Source: a virus. From it: 49,906 nt of DNA. A program made the translations under genes and the position numbers. Under the pieces are notes generated by a model. It was not told the DNA's origin. It made no database searches and saw only the letters and a list, made by a program, of their open reading frames with translations. Position 1 is the first letter of the stretch. Every line of letters begins with the position of its first letter. Below are positions 1-49,906 of this stretch, piece by piece. The stretch spans positions 1 to 49,906 of the IMG/VR virus record IMGVR_UViG_3300025120_014439. The stretch is one strand, 5' to 3'.

Positions 1-1
1 C

Positions 2-886
2 ATCCATGCAGAACAAATCAAAAAAGATTTCATCAAATCCATGCATCCTTTCAAGTTGAAACAAAATGTTCACAAAGGCATAGGCAACTATTTGCCACAT
101 GCTGATGTCATGGATTTGGCAGCCTCCATCCAACAGGTTGCAGAAGAATTTGTCACAGATTATGTTGCCCAAGCAGTGCAACACACTGGCATAAAAAACC
201 TTGTGTATCAGGGAGGGGTTGCACTCAACTGTGTGGCCAATACCAAATTGCTTGATATCTGCAACAATGTGTGGATAATGCCTAATCCAGGAGATTGTGG
301 TAATTCGCTGGGAGCGGCACTGACACACCATCAAAAACCTGTGATTTGGCCTGGACCCTATATTGGCACTGATATTGCCTATCCATACCCTGTAGACGCT
401 TGTATCAAGGAATTATACACCAATAAAATGGTGGGCGTAGCGTCAGGTCGTGCTGAATTTGGACCCAGAGCATTGGGGCATAGATCGCTACTTGCGGACC
501 CAAGAGGGCATGATATCAAAGACAAAGTCAATGAAATCAAACGCAGACAAAAGTTTCGACCTTTTGCTCCTGCTATACTAGAAGAACATCTGCATGATTA
601 CTTTGAACTCAACACAGACTCATCACCATACATGCAATTCGTTGGTGTATGCAAACATCCAGACAAATTTCCAGCCATTGTGCATGTGGATGGATCATCC
701 AGAATACAGACTGTGAGCAAAACAGATTCTCCTGGATTCAGAGCATTGTTGGAACGTTGGTATGCGGAGACAGGGTGTCCTATGTTGTTGAACACATCGC
801 TCAACATACGTGGTAAGCCAATGGTCAACACCAGAGAAGATGCTGACCAATTTGAAAAAGAGTATGGTGTCAAAGTAGTTTCATAA
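2..886 (+). CDS. Carbamoyltransferase (NodU/CmcH family), 5' end cut by the window
   Basis: This is the C-terminal part of an O-carbamoyltransferase, a family that moves a carbamoyl group from carbamoyl phosphate to a sugar or antibiotic hydroxyl. The family signature GGVALNCVANTK is present, followed by the C-terminal domain motifs GRAEFGPRALGHRSLLADPR and KFRPFAPAILEE. The frame stays open to base 2, upstream of the first Met at 41, so the gene starts outside the window. Its TAA overlaps the ATG of the next gene by one base (TAATG), so the two are translationally coupled. With the aminotransferase and epimerase nearby, a role in decorating a surface or virion glycan is likely; the acceptor is unknown. 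Confidence 0.9.
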   Translation: MHAEQIKKDFIKSMHPFKLKQNVHKGIGNYLPHADVMDLAASIQQVAEEFVTDYVAQAVQHTGIKNLVYQGGVALNCVANTKLLDICNNVWIMPNPGDCGNSLGAALTHHQKPVIWPGPYIGTDIAYPYPVDACIKELYTNKMVGVASGRAEFGPRALGHRSLLADPRGHDIKDKVNEIKRRQKFRPFAPAILEEHLHDYFELNTDSSPYMQFVGVCKHPDKFPAIVHVDGSSRIQTVSKTDSPGFRALLERWYAETGCPMLLNTSLNIRGKPMVNTREDADQFEKEYGVKVVS

Positions 887-2394
887 TGTATGATCAATTT
901 TCATACAACGGCACCCTAACAGATTATCCTAACAAAACTGACTGGTATTGGATCACACACTCCAACAATGATTACACAAAATTTAATTTTGATTATCATG
1001 TGCCCCAATGGGAATCGGATTGTGTGCAAGTGTTTGGCGATCAACATGCCCGTGACTCACACACCTATCTTGTGAACACTAGACACAGTGATGATTCGCC
1101 TTGGCAGTTTCATGAACACACAGTGACAAGGACATCTTCTGTGCCGGTGTTTCATGCAACCAATCTCCAACCTTTAGAAGATCAAGGCGTGCGAATGTTC
1201 TCAAATTTTTTCAACTTCATTAAAAGATGTTGCAACAAAACAGATGCTGATTATTTTTGGGTCACTGCTTCTGTGTGTGACTACAGCAGTTTTGATTTTA
1301 CATGGCATCCAGACATAGGCGAAGAAAAATTTGTGCATGCATGGACCACACAAGACAATCAACATGGCTATACATTTTTTGTGCCAAGACAGGAGTTTGT
1401 CAAGCAGTCACAGACACTGCAAAAATTAGAATGGTTTGAATACATCAAATATCACAGTGAAGTACCTGTGAACCAATTGCCTGTGAATACATTCACTCTC
1501 AACAAAGGAGTTGCTGATGCAATAAAAAATCACACATTCACACATCACTATGAATGGTTTGTAGAACAAGGTGTTGATTTTGATACAGATAAATTTCAAC
1601 CTGCAAGATGGGATGACATTGCCGTAGAGGCATATGGACAAAATTCTAATGCACTGTTGGTGCCAAGAGAAACCAAATCTTTTATGCATGACCAAGTGTA
1701 CGACTATCCACATGTGGTGAAAAAGCCTGTACAGATGATACAGCCAAAATTTGACATGATAGTGCTAGGTTATAAAGAGCCCGACCTTGAACAAAATTAT
1801 GCCTCAATCAAAAAACAATATCCTCATGCTAAATTGATATCGGGTATCGAGGGCAATGTTAATGCCTACAAAGAATGTGCAAGACAGAGTGAAACAGAAT
1901 ACTTTTGGACAATATTTGCCAAGTCTGAAATCAACGATGATTTTAAATTCAACTACCATCCAGACTGTATGGAACGTCCACATCACTACATTTTCAAATG
2001 CTACAATCCAATGATTGATTATGCATATGGTCACATGGGGATAATCTTATATCACAAACAAATGGTTTTGGATGCTGAACAATGGGGGCCTGACTTTACT
2101 TGTTCTTTTCCTGTTAAATTAGTTGATGAGATATCCAACACAGCCAATTATTTTCACACACCGTTTTTGACCTACAGAACAGCATTTAGAGAATGTGTAA
2201 AACTTGCATCAAATTGTATTGATGGCAGTGACACACAACAAAACAAAGAAATCCTCAGCAAGTGGTTGCACAGTGCAGACGAATGGACCAAGCGTGGATC
2301 ACAAGATGCTGTAAGCCATGTTGATGACAATGGCAATTTAATGCAAGTGTTTGATTGGCAATTTATTGAATCAAAATTCGATCAGTGGAGTTAA
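886..2394 (+). CDS. Triple-repeat phage protein, possibly a degenerate GT-A-like glycosyltransferase relative
   Basis: This 502-residue protein has no assignable enzyme motif, but a repeat unit appears three times, near residues 18-65, 119-170 and 337-390. Each copy has an acidic residue, an aromatic pair ending in Trp (DWYW, DYFW, EYFW), about ten residues, then F-x-F-x-[YW]-H-[PV], and a later strand ending in an aromatic. I recall similar units in phage GT-A-like proteins where a DxD motif follows the Trp; here those positions are HSN, ASV and AKS, so metal-dependent transfer is doubtful. It is coupled to the carbamoyltransferase by a one-base overlap. It converges on the next gene, and the two stop codons share a TTAA. 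Confidence 0.75.
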   Translation: MYDQFSYNGTLTDYPNKTDWYWITHSNNDYTKFNFDYHVPQWESDCVQVFGDQHARDSHTYLVNTRHSDDSPWQFHEHTVTRTSSVPVFHATNLQPLEDQGVRMFSNFFNFIKRCCNKTDADYFWVTASVCDYSSFDFTWHPDIGEEKFVHAWTTQDNQHGYTFFVPRQEFVKQSQTLQKLEWFEYIKYHSEVPVNQLPVNTFTLNKGVADAIKNHTFTHHYEWFVEQGVDFDTDKFQPARWDDIAVEAYGQNSNALLVPRETKSFMHDQVYDYPHVVKKPVQMIQPKFDMIVLGYKEPDLEQNYASIKKQYPHAKLISGIEGNVNAYKECARQSETEYFWTIFAKSEINDDFKFNYHPDCMERPHHYIFKCYNPMIDYAYGHMGIILYHKQMVLDAEQWGPDFTCSFPVKLVDEISNTANYFHTPFLTYRTAFRECVKLASNCIDGSDTQQNKEILSKWLHSADEWTKRGSQDAVSHVDDNGNLMQVFDWQFIESKFDQWS

Positions 2395-3476
2395 TTGTAT
2401 TGTTTGACCCAGTTGTTCACATGATCAATGATATAAGATTGCTCTGATTCAGTCAGAGAATAGTAACACGGTAAACTTACAATTTGCTCGCACACCCACT
2501 CTGTTCTAGCACATGGTTGGTAAGGATAATATGGTTGGTTAGTGTTCAAAGGTTTTTTGTAGTGAATGTTTGTGCTGATGCCTTGTCCTTTCATGTACAA
2601 AATAAAATCATCTCTGGCAGGCACTTGTATCACATACACATAATATGAATGTAAACAGTGCAGTCTAGTCAACGGAGTTTTTGCAAGAAGTTGATCATTG
2701 TAAACATCTGCTTTTTGTCTTTTTTGTTCATTCCAATCAGTGTAGTGTTGCATTTTTTCTAACAACACAGCTGCCTGGATACAGTCAATCCTTGCATTGA
2801 ATCCAATGGTTTCATAATCGTATTTTGTTTTTCTTCCGTGATCTCTGTACATTTTTACACGATCAATCAAGTCTTTGTTGCCTGTCACAGCACCAGCATC
2901 ACCTATGGCACCAAGATTCTTTATTGGGTTGAATGAAAAACACGTGAGATCAACTAGATTGCCAACTCTTTGATTTTTGTATTCTGCGCCAGCACTGTGT
3001 GCCGCATCTTCAATGAGGAAAAGGTTGTTGCTTTTTGCAATTTTTTTAAGATGGTCTATGTTGGGAGTTTGTCCATACAAGTCAACAAACAGTATGGCTT
3101 TTGTGTTGTGTGTGATTTTTTGTTGTATTTGAGTTGCATCAATGTGATAATATTCATCTATGTCCACAAACACAGGCTTTGCTCCGATCACTTTGATGGC
3201 TTCTACAGTTGAAACAAATGTATGAGCAGTTGTAATAACTTCATGGCCTGGTTTGATTCCGCATGCTAACAGAGCTAGAGTAACTGCAAATGTACCATTG
3301 CCCACAGCGGCACAAGATTGGGCCTGCACGTGATTAGACCAAGTCTGTTCAAATTTTTCTACAGTGGGGCCTGCAATAAATTCATCTGTGTCAAGGATTT
3401 TTTGAATTGCAGTATTGATTTGATCCTTGCAATCTTTGTACTGATCTTGGAGTTTAGTAAATGGTATCTGCATCAA
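2391..3476 (-). CDS. DegT/DnrJ/EryC1/StrS-family PLP aminotransferase
   Basis: This 361-residue protein is a sugar aminotransferase of the DegT family, which uses pyridoxal phosphate to convert a keto-sugar nucleotide to an amino sugar. Visible marks are the N-terminal opening IPFTKLQDQY, the cofactor segment VGNGTFAVTLAL, the aspartate segment LIEDAAHSAGAEY, and the Schiff-base lysine in SFNPIKNLGAIGDAGAV. Length is normal for the family. Its ATG overlaps the end of the upstream epimerase by about 23 bases. The epimerase-aminotransferase order suggests a nucleotide-sugar route, probably for glycan or LPS-like modification; the substrate cannot be read from sequence. Confidence 0.93.
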   Translation of the reverse strand: MMQIPFTKLQDQYKDCKDQINTAIQKILDTDEFIAGPTVEKFEQTWSNHVQAQSCAAVGNGTFAVTLALLACGIKPGHEVITTAHTFVSTVEAIKVIGAKPVFVDIDEYYHIDATQIQQKITHNTKAILFVDLYGQTPNIDHLKKIAKSNNLFLIEDAAHSAGAEYKNQRVGNLVDLTCFSFNPIKNLGAIGDAGAVTGNKDLIDRVKMYRDHGRKTKYDYETIGFNARIDCIQAAVLLEKMQHYTDWNEQKRQKADVYNDQLLAKTPLTRLHCLHSYYVYVIQVPARDDFILYMKGQGISTNIHYKKPLNTNQPYYPYQPCARTEWVCEQIVSLPCYYSLTESEQSYIIDHVNNWVKQYN

Positions 3477-4377
3477 TTTTTTCTAATGCTTGATAAAAAT
3501 CAAACTGCCTTTGATATCCTAGTACAGTTTTTACTTTATTAATATTCAGCGATCCTCTGTTGGGGAAATACTTTTCTCTGTTGACTGGTATCAACTTACT
3601 GTTGCTATCATAAAACTCTTTCACTGTGTCGGCTAGTTGTTTAATAGTCAGAGTGTGTTCACTGCTGATGTTAAAGGTTTTATTTTTACAATCAGACTCT
3701 ACAGCAAGAATCAATGCTGACACCAAATCATCTACATAGGTGATGTCAGTGGTTGTGTCTTGTGCATAAAATATTTCTTCATTTTTCCTTGCTGACTTGA
3801 TAAACTTAGGCACCAGTCTATCACCAATATCGTTGTTGCCAAACACACATATAGGTCTAAAAATAATATAGTCTAATGATCTGTTTCTGCTGTGTGCTTT
3901 TAGCAAATGTTCTTGTGATAGTTTAAGACTGCCATAGAGATTTATAGGAGCACATGCACTTGATTCGTCTGCATCATTTTGAAAGTGTCCATATACATTT
4001 GAACTAGAAACATGTATGTATTTTTTGCTTGATGAATTCAGTGTGTTGATCAATCCTTTGATCATACCATCAGCAGATAAAACTGGATATTTTTCTGAAA
4101 GACTTACTCTTGGATATGCCGCTAGATTGATGGTAACATCTGGTTTAAAGTTGTGCAGTGTGTCTTGTATTAGGCTTTCTTCTAGTATTGAGCCATTGAC
4201 TGTGTCAACATTATACCATTGACTGGTCCTTGCTTGGATGATTTTGTGTTTATGTTTTTCTTGTTTGACGCCGAAGATTGAAAAGTTATCATACACACAA
4301 ACATCATGTTTGTGTTGCAGTTGATTAACTAAATGATGTCCTATGAATCCTGCACCGCCAAAAACAATTATTTTCAT
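3454..4377 (-). CDS. NAD-dependent sugar epimerase/dehydratase (extended SDR)
   Basis: This 307-residue protein has the Rossmann signature GGAGFIGHHL at residues 8-17 and the region leading to an SDR catalytic triad (HVSSSNVYG, then a YGSLK motif with the Tyr-x3-Lys spacing). These features place it with UDP-glucose 4-epimerase-like or dTDP-glucose dehydratase-like enzymes. It lies directly upstream of the aminotransferase, and its start overlaps the stop of the omega-like gene by 4 bases (ATGA). Base composition is noticeably more AT-rich than the neighbouring conserved phage genes, which fits later acquisition. The precise reaction (epimerase, dehydratase or reductase) is uncertain. Confidence 0.9.
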   Translation of the reverse strand: MKIIVFGGAGFIGHHLVNQLQHKHDVCVYDNFSIFGVKQEKHKHKIIQARTSQWYNVDTVNGSILEESLIQDTLHNFKPDVTINLAAYPRVSLSEKYPVLSADGMIKGLINTLNSSSKKYIHVSSSNVYGHFQNDADESSACAPINLYGSLKLSQEHLLKAHSRNRSLDYIIFRPICVFGNNDIGDRLVPKFIKSARKNEEIFYAQDTTTDITYVDDLVSALILAVESDCKNKTFNISSEHTLTIKQLADTVKEFYDSNSKLIPVNREKYFPNRGSLNINKVKTVLGYQRQFDFYQALEKIDADTIY

Positions 4378-4649
4378 TCTTCATCTTCTGCACTTGGTAA
4401 AGAAACTTTTTGCATTGACTTTATAAGGTCTTCTCTCAATTCCTCAAAATTACATTGCCCAGTTTCAAAATCACGTAGTGCATTCACTGAGTCTGCTTGA
4501 CCACGCTCTGCTTCATGACCTGTGATAGGCACAGCACCGCGGGACAGTTGCTTTGCTCTGTGCACCGCCAGCAATATCATCTCATATCGATCATCAATAC
4601 CTTGAGCTTGGCATTGATTCCAAGCTTCTTGTGCAAATACTCTTGCCAC
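4374..4649 (-). CDS. RNA polymerase omega-subunit-like protein
   Basis: This 91-residue protein resembles bacterial RpoZ from end to end. It opens with MARV, has the helix RYEMILLAVHRAKQLSRGA (family pattern RFxLVLxAxxRARQIxxG), then ALRDFE matching the ALREI segment, and ends with LREDLIKSMQKV matching the DLKEDLIxSLQ helix. Omega helps fold the beta' subunit and assemble RNA polymerase. An insertion (ITGHEAERGQ) sits where host omega has a short charged loop. It lies 3 bases after the gene at 4653-5246. A phage copy could replace or compete with host omega during transcription takeover; this is inference. Confidence 0.75.
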   Translation of the reverse strand: MARVFAQEAWNQCQAQGIDDRYEMILLAVHRAKQLSRGAVPITGHEAERGQADSVNALRDFETGQCNFEELREDLIKSMQKVSLPSAEDEE

Positions 4650-4652
4650 AGT

Positions 4653-5246
4653 CTATGCCTCTTCTGTTTGTTTTTTTGGTCTGCCTTTGCGTGGTCTAAG
4701 TTCTGGATCGAGTTCATATGCTCTTTCTTTTAATACAAGCATCTTTTTTTCCAGTCTTTCTGCACGTGCTAACATCAACTTGGCTTCATTTTTTCCTGAT
4801 GTGCCTTGAGAAGTTGTGTCGGGTTGAATTGAAAGTCCTGCTAGATCAACTCCACGTTGACCGGCAATCATTTCGTTCAACTTGTCTAATTGCACAGCAT
4901 TAGCACCTTCTTCTGTGACCATGACATTCTCAGTGGCCTGTTTCAACAGTTTGCCCTTACTGTGAAGCCACTCTAGCACACTCATGCCTTGCATTGATGT
5001 TGCTTGACTTTGTTCATCTTCATTGAGAGATTCTTCTAGTGGCATTTTGTGTCTGCCCAAAATGTGTGCAAATTCAAATGACTCTTGGCCGTCTTTGGAT
5101 TCTAATAATCCTTCGATGATGTCTTCTTCAAATGGAAGCATTGCATCTCTGTCAATCACAAGACTTGCATAAGGGTCTTGTGGCAATGTGCGATAGGCAA
5201 CAATAACTTTTGTGCCTGTGGTTTTTAACATACCTACGTGTTTCAT
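4653..5246 (-). CDS. Conserved T4-like marine phage protein, function unknown
   Basis: This 197-residue protein begins MKHVGMLKTTGTKVIVAYRT, an opening I associate with a conserved but uncharacterised protein of marine T4-like phages. The first half is a mixed region with a regulator-like small fold; the C-terminal third (from about residue 140) is a charged, probably helical segment ending in the basic RPRKGRPKKQ. It starts directly after the 92-residue gene and leads into the omega-like gene, so the three are likely co-transcribed from the promoter at 5560-5589. No catalytic motif is visible. Confidence 0.8.
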   Translation of the reverse strand: MKHVGMLKTTGTKVIVAYRTLPQDPYASLVIDRDAMLPFEEDIIEGLLESKDGQESFEFAHILGRHKMPLEESLNEDEQSQATSMQGMSVLEWLHSKGKLLKQATENVMVTEEGANAVQLDKLNEMIAGQRGVDLAGLSIQPDTTSQGTSGKNEAKLMLARAERLEKKMLVLKERAYELDPELRPRKGRPKKQTEEA

Positions 5247-5525
5247 TTATTTCTCCTCTGCTTTCGGCGCTTCAGTAGTACCTTCTTCTGTGTTTTGTTC
5301 TTCTGCTTTGGCATCAACTGCTTTCAAAAACGCATCTAATTTATCAAACACTTCACCAATTGTTTTGAGTTCGGCACCTCTAAATGCGCCTCTGGATGAT
5401 GAAATGTCAATGATTGTTCTTATGTTTCTCAAGTCAGCCACAGTGAGGGCAGGCGGTTGTGCCTGTGGAGTCTCAACTGTGCCGTCTTGTTGCGGCTGTG
5501 CTGATTGAATTGTTTCTTCTGACAT
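5247..5525 (-). CDS. Conserved small acidic phage protein
   Basis: This 92-residue protein has a low-complexity Gln/Pro-rich N-terminus (about 1-27), then a compact helical domain starting LTVADLRNIRTIIDISSSRG and continuing GAELKTIGEVFDKLDAFL, and an acidic Glu-rich tail. I recognise the middle domain as recurring in T4-like cyanophages without assigned function. The start has a clear Shine-Dalgarno (AAGGAGACTCCTA before ATG), preceded by a sigma70-like promoter. It is the first gene of the run towards the omega-like gene. Confidence 0.8.
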   Translation of the reverse strand: MSEETIQSAQPQQDGTVETPQAQPPALTVADLRNIRTIIDISSSRGAFRGAELKTIGEVFDKLDAFLKAVDAKAEEQNTEEGTTEAPKAEEK

Positions 5526-5559
5526 TAGGAGTCTCCTTGTAATATTATAATATGCATAT

Positions 5560-5589
5560 ATTATATTTTATATCTATTGCAGATGTCAA
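5560..5589 (-). promoter_or_regulatory. Sigma70-type promoter for the 5525-to-4374 run
   Basis: On the minus strand TTGACA (5584-5589) is followed after 18 bases by TATAAT (5560-5565). A second AT-rich TATAAT lies nearer the gene. The leader has a good Shine-Dalgarno, so this gene is not leaderless. Confidence 0.65.
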
Positions 5590-6767
5590 CCGTAATAAAC
5601 GGTTTGGCCAAAAGGTGGACGCACCCTGTCGTTGGTATGAATCACCCACAGTGTGTCACAGTAGTCTGCATCACCCCATTGATCCCATGTTTCGCCATCT
5701 GTGAAACACACCAACAGCTGTGGTTTTACATCATTTTCTTGCATCCATCGCCAGTTTACTCCAATGTCTGTGCCACCGTAGCCTTGTGGAGCGTATGTGG
5801 TAATATCTTTGCCGTCCCATGATTCAAACTGTTCAGGAGCATGAACTTCTGTGTCAAAACACCAAATGTTAATTTTGTATTCGTCAAATTCTTCTGCAAT
5901 GCCATTGATTTCGGAAAGAAAATCTTTCAACATGGATCCTGATATGGATCCTGATGTGTCAATGCTGACACAGATGTCTAGTTCATTCTGTACTTCAAGA
6001 CCAGGCAACACAGCATTGGTTGAATACATCTTGCGTGATGGTCTCATCCATGAGTAGTTGTTCTTGATTTGACTCTTAATGGTTTGTCTCAGCATGCTTC
6101 TCCAGTCCAGTTTCGGCTGAGTGATGTCTGTGATCAGTCTTTCAAGTCCACGTGGCACATTGCCAGCACCTGATGATTGTGCCGCTTTGGCAGATTGCAA
6201 CAGTGAATTTTTGATCTCATCTTTGAGTTGATCTTGTTCAGTTTTAGACATCTGTGGCATTTCAATTTTTTTCTTGTTGCCGTCTTGGTCTGTCACAGTG
6301 GCTTCACCTTTGTCTAGATCAATGTGTACATCAAGTGTTGATTGTTGTTTTTGCCAGTCGCTCAACTTTTCATATATCTGTTCTGCTGACTGATCTCTGT
6401 ATTGTGAGTCCAACAGCGGTGCATTGTCGCCAGTGGGTTTGGAACCAACACCTTCATCATCAAGTATTTGATTGATGGCATAGTCTGCCGCCACATTCCA
6501 ACCTTGTGGATCTCTATCACCACGTCTCAGCATGTGTTCAAATGCCACATGTAACACTTCATGTGCCAACAAAAATTCAACTTGTTTGACATCCAGCTGA
6601 TCAATAAAGTCAGGAGCATACCAAAGATGTCTGCCATCCGTGGCCGCTGTGCCTATCTCTTTTGACTCTTTGAGAATCAAACGAGTTGCCATGTTGCCAA
6701 AGAATGGTTTCTTCAGCAACAATGATATTCTGGCTGTTACGATTTTTTCTTCTTGTGGAGTTCTCAT
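5586..6767 (-). CDS. VWA-like protein with N-terminal metallopeptidase-like domain (DUF2201 type)
   Basis: This 393-residue protein combines a zinc-peptidase-like N-terminal region with a HEVLH motif at residues 69-73 (HExxH) and a C-terminal von Willebrand A-like domain. The MIDAS-type sequence DTSGSISGS lies near residue 265, and later metal-site residues include the TDGE stretch. This architecture normally works with a MoxR AAA+ ATPase, and that partner is the next gene upstream, overlapping by one base (TAATG). Such pairs act as metal- or cofactor-insertion or remodelling machines. In the phage the target is unknown. Both the HExxH and MIDAS residues are intact. Confidence 0.88.
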   Translation of the reverse strand: MRTPQEEKIVTARISLLLKKPFFGNMATRLILKESKEIGTAATDGRHLWYAPDFIDQLDVKQVEFLLAHEVLHVAFEHMLRRGDRDPQGWNVAADYAINQILDDEGVGSKPTGDNAPLLDSQYRDQSAEQIYEKLSDWQKQQSTLDVHIDLDKGEATVTDQDGNKKKIEMPQMSKTEQDQLKDEIKNSLLQSAKAAQSSGAGNVPRGLERLITDITQPKLDWRSMLRQTIKSQIKNNYSWMRPSRKMYSTNAVLPGLEVQNELDICVSIDTSGSISGSMLKDFLSEINGIAEEFDEYKINIWCFDTEVHAPEQFESWDGKDITTYAPQGYGGTDIGVNWRWMQENDVKPQLLVCFTDGETWDQWGDADYCDTLWVIHTNDRVRPPFGQTVYYG

Positions 6768-7846
6768 TAACCCTCCATGCTCGCTACAACATATTTGCCA
6801 AACTTTTCATGAAACTTGTTGAATGATTTCAACTTGCTTGGCTTCATTGGTAGTTTGTATGTTGACAGTGCAATCTTTGCACCCATCACTGTGAGTTCAG
6901 TGTCAAAGTTGTCCATCATAAAGTTCAAGAAGCAGTCGGCCATTTTGTCAAAGTCCTTGTGTTTGTCGTTCTCTTTAAGTTCATAACACATGGAAACTGC
7001 CAGTGAATATTGTCCTGACACTTCAACTTTCTTAGGCATCTTCTTGATCTTGCCGGATAGTATGTCTGTTGGGTTGGGAAGGTCAGCCGCAATTTTACGA
7101 TGAGCCATAAATTTGATGGCTGTGCCTTCCCCAACAGCACCTGCTACTAGGTCAGTGAGCGTGTTGTCCGGCAGGTGTTCTGTTAGTAATTGACTTACAA
7201 ATGACCATGTTCTTGGTGTGGCAAATGCCTTGGAAGAACCTTTGGGATCGAAGTCATACAAATCATTTTTTGCAAACGTACAATAACCTACAACATCTGC
7301 ATGAATATTATTAAGTGTGGCCCATTCAAACCAATCATCAAAGTCCACTTTCATTTCAATGTGAACAAAACGATTGGAAAGAGGAGCAGGCATTCTGAAT
7401 GTAACACCTCTGTCTGTTTCTCTGTTGCCGGCCGCCACAATCGACACACCCTCTGGTAGATCATATGCACCAACCTTTCTGTTGAGAATAAGTTGATATG
7501 CCGCAGCCTGTACAGCAGGTGGTGCCGCATTGATCTCATCCAAGAATAAAATTGCTGTGGATTTTGGGTCTGATGGTAGTTCAATGGGTGGTGCCCATTC
7601 CATCTTGTTGGAAGTTGAATTGTAAAATGGAATACCTTTGATGTCTGTAGGCTCCCACAGTGGTAATCTGATATCAATCACTTCACGTGACTGCTCGTCT
7701 CCAATCTGTTTGACAATATCGGACTTACCAATACCTGGTGCACCCCATATCATCACAGGTCTTTTCAATGCAATACAGTGTTTTAAACCTGTGATTGCTT
7801 GACTAGGACCAATCTGTCTTGTTGTTTCTATTGTTTTGTTGCTCAT
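6767..7846 (-). CDS. MoxR-family AAA+ ATPase
   Basis: This 359-residue ATPase has Walker A GAPGIGKS at residues 35-42, Walker B in AILFLDEINAAPP near residue 95, and the MoxR-type sensor region VAAGNRETDRGVTFRMP with the arginine finger segment NRFVHIEM. MoxR proteins act as chaperone-like motors with VWA partners; the VWA/peptidase-like gene follows with a one-base overlap. The ATG has a strong Shine-Dalgarno (AAGGAG), and an almost ideal sigma70 promoter lies just upstream, so the pair is probably expressed early by host polymerase. Confidence 0.92.
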   Translation of the reverse strand: MSNKTIETTRQIGPSQAITGLKHCIALKRPVMIWGAPGIGKSDIVKQIGDEQSREVIDIRLPLWEPTDIKGIPFYNSTSNKMEWAPPIELPSDPKSTAILFLDEINAAPPAVQAAAYQLILNRKVGAYDLPEGVSIVAAGNRETDRGVTFRMPAPLSNRFVHIEMKVDFDDWFEWATLNNIHADVVGYCTFAKNDLYDFDPKGSSKAFATPRTWSFVSQLLTEHLPDNTLTDLVAGAVGEGTAIKFMAHRKIAADLPNPTDILSGKIKKMPKKVEVSGQYSLAVSMCYELKENDKHKDFDKMADCFLNFMMDNFDTELTVMGAKIALSTYKLPMKPSKLKSFNKFHEKFGKYVVASMEG

Positions 7847-7872
7847 CTTTTGTTACGCTCCTTATGTTTACT

Positions 7873-7900
7873 ATTATAATGTCACAAGGCAAAGTGTCAA
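7873..7900 (-). promoter_or_regulatory. Sigma70-type promoter for MoxR/VWA pair
   Basis: TTGACA (7895-7900), 16-base spacer, TATAAT (7873-7878) on the minus strand, both hexamers perfect. The leader carries AAGGAG before the ATG at 7846. Confidence 0.8.
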
Positions 7901-7915
7901 CCAACACAAAAATCG

Positions 7916-8260
7916 CTATAATTGGAAGTTTTCTAGGTCACCATCTAACAATTGAAGCATCACTGCTGGTTTTTCTGCAAACAAAACCAAGTATTTTCGC
8001 TTCTGTGGAATGTAATAAGGTGCAGGGCAGTTGCGATTGAGATTCAAAAAGGCTCTGATGGTCATGGGTTTGTTCATTCTGATCTTGTAAGACTGGAATT
8101 TTGCAAATTTAAGCAAATGATAGCCTTTGTATGTGAGATTGAAATGGGTGTCATCAGACACAAATGACTTGAACATCATCTTGACAATTTTATCCACAGC
8201 AAATTCAAGGTCACACTGCTGTTTGATCAGTTCGGCTAGTTTATGTTTGGTTAATTTCAT
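7916..8260 (-). CDS. Conserved phage protein of unknown function
   Basis: This 114-residue, strongly basic and aromatic protein contains NLTYKGYHLLKFAKFQSYKI and a C-terminal PYYIPQKRKYLVLFAEK segment, which I recall from T4-like marine phages but cannot name. No catalytic motif or membrane segment is visible. Its start overlaps the end of the next upstream gene by 20 bases, and both are probably read from the late-type element at 8552-8559. Confidence 0.75.
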   Translation of the reverse strand: MKLTKHKLAELIKQQCDLEFAVDKIVKMMFKSFVSDDTHFNLTYKGYHLLKFAKFQSYKIRMNKPMTIRAFLNLNRNCPAPYYIPQKRKYLVLFAEKPAVMLQLLDGDLENFQL

Positions 8261-8543
8261 CTTTCAACTGTTTGCCTTGTGTGAGTTCATACACTGCAAA
8301 TTCATTGCACTTGAACATGTCGTTAAGTTTTTTGGCGAGATTGAAAGCATGACCAGGATTAGAAAAAGAAACTTTTTTATATTTGGGTCCTGGATAGTTT
8401 GAAATTATAGAAGATGATTTGAGATTAATGGGTTTGCCTTGGTAAAAAACTGCCCATATGGCTTGAGACTCCAACACTTCTTCCATCTTGTAATTTTTTT
8501 TGTTGGTGTGTTGTAAAAGTGTTCGTGGTCTGGGTCTACTCAT
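8241..8543 (-). CDS. Conserved small phage protein
   Basis: This 100-residue basic protein contains AIWAVFYQGKPINLKSS and PGPKYKKVSFSNPGHAFNLA, segments I associate with conserved T4-like phage hypotheticals. It may bind nucleic acid, given its positive charge, but no motif shows this. A late-type element GATAAATA lies 8 bases before the ATG. The 3' end overlaps the next gene by 20 bases. Confidence 0.75.
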   Translation of the reverse strand: MSRPRPRTLLQHTNKKNYKMEEVLESQAIWAVFYQGKPINLKSSSIISNYPGPKYKKVSFSNPGHAFNLAKKLNDMFKCNEFAVYELTQGKQLKDEINQT

Positions 8544-8551
8544 TATGTGAG

Positions 8552-8559
8552 TATTTATC
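8552..8559 (-). promoter_or_regulatory. Late-type promoter element
   Basis: GATAAATA on the minus strand, followed by CTCACATA and the ATG at 8543. The stretch ATAAATACTCACAT is identical to that before the gene at 38936. Confidence 0.5.
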
Positions 8560-8565
8560 TAGATT

Positions 8566-8790
8566 TTATAGGTTGAAATGTGTTTTTAGATGTGTAAAAG
8601 TGCCGATGTATTTGCCATCGATGAATATTTGTGGCACTGTTTTTGCTGTGGGCACTGCTTCCAACAATTGTTCACGAGTCCAGCCGTTGCCTATGTTTTT
8701 TTCTTCGTATGCAATGCCTTTTTCATTTAATAAGTTTTTTGCCATGTCACAAAAAGGACATCCTGGTTTGGTCCACACTGTTGCTGTCAT
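8566..8790 (-). CDS. Glutaredoxin
   Basis: This 74-residue thioredoxin-fold protein has the active site CPFC at residues 11-14 (KPGCPFCDMA), the cis-proline segment TVPQIFIDGKYIGT, and normal glutaredoxin length. It uses glutathione to reduce disulfides; in T4-like phages such proteins supply electrons to ribonucleotide reductase. No reductase genes are in this window. It overlaps the upstream gene by 4 bases, and a GGAGGAG Shine-Dalgarno precedes its ATG. Confidence 0.95.
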   Translation of the reverse strand: MTATVWTKPGCPFCDMAKNLLNEKGIAYEEKNIGNGWTREQLLEAVPTAKTVPQIFIDGKYIGTFTHLKTHFNL

Positions 8791-9008
8791 TTAAAATCTC
8801 CTCCATCCATACTTAGTGATGTTTGATCATCATTTGTTCTCCTACTTTGTATTTCTACATAGTGTATCAGCATGGTGGTCAATGCATTTCTTACTCGTTT
8901 GGCCAGTTCGATGTCTATTTTGATTTCACGCTGTCTTGAATTGTCAGCACGATTGATGGTTTCGATAAAATTTTTTAGATGTAGAGTATCATCCACCTTT
9001 GTTGACAT
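8787..9008 (-). CDS. Small conserved phage protein
   Basis: I start this 73-residue protein at MSTKV (9008) rather than the upstream in-frame Met at 9032, because AAGGAAGG precedes 9008 at good spacing. It is mostly helical and charged (IDIELAKRVRNALTTMLIHY) with no recognisable motif. It overlaps the upstream gene by 20 bases and the glutaredoxin by 4. Confidence 0.65.
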   Translation of the reverse strand: MSTKVDDTLHLKNFIETINRADNSRQREIKIDIELAKRVRNALTTMLIHYVEIQSRRTNDDQTSLSMDGGDFK

Positions 9009-9492
9009 TTGAAAACACCTTCCTTTGTTCAATCACTGTTTTGAATGGCCCCCGGAATTCGTTGCCTTGTATAGTGGCAAGTTTGGGACAAAATCCTTTG
9101 ACCCAGCCTTTTGGAAACTTCACACAGTAGTAGCCTGCGGCATACATGTTGTCAGAGTTGGGCGACTTGGAATACAATGGCAATTGATGCTTGACATCAA
9201 ACACAGCATTGTATGGCGTGTGTTTTGCAGGATAACCATACACAATCTTGTCAGAAGACTGAGGTTCGATCACATTGATTGGTTCAAACAAGTCAAATTT
9301 GTCTTCAACCTCAGCCAGTGTGAGGTTAGCTATGGACGAATCAGTACCTGTGACAATGAATTGATTTTGATCATGACGTTGAATTGTGCCAATTCTTGAT
9401 CCGTTGTGTTCTATGATCCAAAATCGATCAGGCAGTAATTGCTTGGTCTTGACGGAGTCTTGCGTTGAAAGGTTCTGCATAAAATTTAACAT
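8989..9492 (-). CDS. Conserved T4-like phage protein, function unknown
   Basis: This 167-residue protein contains RFWIIEHNGSRIGTIQR at the start and AGYYCVKFPKGWVKGFCPKL followed by FRGPFKT near the end. This pattern is familiar from marine T4-like phages, always without a function. It follows the RNase H-type nuclease and overlaps its 3' end by 65 bases, a long overlap; a start at the Met at 9480 would shorten it to 53. A role with DNA replication is only suggested by position. Confidence 0.75.
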   Translation of the reverse strand: MLNFMQNLSTQDSVKTKQLLPDRFWIIEHNGSRIGTIQRHDQNQFIVTGTDSSIANLTLAEVEDKFDLFEPINVIEPQSSDKIVYGYPAKHTPYNAVFDVKHQLPLYSKSPNSDNMYAAGYYCVKFPKGWVKGFCPKLATIQGNEFRGPFKTVIEQRKVFSNVNKGG

Positions 9493-10438
9493 TGTCTCTG
9501 ATCCTCACTAGTTCATGTTTATTACAAAATTTTAACATATGAATACCAACATTTGCAACCTCTTTTGGAGATTCTGTGGCAGATGAAATGGTTTGTGTAA
9601 TGATTTGTTTGATGTCATCTGGCTGTTGTGTGAGATCAATCAGTTGCTGATTTGTTGCATACTCATCTCTCACTGTGCGTTCTTTGCCGTTGTGATCAAC
9701 CCATCTACTCAACATAATGTTGTTCCATATGAAGCCTTGACTTTGCCGATCTTGAAATGCATCTTTAAGTTTAGTTGTTCTTACTTTTGGGAAAGCAGAA
9801 AAAACATTGTCAGACGAATCGCCTCGCATGCACTTTTCAAACAACAGCCATTCAGGGTCTGGTGCAGACTTGGGCAACTTTGTTTTTTTGTCTATGATTT
9901 CATTGTTCTTATCGTCAAAGAAACCGTTGATTGTGATGTGTGTGTCTGTGATGCCATTGTACTGTGAAACATTTTCTGATAACAACTGATAAAAATCTGA
10001 ATCCGAACTCACAATCACATGATTATCGTCAGGGTGTGATTGAACCCAACCTGCAATCAAATCATCTGCTTCTAATTGTTTGTGTTGCAGACTGGTACAG
10101 TTGGATTTGTTTTCTACAAATGTTTTGAATTCGTCAAATGTTTCCCAAAACACTTTGTCTGCTTCTTGTTCAGCAGGCGTCATTGCATCACGTGTCACTT
10201 TTCTATTCTGTTTGTAGGCAGGATAAAAGTCTTTGCGCCATGATCTACCTTCAAAACAAAACACCACATGATCAGCGTTAAATCTTTCCCAACATTTTTT
10301 AACAGAGTTCATGCATATGTGCAGAGCTAATCCTGTTTTTGTGAATATGTCATCACCACGCACCACGTGTCTTGCACGAAAGAATGTGTTGGCCGAATCA
10401 AACAGCAGATATGTTTTAGGAGATTTCAGTTTTGCCAT
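9428..10438 (-). CDS. rnh: RNase H-type 5'-3' exonuclease (T4 Rnh-like flap nuclease)
   Basis: This 336-residue protein belongs to the 5'-3' exonuclease/flap nuclease family, which removes RNA primers from lagging strands. Acidic metal-binding segments are visible: YLLFDSANTFFRAR near the start, CFEGRSWRKDFYPAYK, LEADDLIAGW, IVSSDSDFYQLL and MRGDSSDNVF. I start it at MAKLKSP (10438); the frame extends 19 codons upstream, but those lie inside the preceding gene. It overlaps the previous gene by 23 bases and the following by 65. The other replisome genes (clamp, polymerase, clamp loader) are elsewhere in the window. Confidence 0.9.
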   Translation of the reverse strand: MAKLKSPKTYLLFDSANTFFRARHVVRGDDIFTKTGLALHICMNSVKKCWERFNADHVVFCFEGRSWRKDFYPAYKQNRKVTRDAMTPAEQEADKVFWETFDEFKTFVENKSNCTSLQHKQLEADDLIAGWVQSHPDDNHVIVSSDSDFYQLLSENVSQYNGITDTHITINGFFDDKNNEIIDKKTKLPKSAPDPEWLLFEKCMRGDSSDNVFSAFPKVRTTKLKDAFQDRQSQGFIWNNIMLSRWVDHNGKERTVRDEYATNQQLIDLTQQPDDIKQIITQTISSATESPKEVANVGIHMLKFCNKHELVRIRDNVKFYAEPFNARLRQDQAITA

Positions 10439-10754
10439 CCTCTCTTTTGGTTTCTTTGACAATTTGATTGTCTGCAGAAAGTGGAGTGCCTTCATCTGCT
10501 ATGGTGTTGCACAGCACAGAAAACCAATGATCAACAACTTCTTCATCTGTGTTGCCTGAGAATCCATGTTCTTTGAGATTGTTGACAAAGTGTTGATTCC
10601 AATCAAGTTCGAAATACCCATACTTGGGGTTTTCAGGATCAACATTTGTGTCTAAAACTTTGATGTATGGTTCACCTGCTTCAGTGGCCATGTCTTTTGC
10701 AGTTTTCTCAAGTTTCTGCTTCTTGTTGAATATTGTTTTTAATTTATCAAGCAT
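10416..10754 (-). CDS. Conserved phage protein preceding the RNase H-type nuclease
   Basis: This 112-residue protein has a basic helical start (KLKTIFNKKQKLEKTAKDM), then PYIKVLDTNVDPENPKYGYF and ELDWNQHFVNNL. I recognise the DxNVDPxxPxxGxFELDWN pattern from T4-like marine phages, without function. A strong sigma70-type promoter sits so close that its -10 hexamer is 6 bases before the ATG; no Shine-Dalgarno is present. Confidence 0.8.
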   Translation of the reverse strand: MLDKLKTIFNKKQKLEKTAKDMATEAGEPYIKVLDTNVDPENPKYGYFELDWNQHFVNNLKEHGFSGNTDEEVVDHWFSVLCNTIADEGTPLSADNQIVKETKREDGKTEIS

Positions 10755-10760
10755 ATTACT

Positions 10761-10789
10761 AATATAACAACTAAACCAAAAATTGTCAA
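10761..10789 (-). promoter_or_regulatory. Sigma70-type promoter placing +1 at the start codon
   Basis: TTGACA (10784-10789), exactly 17 bases, TATATT (10761-10766), then 6 bases and the ATG at 10754. A normal +1 would be the A of ATG, giving a leaderless mRNA. Confidence 0.75.
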
Positions 10790-10817
10790 CTTCGTCAATT
10801 CATTATTTGTATCTTGC

Positions 10818-10832
10818 TGATAACTTTTATCA
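10818..10832 (-). other. Short hairpin in the 10755-10875 intergenic gap
   Basis: TGATAA, loop AAG, TTATCA on the minus strand form a perfect 6-bp stem between the epimerase stop and the 10754 promoter. There is no U tract, so it is a weak terminator candidate at best. Confidence 0.25.
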
Positions 10833-10875
10833 TCAGACGGTAATGGTTTTATAAAATTTCTCCTTGAAAATACTC

Positions 10876-11793
10876 TCACTTTAATTTATCTTTCCAGATT
10901 TCAATGGTTTTATCAAGACCATCATCTAAACTAACTTGTGGCTTCCAGCCAAGTGTTTTGTGCATCAAAGATGAATCGCTATTAAGCCAATATATTTCTC
11001 CATGTCTTTTCGGTTGTCTGTTCCATTGAACTTCTCCTTGCCAGTCTACTTTTTTTGCAATTTTTTCAACATAGTCTTTAATACTAATTGGATTGTTGGG
11101 TCCTATTGTAGCAATTAATCCATGATTACATTTTTCAGGCTGTGTGATAACTTGCATCCATACATCTAAAAGATCTTCAATGAATATGAAATTTCTCCAA
11201 GGTTCAGCATATCCCATCTTAATGTATTCAGGATTTTTAAGCATTCTACTTATAATGGCTTCTGTCACAAAAAAATTGTTATCTTTTCTTCCATAAGCGT
11301 TGGTTTGCCTAATAGCTGTAAACGGAAGCCCATATGATCTTTTTGCGTACTTTAAATACGTTTCACAGGCATATTTGGCTACAGCATATGGGGCGTTTGG
11401 ATTAGGCGACGTGTGTTCGTCGAACACAACTTGTTTTGAAAATTTTCCAGTATGTTGTATTTCATCACTTATTGGTTGCCAACCATACACTTCCATAGTG
11501 CTGGCAAAAACAAAATTCTTTAGTGTTTTTAATTTTCTTGTGCTTTCTATTAGATTAATTGTGCCAAGATAATTTGTTTCACTAAAACTAAGTTGTTCAT
11601 AAAAACTTCTTTCTACTTCTGTCCTGGCAGCTAAGTGAACGATTATGTTTGGATTCACATTTTCTACTTCTGTGTCGATTGATTTATAATCTGTCAAATC
11701 ACTTTGTAAATGGAAGACATCAAAGTGTTGCTCCAAAAGTGGAGTTAGTGCTGAGCCAATGAATCCGCTACTGCCTGTTAACAGTAATCTCAT
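10876..11793 (-). CDS. NAD-dependent sugar epimerase/dehydratase (extended SDR)
   Basis: This 305-residue protein starts at MRLLLTGSSGFIGSAL, whose G-x2-G-x2-G motif binds NAD(P); the longer frame up to 11928 lies within the QueE gene and is not needed. The catalytic region shows ASTMEVYG and, later, YAVAKYACE with the Tyr-x3-Lys pair. It resembles UDP-glucuronate or UDP-glucose epimerases and dTDP-sugar dehydratases. Its ATG overlaps the QueE stop (ATGA), so it is the last gene of the deazaguanine/salvage operon. A sugar nucleotide enzyme here could serve the operon's glycosyltransferase; this is inference. Confidence 0.9.
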   Translation of the reverse strand: MRLLLTGSSGFIGSALTPLLEQHFDVFHLQSDLTDYKSIDTEVENVNPNIIVHLAARTEVERSFYEQLSFSETNYLGTINLIESTRKLKTLKNFVFASTMEVYGWQPISDEIQHTGKFSKQVVFDEHTSPNPNAPYAVAKYACETYLKYAKRSYGLPFTAIRQTNAYGRKDNNFFVTEAIISRMLKNPEYIKMGYAEPWRNFIFIEDLLDVWMQVITQPEKCNHGLIATIGPNNPISIKDYVEKIAKKVDWQGEVQWNRQPKRHGEIYWLNSDSSLMHKTLGWKPQVSLDDGLDKTIEIWKDKLK

Positions 11794-12692
11794 GTTCCTA
11801 TTGCGTTCCCAAAAAGATATACATGAACACGAGCTGCCACATTGTAGCCACGCTGGAACGCTTTTCTTGCCACATCGCCTGCTGTGGCTGATTGTTCCTC
11901 TTCTCTTGCACCTACAGGCATCACCCACACAGGATAATTCACACCTTGTGATTTAAAATTAGCAATGACATCTTCCATTTCATGCCATTGTTCATCTTTG
12001 TCTCCACACACAAACTTTAGTTGTCCTCTGTTGGACAAGTCATAGTAATCTTTTACAATTTCAGGACGGATTGCTTTGGTTGATTTTTCTCCTGCCACTG
12101 ACCATAGTTTGGGAGATACAGAAAAAAATATTTCAGTTGTTTTTTCAGCAAGGAACCATTTGAAAGAATCTTTTAGTTTCTGTGTGCCATTAGTTTCAAA
12201 TGTGATAGAAGCAGGCAAGTTGCCTTGACGTTCTAGTTCTTTGTATACGCCAATGAATGCATCTTGCGACTGTGGCATCAGCGGTTCGCCACCTGTTATA
12301 CACAGATGTTGATGTTGTCCACTTACTGGATGAACAAATAATCCATCTGGATTGGAATCTGTTTTTATTATATCAACTACCTTGTCAGCAATTTCTTTTG
12401 CTGTGGCTTGCCCCATGAGATGTTTGTATTTCTTGGCCCATGTGTATGATGAATCACAACCTTTGTCCCAAACCGGCAAATCTTCTACACGTTTAATTGG
12501 CGTCACGTCAAATGACTCATATGGCAGTTCCCAACTGTCTGGGTCTGTAGGATTGATTTGTCCAAAGCCATTGCACTGTAGATTGCACAAAAAGAAACGT
12601 ATCCAAGCAGTGGGCACACCTGTGTAGTGGCCTTCACCTTGTATTGAATAAAATATTTCAGAGTAATAGTATTTTTTATCTTCCACAGACAT
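11790..12692 (-). CDS. queE: 7-carboxy-7-deazaguanine synthase (QueE-like radical SAM enzyme) with displaced third cluster cysteine
   Basis: This 300-residue protein converts 6-carboxytetrahydropterin to 7-carboxy-7-deazaguanine. The QueE opening EIFYSIQGEGHYTGVPTAWI is clear, then FFLCNLQC gives Cys36 and Cys40. The third Fe-S cysteine normally comes three residues later in a WCDT-x-Y context; here GCDSSYTW (Cys79) matches that context but lies after an insertion of about 38 residues. The SAM-binding GGEP motif is present (CITGGEPLMP). It works with FolE and the QueD-like protein in the same operon. A perfect -10 hexamer directly abuts the ATG, so a GTG at codon 3 (12686) is an alternative leaderless start. 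Confidence 0.88.
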   Translation of the reverse strand: MSVEDKKYYYSEIFYSIQGEGHYTGVPTAWIRFFLCNLQCNGFGQINPTDPDSWELPYESFDVTPIKRVEDLPVWDKGCDSSYTWAKKYKHLMGQATAKEIADKVVDIIKTDSNPDGLFVHPVSGQHQHLCITGGEPLMPQSQDAFIGVYKELERQGNLPASITFETNGTQKLKDSFKWFLAEKTTEIFFSVSPKLWSVAGEKSTKAIRPEIVKDYYDLSNRGQLKFVCGDKDEQWHEMEDVIANFKSQGVNYPVWVMPVGAREEEQSATAGDVARKAFQRGYNVAARVHVYLFGNAIGT

Positions 12693-12720
12693 ATTATAAC
12701 ATGTATTTAGACTTTGTCAA
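12693..12720 (-). promoter_or_regulatory. Sigma70-type promoter at QueE start
   Basis: TTGACA (12715-12720), 16 bases, TATAAT (12693-12698), directly followed by the annotated ATG; 6 bases after the -10 is an in-frame GTG. The -35 lies in the preceding gene's last codons, so part of the match may be coding coincidence. Confidence 0.5.
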
Positions 12721-13318
12721 AACTATCTTTTATTTTTATTTTACTACAGTCTGGATATGATTGAAAAACAGGCTCAAAATTTCCTACTTGAATATAATCA
12801 TCTAGCAATTTTTTTATATTTTGTGCATGTTCTAAGGGCATATTATAATGGAACCCTAGGTTGAATTTTTTTTGTGTTTCCCAGGGTGTAATGCTGAGAT
12901 CTCTTCCATCATAACACATTTTTTCCAGTGCCATATATTGTTCATGATTGTCTAAAAGTATGGCTCCGCCTCTTTTGTTGTCTACTGGTTTTGTATGACC
13001 AAAACTTAAACATTGTAGAGAGTTTTTTCTATACATTCTTGGCTTCAATAGTCTTGCTGAGTCCCATATATTGCTTTGTTCTAGATTGTATTCGCCGATC
13101 CATTTATGTGATGTAAAAGAATACGGAATCTGTAGTTTAACAAAGGTCATAACAACACTAAGATATGTGTTACAAGGGATTGTTATATGTTTTGGTTTAG
13201 TTAATCTTAGACACACTTCCAACGCATGAGTACAACAATCGGTCAAAACAACATATGGTGCTCCTGTAAAATCACTGAGTGCGGAAGACAATTCTTGACG
13301 TTCGTTCATTTGATGCAT
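12707..13318 (-). CDS. Reduced DegT-like PLP aminotransferase
   Basis: This 203-residue protein looks like a shortened member of the DegT family, which usually has about 360-400 residues. It keeps the cofactor loop region (APYVVLTDCCTHALEVCLRL), ITIPCNTYLSVVMTF, a substrate-side aspartate (NIWDSARLL) and a likely Schiff-base lysine in SFGHTKPVDNKRGGAI, but lacks most of the C-terminal domain. It could be a minimal or partner-dependent enzyme. The sequence is more AT-rich than FolE or GuaC. It overlaps the upstream gene by 13 bases. Confidence 0.75.
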   Translation of the reverse strand: MHQMNERQELSSALSDFTGAPYVVLTDCCTHALEVCLRLTKPKHITIPCNTYLSVVMTFVKLQIPYSFTSHKWIGEYNLEQSNIWDSARLLKPRMYRKNSLQCLSFGHTKPVDNKRGGAILLDNHEQYMALEKMCYDGRDLSITPWETQKKFNLGFHYNMPLEHAQNIKKLLDDYIQVGNFEPVFQSYPDCSKIKIKDSFDKV

Positions 13319-13794
13319 GTCACCTGTAAAGTATATCTGTCTTCAGATCCTAAATTATATGCCGCATGTAAGGTTTGGCCTTGCCATTTGACGTAGTCAC
13401 CTGATTGCCATTGTGAAAAAATTTTATTGCCAATTTGCATGAAATGGCCTGGTTTTGAATCTTCAAGAAAAATTATAAATCTATAAACAGAATTAATGTC
13501 TTTAATATTATTTTGATTCATAAAAATTTTGTATTTGTCTTTGTGTAATGGTAATACATTTCCTGGAGACATTCTGTTGAAAGCTGGCGCCTTTATTCGA
13601 TAATCAAAATTTTTCAATACAGTGTCCACAAAAGCAGGCATCGGATTGGGTAAATGGTATACATCGTTGTTAATAATTTTTTTGTATATCTCTTGACTGT
13701 ATGGAGCAAATACATCAGAGCTGTATCCTCCCTTACTAATGTATTCTAAATTGATAAAGTCTTCAGTTTTCCAAGTAACTTTAATTTTATGCAT
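13306..13794 (-). CDS. 2OG-Fe(II) oxygenase-like (double-stranded beta-helix) protein
   Basis: This 162-residue protein has the metal-site pattern of a 2-oxoglutarate or aspartyl/asparaginyl hydroxylase-type fold: an H-x-D in LPLHKDKYKIF, then a strand RFIIFLEDSKPGHFMQIG, a distal His in GQTLHAAYN and a following Arg (EDRYTLQVT) for the cosubstrate. I start at ATG 13794; the codon before it is TTG. It lies between the phosphoribosyltransferase and the reduced aminotransferase with short overlaps on both sides. The substrate is unknown; a sugar or modified base is possible. It is AT-rich relative to GuaC. Confidence 0.7.
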   Translation of the reverse strand: MHKIKVTWKTEDFINLEYISKGGYSSDVFAPYSQEIYKKIINNDVYHLPNPMPAFVDTVLKNFDYRIKAPAFNRMSPGNVLPLHKDKYKIFMNQNNIKDINSVYRFIIFLEDSKPGHFMQIGNKIFSQWQSGDYVKWQGQTLHAAYNLGSEDRYTLQVTCIK

Positions 13795-14251
13795 CAATCT
13801 CCCATGGATAAACTATCCAAGCAGGGTCTTTGTCTTTGTTTATCTTTTTTGCCCAATAATGCACTTCAAATTCAGACGGTTCATTGTCGATCAACACAGC
13901 ATAGTCAGTGTATAAGGCACCACGCTGACGCATGATGTCTCTCACACGTTTGAATGTATGGCCAGTGTCGTTGATGTCATCCACCACAAGAAATCTGTAT
14001 TGGTCAATGTAACTAAGTCCATCACCATGTCCGATAGGAAAGTCAGGAATCATTTCTTCAGCATGATCTCTGGTTGATACAACAAGTGGGATCATAGGAA
14101 TATTCAAGTAGTGCGACATGATGGTTGCAGGAATACAGCCACCTCTTGATAGTCCAATGATGTGTGTGTATAATTTTGGCTCAACCAACTTAGCAAGGAA
14201 CACAGACATCTTTTCAATTTGTGCCCAACTGTAAAATGTTTTATCTGCCAT
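13787..14251 (-). CDS. Purine phosphoribosyltransferase (Gpt/Hpt-like)
   Basis: This 154-residue protein is a type I phosphoribosyltransferase. The PRPP-binding signature [14 protein letters not shown] is present, with the upstream [15 protein letters not shown] loop that binds pyrophosphate. Length (about 152 residues) and the C-terminal AWIVYPWE match bacterial xanthine-guanine phosphoribosyltransferase, where a Trp near the C-terminus stacks on the purine. It would make GMP, XMP or IMP from a free purine and PRPP. I chose ATG 14251 over an upstream TTG. It overlaps the 3' end of GMP reductase by 11 bases, so the two are translated together. Confidence 0.88.
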
Positions 14252-15284
14252 CGCCAAACACTGTATTCACCTGGTTGTGCACCTGTACAAATGTGGTGCA
14301 CTTGGGAATATCCTTCAATCTTTTTGCGCCTACGTAGGTACATGTGGAGCGTAAACCACCCAAATAATCAGTGATAACAGTCTCTACAGCACCTTTGTAT
14401 GGTACAGATACAACTTTACCTTCAGAGCCTCTGTATGAGTGTCTTCCACCGTGTGTTTCCATGGCTTGATCTGAACTCATGCCATAGAATGTTACTTTGC
14501 CATCATGTATTTGTGCTTCGGATTCGTCTGTGCCTGCCAGCATTCCGCCCAGCATGACAAAGTCGGAACCGCCACCAAATGCTTTGGCAATATCACCTGG
14601 CACTGTGCAACCGCCATCTGCAATGATGTGTCCACCAACTCCATGAGCTGCATCAGCACATTCAATCACACCTGACAGTTGAGGCATGCCAACTCCAGTC
14701 ATCAATCTTGTGGTGCACACAGAGCCGGGGCCTATGCCACACTTGACCACATCACAACCATCTATGATCAATTCTTCAACCATTTCTGCTGTGATGACAT
14801 TGCCTGCTACAATGATCTTGTCTGGGTATTCATCTCTCACTCGCTTGACAAAGTCCACAAAGTTCTGCTGATAGCCATTGGCAACATCAATACAAATCCA
14901 ACGTATGTCTGGATAGGCAGCCAACACCTTCTTCATGGTGTCATAGTCTGGTGCTTCTTGATTGTATTGGTATGCCGAGCCTGTGCATATCATTACATTT
15001 TTTAATTTTAACCCTGTCTTCACTGCTTGATGCCAATCATCCACTGTGTAATGTTTTCTAATTGCTGTGAGTAAATTGTGTTGTTGCAATGCTTTAGCCA
15101 TTGTGAATGTGCCAACGCCATCCATGTTGGCCGCAATGATGGGAATGCCAGTCCACTTTTGTGTGGAGTGTTTGAAATCAAACTCTCTTTCCAGTTGAAC
15201 ATTTTTACGTGATGTTAGTTGAGATCGTTTTGGTCTAAACAGGACATCTTTGAAGTCAAGTTTGATATCTGATTCTATTCTCAT
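14241..15284 (-). CDS. guaC: GMP reductase
   Basis: This 347-residue protein matches E. coli GuaC along its whole length, including the same number of residues. It deaminates GMP to IMP with NADPH. Recognisable segments are [28 protein letters not shown], the catalytic loop [11 protein letters not shown] with Cys190, [11 protein letters not shown] and [12 protein letters not shown], and the [11 protein letters not shown] end. No CBS domains are present, which separates it from most IMP dehydrogenases. It sits between FolE (4-base overlap, ATGA) and the phosphoribosyltransferase. A phage-borne GMP reductase is unusual; its context suggests recycling of guanine. Confidence 0.95.
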
Positions 15285-15967
15285 CGCGGAGCAAACTCTT
15301 GTTGCAGTTTAATATTGTCCATAAACTCTTTTCTAGTGGATGCATCATCTTTGAACGCACCTTTCAACACAGTGGTCTGTGTGAGGCTTGAATGTGCCCC
15401 TATGCCTCTGTTTTCACAACAGCCATGTGTGGCTTGCAAGTAAACTCCTACACTAGGACTGCCAGTGGCTTTGTGTATTTCATCAGCAATCACATTGTTA
15501 AGCTCTTCCTGTAGTGTGCCACGCCTTGCACACCATTGAGCAATTCTTGTGTACTTAGAAAGTCCGATTAATGTTTCAGCGGCAATGATGCCGATGTATG
15601 CCACACCGTTGACAGGTTGATGATGATGTGAACACATGCTTTTAATTTCACTACGCACTACCAACATGCCTTTGTATCCATCTTCAACATGATTGGGAAA
15701 TGCAGTTGCATTTGGCATGGGATCATAACGTCCTGCCATTAATTCATTGATGTACATTTTTGCCAAACGTCTACCAGTGTCCATGCTGTTTGGATCATTG
15801 TATCGATCAATCAATAAACTGTCCAAAATAGATTCAAACTTTGGAGTAAGTTCTTCAATCAATTGTTGTTTGTCGCCTTCTTGTAGCACAGCACTGATGT
15901 TGTCACCAGCCCAATAGCGTATGCCTTGCTGTTCAAGTTGTAATTTTAGTTCTTCACTTTTGTTCAT
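15281..15967 (-). CDS. folE: GTP cyclohydrolase I
   Basis: This 228-residue enzyme makes dihydroneopterin triphosphate from GTP, the entry step to pterins and 7-deazaguanines. The zinc and catalytic regions are intact: [12 protein letters not shown] (Cys and His ligands), [20 protein letters not shown], and the second zinc cysteine region [15 protein letters not shown]. The ATG has a leader with CGGAGAA and a sigma70-like promoter that lies inside a duplicated scrap of the glycosyltransferase gene. FolE plus QueD-like and QueE proteins in one operon point to 7-deazaguanine rather than folate. Confidence 0.95.
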
Positions 15968-16007
15968 AGTGTTCTCCGATGTTGAGGCAGTGGATTGCCA
16001 TTAAGTT

Positions 16008-16036
16008 ATTATACTTTCGTCGATTGCTTCATGCAA
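16008..16036 (-). promoter_or_regulatory. folE: Sigma70-type promoter for folE, inside the duplicated fragment
   Basis: TTGCAT (16031-16036), 17 bases, TATAAT (16008-16013) on the minus strand, then a 40-base leader with CGGAGAA before the folE ATG. The intact gene copy has TTGTAT and TTTATA at matching positions, a poorer promoter. Confidence 0.65.
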
Positions 16037-16073
16037 GTTTTTTCCGTGGAAGAATTCAGTCTGCAATTTTTTC
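16013..16073 (-). repeat. Direct repeat, copy A (about 61 bp)
   Basis: This copy matches 16819-16879 with about five mismatches. Together the two copies bracket the 2OG-oxygenase gene in the same orientation. Confidence 0.9.
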
Positions 16074-16812
16074 ATTTATATTTCTTTAGATCATATGGAA
16101 GTTTTTCATCTTTGTCGAACCAATAAAGACTGCGATGAGGTGGGTTTTTTGTATCGGGTTTGCTTTTGCTTTGGTAGTAAAACAGTCTTATTCCTTTACG
16201 AGATTGGTCTTCAGGACATGTCAATGGGTTGGGATAACCATGGTACACAAAGTCATTGTAAGTCCATACCAGCATATTGCCCCAATCAGGTTTAATACTG
16301 CTCAATAATTTATTGTTGTCTAAGTCATAAAAGTTTAAACTGCCTCCCCATTCTTCATCCCATTCTTTGTTGAAGTATATTATTATACTAACTGCTCTAT
16401 GTAAATGTGTTTCTTCTACCCAGTTGAAATCTGTGTGTACTTGCAGTGTGTCGCCACGAAAACTTTTCATATATCCGGCACCAATTAGATGAGGATCGGG
16501 CAACAGTTTATCTACGCCTGTTAAATTTTCTAACCATCTTAAAAATTCACTGCTGTGTAATGCATGCACTAGTTCGTCTTGCACTGTAGTAATCTGAAGA
16601 TTGTTATATTCATACATACAACTGCCTTTGCGAGTGAAGTGTTTTCCCTGCTCCAAAGAAAGACCATCAAGTTCATTGGCACACTTCTGTGTTACATCAG
16701 TTGGTAAAAATTCTGGTATGTTTATCAAACCGTAGTATGGATGCCTTCTATATGAATTACTGAGTATATCAAGATCTAATTTTTTAAGATTTTGTAATAT
16801 TTTTTTTTTCAC
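16072..16812 (-). CDS. 2OG-Fe(II) oxygenase (prolyl 4-hydroxylase-like), GTG start
   Basis: This 246-residue protein has an intact Fe(II)/2-oxoglutarate site: H-x-D in LQVHTDFNW, the strands AVSIIIYFNKEWDEEWGG, the distal His in FVYHGYPNPL, and Arg-x-Ser-type residues GIRLFYYQSK for the cosubstrate. The family hydroxylates proline, sugars or nucleobases; no substrate is evident. The start is GTG at 16812, directly after the glycosyltransferase TAA. The gene is flanked by a 61-bp direct repeat derived from the glycosyltransferase 3' end, so it appears to be an inserted cassette. Confidence 0.87.
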   Translation of the reverse strand: MKKKILQNLKKLDLDILSNSYRRHPYYGLINIPEFLPTDVTQKCANELDGLSLEQGKHFTRKGSCMYEYNNLQITTVQDELVHALHSSEFLRWLENLTGVDKLLPDPHLIGAGYMKSFRGDTLQVHTDFNWVEETHLHRAVSIIIYFNKEWDEEWGGSLNFYDLDNNKLLSSIKPDWGNMLVWTYNDFVYHGYPNPLTCPEDQSRKGIRLFYYQSKSKPDTKNPPHRSLYWFDKDEKLPYDLKKYK

Positions 16813-17862
16813 TTATAAACTTTCGTCGATTGCTTCATACAAGTTTTTTCCATGGAAGAATTCTGACTGCAATTTTTTCTTTTGTTTTTCTATTTCTGCA
16901 AGGTATTTAGAATAGTTTTCCATAACATCAACAATTCTGTCCATTATTTTTTGTTTGTTCTGTTGATAACTTTGCATGTCTTGTGTCCATGCATCAGGAT
17001 ATTTCATTGTGTCAATGAACATTTCTTTGTAAGACAGTCTGTCTGGCACCATCACCATGCAGTCAAGTATCAAACCTTCATAACCTGATATGCCCAGCGT
17101 TTCTTGTAGATTGGCTGAAAACACCAGTTTGGATTCTGCCAGCAAATTGTGATATTCATATTTCTTCAGTGATTTTTCTTGACACACCACAAATTCATAC
17201 TGTGGCAGTGCATCTTTCAAATCATAGAATATTTCTGGTTGCTTCTCTGGAGCCAAACGATGCGGAAACACAATTTTATTAACTTTCTCAGCACCTTTGT
17301 ATGCTTCAAGTTCTGCATCAAAGTATTCCATAGGCCAACCAGTTTGCACAACTTTAGACTTGTCAAGGTCTGGAAATGCTTCAAAGAACATGTCTATATG
17401 AAACTTTGTTGCAAAATAATTGTGATCATAGCATTCAAACATACTGCGTTCTGCATTTCTCACCCATGGAGCATTGCCTATCAGTCTGCCCAAAAAGTCC
17501 TGAGGGTCATATGAACCAGCATGCCACATGCCACCTATGGTGATCTTAACACCTAGCAGTTCTGCCATGTATCGCAATTGTATCACTGTGGGATTCCATG
17601 CATCTGTGTACAAGAAATAATCTCCATCTTTAATTTTGCCTTCACAAAACATTGTGGCAATCTGTTCCAATTGTTTGCTTTTGTACACATTGGTTCCGCC
17701 AAAGTTTAAAAATGCACCTGGCGTAGTTGCCTGTGGTGTGTCTCCACCTGATATTGTAGTGACCTTGCTGTGAGTAAATTTTTGTATCTGCCATGGCAAA
17801 TACTTTTTCCATTCTGCTGTGTATCTTGTTTCTACTGCTTCAATGTCTACAACGTAAATCAT
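16813..17862 (-). CDS. GT-B fold glycosyltransferase (GT4-like)
   Basis: This 349-residue protein is a likely nucleotide-sugar-dependent glycosyltransferase. The C-terminal domain shows IVFPHRLAPEKQPEIFYD, typical of the donor-domain opening of GT4 enzymes, and an acidic E-x7-E-type segment ETLGISGYEGL near residue 255. The N-terminal half has Rossmann-like strands (DYFLYTDAW, ITIGGMWHAG). It lies inside the deazaguanine operon between the QueD-like protein and the oxygenase. An acceptor on DNA is conceivable from context, but a glycan or protein is equally possible. The last 60 bases are duplicated at 16013-16073. Confidence 0.82.
   Translation of the reverse strand: MIYVVDIEAVETRYTAEWKKYLPWQIQKFTHSKVTTISGGDTPQATTPGAFLNFGGTNVYKSKQLEQIATMFCEGKIKDGDYFLYTDAWNPTVIQLRYMAELLGVKITIGGMWHAGSYDPQDFLGRLIGNAPWVRNAERSMFECYDHNYFATKFHIDMFFEAFPDLDKSKVVQTGWPMEYFDAELEAYKGAEKVNKIVFPHRLAPEKQPEIFYDLKDALPQYEFVVCQEKSLKKYEYHNLLAESKLVFSANLQETLGISGYEGLILDCMVMVPDRLSYKEMFIDTMKYPDAWTQDMQSYQQNKQKIMDRIVDVMENYSKYLAEIEKQKKKLQSEFFHGKNLYEAIDESL
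16819..16879 (-). repeat. Direct repeat, copy B (inside glycosyltransferase 3' end)
   Basis: The coding copy of the repeat at 16013-16073; it encodes the final residues of the glycosyltransferase and is the probable parent. Confidence 0.9.
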
Positions 17863-17877
17863 CTGTGCATGCTTTCC

Positions 17878-18237
17878 TTAGTTGACTGCCTTTTTGTATG
17901 TGTTGTCACAGCCATTTTCGCCATCTTCAGAAACTTCTATTCTTATTTCACGACCAGCATGTTTGATTTGTATTTGATGTGCTAGTTCATCAGCAATCAT
18001 TTCACACGACTTATAATCAAGTTCAAGTGTGCCTTGATACAGTGCTTCCAACCATCTTTTGAACTGAATAAATTCAATGTCTCTGTCATCATGGAATACT
18101 TCTATCCACACTTTGAAATGGAAGATGTGTCTGTGCGGATATCCAAGAAAACTCACATCTTCAAGTTTTGGATCCTCCAGTGCCGCAGGATATTTGTGGA
18201 TGCCTTCTTTTTTAAATGTTACCCATATCTGTTTCAT
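17878..18237 (-). CDS. T-fold protein resembling QueD/6-pyruvoyltetrahydropterin synthase
   Basis: This 119-residue protein follows the QueD plan: a first histidine (GIHKYP, His14), then the H-x-H pair in GYPHRHIFHF (His35, His37) for zinc, the aspartate-rich turn and IEFIQFKRWL, and a late glutamate in VSEDGENG. QueD makes 6-carboxytetrahydropterin from the FolE product. The canonical catalytic cysteine four residues before the H-x-H pair is absent (Leu there), so the reaction may differ or use another residue. Its context with FolE, QueE and a TGT-like enzyme supports the assignment. It overlaps the upstream gene by 4 bases. Confidence 0.65.
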   Translation of the reverse strand: MKQIWVTFKKEGIHKYPAALEDPKLEDVSFLGYPHRHIFHFKVWIEVFHDDRDIEFIQFKRWLEALYQGTLELDYKSCEMIADELAHQIQIKHAGREIRIEVSEDGENGCDNTYKKAVN

Positions 18238-18746
18238 AGTGTTTCATCATCTCCATATTCTGTCCAATCAGTAAAATGTTTGTCATCAATCATGTCTCTC
18301 ACTGACCAACACCATACACCAGGATTGGTTGCACGGAAATCAGCATCATCCAACTTGATCACAACATTGCCTTTCATGTCCATGATGTTGTCCATTCTTA
18401 TGCCATACACTATGGTAAATCGAGGATGTGTCAACAGTTCAATGATGTCATCAAATCTGTATGCTGGATTGGTATCCACAGTTACATAATAATCTCGATC
18501 TAAAAAGTATTTGAGTTGGCCTGCAATGGCACCGATTTCTTGCCCATCCAAAACTTTATAAGAATGATTGGCACCAAAGTAAATGTGTTTGGCTCCAGTT
18601 TTTTCAGCATGTCTCACCACTGTGGCAGTGCGTTGCAGTCCAACCACAAACAGTGTTTGCATGCCTTGTGTGGCAGTCTTTTCTACTTCTGTGCCAACAA
18701 AAAAATCAGCATTGTCTTTGACACCGTTTTTGTAATCACGTTCCAT
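18234..18746 (-). CDS. Conserved phage protein within the deazaguanine operon, function unknown
   Basis: This 170-residue protein starts at MERDYKNG (18746), preceded by AGGAG; an upstream Met at 18764 lies within the preceding gene. It contains TLFVVGLQRTATVVRHAEKT, HIYFGANHSY, YYVTVDTNPAY and a C-terminal VIKLDDADFRATNPGVW. The alternating strands and helices suggest an alpha/beta fold. I recognise the DDxDFxxTNPGVW ending from marine T4-like phages but know no function. Its fixed place between the QueD-like and TGT-like genes makes a part in base modification possible. Confidence 0.7.
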   Translation of the reverse strand: MERDYKNGVKDNADFFVGTEVEKTATQGMQTLFVVGLQRTATVVRHAEKTGAKHIYFGANHSYKVLDGQEIGAIAGQLKYFLDRDYYVTVDTNPAYRFDDIIELLTHPRFTIVYGIRMDNIMDMKGNVVIKLDDADFRATNPGVWCWSVRDMIDDKHFTDWTEYGDDETL

Positions 18747-18942
18747 GGTTTGATAACTCCTCAAGTATTTGTTTGTATCTCAATTTCATTTTTTTTGCGT
18801 CCAGCAGTTCTGCCTTGTGTGCCCATTCACGGATGCGTTCTCGCTGTGCTTCCATCTGTTTGACTTTTTTCTTGAGTGATTTCAACTCTTGTTTGACTTG
18901 TTCTTCTGTCATGTGTTGGGTGGAATCGTTGTAATCTGTCAT
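18736..18942 (-). CDS. Small coiled-coil protein
   Basis: This 68-residue protein is almost entirely helical and highly charged, with a probable coiled coil over residues 12-45 (TEEQVKQELKSLKKKVKQME). A GGAGG motif lies before the ATG, immediately after the TGT-like gene. It may act as a small adaptor; no specific function can be assigned. Confidence 0.65.
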   Translation of the reverse strand: MTDYNDSTQHMTEEQVKQELKSLKKKVKQMEAQRERIREWAHKAELLDAKKMKLRYKQILEELSNHGT

Positions 18943-20403
18943 TTATACCTCCTCAAATAGGTTTGCAAATTGTGTCGACGCATTCACTGTTTTTTTACCT
19001 GTGGCCCCTCTGGTTCCTATAATACTCATCCAATACTTGGAGTACTCTTTTATTATAGCATCTGCTACAGATCTGTCATCTGTGGCAAATATTGCTTCCA
19101 CAATGTCACGGAACATTATTCTATCAAATGTTTCATTGATCAACATGTTTGGTATTTTTCCTTGATCATACTGCCTGTTGGCTTCCTGCACAGCATTGAT
19201 GTGCATCCACACATTGTGTCCCATCATAATGGCATATGAAAATGAATCCCATGATGTTTTGCCTTCTTTGCCAATCTTATTTAGATCACCTTGACCGTAT
19301 ATACAGATATCTTTGGCAGACAACCCAGTGGTTACAGGTGAATTCATGAAACTTGGATGTTTGCCTTCTCTCACAAATGCATCACTGAATGGTGTAGTGT
19401 CTTGTGCAAATGCTTTGTTGTCAATTGACGGCACCATTCTGTACACCCACTTGGAACGATCTTGAGTTTCAAGTTCACAATAAATTTGTCCGTTGGCTGT
19501 GGCAAGGAATGGAGAAGCACAATCAAAGGTCACTGTGAAGTTGGGATTGTGATATTTGCGAACTGCTCGTTGAATGTCTGTGAGCAGTGTTGCCCACTCA
19601 AGTTTTGATGTGCCTAGGAAGTGCATGAAGTCATGTTTGCCTGTTTCCAACAAACCATCAAATCTCAGTGCAATCAATCTTTTCAACACCAGATGGATAT
19701 CACACATGTTTTGTCCACCCATGCTCCATCCATTGAAGTGTGTTTCTGGATACTTCTTGGGATCACAGTAGTCTTTCATCTGTTCGTACCAGTCATCTGC
19801 ATCTGCATGATTTTCACCCTGCAACACATTGAGGAACTTGCAAGCACCTGATCTATTTTTCATAAAGTAGTCATTGTTTATTCTTGTGGCGTTCACAGCA
19901 TCTTGATAGTTGTCAATGCCTGTGGCCTTTGCACCTGCAGGTGAACGTGCCACCCATGCTGGTATATCAAGTATCATACCATAGTCCATGTAAGCATCCA
20001 TCCACGCAAGAACTTGCTCACGTTTCTTTTTTGCTCGAGGGCATGTGGGATCTTTCCAGTCACCTTCCCATACACCTTTGCCAATTTGAAAGCCACCTGA
20101 GTCGCCCAGCAACCATGACGATGATCGATCACGATTTCGTATCATGTCTTCTTTGGGGGAATCTCTTGTGATGTCCAAGTCAGCATGGCCTGCTGAATAC
20201 AGTGTCCAATTGTATTCAAACAAACCTTGATCAGCATTCAGCCAATTCAAACTTTCAACACCATTTGTAAAATGTTGAGGAATACGTGATGTTTCGACAT
20301 ACTCCTCATGACGTTGTTTGCCCACAAACGTAGCATAAAATCCACTCAGTGCTGGAAGAAACACAGCATAGTCTTTTTGTTCAGCAGTGAGATTTGTGTT
20401 CAT
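18943..20403 (-). CDS. TGT-like base-exchange enzyme, candidate DNA 7-deazaguanine transglycosylase (DpdA-like)
   Basis: This 486-residue protein has the landmarks of the tRNA-guanine transglycosylase fold in order: DSGGFQIG at residues 101-108 (the TGT DSGG[FY]Q motif with the general-acid Asp), NVLQGE at 192-197 matching the IVQGG strand, GWSMGGQ at 225-231 matching GGLAVGE, HFLGTS at 261-266, and FDC at 293-295 matching the nucleophile Asp motif FDC-x-PTR. The zinc-binding C-terminal motif of tRNA enzymes is not apparent. DpdA proteins are TGT relatives that insert 7-deazaguanines into DNA. FolE, QueD-like and QueE in the same operon support that reading. A tRNA substrate cannot be excluded. 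Confidence 0.78.
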   Translation of the reverse strand: MNTNLTAEQKDYAVFLPALSGFYATFVGKQRHEEYVETSRIPQHFTNGVESLNWLNADQGLFEYNWTLYSAGHADLDITRDSPKEDMIRNRDRSSSWLLGDSGGFQIGKGVWEGDWKDPTCPRAKKKREQVLAWMDAYMDYGMILDIPAWVARSPAGAKATGIDNYQDAVNATRINNDYFMKNRSGACKFLNVLQGENHADADDWYEQMKDYCDPKKYPETHFNGWSMGGQNMCDIHLVLKRLIALRFDGLLETGKHDFMHFLGTSKLEWATLLTDIQRAVRKYHNPNFTVTFDCASPFLATANGQIYCELETQDRSKWVYRMVPSIDNKAFAQDTTPFSDAFVREGKHPSFMNSPVTTGLSAKDICIYGQGDLNKIGKEGKTSWDSFSYAIMMGHNVWMHINAVQEANRQYDQGKIPNMLINETFDRIMFRDIVEAIFATDDRSVADAIIKEYSKYWMSIIGTRGATGKKTVNASTQFANLFEEV

Positions 20404-21141
20404 CTACTTGGTTTGTGCAGGCAGGATGTATTGATATGTGGCCATTCCAGAGTCCAGTGTGATTTGCAGTGCGCCATCATCTGAAAAACTCATTTCACAT
20501 TCATTGGTTTCAATCAGTTTCAATATCTGTGTGACCTGTGCAACTGGCCATGCCCAAGTTTTATCTAGTTTGCCTTGGATGCCTGTGGCAAATGTAAATT
20601 CACCAGCATGTGATGATGCATCACCAAATTTAAATTTCAGTGCATCGCCATCTGTAAACACAGTGAACACATTTTCTTCTGCATTGGCTTGTGCTTGAAA
20701 GTTCAACCTTTGCACATCTGGCATGGTTGGTTTGATGGTGACATGCCAATTGACGCCTCTGAATTGCACAGACTTTAATTTCTCATTCACAATCTCAGCG
20801 TTCATAAATCTATAATCATTTTTGAAGTCTTTGGAATCATTTTCAAAATGCAATCCCACAGGCACAGTTTCGCCATTGCGTTCTTGTGTGTTGACTGTGA
20901 TGCCTGCATTGTCTTTGTACACAGGCAGTTTGAGTAGAATGTCAAGTTTGCCTAGATTGGGCATGCCAAATGTGCCAGTGAATTCAGTGAGTGAATTTTT
21001 TAGATTTGATTTGACTACAACAGATCGATCTTCTGCCATAGCATCAATGGTGGTTGATTTGTCATCACCAACAATCTTTACTAGATCAATAAAACCTAGC
21101 GAATGTGTGTGCTTGACAATGTCTTGTAGTGTGTCTTTCAT
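20404..21141 (-). CDS. 45: Sliding clamp (T4 gp45-like)
   Basis: This 245-residue protein is the processivity clamp of the phage replisome; T4 gp45 is 228 residues and forms a trimer. Typical content includes the DNA-binding beta-rich repeats (LVKIVGDDKSTTIDAMAEDR, FGMPNLGKLDILLKL, AWAW near residue 197) and a C-terminal strand pair DDGALQITLDSGMATYQYIL. It directly precedes the TGT-like gene. The leader has AGGAGAT, behind a good sigma70 promoter. In T4 the clamp also activates late promoters with gp33 and gp55, which fits the late elements seen in this window. Confidence 0.9.
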   Translation of the reverse strand: MKDTLQDIVKHTHSLGFIDLVKIVGDDKSTTIDAMAEDRSVVVKSNLKNSLTEFTGTFGMPNLGKLDILLKLPVYKDNAGITVNTQERNGETVPVGLHFENDSKDFKNDYRFMNAEIVNEKLKSVQFRGVNWHVTIKPTMPDVQRLNFQAQANAEENVFTVFTDGDALKFKFGDASSHAGEFTFATGIQGKLDKTWAWPVAQVTQILKLIETNECEMSFSDDGALQITLDSGMATYQYILPAQTK

Positions 21142-21165
21142 ACTGTGTATCTCCTAAGTTGTTTT

Positions 21166-21194
21166 ATTATAGAATTATTTAGAGCTAAAGTCAA
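21166..21194 (-). promoter_or_regulatory. 45: Sigma70-type promoter for the sliding clamp
   Basis: TTGACT (21189-21194), exactly 17 bases, TATAAT (21166-21171), then a leader with AGGAG. The -35 lies in the 3' end of the upstream methyltransferase-like gene. Confidence 0.75.
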
Positions 21195-22047
21195 ACAATC
21201 TTTTCTTTTTGCGTTTGACTGTGGGTTGCATTGCAGTCAAGTGAGATTTGATGCTTGTTTTTTTGCCAGCTTTTGTAAGCACTGCAAATGAATACATGTC
21301 ATCTATGTGATAGAAATCACACTTCAAATCACGTTTGCTGGCCAAGTCTTTGATCAACTGTTCGGAACAATAGGTAATTTTGTGTGCAATAAATTTTTGC
21401 CACTCTTGTTCTCCATCAGTGTCACTGAAATGTAGCAGTGCTTGTCCTCCTGGTCTCAGCACTTGTGAACAACTGTCAATCAAGTTTTCTATTTGCTCTA
21501 TGCTTAGATAAGGAATCAAGTCCATGCAAATCAAAGTGCCTATCTGGTCATGTGGCACATCAAAGTTGCTGATGTGTCCTGTCAATTCCAAAGGTTTTAC
21601 TCTGAACATTTGGGGATTAGCAAGATTAGTTTTGCCAATTTTTGTTTTGGTATAGGTGTTAAGTGTTTCGTGATCAACATGATTGCAACAAACATAAACC
21701 AAATGCGACTTCACTGATAGATGCACATAATCATATTGATTTGCAATCAACCAACACCAAGGATATCGCCAATCAGTCTGACGCTGGCACCAATTTGTAA
21801 CAAACTGCGACACTGCGTGTGAATGTTGTACATCCACCTGAGCAACATAATTTTCATTGAATCCAAACAAGTACACAGATTTGCCTTGATCTTGTGTGAG
21901 TGCTTGTATTTTTTTGTCACTTTCTTCAATAACAGATTTGGTTATTTTCAAAGAGGATGCAAGTTCTTTTTTTACTCCTGCAAATTCTTCGTCAGTGGCC
22001 TGTTGTAAAACTTCAATGGCGTGTTTTATTTGTTTGCGTGATACCAT
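21175..22047 (-). CDS. Methyltransferase-like protein
   Basis: This 290-residue protein has the second half of a class I SAM methyltransferase: LICMDLIPYLSIEQIENLID followed by CSQVLRPGGQALLHF, a typical strand-helix-LRPGG-strand pattern. The usual glycine-rich motif I is poor (SHLVYVCCNHVD), so SAM binding may be altered. The N-terminal 70 residues form a long helical region rich in Glu and Lys; the C-terminus is basic (VKRKKKRLFDF). It lies between polymerase and clamp with a one-base overlap. Target unknown. Confidence 0.65.
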   Translation of the reverse strand: MVSRKQIKHAIEVLQQATDEEFAGVKKELASSLKITKSVIEESDKKIQALTQDQGKSVYLFGFNENYVAQVDVQHSHAVSQFVTNWCQRQTDWRYPWCWLIANQYDYVHLSVKSHLVYVCCNHVDHETLNTYTKTKIGKTNLANPQMFRVKPLELTGHISNFDVPHDQIGTLICMDLIPYLSIEQIENLIDSCSQVLRPGGQALLHFSDTDGEQEWQKFIAHKITYCSEQLIKDLASKRDLKCDFYHIDDMYSFAVLTKAGKKTSIKSHLTAMQPTVKRKKKRLFDFSSK

Positions 22048-24683
22048 TACCCAAATAATTTATCAAAAGTGTTGTCTGCTTCTGACGCTCCAAAGTCCCA
22101 GTCCAACACACCAATAAGATTGTCTAGTTTCTTATTGATCAGTGTGGCCTCCATTTCATTGTCGGCAAACGGCATTTCTTTGAACCAATCTGGTATTCTC
22201 AGTTCATCTGTTGGATATGCAATGGATGTGTAACCCATTGGATTGTCTTTGAGTTTGCACACAATACATTTTTGTCCATCAATGATGTCCATTGAATATC
22301 TGTCATTATAAACCTTTTTGAGAGTGTTCCAATTGATGGCAGCTCTAACATGTCCTGGCATGTTGATTTTGCCTTTTCTCTTTTCACGTGAATGATATTC
22401 TGTGAGTTTGTTCACACGACGTGGAGAGCCTTTTTCCCAACCTGGCATTTTCTTAAACTCCAAACGGAAGGCAGCGATAAATTCCATTACCTCTTCTTCC
22501 TCAGCACCTATCAGCACTTTGTCCAAAACATCTGACAGAAAATTTTGAATGTATGCTGGCGTATCAGAACGTTTCAAATCTAACCCCATGGCCTTAATTT
22601 TGTCTACTGCTTCGCCTTCAAGATCATAAATTTTCATGGCATATCTTTTCTTTGTGATAAACAAGCCTTTGGAACCAACTGCTTCTCTGCCTGCCGCAAT
22701 CAGTTTGCCATAGGTTGATGGACAATTGAATCCATCCAACATGTATTTGGGAAATGATTTGTTGACTTCTTCTGCTACCGAATCATACAACTCAGTGACA
22801 TTATCTTTGCTCCACGGAATGTTGCCAGCATCAATTTCTGTCTTGAGTGGTTGATATGCTGAGAAATACACAGAATCTGTGTCACCATAAATCACTGCCT
22901 TGCCTCTGTAATCATATTCATCACAGATTATTTCATTTGTTCTGGCAGCCATGTGTTTTGTAATGCACCTACCTGTGAGTGTTGTGCTTTGCCCAATGCG
23001 TGTGTCAAAAAATCTACAACCTGGATTGAGGATAGCACCATACAGTGAATTCAAATTAATTTTCTTTACCAACTGTCGCTTGTCCCAAAATGCAGTTTCA
23101 GTAGCATTGCCGGCATCCATTGCTTTTTTCTTTTTGGCTTGTAGTTCTTTGCGTTCTGCATACCAACGTTCCAACAGGCCTGGAATTACGCCTGCAAATT
23201 CATGTGTGAATATTGTGCCATTAGCACTGAGGAACCATGGTTGATCTGAATTGAATATCAGTTCATAAACTTCTGCCGCACTGAGTATGTTGGACTCGCC
23301 ATTTTCCCAATCAATGGTTATGCTTTGTGCTCTGTCTTTTCGCATCACTGCTTGATATTCAAATGATCCAAACTCACCTTCCCATGCACCTGCAAAGGAT
23401 TTCTTCTCCATGGTCATTCTGCGTTCAATTTCTTCTTCTGTGAGTGTCTGACGCAGTTGTCCAACAATGGTTTCTGGAGCCATGTTGAGTGCTCTAATCA
23501 CTGAAGGATACAGTGAATTGATGTCAATGGACCCAATCCAGTCATGCAGTCCTTTCTTAGGATATGCCACATAGGCACCCGCCGCAGGATCTGATCCTGG
23601 TTCGCGTCTTATTCTATCAGGCACAACCATGCCACGCCTGTGTGCTTCGTTGATGATGCCTTGTTCTGTCACTGCCACAGCACCCATGGTGGTTTGTATC
23701 AACACAGTGTTTTGATGTGCAAGTTCGTTGGACAGTGCAATAAATTTTAGTTTGTCATCCAGTCTGCCCAACAGTGCCACGTCTTGCCTGTTGTACTCAA
23801 TGAACTTTACAAAGTCTTTGTTGTATAATGTATCCAGTGTGCCTTCATATGGGGTTTTTTGTTCGCCAAGTTCCATCTTGGAAATAAAGTCCAATGCATA
23901 TGAATGTCTTTCTTCATATGTGTATTTTCTGTACAGTTGCATGTAGTCCAAATGCACTCTGCCAATGATGTCATATGTGACTTCTTCATTGCCAAATCTT
24001 TCAAACAATCTCTTGCGTGGATATGTGTTCCACAGGCACAAGCGTCTGGTGTCATCTTTGGACATGACTTTTTGTATCCTGTTCACTGTGTAGGGAATAT
24101 CAAAGCCTTCGGAGTTCCAACCACTCAGCACATCAGCATCTTCAATCAGCGTAATAAATTTGTCCAACATGTCTGCTTCAGATTCACACAGCATGGTGTT
24201 TTCAAATTCTTGTTCAATGATCTCAGGATTTGGAAAGTCCTTGGGTGGTATGGCTAGTGATATCAATTGGTCTAACCATTGTAGATACACAGTGATGGAT
24301 ATGATTGGTGCCCATGCATCTGCTGGTTTGGCATAACCTTTGTTGGGATCAAAGTCTACCTCAATGTCGAAGAATGCAACTTGTAGTTCTGGAGCGTCCT
24401 TGTTCAGATAGTTTTCTTCCAAACAACGGAATATTGGATTGATGTCTGACTCATACATGCGTTTACCTGACTGCATGTGTACTTCACGTTTGAACTCTTT
24501 GCCTGATTTGGTTGCTATGCGTGACACAGGAGTGCCATACACTGACTTGAATTTGCCTTTGGGGTCATCATAGTACGCCACATAGCGAGCAGGATATTCC
24601 ACATATCTTCTCTCGCCTTTGATGCGTTCAACCACAGATATCTTGTCTGCGTCGCGATCAAACAGTGCGTCTACATAACTCAT
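22047..24683 (-). CDS. 43: Family B DNA polymerase (T4 gp43-like)
   Basis: This 878-residue replicative polymerase keeps all major motifs. The 3'-5' exonuclease has FFDIEVDFD (Asp106, Glu108) and the later SGWNSEGFDIPY and YNRQDVALL. Polymerase motif A is DINSLYPSVIRALN, motif B is in VKKINLNSLYGAILN, and motif C is YGDTDSVYFSAY. Length matches marine T4-like polymerases. The frame is intact with no intein or intron. It overlaps DsbA-like and methyltransferase-like genes by one base each. Confidence 0.97.
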   Translation of the reverse strand: MSYVDALFDRDADKISVVERIKGERRYVEYPARYVAYYDDPKGKFKSVYGTPVSRIATKSGKEFKREVHMQSGKRMYESDINPIFRCLEENYLNKDAPELQVAFFDIEVDFDPNKGYAKPADAWAPIISITVYLQWLDQLISLAIPPKDFPNPEIIEQEFENTMLCESEADMLDKFITLIEDADVLSGWNSEGFDIPYTVNRIQKVMSKDDTRRLCLWNTYPRKRLFERFGNEEVTYDIIGRVHLDYMQLYRKYTYEERHSYALDFISKMELGEQKTPYEGTLDTLYNKDFVKFIEYNRQDVALLGRLDDKLKFIALSNELAHQNTVLIQTTMGAVAVTEQGIINEAHRRGMVVPDRIRREPGSDPAAGAYVAYPKKGLHDWIGSIDINSLYPSVIRALNMAPETIVGQLRQTLTEEEIERRMTMEKKSFAGAWEGEFGSFEYQAVMRKDRAQSITIDWENGESNILSAAEVYELIFNSDQPWFLSANGTIFTHEFAGVIPGLLERWYAERKELQAKKKKAMDAGNATETAFWDKRQLVKKINLNSLYGAILNPGCRFFDTRIGQSTTLTGRCITKHMAARTNEIICDEYDYRGKAVIYGDTDSVYFSAYQPLKTEIDAGNIPWSKDNVTELYDSVAEEVNKSFPKYMLDGFNCPSTYGKLIAAGREAVGSKGLFITKKRYAMKIYDLEGEAVDKIKAMGLDLKRSDTPAYIQNFLSDVLDKVLIGAEEEEVMEFIAAFRLEFKKMPGWEKGSPRRVNKLTEYHSREKRKGKINMPGHVRAAINWNTLKKVYNDRYSMDIIDGQKCIVCKLKDNPMGYTSIAYPTDELRIPDWFKEMPFADNEMEATLINKKLDNLIGVLDWDFGASEADNTFDKLFG

Positions 24684-24934
24684 TAGGCTTTCTTTGCAAC
24701 AGCTAGAAGTTCTTCTAGTTCCTCAATGTCATGTTTTTCAGCAGCCAATGATTCCTTGAATGCTACTGCAATTGCTTTTGACAACAGTGCTGGTTTGATG
24801 TCCAATTCTTCTGCTACTGCTTTGACTGTGTCTCTCAAACCTTCTGATAAATCTTTTACTTCTTGCTTAACTTTGATGCCACTCTCAATGACGTGTTTTA
24901 TTTTTGCTTGTTCTTCTGTGTTCAATGTTTTCAT
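24683..24934 (-). CDS. DsbA-like small DNA-binding protein
   Basis: This 83-residue helical protein resembles the T4 DsbA group, which binds double-stranded DNA and helps late transcription. It has KIKHVIESGIKVKQEVKDL, then TVKAVAEELDIKPALLSKAI, where the ELxIKPxxLxKAI segment could form a helix-turn-helix. I base this on recall of equivalent proteins in marine T4-like phages; identity to T4 DsbA itself would be low. A Shine-Dalgarno AAGGAG and a sigma70 promoter precede it, and it is coupled to the polymerase. Confidence 0.65.
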   Translation of the reverse strand: MKTLNTEEQAKIKHVIESGIKVKQEVKDLSEGLRDTVKAVAEELDIKPALLSKAIAVAFKESLAAEKHDIEELEELLAVAKKA

Positions 24935-24953
24935 AAGAATACTCCTTGAACTT

Positions 24954-24982
24954 ATTATAAAACAAAATATTACTTTTGTCTA
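24954..24982 (-). promoter_or_regulatory. Sigma70-type promoter for the DsbA-like/polymerase genes
   Basis: TAGACA (24977-24982), exactly 17 bases, TATAAT (24954-24959), followed by a leader with AAGGAG before the ATG at 24934. Confidence 0.7.
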
Positions 24983-25143
24983 TTGTTTTGTTTGGGTAAT
25001 TTTGTAATGATGTCGAAATATCTTTTAGCTGGATTGGTTTTGTTGAGTGCTATGCCTCTGGATCCAGGAGAAGTTGGATCTTTAATTTGTCTGTTGAGAT
25101 CTATACCAAGTTCAATCAGTTTCATCTGTTGCCTCACTGACAT
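24970..25143 (-). CDS. Small basic phage protein
   Basis: I start this 57-residue protein at MSVRQQMKLIELG (25143); longer versions lie in the frame-shifted 3' end of the upstream gene. It contains PTSPGSRGIALN and NPAKRYFDIITKLPK, a pattern I associate with a small conserved T4-like phage protein. It overlaps the preceding gene by 32 bases. Function unknown. Confidence 0.6.
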   Translation of the reverse strand: MSVRQQMKLIELGIDLNRQIKDPTSPGSRGIALNKTNPAKRYFDIITKLPKQNNRQK

Positions 25144-25846
25144 CAGATGGACTTTTGACATGCACAGGGCCAATGTCATGGCTGTCATCGTCGTCTACAT
25201 TGAACTGTTCTGGTTTGTCTTGTTCCCACTGTGTAAAGTATGAATCATCTGTGATGGTGTCTTCTCTTGTGTTTTCAACTGTGTAAAAATTTTGATCAAT
25301 GAGATATCCTGGATTTTTGGTTAATCGCTCTTCCATGAAAGCATCATCATACCAAATTGTTCTGTTGTTTGGATATGCAAAGAATGTACCTTCATCCATT
25401 CTAAACATGTGAGCACACTTGTGTTCTGGATCTTCTGAGAAGTTTGTGTCCAGCATGCCTGCTTTGTCTTCCCAACCAAAATCAATTGTGAACATGTATG
25501 TTCCTTTTCTTTTGGTACCATGCCAATCAATCAGTTCCGCACGACAGTTTGCTAGTCTGTTTCTTCTCTGCACACTGATGTATGAACTGAAGCAGTCCCA
25601 ATACATGTGAATATTCAATGGGTGTTTTGGCGCATCCTTTTTCCAAACAAATGCATTGATAGGACGTCTGGTCCAGTTTACTCCATTTGGCAGTAGACAT
25701 TCGAACAGTATTGCTCTACGCTCCATGCAGTTTGTGGTGTGAATATCGCAAAATGTGAAATCGCCATGTCCTTTAGTGTGGTTGAAAAGATATTCATTTC
25801 TTATGTAAGCACTGAATGGCGGAATGTTATGATTGAGATATGCCAT
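25112..25846 (-). CDS. Conserved T4-like phage protein, function unknown
   Basis: This 244-residue protein begins MAYLNHNIPPFSAYIRNEYL, recognisable from marine T4-like phages. The body is rich in aromatic residues and charged turns (HMYWDCFSSYISVQRRNRL, YMFTIDFGWEDKAGM), and the last 35 residues are very acidic (NVDDDDSHDIGP). No catalytic motif is visible. It starts directly after the 25847 gene ends, and precedes the replication genes. Confidence 0.8.
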   Translation of the reverse strand: MAYLNHNIPPFSAYIRNEYLFNHTKGHGDFTFCDIHTTNCMERRAILFECLLPNGVNWTRRPINAFVWKKDAPKHPLNIHMYWDCFSSYISVQRRNRLANCRAELIDWHGTKRKGTYMFTIDFGWEDKAGMLDTNFSEDPEHKCAHMFRMDEGTFFAYPNNRTIWYDDAFMEERLTKNPGYLIDQNFYTVENTREDTITDDSYFTQWEQDKPEQFNVDDDDSHDIGPVHVKSPSDVSEATDETD

Positions 25847-26278
25847 CTACCAGTTCCTGCACGACCAATATCTTGCTTTGGTCTTTGGGCCTGGGTTGTC
25901 ACAGTTGTGTCTTGCTCTGAATGATTTACGTCTGGCAGGATTTGATTTTCTTATTCTCATGGTTGGTCTTTTGGCAGATGTGCCACCATGTCCAAAGTTT
26001 ACTTTTTTGATGTTGCCTGTTTTGGGATCTTTGACATATACTTTAAATTTTTTGACATCACCACGTGTGGGTTTGTTAAGTTTTACTTTTCTGCCTCTGT
26101 ACTCAGCTTCAAGTGCATTGATCAATTTGCCACCTATTTCGTCTGTGTATACAAGTATATTATCTTCATGCACTTCGATGATAGGTGCATCAATGGCCAA
26201 TGTTTCATCGAATTCAAATGTCAACACATCGCCTGCTTGTGGATTTTGAATGTGATGTTTTAGTTCTTCAAAGTTCAT
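25847..26278 (-). CDS. Conserved basic phage protein with N-terminal M-x-[LIF]-x-[ED]-[LIFV] motif
   Basis: This 143-residue protein starts MNFEELKHH, one of twelve in this region with the shared start motif. The middle is a beta-rich domain, and the C-terminal 60 residues are very basic with a conserved-looking KRPTMRIRKSNPARRKSFRA and a terminal DNPGPKTKARYWSCRNW, where a Cys pair may bind metal. I have seen similar endings in marine T4-like phages. A late-type AATAAATA lies 16 bases before the ATG (26295-26302), inside the ACP gene. It may be a virion internal protein; this is inference. Confidence 0.75.
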   Translation of the reverse strand: MNFEELKHHIQNPQAGDVLTFEFDETLAIDAPIIEVHEDNILVYTDEIGGKLINALEAEYRGRKVKLNKPTRGDVKKFKVYVKDPKTGNIKKVNFGHGGTSAKRPTMRIRKSNPARRKSFRARHNCDNPGPKTKARYWSCRNW

Positions 26279-26499
26279 TGTTTGGCCTCAACTATATTTA
26301 TTACATCTTGAATTGTGACTATGTTATCCACTTCACTGTCATCAATTGTGATGTCAAGTTTCTTTTCTAGTTCCATTACAATTTCTACTGCTGTGAGGCT
26401 GTCTGCTCCTAGGTCATCAATTAATCTTGCTGTCGGCACTAATTTAGATTCATCGTCTGTTAATATTTCTTTGATAATTTGATAAACTACTTCACTCAT
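26275..26499 (-). CDS. acpP: Acyl carrier protein
   Basis: This 74-residue acidic protein is a clear acyl carrier protein. The phosphopantetheine site is Ser34 in LGADSLTAVEIVMELEKKL, and helix spacing matches AcpP throughout. Host ACP carries growing acyl chains; a phage copy needs a host phosphopantetheinyl transferase, as none is visible here. It is coupled by 4-base overlaps on both sides, between two basic late proteins, with no fatty-acid gene nearby. It could modify lipid synthesis or donate acyl groups, for example to a lipidated phage product, but neither is shown. Confidence 0.93.
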   Translation of the reverse strand: MSEVVYQIIKEILTDDESKLVPTARLIDDLGADSLTAVEIVMELEKKLDITIDDSEVDNIVTIQDVINIVEAKQ

Positions 26500-27029
26500 T
26501 TTTTATACTTATTGCTTACGTTTTTAGCTTTGCCTTTTCTATCTGGGTTTTTGTCTTTTCTACGTTTTCTATTGACTGCTTGAGCTATTGCTTTTTTACC
26601 GCCTTTAGCTCTTAGACTTGCCGCTCTGGCTTTTGATAGGCACTTGGGTTTGCCTTCTCCAGGTTTTTTGTCACCGCATTTGCCAATGCGTTCACCTTTG
26701 GTGTTGTAACGATCCCATCCGCCACCACCTGCTCCACCTTTTTTGCCTTTGCCAAACCATGCTCTGAGTCCTGCATGACTTGACTCATCTAAATCATGGT
26801 GTTCACAAGAATCAAGTAAATGATAATTTTTTTTGAAGTAAGCAACTGCTTGTTGTTCGTTGTCAAATAATTTTACAGGTTGATTGAATTTGTCTACAAC
26901 AAGATATCTGTCTTCACGTTTGACACAGTTGGGCACACGTTTGCCAAACATGGTTTTGAAGCCTTTGCGTTCATAGCCTTTCCAACAGCGTGTGCCTTCT
27001 TCAATTTCAATTAGTTCTAGAAGACGCAT
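26496..27029 (-). CDS. Basic phage protein (DUF5872-like C-terminus) with N-terminal motif
   Basis: I start this 177-residue protein at MRLLELIEIEEGTR (27029); the upstream extension lies in the previous gene. After the shared start motif comes a small domain (RCWKGYERKGFKTMFGKRVP) common in marine phage proteins, then a glycine-rich linker and a strongly basic C-terminus with GKCGDKKPGEGKPKCLSKAR, which I recall as the DUF5872-type motif. The net positive charge suggests DNA binding inside the capsid. Its ATG overlaps the upstream stop (TAATG). Confidence 0.78.
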   Translation of the reverse strand: MRLLELIEIEEGTRCWKGYERKGFKTMFGKRVPNCVKREDRYLVVDKFNQPVKLFDNEQQAVAYFKKNYHLLDSCEHHDLDESSHAGLRAWFGKGKKGGAGGGGWDRYNTKGERIGKCGDKKPGEGKPKCLSKARAASLRAKGGKKAIAQAVNRKRRKDKNPDRKGKAKNVSNKYKK

Positions 27030-27796
27030 TACTTTTTGCTCTTGTTGCCCCAATTGGCTGCGCCTACTTTGCGGCACTGCACAAGAGCACCAGAAGCGTA
27101 AGCCGACGGCCATACTTTGTATCTTGATTTTACTTTGTGATAGCAGGCATCTTTCTTTTCTGCCAATGCTTCAAATTCTTCTTCTGTGATAGGAGCATTT
27201 TCTTCAACTGTTTGGGATTGCTCTTTAATTTTCTTTTCTAGGATGCTCATGAATTCTAATGTTTGTGCATACATTTGTTCGAGCGTGTGTTCTTGGCCAT
27301 CTGATGTTTTAAACTTGGTTCCTGGCTTGGCTCCTTGTGCTTTGAGTTGTTGCACTTTTTGTGCAAACTCGTTGCCATCCATCAAGTCACTGATGTCTTT
27401 GTAAGCAGAACTGTTTACCTTGTCCCATATTTTTGCTTTGCCTTCACCATGTTTTTTGACAAAGTCATCTTTGCTCATCTTCATGGCATCATCTTCCAAG
27501 TCCATGAGATAGTCTTTTACAGCACCTTCTACTATGTCGCCTTGGCCTTCATTTGCATCCACAGCATCTTTGGCTACTGCTTTATCCTGTTCGCCCATTA
27601 AAACTTTGACTAGGTTGGAATTTGCAAATGATTCAGATTTTTGACACAGCGATTCTAAATACGAACGTGGCATCATACCTTGAGATCTTGCTTGATCAGC
27701 AATCATCTTTTCAAAGTCTAATAATTTAGATTTGGCTGACTGTTTCTGTAGCTGTTCTTGTTTGGCTTGTTCAAATATTGTTTTTAAAATGCTCAT
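27029..27796 (-). CDS. Late phage protein with basic Cys-containing C-terminus
   Basis: This 255-residue protein starts MSILKTIFEQAKQE, similar to but not exactly the shared start motif. Residues 10-200 are mostly helical and charged, possibly coiled coil. The C-terminal 43 residues include a motif frequent in marine T4-like phages: DACYHKVKSRYKVWPSAYAS followed by ALVQCRKVGAANWG, with two cysteines and many basic residues. A late-type element AATAAATA lies 7 bases before the ATG. It is probably a virion or prohead protein. Confidence 0.75.
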   Translation of the reverse strand: MSILKTIFEQAKQEQLQKQSAKSKLLDFEKMIADQARSQGMMPRSYLESLCQKSESFANSNLVKVLMGEQDKAVAKDAVDANEGQGDIVEGAVKDYLMDLEDDAMKMSKDDFVKKHGEGKAKIWDKVNSSAYKDISDLMDGNEFAQKVQQLKAQGAKPGTKFKTSDGQEHTLEQMYAQTLEFMSILEKKIKEQSQTVEENAPITEEEFEALAEKKDACYHKVKSRYKVWPSAYASGALVQCRKVGAANWGNKSKK

Positions 27797-27802
27797 GATA
27801 CA

Positions 27803-28024
27803 TTATTTATTTGCAATTTCAATCAACCCATGCCAAGATTTGACTAGAGTGCCGTTGGCAGTGATGTCGCTGTCGCCTACATTTTCTATGGTTATTGTGT
27901 TGTCAGTGGTGTTAGTGTAAGGTACAACTACGCAATTTGGCCAGGCCAGTGTCTGATCTAGAAAGAGTTCATCATTGATGTACAGTCTTATGGTGGGGTT
28001 GTGATCACTGTGGATCGCAATCAT
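27803..28024 (-). CDS. Small beta-rich phage protein
   Basis: This 73-residue protein contains PTIRLYINDELFLDQTL and DNTITIENVG, alternating strands like a small carbohydrate-binding or jelly-roll domain. A related strand pattern (HPLFVKLLVNDRVLNF) occurs in the 148-residue protein at 37560-38006, suggesting the two are paralogous or share a fold. It overlaps the upstream gene by 4 bases (ATGA). Function unknown. Confidence 0.65.
   Translation of the reverse strand: MIAIHSDHNPTIRLYINDELFLDQTLAWPNCVVVPYTNTTDNTITIENVGDSDITANGTLVKSWHGLIEIANK
27804..27811 (-). promoter_or_regulatory. Late-type promoter element
   Basis: AATAAATA, 7 bases before the ATG at 27796; it lies in the last codons of the 27803-28024 gene. 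Confidence 0.5.
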
Positions 28025-28257
28025 CTTTTCAAAGGAGCACCAAATATAGACACATTCATATCAAGAGCATTGTCAGTTGGTTTTTGCTTTTTTGCTTTTT
28101 TGTGCTTTGGTGATTTTGTTCCTGATTTTCCAGGGGATCCTGTGTATGATTTTTTGAATCTGTCTGGATTTGCAATGTGCGGATTTGCCACTGAAGCAAT
28201 GTTGCCTGCGGATGTAGCACCTGCTGTTGCTTGTTCCAGTATGTCTTGTATTTTCAT
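28021..28257 (-). CDS. Small basic late protein with N-terminal motif
   Basis: This 78-residue protein begins MKIQDILEQATAGATSAGNI; ILE then a small-residue run resembles a T4 prohead-protease site ([LI]-x-E). The rest is basic (PGKSGTKSPKHKKAKKQKP) and ends DNALDMNVSIFGAPLKR. I recall close relatives in marine T4-like phages. A late-type AATAAATA sits exactly 5 bases before the ATG. Confidence 0.75.
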   Translation of the reverse strand: MKIQDILEQATAGATSAGNIASVANPHIANPDRFKKSYTGSPGKSGTKSPKHKKAKKQKPTDNALDMNVSIFGAPLKR

Positions 28258-28262
28258 GCTAA

Positions 28263-28270
28263 TATTTATT
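28263..28270 (-). promoter_or_regulatory. Late-type promoter placing +1 at the ATG
   Basis: AATAAATA, then TTAGC and the ATG at 28257. The 5-base gap puts the expected T4-type +1 on the start codon. Confidence 0.65.
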
Positions 28271-29069
28271 TGGAAAATCTATGAGCGTTTTTGATTATGC
28301 CGGGTAATAAAAACAATGCGTTAGCAACAAAATCCAGATATTCCAGTTCATTAACAATTTTCTTTGATCCAAGAAATCTGTCACTTGGCACAGTTATTGT
28401 TGCGTTGTTAAATTTTGTAAACTCAAATACATCTTTTTTAACATCAAAATGCATGTCACTAAAAATGTTTAATCTCGGAAAGTCCATGACGAGATCATTT
28501 CTGTAGAAGCATGCTGTGCCAGGTTTAAATTTTGCAATCCAATGAGCAGATATAGGGATGTACTTTCGATTGTCAATAGCATTATGCCAATACCAATAGC
28601 CAAGTCCACTTCTTTGTCTATCAGTATGATCGTGATCTGGCAATCTTTGAAGATTGGATGTAAATTTTAATATTGAACGGTTGTATGATAGTATTTTCTT
28701 TTTGCGGAAAAACTGTTGTGTCATGTGTGATCCAAACCAACTGCCATTGTAATGAATTTTGTTCAGCATGTCAGGCTCAGGCTGATCTGCGGACTTTGGC
28801 AGCAATAAAAAATTTTTAAGACACAAGTTAGTGCCATGTTTTCTTGTAACTCCTATGCAAAAAAAATAAAAACTATTGGAATCTGCAGAAGTAAATTCAA
28901 ATTGTATGTCATCCTGATACTCCAGCGGCACTCTGACTTGCGTGATAGATGATGTGCATTGAACCTCATTGATTATTTTGTTATGATGAAAAACTCTGAG
29001 ATGACTTTGATTGCTAGTTTTGGTAAACACAATAACAAAGGATAGATCCCATATGCCTGGTTGCGCCAT
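28266..29069 (-). CDS. Hypothetical protein, AT-rich
   Basis: This 267-residue protein has no recognised domain. It is rich in aromatic and charged residues (QQFFRKKKILSYNRSILKF, GYWYWHNAIDNRKYIPI) with many predicted strands in the first 90 residues, and no signal peptide or membrane segment. Its base composition is more AT-rich than the basic proteins on either side, so it may be a transferred accessory gene. The 3' end reaches to within 9 bases of the next ATG. Confidence 0.65.
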   Translation of the reverse strand: MAQPGIWDLSFVIVFTKTSNQSHLRVFHHNKIINEVQCTSSITQVRVPLEYQDDIQFEFTSADSNSFYFFCIGVTRKHGTNLCLKNFLLLPKSADQPEPDMLNKIHYNGSWFGSHMTQQFFRKKKILSYNRSILKFTSNLQRLPDHDHTDRQRSGLGYWYWHNAIDNRKYIPISAHWIAKFKPGTACFYRNDLVMDFPRLNIFSDMHFDVKKDVFEFTKFNNATITVPSDRFLGSKKIVNELEYLDFVANALFLLPGIIKNAHRFSK

Positions 29070-29070
29070 G

Positions 29071-29397
29071 TTACTTTTTTTTGCGGCCGGATTTCATGTT
29101 GGCGCACCAATGATACATTCTACCACGCTCGCCTCCATATTTTCTTGCTTTGGCTCTCAGTGATGCCACTGATCCTTTGCATGATGCACCTGAACGTTTG
29201 ACTCTACCAGGACGTGATTTGCCTTTGCGTTTTTTGTCAGCAAAGTTGTCTTTGATCAAAACTTGATTGCCTTCGCCTCTGCGTGGATCTTTGTTGATCG
29301 GTTCATAGAATATTTTGCCACCCTTGCGGACTTTCTTTAATCCTAAAGGCTTTGCTGTGTGATGCATGGGCATACCTATGATTTCTTCGATGTTCAT
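29071..29397 (-). CDS. Small very basic phage protein with N-terminal motif
   Basis: This 108-residue protein begins MNIEEIIGMPMHH, fitting the shared start motif, and is one of the most basic proteins in the window. The C-terminal half includes RKGKSRPGRVKRSGASCKGS and RMYHWCANMKSGRKKK, with two cysteines. Small, basic and co-located with similar genes, it is a candidate DNA-binding internal protein. It overlaps the upstream gene by 4 bases (ATGA). Confidence 0.75.
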   Translation of the reverse strand: MNIEEIIGMPMHHTAKPLGLKKVRKGGKIFYEPINKDPRRGEGNQVLIKDNFADKKRKGKSRPGRVKRSGASCKGSVASLRAKARKYGGERGRMYHWCANMKSGRKKK

Positions 29398-29723
29398 TTT
29401 TTGTTTTTGGCCTTTGTTTTCTTTTTCATTGTGTTAATGTATTTTCTATAGACAGCCGCCGGGCCTGCTTTGCCCGCCGCTTTGGCTCTCTGCTCCATGG
29501 CAACTGCAGCCTGTATTTTGTGTGCGTGAGATCTTCCAGACTTGCGTATTTTAGATACACTTGATCTTGCTGTGCTTTCATCTTTGAAGCCTAGGCCGTG
29601 TATGGTGCCTTTGGGGTCTTCATCTGTGTATAGGTCAGAATGTTTTTTGCTTTTCCGCTTTTGTCCTTTTTTGCGTGGTATTCTTTTGTGTTTGCTTTCT
29701 GCAAGTATTTCAAACAGTCTCAT
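29394..29723 (-). CDS. Small very basic phage protein with N-terminal motif
   Basis: This 109-residue protein begins MRLFEILAESKHKRIPRKKG; LAE followed by Ser looks like a [LI]-x-E protease site. The remainder is Lys/Arg-rich with KGTIHGLGFKDESTARSSVS and HAHKIQAAVAMEQRAKAAGK, a motif I have seen repeatedly in marine T4-like phages. It overlaps the SGNH gene by 14 bases and the following gene by 4. Confidence 0.78.
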   Translation of the reverse strand: MRLFEILAESKHKRIPRKKGQKRKSKKHSDLYTDEDPKGTIHGLGFKDESTARSSVSKIRKSGRSHAHKIQAAVAMEQRAKAAGKAGPAAVYRKYINTMKKKTKAKNKK

Positions 29724-30447
29724 TATTTTTTCCTCGATTTACGAATGGCATAATAACTTGCTCTGTAAATTCTTTGTGCCCTAGTGTGCTTGGATGAAGA
29801 TCACCTGGTTTTTCAAATCCTTGTTGGCCTACGTTTTTGTCGACCCAATCGGCCATTCCGTCAATTGGTAAAAAAAAATTCCAGTCTATTTGGTCATACA
29901 AATATTTACAGTCTTCTAAATAGCAGTCTTCATCATCGGTATAAGGTTCTAAAACATCGGCCATATATGTGCTCATGAAATATGGTATTTTGTGTTGTTT
30001 TAAAAACCATTGTGTCCTTAAAATATGTTCGAGGGTGTAGATGACTTGACCAATGGCATCATGAAACATGCCGTAATATGATTTAGCAAATTGGTTTTGC
30101 CAATTTCCATTCAAGATTACCCAATTTTTTGTATCAGTAAATCCTGTTGGGTTTTCTTCCCAGCCATCTATGTTTTCACTAATTCCGCTGTCTCGTAGAT
30201 AAAAGTCATGCCGATCAATGCCGCTCCACAATATACCTACAAATAACTCTGAATCTTTGTGCGTTGTGCATGCATGTATTATGCTCCTGCTTATAAGGCC
30301 GTTGCCTTGGCTGCACATTCCTTTACTGACGTGTGTGTGCTGTGGCATTCTTTCTGCAAGGTGACTGGGCCATGTATCGATGTAAGGATTGAGTTCAGAA
30401 AAACTGCATCCACCAGTGATCAAAATTTTTTCTTTTGAATCGGTCAT
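29710..30447 (-). CDS. SGNH-hydrolase-like protein (1 of 3)
   Basis: I start this 245-residue protein at MTDSKEKILITGG (30447), which has AGGAAG upstream and overlaps the preceding stop (ATGA). The block I nucleophile region is GGCSFSELNPY, where the classical GDS is GCS, the Ser still in place. The block V catalytic pair lies in GDLHPSTLGHKEF. This family includes esterases, lipases and sugar deacetylases. A role in deacetylating surface glycan, or in virion decoration, is plausible but not shown. Confidence 0.7.
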   Translation of the reverse strand: MTDSKEKILITGGCSFSELNPYIDTWPSHLAERMPQHTHVSKGMCSQGNGLISRSIIHACTTHKDSELFVGILWSGIDRHDFYLRDSGISENIDGWEENPTGFTDTKNWVILNGNWQNQFAKSYYGMFHDAIGQVIYTLEHILRTQWFLKQHKIPYFMSTYMADVLEPYTDDEDCYLEDCKYLYDQIDWNFFLPIDGMADWVDKNVGQQGFEKPGDLHPSTLGHKEFTEQVIMPFVNRGKNNETV

Positions 30448-30644
30448 TGTTTCTTCCTGCTTCTGAAACCTGCTCCAGTCATGTATGGACGTGAGAACCA
30501 CAGTTTGAACCATTCCTCTGAACCTGGTTCGATTTTATTTTTACGTTGGATGCGTGCTTTTTCAGTGCCTGTGATGGAAATATTTTCTTTGGGTTGGTCA
30601 AATGATCCAATTCCGGCCAGAGTTTTAAGTTCTTGTAATGTCAT
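30444..30644 (-). CDS. Small phage protein with N-terminal motif
   Basis: This 66-residue protein begins MTLQELKTLAGIG, matching the shared start motif. Its C-terminal half has IEPGSEEWFKLWFSRPYMTG, a segment I recognise from small conserved proteins of marine T4-like phages. An ATTAAATA late-type element lies 11 bases before the ATG, inside the upstream gene (30656-30663). It overlaps SGNH-like genes on both sides. Function unknown. Confidence 0.72.
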   Translation of the reverse strand: MTLQELKTLAGIGSFDQPKENISITGTEKARIQRKNKIEPGSEEWFKLWFSRPYMTGAGFRSRKKQ

Positions 30645-31281
30645 TGTCTTGCATATATTTAATCAATTCATTGGACCATACTTGATGTCCTTGTGTGGTG
30701 GGATGATAGTCTGTTGCACTGACATACAATTTATTGTCCTGACAGTGTTGGAAATGACTGTATGTAGGATGATAGAAATAATCTGTGTCCACACAGTTCC
30801 ATAGTGTTCTGCTGTCTGCTGAATCTGTAATGATATTATTGAGTCCAAAATACATCACATACTTGATATTGTTGGCTTTGAAATATGTTTGCAGATCAAG
30901 GATGTTGTTGAGCATGGCAATGGATTCATGTTCTACATCATCAAATCCTGGCATCACATGCAACACATCTCTGGTGTGATATGTCCTCCATGTACTGCTG
31001 TGCCCTTGCATGGGTTTGTAATTGTCTTTGGTCACATAGTCAATACGGCCGGCCTGTGTCCATTCAATCAGTGCAATGGTGTTTTGTTTGTGTTGGGTAA
31101 AACGTTCAAAGTGTAATTTGGTTGTGACAACAATTCTGTCATTGCCTCTACCACCACGTGCAAGATTGTGCAACTCAAGGTCAAAATGCTGGGCAACCAT
31201 TTGGCCTGCAAACACAGAGACTTTGCCTTTGGGGTTGGGTGTGTTGAACGAACAGCCGTTGACTAAAAGATGTTGGTACAT
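30625..31281 (-). CDS. SGNH-hydrolase-like protein (2 of 3)
   Basis: I start this 218-residue protein at ATG 31281; the codon before is TTG. Block I is LVNGCSFNTPN (GCS in place of GDS), the glycine block is NLARGGRGNDRIV, and block V is TDYHPTTQGHQVW with the Asp-x2-His pair. It is a paralogue-like relative of the 29710-30447 protein. A late-type AATAAATT sits exactly 5 bases before the ATG. Function is probably hydrolysis of an ester or acetyl group on a glycan, by family analogy only. Confidence 0.7.
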   Translation of the reverse strand: MYQHLLVNGCSFNTPNPKGKVSVFAGQMVAQHFDLELHNLARGGRGNDRIVVTTKLHFERFTQHKQNTIALIEWTQAGRIDYVTKDNYKPMQGHSSTWRTYHTRDVLHVMPGFDDVEHESIAMLNNILDLQTYFKANNIKYVMYFGLNNIITDSADSRTLWNCVDTDYFYHPTYSHFQHCQDNKLYVSATDYHPTTQGHQVWSNELIKYMQDNDITRT

Positions 31282-31286
31282 CAAGT

Positions 31287-31294
31287 AATTTATT
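31287..31294 (-). promoter_or_regulatory. Late-type promoter placing +1 at the ATG
   Basis: AATAAATT, then ACTTG and the ATG at 31281; it differs from the consensus at the first and last base. Confidence 0.55.
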
Positions 31295-31427
31295 TAGATT
31301 TTTTGCGCCTACCAGCACAATGGGCTCGTTGTGAAAAGCCTTTGGGGTTGGAACAGTTGATTGATTTTTTGTATTTTTTGCTCCACTTCTCCAACAGTTC
31401 AACTGTGTAGAGTTCGTGGAGTTTCAT
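31290..31427 (-). CDS. 45-residue basic phage protein with N-terminal motif
   Basis: This short gene encodes a protein starting MKLHELYTVELLEKW and ending with KKSINCSNPKGFSQRAHCAG plus a basic tail. The CSNPKGFSQxAHC segment is one I recall in small proteins of marine T4-like phages, and its two cysteines and His may bind zinc. The ATG overlaps the stop of the previous gene by one base (TAATG). A 73-codon frame on the same strand at 31181-31402 is a shadow. Confidence 0.8.
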   Translation of the reverse strand: MKLHELYTVELLEKWSKKYKKSINCSNPKGFSQRAHCAGRRKKSK

Positions 31428-31588
31428 TATTCTGCCTGTGGTTGTTCTGGCTCTTGAGTAACTTCTTGTGGTTCTAACTTGTTGAATTCGTCACGTGACT
31501 GTTGCACCACCATGTTGTGAAATGTTTCTTTAGCTTTGTCTTCATCACCAGCCACCAGCTGGTCTAATATTGTATCTAAGTCGCTCAC
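31427..31588 (-). CDS. 53-residue acidic protein, prohead core (gp67)-like, GTG start
   Basis: This small gene starts with GTG overlapping the previous TAG by one base, and ends one base into the next ATG. The protein begins MSDLDTILDQLVAGDEDKAK followed by ETFHNMVVQQSRDEF, with an acidic Gln/Glu-rich tail. The pattern of a short helix, GD, then KA-x-E-x-F helix resembles T4 gp67 and similar small prohead core proteins. Its position beside a 494-residue acidic protein fits a prohead core role. Confidence 0.65.
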   Translation of the reverse strand: MSDLDTILDQLVAGDEDKAKETFHNMVVQQSRDEFNKLEPQEVTQEPEQPQAE

Positions 31589-31893
31589 TATTTCACCTGG
31601 TCTATCTTAAGTGTAAGGTTATAAGTTCTGCCTTTGTATTGGTACTCTAAGTCAGATGAATTAATGTGTGCAGATGCTGACTCCACTGTGCAACCAAGTT
31701 CATTAAGTCCCTTTTCCATCACTTCTGTAATGTGTGACACGTGTGTCTGTGTTTCTTCTGCGAGTCTTGTGAACTCGTCATTTTGATTTGCAAGAGCATC
31801 CATTATTTTTCCATATTCTTCTGCATCACTTTTTAATGATAATGCATCAATGGATTCTGAAAGTTTTCTTAGTTCTGCGCCTTCTTTACTCAT
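31588..31893 (-). CDS. Small helical phage protein
   Basis: I start this 101-residue protein at MSKEGAELRKL (31893), since upstream codons lie within the preceding gene. It is mostly helical (SIDALSLKSDAEEYGKIMDAL) with a short strand-rich end (LEYQYKGRTYNLTLKID). No domain is recognised. The 8-base overlap with the 494-residue gene and the one-base overlap with the gp67-like gene suggest it belongs to the prohead or virion set. Confidence 0.65.
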   Translation of the reverse strand: MSKEGAELRKLSESIDALSLKSDAEEYGKIMDALANQNDEFTRLAEETQTHVSHITEVMEKGLNELGCTVESASAHINSSDLEYQYKGRTYNLTLKIDQVK

Positions 31894-33370
31894 TTCTATA
31901 CATTTCACAACCGCCAAATTCAGTTGTTACTTCTCCAAACATTTGTTCTCCTAAATCTTCATACATTGCTTTAATTGAATCAACGGCTACTGGGTAGTCT
32001 TCAAAAAAGTTTGGTCCATTAAGATTTAGAACATTAAGTTTATGATTTACTGGACGAGTTCCGTTCCCGTCTTGTGAAAGATATGGTACATCTCCTGATC
32101 CGATCTGACCAACAATTTTGCCTTCTCTGACAAGATATGCAACTCTAAAAGATGTAGTGTCACCTTCCCATGCTCCATCTTCTGCAACCAGTCCTGCTTC
32201 GGGCTTTGTAACCACTTCTGCAATTACAAAATTAGAACCGTCATACAGTGATTCGTCAGCAACTATTCTTGCTGATGATGTAAGGTTAAGTGCATCCTGT
32301 GCACCACCTACTAACATTAGTTCATACTGTTTGTTTAATTCAGCAATCAATGAATCTGTATCTATATCTGAATTTTCTGATTTCTTTTTTTCTTTGTCTT
32401 TGAGTGCTTTCTTCATTGGCTCTTTTTTATCGCCATCTTTGTCAAAGTCAAGATAATCTGGCTTGCCATGTTTGGCTTCATCAACTTCTGTTTCAACTTC
32501 TTCACTTTCAGGAAGTGGATTGTCGCCTCTTGATGCCGCTGAAGGTCCCATGTCTTTGTTGGGCACTACATTTCTTTTGAGTTCGTAATCGTCTTTGTCT
32601 AAAAACTTTTCATTTGGTTCGTTGTCGTATGCTTCTGCTTCTGGCTCAGGTGCATCCATTTCTGGTGCATCAGGTGTCATGTCCATTGCAGGTGCATCCA
32701 TTGAGGGTTTGTTTTGGATATTCATCTGTTGTGGATCAAGTCCTGCATTCTTTAAAATAGCCATAAGAGCAATTTGATCTTCCAGTGTGTCTGTTTGAAT
32801 ACTGATGCCCTCACTCAGTTTCTGTTTTTTGTTGTCGTTCATTGTTGATTCTCCCATGGATTGTGTGTCATCCTTCATTGCCATTTTTGTTGCTGTGGCA
32901 TACATCACTGCATCAGCATCTTTACCGTATCGTTTTTTGAAACCAGCTTTGTCTGATTTCATTGACTTTACAATTTTTTCTCTTTTGTCCATTTCACCTT
33001 TGGACATTGATCTGCCTGTGGTGCTGTGTTCGCCACCATGCTTTTCCTCTAGATCATCTTCCATTGGTTCGTCAGGTGTTGGATTTTGCAAATAATTTTT
33101 TACTGATGTTAATTTGTCAGCTGCAACAGCAATCTTGTTGGTTAACCATGTGTCCAGACTTTCTCCACCTGGTCTGTCTTTGAACATTTGATACAGCGCC
33201 ATAGCATCTTTGGCTATCTGTGCTGTCTTAGCCTGCATAGAATCTGTGTCTGTGTGACCATCTTCTGTTTGCTGATTCAAGTATTCTTGGTATGTTTTTG
33301 GCTCTTCTACTAGGTTAATAGCATTCATAGCCTGCTTCATGTATTCAACTGCATTCCTATCTACTGACAT
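31886..33370 (-). CDS. Large acidic multi-segment late protein
   Basis: This 494-residue protein combines several segments that recur in marine T4-like phages. Residues 125-170 have KREKIVKSMKSDKAGFKKRY and DAVMYATATKMA; residues 215-260 are Asp/Pro/Met-rich low complexity; near residue 310 is KHGKPDYLDFDKDGDKKEPM, a calcium-loop-like segment; and the C-terminal 140 residues form a beta-rich domain. It is strongly acidic overall. A late-type AATAAATA lies exactly 5 bases before the ATG. It may be a prohead core or internal virion protein. Confidence 0.72.
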   Translation of the reverse strand: MSVDRNAVEYMKQAMNAINLVEEPKTYQEYLNQQTEDGHTDTDSMQAKTAQIAKDAMALYQMFKDRPGGESLDTWLTNKIAVAADKLTSVKNYLQNPTPDEPMEDDLEEKHGGEHSTTGRSMSKGEMDKREKIVKSMKSDKAGFKKRYGKDADAVMYATATKMAMKDDTQSMGESTMNDNKKQKLSEGISIQTDTLEDQIALMAILKNAGLDPQQMNIQNKPSMDAPAMDMTPDAPEMDAPEPEAEAYDNEPNEKFLDKDDYELKRNVVPNKDMGPSAASRGDNPLPESEEVETEVDEAKHGKPDYLDFDKDGDKKEPMKKALKDKEKKKSENSDIDTDSLIAELNKQYELMLVGGAQDALNLTSSARIVADESLYDGSNFVIAEVVTKPEAGLVAEDGAWEGDTTSFRVAYLVREGKIVGQIGSGDVPYLSQDGNGTRPVNHKLNVLNLNGPNFFEDYPVAVDSIKAMYEDLGEQMFGEVTTEFGGCEMYRNE

Positions 33371-33375
33371 AGTGA

Positions 33376-33383
33376 TATTTATT
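33376..33383 (-). promoter_or_regulatory. Late-type promoter placing +1 at the ATG
   Basis: AATAAATA, then TCACT and the ATG at 33370. Confidence 0.65.
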
Positions 33384-33387
33384 ACGG

Positions 33388-34458
33388 CTATATTGCTTTA
33401 ACGCCAATCTGTGGATATGGATTCATCTTAGGATCTGCTGTGGCAACAGGATATGCAGTTGCAACACTCACTCCCATGCCACTGCCTTTTAGATCTTTGG
33501 TGTTTTGTATGTATGTGTATGTTTTGTTGGCTAAATTAGCAAAAATAATTCCATCTAATTGACCTTGTGATCTTTTGTAGCCAAGATAATAGTTAATATT
33601 AATCTTTCCGTATAGGTCTCTTGCTGTGTTTACATCACCTTTTGCAAGTGCTTTTGTGATAGCATCAGTGCCTTTGACACCAGGAAATATATTTTTTAGA
33701 ATTGTGTTGACATCTTGTTCGATGTTTGCATTGTTTGTAAATTGAATCAAACTTGACAGTTGTGAAAGATTAAGTCCTTGTTTGCTGGGTTGAAACCCTT
33801 TTTTTGCCATGGCTTGTAAATCTTTTGAATATTTTTGCATGAACTTTGTTACCAATTGATCATAGTTTGCTGTGACAGTGACCTGTCTATCATACATTCT
33901 TGCATCTTTGACATTCCGTGTTTTGAGTTCAACAGGCTTTTTTCCAATGATAAGATCACCTTTTTCCTTGCCAGAACCTACACCTGTGATGCCTTTGCTG
34001 AGACATGCCAGTGCAAATTCACCAGGGCCAATGCCTTGGCCTATAACATCTTGGAAGTCATCCACAAGTTCCGTCATTGCAGGGTCTTTTCCATAACCTG
34101 CAAACACATCTGCAAATGAATGCGTGCCGCCTGAAGTCAAAAGGTTTTTGTTTACAATTTTGTCTGCATTCCACAATTTAAACAGTTGTTGTCTGCCTTG
34201 TGAAGAAAAATCCACTGTGGAAATAATTTTTGCAATTTTTCTCACTGCTTTCTTGACATCGTTGTCATCAATCTCTTGCACACGATTCAGCAGTGATGCT
34301 ACTCTGCCGCCTACGCCAACATCAGTCAACAACTGTGTGAAACGATCAATTAATTTTTGTGTGTCTGGATCTTTTTCTGGCAGGGATTGCAGTTTCTGAA
34401 TGAGTTCACGTTTTTGCAGCTGCACTGCTTCGGGTTTTTTAAGTTCGAATAATCTCAC
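33388..34458 (-). CDS. PD-(D/E)XK-type nuclease with N-terminal motif
   Basis: This 356-residue protein begins MRLFELKKPEAVQLQ, matching the shared start motif. The middle has a restriction-endonuclease-like site: Glu147 in GPGEFALACL, Asp168 in KEKGDLIIG and Glu177-x-Lys179 in KPVELKT, the classical E...D-x8-E-x-K order. Before it is a helical region (about 10-100), after it another helical domain and a C-terminal beta segment. A nuclease carried in the virion could attack host DNA or process the genome on entry; a DNA-metabolism role in the cell is equally possible. It overlaps the upstream small gene by 4 bases. Confidence 0.75.
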   Translation of the reverse strand: MRLFELKKPEAVQLQKRELIQKLQSLPEKDPDTQKLIDRFTQLLTDVGVGGRVASLLNRVQEIDDNDVKKAVRKIAKIISTVDFSSQGRQQLFKLWNADKIVNKNLLTSGGTHSFADVFAGYGKDPAMTELVDDFQDVIGQGIGPGEFALACLSKGITGVGSGKEKGDLIIGKKPVELKTRNVKDARMYDRQVTVTANYDQLVTKFMQKYSKDLQAMAKKGFQPSKQGLNLSQLSSLIQFTNNANIEQDVNTILKNIFPGVKGTDAITKALAKGDVNTARDLYGKININYYLGYKRSQGQLDGIIFANLANKTYTYIQNTKDLKGSGMGVSVATAYPVATADPKMNPYPQIGVKAI

Positions 34459-34580
34459 TTCTTAAGTCCTTTGCTGGGATCATGCACTAATTTTACTTTG
34501 CCGTTTTTAGTCTTTACCCTGTAAGGATAACGCAGAGTTGTGTTACTGTAACCCATTTTGGCGAATTCTTGTAGTCGCAT
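34455..34580 (-). CDS. 41-residue protein with N-terminal motif
   Basis: I start at MRLQEFAKMGYSNT (34580); a longer frame to 34745 is frame-shifted overlap with the upstream gene. After the shared start motif the protein is short and basic, ending YRVKTKNGKVKLVHDPSKGL. An ATTAAATA late-type element sits exactly 5 bases before this ATG, supporting the start. It runs into the nuclease gene with a 4-base overlap. Confidence 0.75.
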   Translation of the reverse strand: MRLQEFAKMGYSNTTLRYPYRVKTKNGKVKLVHDPSKGLKK

Positions 34581-34585
34581 GTGTG

Positions 34586-34593
34586 TATTTAAT
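34586..34593 (-). promoter_or_regulatory. Late-type promoter placing +1 at the ATG
   Basis: ATTAAATA, then CACAC and the ATG at 34580; it overlaps the last codons of the upstream gene. Confidence 0.6.
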
Positions 34594-34858
34594 AGAATTG
34601 TTGAGGTACTTCTGGTCCATCTGATGACATAGACATATCCCAAGCACCGCAACCTATTTGTTGCAGGGTTTGTTGAGGATAAGCTACCTGCACAGTCATC
34701 CACATCAGAGTATAGAATTCCTGAATCTGCATGGCATCCTGGCATTCTTCCAACGTATCAAAGATCATCTTTTCATATCTTGGGTGTACAGTGTTGCCCT
34801 GTGTGTCTAACATCATAGCAGTCACCATGTAGACAATCAAAGTAATTTTTGTAATCAA
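34589..34858 (-). CDS. Small protein with N-terminal hydrophobic segment
   Basis: This 89-residue protein begins MITKITLIVYMVTAMMLDTQ, a hydrophobic stretch that could be a signal or membrane anchor, followed by a charged soluble part with two cysteines (LEECQDAM, QIGCGAW). A secreted or membrane-attached small protein is likely. It overlaps the upstream gene by 4 bases (ATGA). Function unknown; a lysis-related or superinfection role is only a guess. Confidence 0.65.
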   Translation of the reverse strand: MITKITLIVYMVTAMMLDTQGNTVHPRYEKMIFDTLEECQDAMQIQEFYTLMWMTVQVAYPQQTLQQIGCGAWDMSMSSDGPEVPQQFY

Positions 34859-35334
34859 TTGGCACCCACGTGTGTGGCACCCATGCGTTTGCCATCACGT
34901 GCTATCTTGTTCATACGCATGATGACATCATTGAAGTAACCTTCACGCTTGCCACCTGATATTGTAGTAATCTTGTTTGGTTGATCGTCAACTTCTGCAT
35001 CTTGTGCTTGAGACGGTTTGCCTATGTTTTTCTGCAACCATTGAGTTGCTCTTGCAATAAATTCATCTATGGGCACACTGCCATCGTATACATCATATCC
35101 CAACACATCAAACACTTCTCCTGCGTTGGCATTTGATAAGTTTAGGTCATGTTCTGGATTGTAGTCTGGATTTGTAAAATCTTTTGGATCGCCTGCAAAG
35201 TCTGTCTTGTACACTTCGTCTTTGTATCGATCTGCATCCCCAGTTACCATGCTGAAATAGTTCTCGCCTGGATTTTTTTTGTATGCATGAAAACTCATAC
35301 CTTCGTTAATTTGTTTGAATTCGTGTAATCTCAT
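34855..35334 (-). CDS. Late phage protein with N-terminal motif
   Basis: This 159-residue protein begins MRLHEFKQINEGMSFHAYKK; INE followed by Gly would suit a [LI]-x-E processing site. The middle is acidic with an Asn/Asp-rich region (NPEHDLNLSNANAGEVFDVL), and the C-terminus is basic. No domain is recognised. A full consensus TATAAATA lies 7 bases before the ATG. It overlaps the SGNH-like gene upstream by 4 bases. Confidence 0.72.
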   Translation of the reverse strand: MRLHEFKQINEGMSFHAYKKNPGENYFSMVTGDADRYKDEVYKTDFAGDPKDFTNPDYNPEHDLNLSNANAGEVFDVLGYDVYDGSVPIDEFIARATQWLQKNIGKPSQAQDAEVDDQPNKITTISGGKREGYFNDVIMRMNKIARDGKRMGATHVGAN

Positions 35335-36086
35335 ATAAAATTATTTATAAATCGGCTGAATGCTTGTCCCCAGATCTCATGCACCTCTTTAGTGTAGTGC
35401 CCTGTGCTTGTGGTTACATTATGTGTAAAACTTTCACCGAACTCCTGCATACTTTTATTATCAATTGAAAAATAGTTTGTAATATCAATAAGTTTTTCTA
35501 GCTGCGAAATTTGCCAATTCACATAAGGATTCTCAGATCTTTCTTGTCCCATACTAAAAGGCTTGACAGCACACCAAAAGAATTTGCAATCAATTGAATT
35601 GCATAAATTTTGGATAGCAATAATATTTTTCAGTAGATTGATATGATTGCTCACGTCAGATTCCTGCATGAAATACATTTTATGGAATTGCTCAAACAAT
35701 TCTTTATTATCTTTGACAACTTCCTGTCTCATCTGATTTTCTAGTGGATTATTTGACAGTGAAACTATGTTGTTGGGACTAAAAGAATAACCATAATCTT
35801 TGTAAGAATAATCTCTCCTATTAGGCAGAGAAAACATAACTGCTACTACTTTTATATTATTATTCCAATGCTCATATATACATTGGGTTATGTCTCCATT
35901 TGAGCAACCTGGATGCGATATATTGTTAAATTCATTCGAATGCCAAATATAATTAGGCCATGTGGTTGATGCAGGCGGATTTCTAAAAGGATCTAATTGA
36001 GTGTTTTGATGGCCCACGCCATAAGTGTAACTGTCTCCAGCAACAAGCACTGGTTTAGTTTCATCAAACCATTTTTTATAAAACAT
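35331..36086 (-). CDS. SGNH-hydrolase-like protein (3 of 3), AT-rich
   Basis: This 251-residue protein has block I as LVAGDSYTYGVG (true GDS with Ser in place), a glycine/asparagine block HPGCSNGDITQCI, and a C-terminal His region TSTGHYTKEVHEIWG. It is more divergent than the other two SGNH-like proteins and noticeably AT-rich, suggesting a separate origin. An AATAAATT late-like element lies 8 bases before the ATG (36095-36102). Predicted to act on a glycan ester or acetyl group by family analogy. Confidence 0.68.
   Translation of the reverse strand: MFYKKWFDETKPVLVAGDSYTYGVGHQNTQLDPFRNPPASTTWPNYIWHSNEFNNISHPGCSNGDITQCIYEHWNNNIKVVAVMFSLPNRRDYSYKDYGYSFSPNNIVSLSNNPLENQMRQEVVKDNKELFEQFHKMYFMQESDVSNHINLLKNIIAIQNLCNSIDCKFFWCAVKPFSMGQERSENPYVNWQISQLEKLIDITNYFSIDNKSMQEFGESFTHNVTTSTGHYTKEVHEIWGQAFSRFINNFI
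35342..35349 (-). promoter_or_regulatory. Late promoter, full consensus
   Basis: TATAAATA on the minus strand, 7 bases before the ATG at 35334, inside the end of the SGNH-like gene. Confidence 0.65.
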
Positions 36087-36092
36087 GCAAAA

Positions 36093-36644
36093 TTAATTTA
36101 TTGTTGTTTGGCTAATATTTTTTTTTATTTGATTGATAGTGTTACCAACTGATCCGTTTGTATGCTGTATGCCAATGCCGCCTGCAGACTGCCACTTCTT
36201 GATGTTGTAGCCAAAGTCATCAATTAGTACGTTGGGTGTGCCATCTGCTTGTTTGGCATAGAGGCCTTTGTCGCCAGTGGCTGGCATAATAATAACTTCA
36301 TTTGGTTGTGGTTGTAAATTGTTCTGTACCCATTGTTTTTTCTGAGCAACTACACGTTTATCACCAGCAAGTGCTTTGGAAAGTATTTTGTATTCGCCAT
36401 TGAACAGTGTTTTAATTGCAGACATTATAGAAGGTACATCCGACAGCACATCAAGGTCAATCCAAAAATCATTACGTTTGGTGATGTCTCTTAACACTTT
36501 GCTAACTGTGTCTTTGGATGCATCCTTCCATGATGCAACTCCAGCCATTTGGTTGAATGGGCCATAGAAATCTGCCAACACGCCATCCATGTCTACATAT
36601 AATATAGGTGATTTAACCGTGGTTTCTAGTTCATACAGTATCAT
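36093..36644 (-). CDS. HAD-family 5'(3')-nucleotidase-like protein with N-terminal motif
   Basis: This 183-residue protein begins MILYELETTVKS, fitting the shared start motif, then the HAD nucleophile motif LYVDMDGVLADFYG (Asp-x-Asp). Later motifs are present: YKILSKAL for motif II, a lysine in the DKRVVAQKKQW region, and LIDDFGYNIKKWQ for motif IV. Deoxyribonucleotidases of this type dephosphorylate dNMPs. It overlaps the nucleotidyltransferase gene upstream by 4 bases, an unusual pairing. Confidence 0.85.
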   Translation of the reverse strand: MILYELETTVKSPILYVDMDGVLADFYGPFNQMAGVASWKDASKDTVSKVLRDITKRNDFWIDLDVLSDVPSIMSAIKTLFNGEYKILSKALAGDKRVVAQKKQWVQNNLQPQPNEVIIMPATGDKGLYAKQADGTPNVLIDDFGYNIKKWQSAGGIGIQHTNGSVGNTINQIKKNISQTTIN

Positions 36645-37300
36645 TTTAGATGCAGTGCTTTCATTATCTTGCCCAATGTCTTTTTGTTGACATCTTTGGT
36701 GGTATTTTGTTTGGTCACAATACCAACGCCAGCTGCTTCTTCAACACCCATGGATTTTCTTACAGCATCATAAATTTTCTTTTTGAGATCTTGTGTGCCT
36801 GCAAACATTGTGGCAAAGCCTTCAAAGTCTCCTTGCACTGCGGCTTCACGTGCTTTGGATGCTGATACTCCTTCAAGTGAGTCAGCATCTGGATCACGCA
36901 GTCCTGCTGATACAACATTTATTGCGTCAAATGAATATTCCTTGCCATTGTATTTGTTTAATAGATCTTCAAATGCAGTGACTCTATCACTGCCTGCTAC
37001 CATGGTTACATTTTTATGTCCTGCTGTTTCAAGAAATTTCATCACATCAATAATAGTTTTGATATTTGGATCACTTATCACATGGTCAGCCATTTGCGGA
37101 AATTGTGCTGACATCATAGAAACTTTTTGATTCCATGTTAATGGATTTTTCTTTTTGTCCTGGGTGTGGCTTACAAATACAAAATGCACAGGCGACAGCG
37201 ATTCTAGTTTTTGGAATAATTTGAAATGGCCTATGGTTGGAGGATTAAATCTCCCAAACACAAATGCCGCTGTGTTATTTTCTACTTCTGTGAGCTTCAT
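36641..37300 (-). CDS. Nucleotidyltransferase (NMNAT/cytidylyltransferase-like) with N-terminal motif
   Basis: This 219-residue protein begins MKLTEVENN and continues into the nucleotidylyltransferase fold: FVFGRFNPPTIGHFKLF with the G-x-F-x-P-P-T-x-G-H motif, VAGSDRVTAFEDLL, and the second motif GVSASKAREAA, matching ISxTxxR. The C-terminal 40 residues form an extra helical tail. NMNAT-type enzymes make NAD or couple a nucleotide to a phosphorylated substrate; in T4-like phages relatives act in NAD salvage. The exact substrate is uncertain. The 5' end overlaps the upstream gene by 26 bases. Confidence 0.85.
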   Translation of the reverse strand: MKLTEVENNTAAFVFGRFNPPTIGHFKLFQKLESLSPVHFVFVSHTQDKKKNPLTWNQKVSMMSAQFPQMADHVISDPNIKTIIDVMKFLETAGHKNVTMVAGSDRVTAFEDLLNKYNGKEYSFDAINVVSAGLRDPDADSLEGVSASKAREAAVQGDFEGFATMFAGTQDLKKKIYDAVRKSMGVEEAAGVGIVTKQNTTKDVNKKTLGKIMKALHLK

Positions 37301-37547
37301 CGTCGATCATTTCTTGATATACATTTACAGCAACTTGTTTTTTGACTTCTGGTGTAATGCTAGGATACGGAACATTGTTTGCTTTGGAAAACTTCATACA
37401 CACGTTGTCTACTAGTTCCATCACTCTGTTTGTGTCTTTGGGGTTTCTACGCATGTGCTGTTGACATGGTATAAAATGACGTCTGTACATGTCGTCATCA
37501 TTGAAAAGATGTTGTGTGACAGATGTGCTTAAGGATTCATCGTACAT
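37275..37547 (-). CDS. Conserved small phage protein
   Basis: This 90-residue protein begins MYDESLSTSVTQHLFN and has HFIPCQQHMRRNPKDTN, then helices ending VAVNVYQEMIDDE. No domain recognised. A late-type AATAAATA lies 6 bases before the ATG. The gene overlaps the nucleotidyltransferase start by 26 bases. Likely a late gene of unknown function. Confidence 0.65.
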   Translation of the reverse strand: MYDESLSTSVTQHLFNDDDMYRRHFIPCQQHMRRNPKDTNRVMELVDNVCMKFSKANNVPYPSITPEVKKQVAVNVYQEMIDDEAHRSRK

Positions 37548-37553
37548 AGCAAA

Positions 37554-37561
37554 TATTTATT
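37554..37561 (-). promoter_or_regulatory. Late-type promoter element
   Basis: AATAAATA with a 6-base gap to the ATG at 37547, close to the 5-base spacing seen elsewhere; it overlaps the end of the upstream gene. Confidence 0.6.
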
Positions 37562-38006
37562 AGAATACTAGTCCAAGTAACCAATTGTAAATTGGCACTT
37601 TGAATGGTATAGTCAATGTGCCGTTGTATCCAAAATTGGCTGTTTTTGTAAGAATATTTTGATCATTTGAAACAAACACTCCAAAATTTGTTTCATTTTT
37701 TAACATGTTGAGCACACTAATATTGTCAAATTGCAAATCCGTGATTTCAATAAAAGAGTCTTGTATAATTTTACCTTGTTGATCAATTGATGTGTTTTGG
37801 TCATTTTTACCTGTAATTTGTATTTTAAGTTCATGCAATTCATTGTCAAGGTTTAATTTTTTTTCTATATTTTTATTTGGTTCTCCTGAAATGTCGAAAT
37901 TTAGCACTCTGTCATTTACTAACAATTTAACAAACAAAGGATGGTCAATCCAAATATGATTGTAGTTTAGTTTGATTTTGACTTCATTGCTTGTAAACAA
38001 ATTCAT
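37560..38006 (-). CDS. Hypothetical beta-rich protein, AT-rich
   Basis: This 148-residue protein consists mainly of predicted beta strands (VKIKLNYNHIWIDHPLFVKL, GYNGTLTIPFKVPIYNWLL). Its strand pattern resembles the small protein at 27803-28024, so both may share a carbohydrate-binding-like fold. Very AT-rich codon use. It overlaps the following small gene by 23 bases. Function unknown. Confidence 0.6.
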   Translation of the reverse strand: MNLFTSNEVKIKLNYNHIWIDHPLFVKLLVNDRVLNFDISGEPNKNIEKKLNLDNELHELKIQITGKNDQNTSIDQQGKIIQDSFIEITDLQFDNISVLNMLKNETNFGVFVSNDQNILTKTANFGYNGTLTIPFKVPIYNWLLGLVF

Positions 38007-38172
38007 ACTTGCTCATGTTACCAACATATGTGTTAGGTTTGGTCTTTTTCATATTGAGTTTGATGTCACCTGGCTGGATAGCCACGATCATCCATCCGTC
38101 TGTGTGTTCGACTAGTTTGGCTTCAACCCATTTGTTGTTGTCTGTGCATTTGATCTTGATATATTCTAACAT
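37984..38172 (-). CDS. Small phage protein
   Basis: This 62-residue protein, beginning MLEYIKIKCTDNNKW, folds as a likely small beta barrel (AKLVEHTDGWMIVAIQ). It is read from one of the clearest leaderless sigma70 promoters in the window and lacks a Shine-Dalgarno. Function unknown. Confidence 0.68.
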   Translation of the reverse strand: MLEYIKIKCTDNNKWVEAKLVEHTDGWMIVAIQPGDIKLNMKKTKPNTYVGNMSKYEFVYKQ

Positions 38173-38178
38173 GTGTCA

Positions 38179-38206
38179 ATTATACAACACATCAACAATT
38201 TGTCAA
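38179..38206 (-). promoter_or_regulatory. Sigma70-type promoter placing +1 at the ATG
   Basis: TTGACA (38201-38206), 16 bases, TATAAT (38179-38184), then exactly 6 bases and the ATG at 38172. Both hexamers are perfect. Confidence 0.8.
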
Positions 38207-38220
38207 TACAATTTTGGTAA

Positions 38221-38565
38221 TTATTTTTGGAACCCTACAGTGTCTCGCTTGATGTCTTTTTCAGGAAATTCTGCCCAATACAATTCATACGCCACAGCAT
38301 CTTCCAAACATTCAAATTGATGCAACAGTCCAGGTTTTACTTTGGTGTAATCGCCTGCTTTCAACACAGTTTCGTCACAGAGTTCATATTCTTTTTGCCA
38401 CACACGAATCAACAGTGATCCAGATTCTACAAAAAATCCATTCCATTTGTATTCATGAATGTGTTTGGAACACACTCCGCCACGTTTGGTTTCTATCCTA
38501 TGAAATTCAAGAACGCCATTTCTCTCAACGAGTTCTGTGGTTCCCCACACTTTGCCTGCTATCAT
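38221..38565 (-). CDS. Cupin-domain protein
   Basis: This 114-residue protein has the two cupin motifs: CSKHIHEYKWNGFFVESGSL (H-x-H with a late Glu) and KPGLLHQFECLEDAVAYE (the second motif's His). Single-domain cupins of this type include sugar-nucleotide epimerases, mannose-6-phosphate isomerase-like proteins and metal-binding regulators. A role in sugar metabolism fits the phage's other glycan genes but is not proven. A TATAAT-like hexamer lies 7 bases before the ATG. Confidence 0.85.
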   Translation of the reverse strand: MIAGKVWGTTELVERNGVLEFHRIETKRGGVCSKHIHEYKWNGFFVESGSLLIRVWQKEYELCDETVLKAGDYTKVKPGLLHQFECLEDAVAYELYWAEFPEKDIKRDTVGFQK

Positions 38566-38585
38566 GCAATTAATTATATGGTGTT

Positions 38586-38936
38586 TTAAAAGTTAAGTTG
38601 AATTTTGGTTACGGAACCAGTTTCGACAGTGGTCACTGACCTTACCCAAACAAAGTTGCCTGTGAAGTTCTTGTATGTGGTTGCAACAACGCTGGATCCA
38701 TCACCTACGGAAGTGTCGTCGATGTCAAACCAATCCACAGCATTGTCTGGATCAGTTGCCAATGATGCTTGCATTTTGATAGTACCTACAAAATCATCAG
38801 AGCATATGTAAGCCACAGTGTGTAATCCGTCAGCATTGCCGTAATAACCGTCCGCTTTGATCTTATCGGACACTGTAGATGCTGTGGAATCACCTGCGTT
38901 TACCTGTGATTGTACAATGGTTGATACTGTTGGCAT
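38586..38936 (-). CDS. Virion-structural-like small protein
   Basis: This 116-residue protein contains GYYGNADGLHTVAYICSDDF, then GTIKMQASLAT, and ends NFVWVRSVTTVETGSVTKIQ. The GLHTVxY, GTIxxQAxLAT and NFxGNFVWVR segments are ones I recognise from beta-rich virion proteins of marine T4-like phages, sometimes annotated as structural. A late promoter lies exactly 5 bases before the ATG, consistent with a late virion role. Confidence 0.78.
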   Translation of the reverse strand: MPTVSTIVQSQVNAGDSTASTVSDKIKADGYYGNADGLHTVAYICSDDFVGTIKMQASLATDPDNAVDWFDIDDTSVGDGSSVVATTYKNFTGNFVWVRSVTTVETGSVTKIQLNF

Positions 38937-38941
38937 GTGAG

Positions 38942-38949
38942 TATTTATT
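38942..38949 (-). promoter_or_regulatory. Late-type promoter placing +1 at the ATG
   Basis: AATAAATA, then CTCAC and the ATG at 38936, inside the end of the upstream gene. Confidence 0.65.
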
Positions 38950-39226
38950 GCATCTCAGGGAACAGTCTTTGGATGGTTGGTTCGTCCATGCCGTTGAGTT
39001 GATGTATTTTAGATGCTCCTATGATATATTCGTGTAGATTTTCGGGATCACATCCTTTGATGTACACAGTGCCTTTGGGTGTTTGAGCACAGTCTTCATA
39101 CAGCAAATCTTTGGTCACAGTCACCAATTGGCCACCCATGCCCGGCGCATTGATGGTTGCATTTACTAAACAATTGTTTTTTACATAATTGTTCCTTATC
39201 ATATATTCTATAGTTTTTGATTTCAT
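38945..39226 (-). CDS. Conserved small phage protein
   Basis: This 93-residue protein begins MKSKTIEYMIRNNYVKNN and has a beta-rich middle (NATINAPGMGGQLVTVTKDL). No domain recognised. AGGAG precedes the ATG, and it directly follows ClpA, whose stop lies in the leader. Probably part of the ClpA operon tail. Confidence 0.68.
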   Translation of the reverse strand: MKSKTIEYMIRNNYVKNNCLVNATINAPGMGGQLVTVTKDLLYEDCAQTPKGTVYIKGCDPENLHEYIIGASKIHQLNGMDEPTIQRLFPEMQ

Positions 39227-41443
39227 TTATTCTCCTATGATGTATTCGTCTTTGTCTTTGTTGTATGAAATAGTCAGAGCAATATCTTGCAATGAATCAA
39301 ACAATATCTTTTTAGATAAGGGCAGTTTGATTCTGTTGTTGATTACTCTCTGCAGTGGTCTTGCACCCATTTTTGCATCAAATCCTTCTTCAATCAGTTG
39401 ATCTTTTGCAGAGTGATCAAGTTTAATGGATATGCCTTTTTCGTTGACTTGATCGCTTAGTTGTTGAACAAATTTGTCAACAATGTTTGTCATAACTTCT
39501 TTGGATAATGTTTTGAATCGTAACACAGCATCCAGTCTGTTTCTAAACTCTGGCGCAAAGAATGAATTGATGTCTGCTTCGCCATCATGTGTTGTGTTGT
39601 CCATGAATCCAAGTGTGTTGGCCTGCATGTCTTCTGCACCCAAGTTGGATGTCATCAGTATCACTGAATTATTAAGTTTTACTTTTTTGCCGTTTGATGC
39701 AGTGATCACAGCATCGTCCATAGCTTGTAGCAGTATTGTCATCACATCTCTGTGTGCTTTTTCAACTTCATCAAACAATATCACAGCATTTGGATGTTTT
39801 TCTAATTCGTTGATCAGTTGCCCTGATCCTGTGGTGCCGTCATCATATCCTACATATCCTGGAGGGGCGCCAATCAGTTTGGCCACAGCGTGTTTTTCTT
39901 GATACTCACTCATGTCAAATTTTATCAGCGGAATTTTCATGCCATCTGCTAGACGCCTGGCTGTTTCTGTTTTACCACAACCTGTTGGCCCAACACACAG
40001 AAATGATCCAATGGGTTTGTTTTCTTGTTTCAATCCTGCCTGTGCAACCAACACTGTGTCCACCAACTTGTCTATCACATCATCCTGTCCGAACACTTGT
40101 TTTTTGATGTTAGTGTTGAGATTCTCAAGTGATTCGGTTTTAGTTTGCACAATTGATTCAAACTTTACTCCTGATATCTTGGACACTTGTTCCTGCACAT
40201 CTTTTGTTTCCACATCTCTGAAAGCATCAAATATTTTTGCTTTGGCACATGCTCTGTCCAACACATCAATGGACTTGTCTGGCAGTTGTCTATCAGTGAT
40301 ATACTTCACAGAATAATCAACTGATGCATCCACAGCTGTGTCAGTGATCTTAACATTGTGAAAGGCTTCAAATTGTTCTTTCAATCCAGTCATTATTTTT
40401 TTTGCATGTTCGATAGATGGTTCTTCGATGTTTACTTTGGCAAACCTTCTCATTAAAGCACGATCTTTTTCGAAGTGTTTGCGATATTCTTCCCATGTGG
40501 TTGATGCAATCACTTTGAGATCTCCTCTGGCAAGGTGTGGCTTCAGCAAGTTTGCAAGATCAACACCACCTTGTCCTCCTGCTCCTGCTCCATGCATCAT
40601 GTGTGCTTCATCAATGAACATGATGGCTTTGTTGTTTTTTTCTAATACGCCAAGCAACACTTTAAGTCTTTCTTCAAAATCACCTCTGTACTTTGATCCA
40701 GCAATTAAAGATCCTACATCAACTGAATAGATTATATGATCTTTGATTACATCAGGCACTTGATTGTTGACAATCATGTGTGCTAGTCCTTCTGCTACTG
40801 CTGTTTTTCCTACACCGGGATCACCAATCATGATCACATTGTTTTTGATCTTTCTGCCCAGCACAAGAGTTATTTCATCTACCACATCTTGTCTGCCTAT
40901 GCATTGAAAGGTTTTTTGATTTTTTGCTTGTTCATTTAAATTGACAGTGTATTGTTTGAGAATTTTACTTGCTTGTTTAGATGAAACACTTTGTTCCTCA
41001 ATGTTTTCTGTGCCCACATCAGTCATGTAGTCTATGACAATTCTTTTGGCAAATCCGTTTTTTTCAAGATAGTAATAAGCATAGGATTCTTTTTCAGAAT
41101 ACACTGAACTCAGTAAATGGAATGTGTTGACTGTTTCTTGGCCTTGGAAGATTGCTGTGGTGAATGCACGGTTAACACATCTTTCAGTGACTTGTGTTCT
41201 TTTTGGATACACATCTTCTGCCAGTTTGATGTCATTCATGTTGTCTTTGATGTGTGATTGAAGTTGCTTCATCAGCTGATCATATTTCACTGTGGGTTTG
41301 TCTTTGACCATTTCTGCTATTTCTGGTTGTTGCAGTAACACTGCCAACAGATGTTCTAGTGTGATGTATTCGTGTTTGTGTTGACGAGCAATCTTAATTG
41401 CTTCATCAAAAAGGCCTTTTAGTCTATCGTCTGCTTGTATCAT
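39227..41443 (-). CDS. clpA: ClpA-like ATP-dependent unfoldase
   Basis: This 738-residue protein matches ClpA over its whole length: an N-terminal domain (DDRLKGLFDEAIKIARQHKH), a first AAA+ module with GDPGVGKTAVAEGLA and IMFIDEAHMMHGAGA, a second with GPTGCGKTETARRLA and ILFDEVEKAHRDVM, and the closing sensor region ARPLQRVINNRIKLPLS. The ClpP-docking loop appears as LGF in ANTLGFMDNTTHD where E. coli ClpA has IGL. It would unfold proteins for host ClpP, as no ClpP gene is seen here. A Shine-Dalgarno AAAGGAAAG precedes the ATG. Confidence 0.95.
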   Translation of the reverse strand: MIQADDRLKGLFDEAIKIARQHKHEYITLEHLLAVLLQQPEIAEMVKDKPTVKYDQLMKQLQSHIKDNMNDIKLAEDVYPKRTQVTERCVNRAFTTAIFQGQETVNTFHLLSSVYSEKESYAYYYLEKNGFAKRIVIDYMTDVGTENIEEQSVSSKQASKILKQYTVNLNEQAKNQKTFQCIGRQDVVDEITLVLGRKIKNNVIMIGDPGVGKTAVAEGLAHMIVNNQVPDVIKDHIIYSVDVGSLIAGSKYRGDFEERLKVLLGVLEKNNKAIMFIDEAHMMHGAGAGGQGGVDLANLLKPHLARGDLKVIASTTWEEYRKHFEKDRALMRRFAKVNIEEPSIEHAKKIMTGLKEQFEAFHNVKITDTAVDASVDYSVKYITDRQLPDKSIDVLDRACAKAKIFDAFRDVETKDVQEQVSKISGVKFESIVQTKTESLENLNTNIKKQVFGQDDVIDKLVDTVLVAQAGLKQENKPIGSFLCVGPTGCGKTETARRLADGMKIPLIKFDMSEYQEKHAVAKLIGAPPGYVGYDDGTTGSGQLINELEKHPNAVILFDEVEKAHRDVMTILLQAMDDAVITASNGKKVKLNNSVILMTSNLGAEDMQANTLGFMDNTTHDGEADINSFFAPEFRNRLDAVLRFKTLSKEVMTNIVDKFVQQLSDQVNEKGISIKLDHSAKDQLIEEGFDAKMGARPLQRVINNRIKLPLSKKILFDSLQDIALTISYNKDKDEYIIGE

Positions 41444-41939
41444 TTGCTTTCCTTTGTTTTTCCCTCGCTCTGTTTAATTTTAATTTGCTGACATGCTCAA
41501 TGAACAGCACACCATCTAGATGTTCAATTTCATGCTGTATACATTGTGCCCATAGGTCTTCAAATCTGTCAACTGATTTCTCTAATTTTTCGTTGTGATA
41601 TTCCACCAAAACAGATTGTGCTCTTGATATTTTCAAAAATAAATTTGGAAATGACAAACAACCTTCTTCACGCAGTTGTGTGTCATCAGAGCGTTCAACG
41701 ATTTTTGGATTGATGAATGTTTTGTTGCCCCACATGGTAAACATTCTGATGCCCACAGACACTTGATTGGCTGCCAACCCAAGGCCGTTTGCACTCTGCA
41801 TGGTGCGATGCATGAGATCAGAAATTTTATCCCATTCCAAATCCTGTGTGAGATCAGACTCTGCAATTTTTTGTTGTAACACTGCATGACCTTCTAAATT
41901 AATTTTAAGAATACTTTTTGCTGATTCTGTTGATGTCAT
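41424..41939 (-). CDS. def: Peptide deformylase
   Basis: This 171-residue metalloenzyme removes the formyl group from new N-terminal methionines. All three motifs are present: GLGLAANQ at residues 52-59, EEGCLSFP with metal ligand Cys94, and QHEIEHLDG with His136, Glu137 and His140. Length is typical of full-size deformylases rather than of the shortest phage forms. A good Shine-Dalgarno (AAGGAGG) precedes ATG 41939, despite a 35-base overlap with DnaJ. Phage deformylases are common in marine phages. Confidence 0.95.
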   Translation of the reverse strand: MTSTESAKSILKINLEGHAVLQQKIAESDLTQDLEWDKISDLMHRTMQSANGLGLAANQVSVGIRMFTMWGNKTFINPKIVERSDDTQLREEGCLSFPNLFLKISRAQSVLVEYHNEKLEKSVDRFEDLWAQCIQHEIEHLDGVLFIEHVSKLKLNRAREKQRKANDTSRR

Positions 41940-42732
41940 CTCTGTCCTCCTTGGTCAAGTTTTTTGGTATTGATACATTAATCTTAATAAAGTAGTCACC
42001 CACTCTGTGGGTATTGCTTTGCAATCCATGTTCTGCAACTTTCATCACATTGCCTGGCTGTGTGCCCTGTGGCACTTTGATGGTCAACTGCTTGCCGTCA
42101 ATGGTTGGCATCTGCACAGAAGTACCATTGATTGCTTCCCACACACTCACAGAAGTTTCTGCATATAGATTTAAACCATCTCTGACAAAAGTATCATGTG
42201 GTTTGATGTAAACTTTGCACAATAAATCACCTGGTGGCAATGCTTTGTTGGTGTGCATGCCTAGTCCTTTGTATCTGATGCTTTGTCCATGATTGATGCC
42301 TTTGGGGATTTTAATTTCAACATTTTTACCTGTCTGATCAATCTGCACCCACTTGCTGTTGCCGTGAAACACATCTTCCATTGTGGCTTCTATGTTGATC
42401 TGTATGTTTCTGTTGGGGGGTTGTCGTCTGCGTCTTGTGGTATTTTGGAAGCCATCTCCAAAAAATTGGGAGAATACATCTTGCATGTCAAACTGATCAC
42501 CTTGGCTGAAGTTAAAGTTGAATCCGTCACCAAATCTTTTGGCAGATTCATACTGCTGTCGCTTTTCCTGTGTTTTGATTTTGTCGTATGCTTCGTTGAT
42601 TTCTTTGAATTTGTTTTCATCACCACCCCTGTCAGGATGATATTTCACTGCTAATTTTCTAAATGCTTGTTTGATGTCTTGATCAGAAGAAGATTGATCA
42701 ACGCCAAGCAGGGTATAAGGATCCATGTCCAT
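41905..42732 (-). CDS. DnaJ/CbpA-type co-chaperone
   Basis: This 275-residue protein has an N-terminal J domain with HPD at residues 32-34 (VKYHPDRGG), a Gly/Phe-rich segment (FGDGFNFNFSQGDQFD), and C-terminal DnaJ substrate-binding strands (VKIPKGINHGQSIRYKGLGM). The four-repeat zinc finger of DnaJ is absent, so it is closest to CbpA. It would pass substrates to host DnaK. A -10 hexamer abuts ATG 42732; a second ATG at codon 3 (42726) lies exactly 6 bases after the hexamer and may be the true leaderless start. Confidence 0.93.
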   Translation of the reverse strand: MDMDPYTLLGVDQSSSDQDIKQAFRKLAVKYHPDRGGDENKFKEINEAYDKIKTQEKRQQYESAKRFGDGFNFNFSQGDQFDMQDVFSQFFGDGFQNTTRRRRQPPNRNIQINIEATMEDVFHGNSKWVQIDQTGKNVEIKIPKGINHGQSIRYKGLGMHTNKALPPGDLLCKVYIKPHDTFVRDGLNLYAETSVSVWEAINGTSVQMPTIDGKQLTIKVPQGTQPGNVMKVAEHGLQSNTHRVGDYFIKINVSIPKNLTKEDRDDINRISKKYS

Positions 42733-42760
42733 ATTATATTATATAATGTGGATTTGTCAA
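42733..42760 (-). promoter_or_regulatory. Sigma70-type promoter for the DnaJ-PDF-ClpA operon
   Basis: TTGACA (42755-42760), 16 bases, TATAAT (42733-42738), both perfect. Six bases later is ATG 42726 (codon 3 of the annotated gene). Confidence 0.78.
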
Positions 42761-42770
42761 ATGACAAGTG

Positions 42771-43121
42771 CTACTTGTCGTGTTTTTTTGATGAGCCTGT
42801 GTATAGACCAAACCATGCCGCACCAGCACCTACCACAATTGAGATAAGTCCTGACTGTTCAAGAGTTGGTGCTTCAAGTGCCATGTACCATATCACGCAT
42901 TTGTACAGTAAAATGATGTATGTGGTAATGAATACTCTTGGAAATATTCTCCATGAATCCACAGCACGAGCAAGATGAATTAATTTGGCATAAGGATTTG
43001 GACCCAAGTCTTTGACAGAAGTGTCAACTTCCAGTTCAACTTGGACTTTTTTTGATGCTGTGCCACCGTCTGCTGGGGTTACAATTTTATCTTCTGTTAT
43101 GGTGTCGTCTTCAATACGCAT
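42771..43121 (-). CDS. Small membrane protein, holin candidate
   Basis: This 116-residue protein has a soluble N-terminal half, then two probable membrane segments: VFITTYIILLYKCVIWYMAL near residues 65-84 and ISIVVGAGAAWFGLYTG near 95-111, ending in a basic tail. Two membrane helices next to an endolysin-spanin group suggest a holin, but this is inferred from size and place. A late-type ATTAAATA lies exactly 5 bases before the ATG. Confidence 0.65.
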   Translation of the reverse strand: MRIEDDTITEDKIVTPADGGTASKKVQVELEVDTSVKDLGPNPYAKLIHLARAVDSWRIFPRVFITTYIILLYKCVIWYMALEAPTLEQSGLISIVVGAGAAWFGLYTGSSKKHDK

Positions 43122-43126
43122 ACGAA

Positions 43127-43134
43127 TATTTAAT
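43127..43134 (-). promoter_or_regulatory. Late-type promoter placing +1 at the ATG
   Basis: ATTAAATA, then TTCGT and the ATG at 43121; it overlaps the stop of the 43130-43291 gene. Confidence 0.6.
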
Positions 43135-43291
43135 CTTTCTTAAGTATTTGCCACAATCCGTAGGCAATGCCAACATATGCAAGTATTTTTGCCATTGATC
43201 CAAAAGCAATTATTAGTAGACAAGCAACGATAATGCCTGCTCCATGTAATGAATCTCTTGCTTTAATTTTGTTTTTAATCCAATCAATCAT
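43130..43291 (-). CDS. 53-residue membrane protein, second holin candidate
   Basis: This short gene encodes MIDWIKNKIKARDSLHGAGI followed by a hydrophobic stretch (IVACLLIIAFGSMAK, then ILAYVGIAYGLW) and a KKD end. A short charged N-terminus with two close hydrophobic segments fits a small phage holin or holin accessory. It begins just after the membrane protein at 43294-43569 and ends in the late promoter of the next. Confidence 0.75.
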   Translation of the reverse strand: MIDWIKNKIKARDSLHGAGIIVACLLIIAFGSMAKILAYVGIAYGLWQILKKD

Positions 43292-43293
43292 TT

Positions 43294-43569
43294 TTATTTC
43301 TCCAATTTTTTGATGCGTTTTTCAAGTTCGTCTATTTTTTTGGTTACATATGGATACTTTTTACGCCATGCATCTTCTGGTTGTTGTAACCATGTCCAGC
43401 CCCAACGATCCACAAGATAATCCACTGCTGTGTCAAATTTTGCATATAGCCAAAGACCTATGCGTGTTGATTTAAAATAAGTTGAAAATGCCAACCCAAA
43501 CAAAGATCCTACTAAAGCTGTGTAGATCCATAGTCTATCAGCAGCCATTCTTTCTATCATTTCCCACAT
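43294..43569 (-). CDS. Small conserved membrane-associated protein
   Basis: I start this 91-residue protein at MWEMIERM (43569), because a perfect late promoter TATAAATA lies exactly 5 bases before it; the frame's upstream Met at 43587 would lie inside the promoter. It has one hydrophobic segment (LWIYTALVGSLFGLAFSTYF), then a Trp-rich, Lys-ending helical tail (YVTKKIDELEKRIKKLEK). Possibly a holin-group or membrane anchor protein; I recall similar small proteins in marine T4-like phages. Confidence 0.7.
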   Translation of the reverse strand: MWEMIERMAADRLWIYTALVGSLFGLAFSTYFKSTRIGLWLYAKFDTAVDYLVDRWGWTWLQQPEDAWRKKYPYVTKKIDELEKRIKKLEK

Positions 43570-43570
43570 G

Positions 43571-44560
43571 TTAATATTTATAATCATACATGATTCGTCT
43601 GATTTGATTTTTCCAGTAGTCTCTACTAGTCAATAGTATTTGGTTCCTTAAAATACGAGGAGCAATTAAATTTTTTATTTTTTGTGGATATCTTTCAGAG
43701 ACCCACTGTTTGCACTGATCAATTATCATTTGCAATCTTTGATCAGGATCTATTACATTGTCATAAGAATGGTCTACAATATCATCATACATATCTATCC
43801 CCCAGGATCTCAAAAGGTTAACTGAACCAGGCAACCCTACAATCAAAGGTATACAACCATAGAAAATAGGAAATAAACTTTTTTCAGTGATGCTTGTAAT
43901 ATTTGATTGATAAAATGCAGCTTCAGTGACTAATGCAATAAGACAATGCTGATACAATGTGCTAAAGGTTTCAAAAATAGGACTATTAGGTTTTAATAAA
44001 TTATTGTCTGCTTCATCTAAAAATTTTGGAGTTTGTATGATTTTTGAATTGATTTCTTGTCTGTAACTCCATTTAATTTTTGATAAAATATTATTTTCTG
44101 ATAATCCTTCAACAAATTTTTGTCTATGTGGCCTGTGTGTGTTGTTTACACATACAAAGGTATGAGATATTTTTGAGTCCCAATTGGGAATTTTTATTCC
44201 TGTCATTGGATTTAAAAAGTAATACATGTAGAAAGGAGCTGAAAGATGATTTATTTTGTGCTTATGAAAAAAATGGTCATCATGTGTGTTGTCAAATACC
44301 ACTGATCGAGTTTTACATTTATAAGTTTCTAAAAAATAATTTAGTTTATCTAGTTGATTAGCGTGTGGGTCGTTTTTGTCAGTCAGCTGTTCTTCATGTT
44401 TATCTATGATGATATTTTTTTTGCTGTCCTTTAGTTCTTCAAATCTTGCAACAAGTGCTTGGTAATTGTTGAAATATAGATAATCATAATCAATGATCTC
44501 ATAATCATTGAACTGGGTATAACCTATCAAAGGCCATAGTGTGTGTGACTTGTTGTCCAT
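43571..44560 (-). CDS. GT10/fucosyltransferase-like glycosyltransferase, AT-rich
   Basis: I start this 329-residue protein at ATG 44560; the upstream frame begins with TTG. The C-terminal half has SITEKSLFPIFYGCIPLIVG followed by LPGSVNLLRSWGIDMYDDI, which matches the donor-binding region of fucosyltransferase-like GT-B enzymes (EKxxxPIxxGxPxIxxG). Codons are much more AT-rich than those of the lysis genes around it. It splits the small membrane genes from the spanin pair and may be a transferred gene. The acceptor is unknown. Confidence 0.8.
   Translation of the reverse strand: MDNKSHTLWPLIGYTQFNDYEIIDYDYLYFNNYQALVARFEELKDSKKNIIIDKHEEQLTDKNDPHANQLDKLNYFLETYKCKTRSVVFDNTHDDHFFHKHKINHLSAPFYMYYFLNPMTGIKIPNWDSKISHTFVCVNNTHRPHRQKFVEGLSENNILSKIKWSYRQEINSKIIQTPKFLDEADNNLLKPNSPIFETFSTLYQHCLIALVTEAAFYQSNITSITEKSLFPIFYGCIPLIVGLPGSVNLLRSWGIDMYDDIVDHSYDNVIDPDQRLQMIIDQCKQWVSERYPQKIKNLIAPRILRNQILLTSRDYWKNQIRRIMYDYKY
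43575..43582 (-). promoter_or_regulatory. Late promoter, full consensus, placing +1 at the ATG
   Basis: TATAAATA, then TTAAC and the ATG at 43569. It lies in the final codons of the glycosyltransferase. Confidence 0.75.
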
Positions 44561-44565
44561 TCCAC

Positions 44566-44934
44566 TCAATCACTTTCGTAATATTCGCGGTATTGGTCCA
44601 GTGTGAGTTTTTGTTTGATCATGTAAGCACGAATTTGTGCAAAGTTAACAGCAAGTGTTTCGTAGTCATCATCTGTGAGTCCAAACAGCACAGGATCAAC
44701 ATTTTGTTCTTTGAGTTTGGCAAACACTTCTTCTGCATTTTCTGAAGTAATAATAATCCAATTGAGATCTTGAATCCTTGGAGTTTCAGGATCGGGTAGA
44801 TCTAATTTTGCTCTAGGCACTTCTTTTTTAAAAATCTCAATCTCCTGTACCGAACTACAACTACTCAGCAGGAACGTAGTTAGGGTTAGCCAAACTAGGA
44901 CATTCAGAATTGATTTTACTCGGCTTAACTGCAT
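44566..44934 (-). CDS. Outer-membrane spanin lipoprotein (o-spanin, Rz1-like)
   Basis: This 122-residue protein has a signal sequence ILNVLVWLTLTTFLLSSCSS with lipobox LSSC, so Cys becomes the lipid-modified N-terminus. The mature part is charged and partly helical. Its 5' end overlaps the i-spanin by 74 bases in another frame, the partial overlap arrangement of Rz/Rz1 pairs. Spanin pairs disrupt the outer membrane in the last lysis step. It is longer than lambda Rz1 (60 residues). Confidence 0.85.
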   Translation of the reverse strand: MQLSRVKSILNVLVWLTLTTFLLSSCSSVQEIEIFKKEVPRAKLDLPDPETPRIQDLNWIIITSENAEEVFAKLKEQNVDPVLFGLTDDDYETLAVNFAQIRAYMIKQKLTLDQYREYYESD

Positions 44935-45349
44935 TTATTTCCTCCTCTGTTAGTGATGCACCCATGGCAATTTCTACACAGCGTAGAGCATTGTCTGAAG
45001 CACGGTTTATTACTTTTTCAACAGATGACGGTCTGTTTACAGCAAGATCTCCGATGTCACGTTTTTTGCCTGATGCATTTGTTTTGTTGAACTTGTCATC
45101 TAAATTTTGTAGTTCTGCTCTGAGAATATCGCGGGTGTCTTGCAGTTTTGCATTGGCAGCCATGATGGTTTCAAAGTCTGCTTTTTGTTGTTCAATGACT
45201 TCCTGTTGTGATGCAACTGCTTCTTCCAACTTGATTTGATTGGCTTTGAGCACAGCATTGTCTGATCTCAGTTTCATCACATACAAGCCTGCACCTGCCA
45301 GCGAACTGACCAAGATGCCTACCATCACAAGTTTAAAAGTTGAAAACAT
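44861..45349 (-). CDS. Inner-membrane spanin (i-spanin, Rz-like)
   Basis: This 162-residue protein has one N-terminal membrane segment (FKLVMVGILVSSLAGAGLYV) with a periplasmic coiled coil over about residues 30-100 (NAVLKANQIKLEEAVASQQE and following), the normal plan of Rz. The start overlaps the endolysin stop (ATGTT with TAA), and the 3' end overlaps the o-spanin by 74 bases. With the endolysin and o-spanin it forms a complete gram-negative lysis set. Confidence 0.85.
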   Translation of the reverse strand: MFSTFKLVMVGILVSSLAGAGLYVMKLRSDNAVLKANQIKLEEAVASQQEVIEQQKADFETIMAANAKLQDTRDILRAELQNLDDKFNKTNASGKKRDIGDLAVNRPSSVEKVINRASDNALRCVEIAMGASLTEEEINAVKPSKINSECPSLANPNYVPAE

Positions 45350-45864
45350 TACTTTGTCATTGCAACAGCCATTTCAGTAGTTTCTGTAACTCTGCGAGTC
45401 CATCCTTTACCAAATGTTGCAAATGTGTCGAGACCTTCGTAAAATTTTTGTCTGTCTGCTTGATAATTTTTAATGGTGTTTTCCACACCGTTGCTCTCGA
45501 TGTATGCATCAAGAGTTTTAAGAGTGTTGGGTCCTATGCCTCCGTCTGCCACAGTACCAATGAGTGTTTGTAGATATTTGGCTGCTCTGCCTGTGCCTGC
45601 GTTGACACCAAAATCAAACACACACAGATCTAAGCCTGCAGGCAAATTGTCACCTTTAACTCTGTCCCAATAGTTCTTTTTGTATATTGGTTCCACATCT
45701 TCGCGTATTAATTCTTTCATGTCTTTGGTGCCGCCAAAGTCTTCGTAAACTCTTTTGGTCACTCCTAAATTTGTTTCTCCTCCTGGATCTTTGGGATGAT
45801 TAACATAACCACCTTCGTGGTGAAGTATTGCTTCCAGGGATTTGATCCAATTTTGTGATGCCAT
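45349..45864 (-). CDS. GH108 endolysin (N-acetylmuramidase-type)
   Basis: This 171-residue protein has the GH108 signature HHEGGYVNHPKDPGGETNLG, with catalytic Glu17, followed by NYWDRVKGDNLPAGLDLCVF. GH108 enzymes cleave peptidoglycan glycan strands. No signal peptide is seen, so export depends on a holin. AAAGGAG precedes its ATG, and it is the first gene of the lysis run, followed by the i-spanin with a one-base overlap. Confidence 0.93.
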   Translation of the reverse strand: MASQNWIKSLEAILHHEGGYVNHPKDPGGETNLGVTKRVYEDFGGTKDMKELIREDVEPIYKKNYWDRVKGDNLPAGLDLCVFDFGVNAGTGRAAKYLQTLIGTVADGGIGPNTLKTLDAYIESNGVENTIKNYQADRQKFYEGLDTFATFGKGWTRRVTETTEMAVAMTK

Positions 45865-46575
45865 TTAAAACTCCTTTAACTTTGCAAGTACAGACTTGGT
45901 ACCTTTAGTTATTTTGAATAAATCGTCAACTTTTACAACTGAGTATCCGCCTCCTAGCCAATGATTGAGATAGGATGCTTGTTCGTTGGATTCTCTGTCA
46001 ATTTTGTATGTGCCTTGCACATCGCTGTTGAAAGATTCAATTATCATTTCATGATTGGTGAATGCTTTTTTCAATGTCAGATGTTTGCCTTTGAGTCTTC
46101 TGTGTACTATGGCAGATGATTCAAAGAATGATTTAATGTCTTCTTCTATGGTATCGTCAGTTAAAAAATTGTACTGTGAAGATGATGTTGGCACTATCAC
46201 AGCAAGTGTTTCTTCACTGAGAGCATATTCATTGTCTTTTTTGTGAAACGTAAACTTCCATGGTAACATGCCTGACACCTGTTCAACGTCTCGCACAAGC
46301 TCCATGATCTTTTTTGGCAAATCATCGTTGCGTTCTAGTTCAACAAATATGTTGTATCTGCCTTCTTGATTTTTTGCAGGTGAGTTGTCTGCGTCTAATA
46401 CAAATGCACACCCTGTTTCGATAAAATGCACAAGATCTTCTGCTACTGCTTTGTTGTCTGTTTGAAATTTTACAACTGATACGTCTTCGTCTTTGCCTAG
46501 TTTGGCTGCAAAGTTATCAATGGTTATCAATTCACTGATGTGATTCTGCATTTCTAAATTTTTTATTGACTTCAT
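45865..46575 (-). CDS. Conserved phage protein, function unknown
   Basis: This 236-residue protein has no domain I recognise. It is acidic and mixed alpha/beta, with ITIDNFAAKLGKDEDVSVVK, CAFVLDADNSPAKNQEGRYN and DDTIEEDIKSFFESSAIVHR. It lies between the endolysin and the 46572 gene with a 4-base overlap upstream. Possibly virion-related by position. Confidence 0.65.
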   Translation of the reverse strand: MKSIKNLEMQNHISELITIDNFAAKLGKDEDVSVVKFQTDNKAVAEDLVHFIETGCAFVLDADNSPAKNQEGRYNIFVELERNDDLPKKIMELVRDVEQVSGMLPWKFTFHKKDNEYALSEETLAVIVPTSSSQYNFLTDDTIEEDIKSFFESSAIVHRRLKGKHLTLKKAFTNHEMIIESFNSDVQGTYKIDRESNEQASYLNHWLGGGYSVVKVDDLFKITKGTKSVLAKLKEF

Positions 46576-47048
46576 AGTTCTGATGCGTCCTGAGTTGATT
46601 GGTCAACAGCAACTCCACTCACTGTCTTTGTGACTTGAGTTTCTGCATTGAAATCTTCTATGATTTGATTGGGCACTGTGATCTTCACAAGCCACACAGG
46701 AATCTCGTCAAGTTTGGCTTTGCGTGTGCCTGGTCTATAATCTGAGTAGGATTCTATTCTTCTTGGTGTCATTTTTATGTCACGTTTAAATTCAACTTTA
46801 CCGCCTATGTTGAGCAGTCTTTTGCCAGCTTCTGGATCTGGCATTGTATCTTGTTCCCACATAAAAGTTGCTGTGGTGTCATACTTTGTGACATGTGGTC
46901 CATCAACAAGTTCACCCTTATTCCAGTTTTTGTATGCATAGATGTTTACATCATCCATGACCTTTTCCATGTTCACAATGGTCTTGACCACTGCATCTGA
47001 AGCGTATATTTGTTTAATATTACGGATTATATCTAGGGTATCAATCAT
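46572..47048 (-). CDS. Conserved phage protein, function unknown
   Basis: I start this 158-residue protein at MIDTLDIIRN (47048); a longer frame crosses the divergent promoter region. A late-type AATAAATA lies 7 bases before this ATG. The sequence has GKVEFKRDIKMTPRRIESYS and VWLVKITVPNQIIEDFN, a beta-rich domain of unknown function, common in shape to late virion-associated proteins. Divergent from PhoH. Confidence 0.68.
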   Translation of the reverse strand: MIDTLDIIRNIKQIYASDAVVKTIVNMEKVMDDVNIYAYKNWNKGELVDGPHVTKYDTTATFMWEQDTMPDPEAGKRLLNIGGKVEFKRDIKMTPRRIESYSDYRPGTRKAKLDEIPVWLVKITVPNQIIEDFNAETQVTKTVSGVAVDQSTQDASEL

Positions 47049-47055
47049 AGTAAAG

Positions 47056-47063
47056 TATTTATT
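47056..47063 (-). promoter_or_regulatory. Late-type promoter, leftward
   Basis: AATAAATA, 7 bases before the ATG at 47048, in the divergent gap with PhoH. Confidence 0.55.
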
Positions 47064-47122
47064 GCAGTTGTGTGACAGCCATGCAAAGACATTATGTACC
47101 AACTTTAGTGACAGTGAATAAG

Positions 47123-47130
47123 CCTAAATA
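47123..47130 (+). promoter_or_regulatory. Late-type promoter candidate, rightward
   Basis: CCTAAATA, followed after 7 bases by ATG 47138, which is in frame with phoH. Mirror of the element at 47056-47063. Confidence 0.4.
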
Positions 47131-47173
47131 TTTTTATATGCATTCGCATAGACACAAACAATCGGAGAACATA

Positions 47174-47860
47174 ATGAAACACAAAACTGTCTTATCCTTT
47201 GACGATCTTCGTGACGATTTTTCACGACACGAAGTACGACCTAGATCAGCAAACCAGCACAAATACTGGAAAATGCTCCAAGACGATAAAAAGTCAATTG
47301 TTATCGCTCATGGCCCTGCAGGGTGCGGAAAAACGCTTTTAGCCACCCAAAACGGCATTGATCTAATGAAACTACAAAAGATAGAAAAGATAGTTATTAC
47401 CAGACCTGTAGTGGGTGCCGATGAAGAAATTGGTTTTTTACCAGGTTCATTGCAACGCAAAATGGAACCTTGGACAAGACCGCTGGTAGACATATTCCAC
47501 AAAAATTACACCATTAACAGAGTCAATAGAATGATACGTGAAGAACAGATCGAAATTGCACCCCTAGCTTTCATGCGTGGTAGAACATTTGAGAACTGTT
47601 ACATCATTGCAGATGAAATGCAAAACACCACAGTGAATCAATTCAAAATGTTATTAACAAGAATAGGCGAAGGCTCTAAACTTGTGATCACAGGCGATCT
47701 TGATCAAACTGATCGTGGCAAAAACAATGGCATGGCTGACTTTCTGCACAAGTTGTGGCGTAGTCATTCACGTCATATCACCAATGTGCAATTGATGGGT
47801 GAAGACATTGTAAGACACAAAGCTGTCACTGAAGCATTGAAAATTTATGATGAAGCTTGA
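47174..47860 (+). CDS. phoH: PhoH-like ATPase
   Basis: This 228-residue protein has the PhoH core: Walker A GPAGCGKTLLATQNGIDL, KIVITRPVVGADEEIGFLPG, IIADEMQNTTVNQFKMLLTR with Walker B, and KLVITGDLDQTDR. PhoH is common in marine phages and often used as a marker. I start at ATG 47174, preceded by GGAGAAC; an in-frame ATG at 47138, 7 bases after a CCTAAATA element, could give a longer form with a His-rich N-terminus. The only plus-strand gene on the right. It converges with the following gene, overlapping its 3' end by 16 bases. Confidence 0.93.
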   Translation: MKHKTVLSFDDLRDDFSRHEVRPRSANQHKYWKMLQDDKKSIVIAHGPAGCGKTLLATQNGIDLMKLQKIEKIVITRPVVGADEEIGFLPGSLQRKMEPWTRPLVDIFHKNYTINRVNRMIREEQIEIAPLAFMRGRTFENCYIIADEMQNTTVNQFKMLLTRIGEGSKLVITGDLDQTDRGKNNGMADFLHKLWRSHSRHITNVQLMGEDIVRHKAVTEALKIYDEA

Positions 47861-48150
47861 TTAAGGGCGGCAAGCACAGGATCCATGTATTGCTTGTATG
47901 CTTTGTAGAAATAATCATGCAGTTGATCATATGTTAGTTTAGGATCTAATCTATTTTTTTCTATAGTCTTATCTGCTAGATTGATTATCACAGAAGCGCC
48001 TGCATCTTTGGATCTTATTTTGGAATCAAAAAATACTTGTTCATCGTATTGCACATTGTTAGGATCTTTTTGCCAGTTGGGTATTGATGTCATCGACGGG
48101 TCTTTTGGAACCATCATGTAGTTACAGATAAGATATTTTGTTTTAGCCAT
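47845..48150 (-). CDS. Conserved small phage protein after the clamp loader
   Basis: I start this 101-residue protein at MAKTKYLICNYMMV (48150), 8 bases inside the clamp loader end. It has DPNNVQYDEQVFFDSKIRSK and SVIINLADKTIEKNRLD, a mixed alpha/beta fold I recall from marine T4-like phages. It occupies the position of gene 62 in T4, but the sequence does not match gp62, so I do not call it the clamp-loader small subunit. Confidence 0.72.
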   Translation of the reverse strand: MAKTKYLICNYMMVPKDPSMTSIPNWQKDPNNVQYDEQVFFDSKIRSKDAGASVIINLADKTIEKNRLDPKLTYDQLHDYFYKAYKQYMDPVLAALNQASS

Positions 48151-49069
48151 TTTTGACTCTTGCAAGTTTAATCAGTGTGGCTGAAAGATTAATTTCTGCT
48201 TCTGCCACAAATGAATGATCCACTATGCCTTGTTTAATAATAAGTGTGGCTTCATCCTGTTGATCTTCTGTGTCGCCAAATATTTCAATATTGTCATACA
48301 TCCAACGATAGATGTCTTCCATTTCTTCTGGGCGTGCCTGTGAACACAACAGTTTCCTTGCTTGAGTGATTTGGCCTGCTTTGAACAGTTCCACCATTTC
48401 TATCCTGTAGTCCTGTGCTCCAACATCTGCTGTGTTGGGTGCTTGTAAACTGCCATCTGCTGAATTCATCTGTAGTGTGTTGATGCACTTTCTCAAATCT
48501 GGATATGTGGCTTTGACGTATGTGTCCAGAGTGTCCAGTTCGAACTCGATGCCTTCGCCCACCAATATCTCTGCCGCACGAGCAGTAAATTCTGTTTTGT
48601 CAATTTTTTCAATGTGAAAGCCTTGACATCTTGAATGCAGTGCTGGAATAACTCTGTTGGGATAGTTGCAAGTTAGTATAAATCTTGCTGATTGATGATA
48701 CATCTCCATCACACCTCTCAGTGCCGCTTGACCATTGGGCGAGATGTAATCTGCTTCATCAAGCAGTACAACCTTGAATTCACCGAATGGCATGGTCTGC
48801 ACAAAGTTTGTTATCTTGTCTCTGATCACATCCACAGAGTTTTCTCTGGATGCATTTATTTCAAGTATGTCTGTGCCTTCAACTTCCAGCAAGTTCAACA
48901 GTATTTTTGCCAGTGTGGTTTTGCCAACACCAGGAGCACCTGAAAATAACAAATGTGGAATTGATTTGGCAGACACCCATTGTTGTACCTGTTTCTTTTG
49001 TGCATCATCTCTGAACACATAGCCTTGCAGTGTGTCAGGACGATGTTTTTCTACCCAAAGTGTATTCAT
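48143..49069 (-). CDS. 44: Clamp loader large subunit (T4 gp44-like AAA+)
   Basis: This 308-residue AAA+ protein loads the sliding clamp on DNA. It has WVEKHRPDTLQGYV at the start, Walker A GAPGVGKTTLAKILL, Walker B VVLLDEADYISPNGQ, and the SRC motif in ALHSRCQGFHIEK. Length matches gp44/RFC small subunits. No Shine-Dalgarno precedes the ATG; instead a promoter sits with its -10 six bases upstream. Confidence 0.95.
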   Translation of the reverse strand: MNTLWVEKHRPDTLQGYVFRDDAQKKQVQQWVSAKSIPHLLFSGAPGVGKTTLAKILLNLLEVEGTDILEINASRENSVDVIRDKITNFVQTMPFGEFKVVLLDEADYISPNGQAALRGVMEMYHQSARFILTCNYPNRVIPALHSRCQGFHIEKIDKTEFTARAAEILVGEGIEFELDTLDTYVKATYPDLRKCINTLQMNSADGSLQAPNTADVGAQDYRIEMVELFKAGQITQARKLLCSQARPEEMEDIYRWMYDNIEIFGDTEDQQDEATLIIKQGIVDHSFVAEAEINLSATLIKLARVKNG

Positions 49070-49075
49070 ACTTTT

Positions 49076-49104
49076 ATAGTAACAGAATTAAAACGCAATG
49101 TCTA
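49076..49104 (-). promoter_or_regulatory. 44: Sigma70-type promoter placing +1 at the ATG
   Basis: TAGACA (49099-49104), exactly 17 bases, TACTAT (49076-49081), then exactly 6 bases and the ATG at 49069. Confidence 0.6.
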
Positions 49105-49109
49105 TGAAA

Positions 49110-49460
49110 TTATTCTTTATAGGGAGCAGTGATGGTGTTGATGTCTGGTTCGACATCTGTGATCAACAGGATATCATTTTCATCAACCATTCTTAAATCC
49201 ATGTCTTTGTCGTCTTGATCAAGAATGATGCCTCTTGTCCAACGGCCGTGTGCAATCAGCACCCACTTGCCAACTTCAACATCTTGTTGTTGAGGACCCA
49301 CAGCATACACTTGTGCCCATCTTGGTTTGGTTCCTGCAGCTGTGCCGTCATCATCTGGAAGGATCACTCCTGACTTGGTTTTAAGCAAACCGAAATGCAT
49401 GTTAGATACCAGCACTCTTTTTTTTAGTGGCTTGATTTTTCCTTGTACTCTAGTGGGCAT
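49110..49460 (-). CDS. GroES-like co-chaperonin (functional analogue of T4 gp31)
   Basis: This 116-residue protein follows the GroES plan: IKPLKKRVLVSNMHFGLLKT, then GVILPDD in the mobile-loop region, WAQVYAVGPQQQDVEVGKWV, and a C-terminal strand ending NDILLITDVEPD. It would cap host GroEL, as T4 gp31 does for capsid protein folding. The normal GroES length is about 97 residues, so this form has slightly longer loops. A sigma70 promoter and an AAGGAGAG Shine-Dalgarno precede it. Confidence 0.88.
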   Translation of the reverse strand: MPTRVQGKIKPLKKRVLVSNMHFGLLKTKSGVILPDDDGTAAGTKPRWAQVYAVGPQQQDVEVGKWVLIAHGRWTRGIILDQDDKDMDLRMVDENDILLITDVEPDINTITAPYKE

Positions 49461-49488
49461 GTGCTCTCCTTATTGATAGTTTTATGTT

Positions 49489-49517
49489 ACTATAAGGAAT
49501 CTTTTTTTGTTTGTCAA
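49489..49517 (-). promoter_or_regulatory. Sigma70-type promoter for the GroES-like gene
   Basis: TTGACA (49512-49517), 17 bases, TATAGT (49489-49494), then a leader with AAGGAG before the ATG at 49460. Confidence 0.75.
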
Positions 49518-49542
49518 TGTTCAAAATTAAAAAATAGTGTGT

Positions 49543-49722
49543 TTACTTTTCATCACGTTTTTTTACAATTTTGCCGCCTTTGCCTAGTTGATCGCCTCTG
49601 GCATTTGTTTTGGTGTTGCCCACAGCAACTGTCTTCTCGTGTTTGGTTCGCATCGCTTCAAAATCAACTGGTTTCCCTTGCATTGAATAATGAACTTTTT
49701 TGCTTGGCATTTTTCTTGGCAT
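49543..49722 (-). CDS. 59-residue basic phage protein
   Basis: This short gene encodes MPRKMPSKKVHYSMQGKPVD followed by FEAMRTKHEKTVAVGNTKTN, then ARGDQLGKGGKIVKKRDEK. The pattern PVDFEAxRxKHExTxAVGNxKxNARGD is one I recall from small conserved T4-like marine phage proteins. AAGGAG lies 7 bases before the ATG. Function unknown. Confidence 0.8.
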   Translation of the reverse strand: MPRKMPSKKVHYSMQGKPVDFEAMRTKHEKTVAVGNTKTNARGDQLGKGGKIVKKRDEK

Positions 49723-49732
49723 GTTTATCTCC

Positions 49733-49906
49733 TTATCTTAAAAATTCTTTGTAGTCCAAATTGTATTTAATAGGGTCAATATGATGGACATCCAACAAAT
49801 GAAGCACAAGACTGCTCACTGACGACCCTCTGCCTATGCCTGTGATGATGTCATGTTGATCACAAGTGTCCATCAAATACTTTAAAAATTTCAGTGTATC
49901 AATCAT
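49733..49906 (-). CDS. C-terminal end of a DnaE-like (DNA polymerase III alpha-type) protein, cut by the window
   Basis: The last 58 codons of a gene that continues past the window end. GIGRGSSVSSLVLHLLDVHH followed by IDPIKYNLDYKEFL matches the GRGSxAGSLVxYxLxITxIDPxxYxLxFERFL catalytic core of bacterial family C polymerases. It ends right after this motif, so most of the fingers and C-terminal domains are missing. I recall short DnaE-like genes in marine T4-like phages; a separate role from the family B replicase is likely. Confidence 0.75.
   Translation of the reverse strand: MIDTLKFLKYLMDTCDQHDIITGIGRGSSVSSLVLHLLDVHHIDPIKYNLDYKEFLR

Follow-up and report, generated by a model that had tools for sequence, protein, structure and literature searches.

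A short N-terminal label that very probably directs about ten otherwise unrelated proteins of an uncultured bacterial virus to the virus head

Head-targeting signals in described phages

In T4, the internal proteins IPI-IPIII and Alt, which are substrates of gp21, carry N-terminal tags of about 10 residues with a hydrophobic-x-acidic-hydrophobic spacing, and tags of this build are known to be head signals (PMC9026906). In T4, as in the virus described here, an [LI]xE motif follows the tag, the cargo is basic, and the carriers include an enzyme. Targeting of IPIII needs the hydrophobic residues at positions 4 and 7. In phage P1, the first 30 residues of DarB act as an N-terminal signal that brings a reporter into the head (PMC9024508). 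P1, unlike T4-type phages, seems to have no separate scaffold, and DarB is comparable here by function. In SPN3US/phiKZ-type phages, the prohead protease strips N-terminal propeptides from internal ejection proteins, with serine favored at P1'. These propeptides differ from the tag described here, since they are mostly 111-254 residues long, have another motif and belong to another phage lineage. A literature search, with subscription papers mostly outside it, found no description of a capsid-targeting sequence on cargo of cyanophages or other marine phages.

The DNA analyzed here, called the window, is the whole stretch of 49,906 nucleotides from an uncultured bacterial virus. Many genes in one part of it open with M-x-[LIF]-x-[ED]-[LIFV]. 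Compared with the T4 tag (MKTYQEFIAE), this start has one residue less before the first hydrophobic position, so that the same spacing falls at positions 3 and 6, and its acidic residue is almost fixed. It also differs in having far more carrier families, and several carriers lack a cut site. With high confidence, we read this N-terminal start as a capsid-targeting sequence, in a variant form of the T4 internal-protein tag, and its carriers as head cargo.

The motif at gene starts

The initial annotation listed twelve genes with this start between 25,847 and 37,300 and saw none elsewhere in the window. All twelve are present as ORFs on the minus strand, although some need a choice of start codon and two (34455-34580 and 31290-31427) are very short but have orthologues. 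The motif opens 12 of the 22 genes in this island against 1 of 57 in the rest of the window (Fisher p = 1.4e-7). Confinement to the island thus holds except for one start, MKLIELGIDL (24970-25125), which sits just beyond its edge. The description of several carriers as very basic is borne out by 10 of the twelve (pI 9.1-10.8), the exceptions being 34855 (pI 5.0) and 36093 (7.8). The late promoters also mentioned there show no significant enrichment: ATAAATA lies within 60 bp of 3/13 tagged and 7/66 untagged starts (p = 0.36).

Among the window and 80 related viral contigs, whose loci are centered on the island, the motif is found at 131 of 1,041 distinct gene starts. Shuffling of residues 2-21 gives 8.4 +/- 3.0, so the motif exceeds chance across relatives. 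Internal methionines carry it in 42 of 5,206 cases (odds ratio 17.7 for gene starts against these), and the pattern at other N-terminal offsets yields 3-16 matches. When five longer contigs were taken whole, it opened 30 of 757 genes, with about 6 expected. A megablast search of 20,000-38,000 against phages gave zero matches.

Early codons of A/T-rich phage genes often encode lysine and isoleucine, and a shared start of the type M-K-I-x-E-I could come from translation-initiation or composition bias with no protein signal. This explanation is hardly credible here. Residue shuffles and other offsets reach a fraction of the observed count, the motif is almost confined to the island, and S-PM2, HTVC008M and the Melnitz part show no excess of the motif. 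A targeting sequence is also favored by its distribution among proteins: in at least 24 separate families, two or more members are tagged, with a strict start position, and the tag is retained across relatives while linkers vary. These families were clustered at 60% coverage, because single linkage fused shuffled modules into one cluster.

Carriers and their neighbors

The tagged genes of the island, the possible thirteenth and the untagged genes discussed below are as follows (a slash marks a possible cut).

24970..25125, minus: possible thirteenth carrier, MKLIEL, 51 aa; open frame with an SD-like site, search for relatives empty
25847..26278, minus: basic protein, MNFEEL, EYRGRKV module, weak member; relatives align at residues 57-143 only, without the tag
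26496..27029, minus: basic protein, tag MRLLEL from a downstream ATG (27029) within a longer ORF, CWKGY module, possible cut IEE/G; matches S-CREM2 gp160 and S-SCSM1 ORF29, virion-detected by others
27029..27796, minus: untagged homologue of virion proteins (S-CREM2 gp160, S-SCSM1 ORF29, both virion-detected)
28021..28257, minus: protein of 78 aa, tag MKIQDI, gp23-like string after ILE/ (profile match); 9/10 relatives tagged
29071..29397, minus: basic protein, tag MNIEEI, MPHTAKP module; tag in 8/9 clustered relatives, linker variable
29394..29723, minus: basic protein, tag MRLFEI, possible cut LAE/S before RIPRKKGQ module; 4/4 relatives tagged, a site-like motif in each
30444..30644, minus: MTLQEL protein, 66 aa, weak member; in its family of 21, 12 match the motif, and LKxLAG is conserved, not the tag
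31290..31427, minus: basic protein, tag MKLHEL, 45 aa, possible cut LLE/K before WSKKYK module; free-standing relatives have the tag, then [IV]xE, then WSKKYK
31427..31588, minus: untagged, 53 aa, resembles what relatives encode at the gp67 (prohead core) position (local alignment scores 72-78; next protein 53)
31886..33370, minus: untagged homologue of virion proteins (S-CREM2 gp111, S-SCSM1 ORF92, both virion-detected)
33388..34458, minus: putative PD-(D/E)xK nuclease (by motif), 356 aa, tag MRLFEL (N-terminus MRLFELKK, by choice of a GTG start); tag in 3/3 clustered relatives
34455..34580, minus: basic protein, tag MRLQEF, 41 aa; tagged orthologues in contigs G001 (93% identity) and L003
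34855..35334, minus: acidic protein, tag MRLHEF, possible cut INE/G; relatives open MRYNEI, MKASDF, MKAQEF (4/5 tag-like by a loose pattern, 1/5 by the strict one)
36093..36644, minus: 5'-deoxynucleotidase-like HAD protein, tag MILYEL, 183 aa (PF06941, phrog_2643); 11/14 clustered relatives tagged
36641..37300, minus: cytidylyltransferase/NMNAT-like nucleotidyltransferase, tag MKLTEV (N-terminus MKLTEVEN), 219 aa (PF01467, phrog_3041/395); tag in 20/29 clustered relatives

Orthologues back 9 or 10 of the twelve, while 25847 and 30444 may match by chance. It is rather probable that only some of the twelve are cargo, the tag being real on conserved families while several other matches arise by chance or from conservation specific to their family. 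The family of 30444 keeps LKxLAG, the relatives of 25847 lack the tag, and 24970 has no relative in the search. Such a mixture is compatible with capsid targeting rather than opposed to it.

The carriers had been said to include a nuclease, a nucleotidase and a nucleotidyltransferase. The last two are recognized by their Pfam families; a PDB sequence search with the nucleotidyltransferase was empty. The nuclease is a putative assignment from GD-x8-E-x-K, which is invariant in four sequences, and the protein gave zero Pfam or PDB sequence matches. Its AlphaFold model has low confidence (pLDDT 43). PADLOC gave zero matches on six island proteins.

Cleavage-type sites, head genes and virion homologues

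An [LI]-x-E soon after the tag had been noticed in some carriers. A good cleavage-type site is present in 5 of the twelve and absent from 7. Family-wide, 58 of 122 tagged proteins have [LIF]xE with its E at residues 7-13, where shuffles give 15.3 +/- 3.5. In the 78-aa protein (28021-28257), the residues past ILE/ repeat the presumed mature N-terminus of gp23 (profile match, E 2.5e-8). The shared string is also contained in CBB; tblastn of the protein in phage records was empty at E 1. Genes for the gp21 protease and the gp23 capsid protein are present in 6 of 10 related contigs and absent from the window fragment. In tagged relatives, a tagged gene adjoins the portal gene, and the gene at the prohead-core position of their head module carries the tag. 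The EYRGRKV module is preceded by a prohead-protease-type site in 16 of 17 cases.

A tentative extension is that the prohead is filled with shuffled basic modules, many of them behind protease-type sites both after tags and inside longer proteins, and that one module copies the gp23 arm. Since such sites also lie inside longer proteins, multi-module proteins would be cut inside the head. The module copying the mature N-terminal arm of gp23, as T4 gp61.1 also appears to do, may attach cargo to the inside of the shell.

Alternatively, the tag could be a docking helix for another partner (a tail or neck part, a chaperone such as GroEL, a polymerase or the membrane), its carriers acting jointly without being head cargo. 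Virion detection of homologues leaves the location within the virion unspecified, and according to a title cited in PMC10052503, the N-terminus of the T4 head protein guides proteins to GroEL. We regard this as improbable: T4 tags constructed in the same way act as head signals (PMC9026906), the gp23 string, like the cleavage-type site, indicates the prohead protease, and a tagged gene occupies the prohead-core position in the head module.

Published mass spectrometry bears on virion presence through homologues of the window carriers. Homologues of the nucleotidyltransferase (36641-37300) were detected by others in purified virions of the cyanophages S-CREM2, S-SCSM1, S-SM1 and S-SZBM1; the papers report the enzyme, do not mention a targeting sequence, and caution that such enzymes may be co-purified. 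We read T4-type tags on them (MKNFSSFLTE, MKSFLQFLKE, MKKFSAFLNE), with hydrophobic residues at 4 and 7 as in T4. Among window genes with homologues, a virion protein is matched by 4/4 in the island and 0/8 elsewhere. The earlier proposal that all twelve are packaged thus gains virion homologues for two (36641-37300 and 26496-27029), but 25847 and 30444 are without orthologue backing. A T4-derived pattern, set after viewing the S-CREM2 N-termini, selects 5 of 219 S-CREM2 genes, 5/5 virion-detected, and in T4 it picks IPII, IPIII, gp24, Alt and gp61.1. The exact motif of the initial annotation shows no enrichment on S-CREM2 (1/4 matches in virions).

For the window virus, we infer a path from binding of the core through proteolytic cutting to injection. 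Residues 1 to 6-9 would probably fold into a short amphipathic helix, with an acidic residue at i+2 and hydrophobic ones at i, i+3 and often i+4, and this helix would bind the scaffold core while the prohead assembles. The carriers, small basic proteins and a few enzymes, would be trapped at shell closure. A gp21-type protease would then cut many of them at [LIF]-x-E just past the tag, releasing cargo within the head to be ejected together with the DNA. The virus could thereby inject enzymes and DNA-binding proteins along with its DNA. The tag would also give a sequence rule by which uncharacterized proteins of aquatic T4-like phages could be predicted to ride in the virion and to be the first to reach the host cell. 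For the nucleotidyltransferases, the kinase and the SAM hydrolase that others detected in cyanophage virions, it is a candidate targeting signal, and it supplies candidate delivery tags for use with phages other than T4.

In S-CREM2 gp12 (Cas9-like), an internal TTG start was considered and rejected, as the codon is CTG; the protein has LRFASFMAE/A at residues 17-25.

An N-terminal motif shared across protein families

25,847-37,300, minus strand: gene island, with twelve genes opened by the motif M-x-[LIF]-x-[ED]-[LIFV]
28021-28257, minus strand: one of these twelve, encoding a 78-aa protein

All twelve motif starts that the initial annotation placed in the island were found, and their concentration there was confirmed (12 of 22 genes inside vs. 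1 of 57 outside, p = 1.4e-7). The chance test used 80 contigs, each with a relative of the island nucleotidyltransferase; gene starts in unannotated contigs came from a custom gene caller. In this set, with duplicate genes removed, the motif opens 131 of 1,041 genes, a rate that is not genome-wide because the contig loci are centred on the island, against 42 of 5,206 internal methionines, 8.4 +/- 3.0 starts after shuffling of residues 2-21, and 3-16 at other offsets. Across five longer contigs (G001, G003, G004, G005, G007; 104-187 kb), 30 of 757 genes have the motif, where about 6 are expected.

When protein bodies minus their first 15 residues were clustered at 60% coverage, 52 families had a tagged member and 24 had at least two, some of these families having modules in common and so not being fully independent. 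Within families, the linker varies in length and sequence while the tag is constant. For example, the tag is kept and the linker changed in the nucleotidase family (MILYELETTVKSPILYVDMDG, MLLFEIDSTKPILYVDLDG, MRILELDSNIDKYNKKLYNEDMETKPIVYLDMDG), in the proteins with the MPHTAKP module (MKLMELIGKP.., MKIRDIVERNRV..), and in the nucleotidyltransferases (MKLTEVEN, MRLLEILEKD, MLLKELFEAP, MRIDEVVNN). Nucleotidyltransferases without the tag, on other contigs, have the GRxNPPT segment almost at the protein start. The motif is a modular tag. Orthologues support nine or ten of the twelve tagged genes; in the family of gene 30444, LKxLAG and not the tag is conserved, and the relatedness of 25847 to other proteins is limited to its later part. 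In relatives, a zeta-toxin-like P-loop kinase, a peptidoglycan-binding protein and DUF6267 are also among the tagged or tag-like proteins (L061:13314-13922, L017:4652-5572, L021:8919-10004).

Late promoters had also been ascribed to tagged genes, and no enrichment of them was found there. ATAAATA, present 10-16 bases upstream of several window starts, lies about 12-15 bases ahead of the start codon in 9 of the 10 genes having it, which suggests putative late promoters with very short leaders. The putative nuclease among the tagged proteins is called from an invariant GD-x8-E-x-K; its structure model is of low confidence.

Comparison with T4 targeting and processing

MKTYQEFIAE opens the T4 internal proteins IPII and IPIII. 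With one residue dropped, MRLFEILAE/S corresponds to MKTYQEFIAE/A at the hydrophobic, acidic and cut positions (slash, possible cut). In IPIII, targeting depends on residues 4 and 7 and processing on 8 and 10, and with aspartate at 10 processing is lost while targeting remains (PMC9026906); therefore, carriers without a cut site may also be targeted. The tag would work like the T4 sequence and is a candidate member of the T4 type, with its key residues shifted by one. As its best explanation, the motif is very probably a variant of the capsid-targeting tag.

T4 prohead protease gp21 cleaves internal proteins behind [LIF]-x-E-like motifs (PMC9026906). Such a site, with E at residues 7-13 and chiefly at 8 or 9, occurs in 58 of 122 tagged proteins, and A, G or S follows E in 32 of these sites; shuffling of residues 7-20 gave 15.3 +/- 3.5 sites (maximum 30 in 1,000). 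A clear case is the 45-aa family of gene 31290, in which the tag is followed by [IV]xE and then WSKKYK in free-standing relatives. Basic modules of tagged proteins are also found within longer proteins. [LIV]xE precedes 16 of 17 internal copies of the EYRGRKV module (27% at random positions) and all 6 copies of ATSAG, four of them the major capsid protein gp23 itself, and only 2 of 11 copies of CWKGY. The longer proteins are predicted to be cut into modules inside the head.

Links to virion and capsid proteins

A T4-derived pattern (x2-[FYLI]-x2-[FIL]-[ILMFV]-x-E, following the initial M) matches gp61.1, IPII, IPIII, gp24 and Alt of T4. Its matches in S-CREM2 are exactly gp6 (SAM hydrolase), gp13, gp14 (kinase), gp136 and gp154 (cytidylyltransferase). 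All 5 are among the 52 of 219 proteins detected in the virion (PMC10665884 Table 3; hypergeometric p = 6.5e-4), in a test not fully blind since the pattern was set after the S-CREM2 N-termini were seen. In S-SCSM1, its matches are ORF91 (MKSFLQFLKE), a nucleotidyltransferase detected in the virion, and ORF30, which is not flagged as virion-detected. The S-SM1 nucleotidyltransferase, starting with MKKFSAFLNE, is virion-detected (PMC3037559), and likewise that of S-SZBM1. Twelve window genes have homologues in S-CREM2 or S-SCSM1, four in the island and eight elsewhere; virion proteins are matched by 4 of 4 island genes (26496, 27029, 31886, 36641) vs. 0 of 8 elsewhere (Fisher p = 0.002), and virion-detected proteins in published cyanophage proteomes may include co-purified ones. 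Residues 17-25 of S-CREM2 gp12, a Cas9-like virion protein, are a tag-like LRFASFMAE/A inside the N-terminus, which could belong to a longer propeptide.

The sequence of the 78-aa tagged protein is MKIQDILE/QATAGATSAGNIASV, and at its presumed cut site the gp23 of tagged relatives has YLAE/TATAGATSAGNIATLNRV. In profile comparison the two match over 20 columns with [LI]xE aligned (probability 95, E 2.5e-8). T4 gp61.1 (NC_000866 18966-19130) aligns likewise to T4 gp23 57-93, spanning the known gp23 cut at residue 65/66. In CBB, a similar 52-aa protein (213937-214095) is encoded near virion proteins detected by MS; one of these opens with MRFSQITE/D. In three T4-like lineages (T4, window, CBB), small proteins echo the N-terminus that their own major capsid protein is presumed to have when mature. 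In relatives, the gene at the gp67 (prohead core) position resembles a 53-aa island protein, and a tagged gene adjoins the portal gene.

Genome setting

A portal-to-capsid head module was not found within the window, a virus record of 49,906 bases from IMG/VR. Sequence search gave no near match for 20,000-38,000 among phage records. The DNA polymerase is T4-like, its closest counterparts being those of jumbo phages, among them Atu_ph07 and 121Q (identity about 45% or less). Other features are as follows.

11790-15967: row of GTP cyclohydrolase I, IMPDH/GMP reductase, phosphoribosyltransferase, iron-sulfur protein and DegT-type genes, possibly for nucleotide or base modification
26275-26499: protein of the acyl-carrier type, with a phosphopantetheine site; its gene is flanked by two island genes
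29710-30447, 30625-31281, 35331-36086: untagged island proteins with similar starts (ITGGCSFS, LLVNGCSFN, VLVAGDSYT), by eye perhaps SGNH-type hydrolases; one of the three has a DUF6071 match
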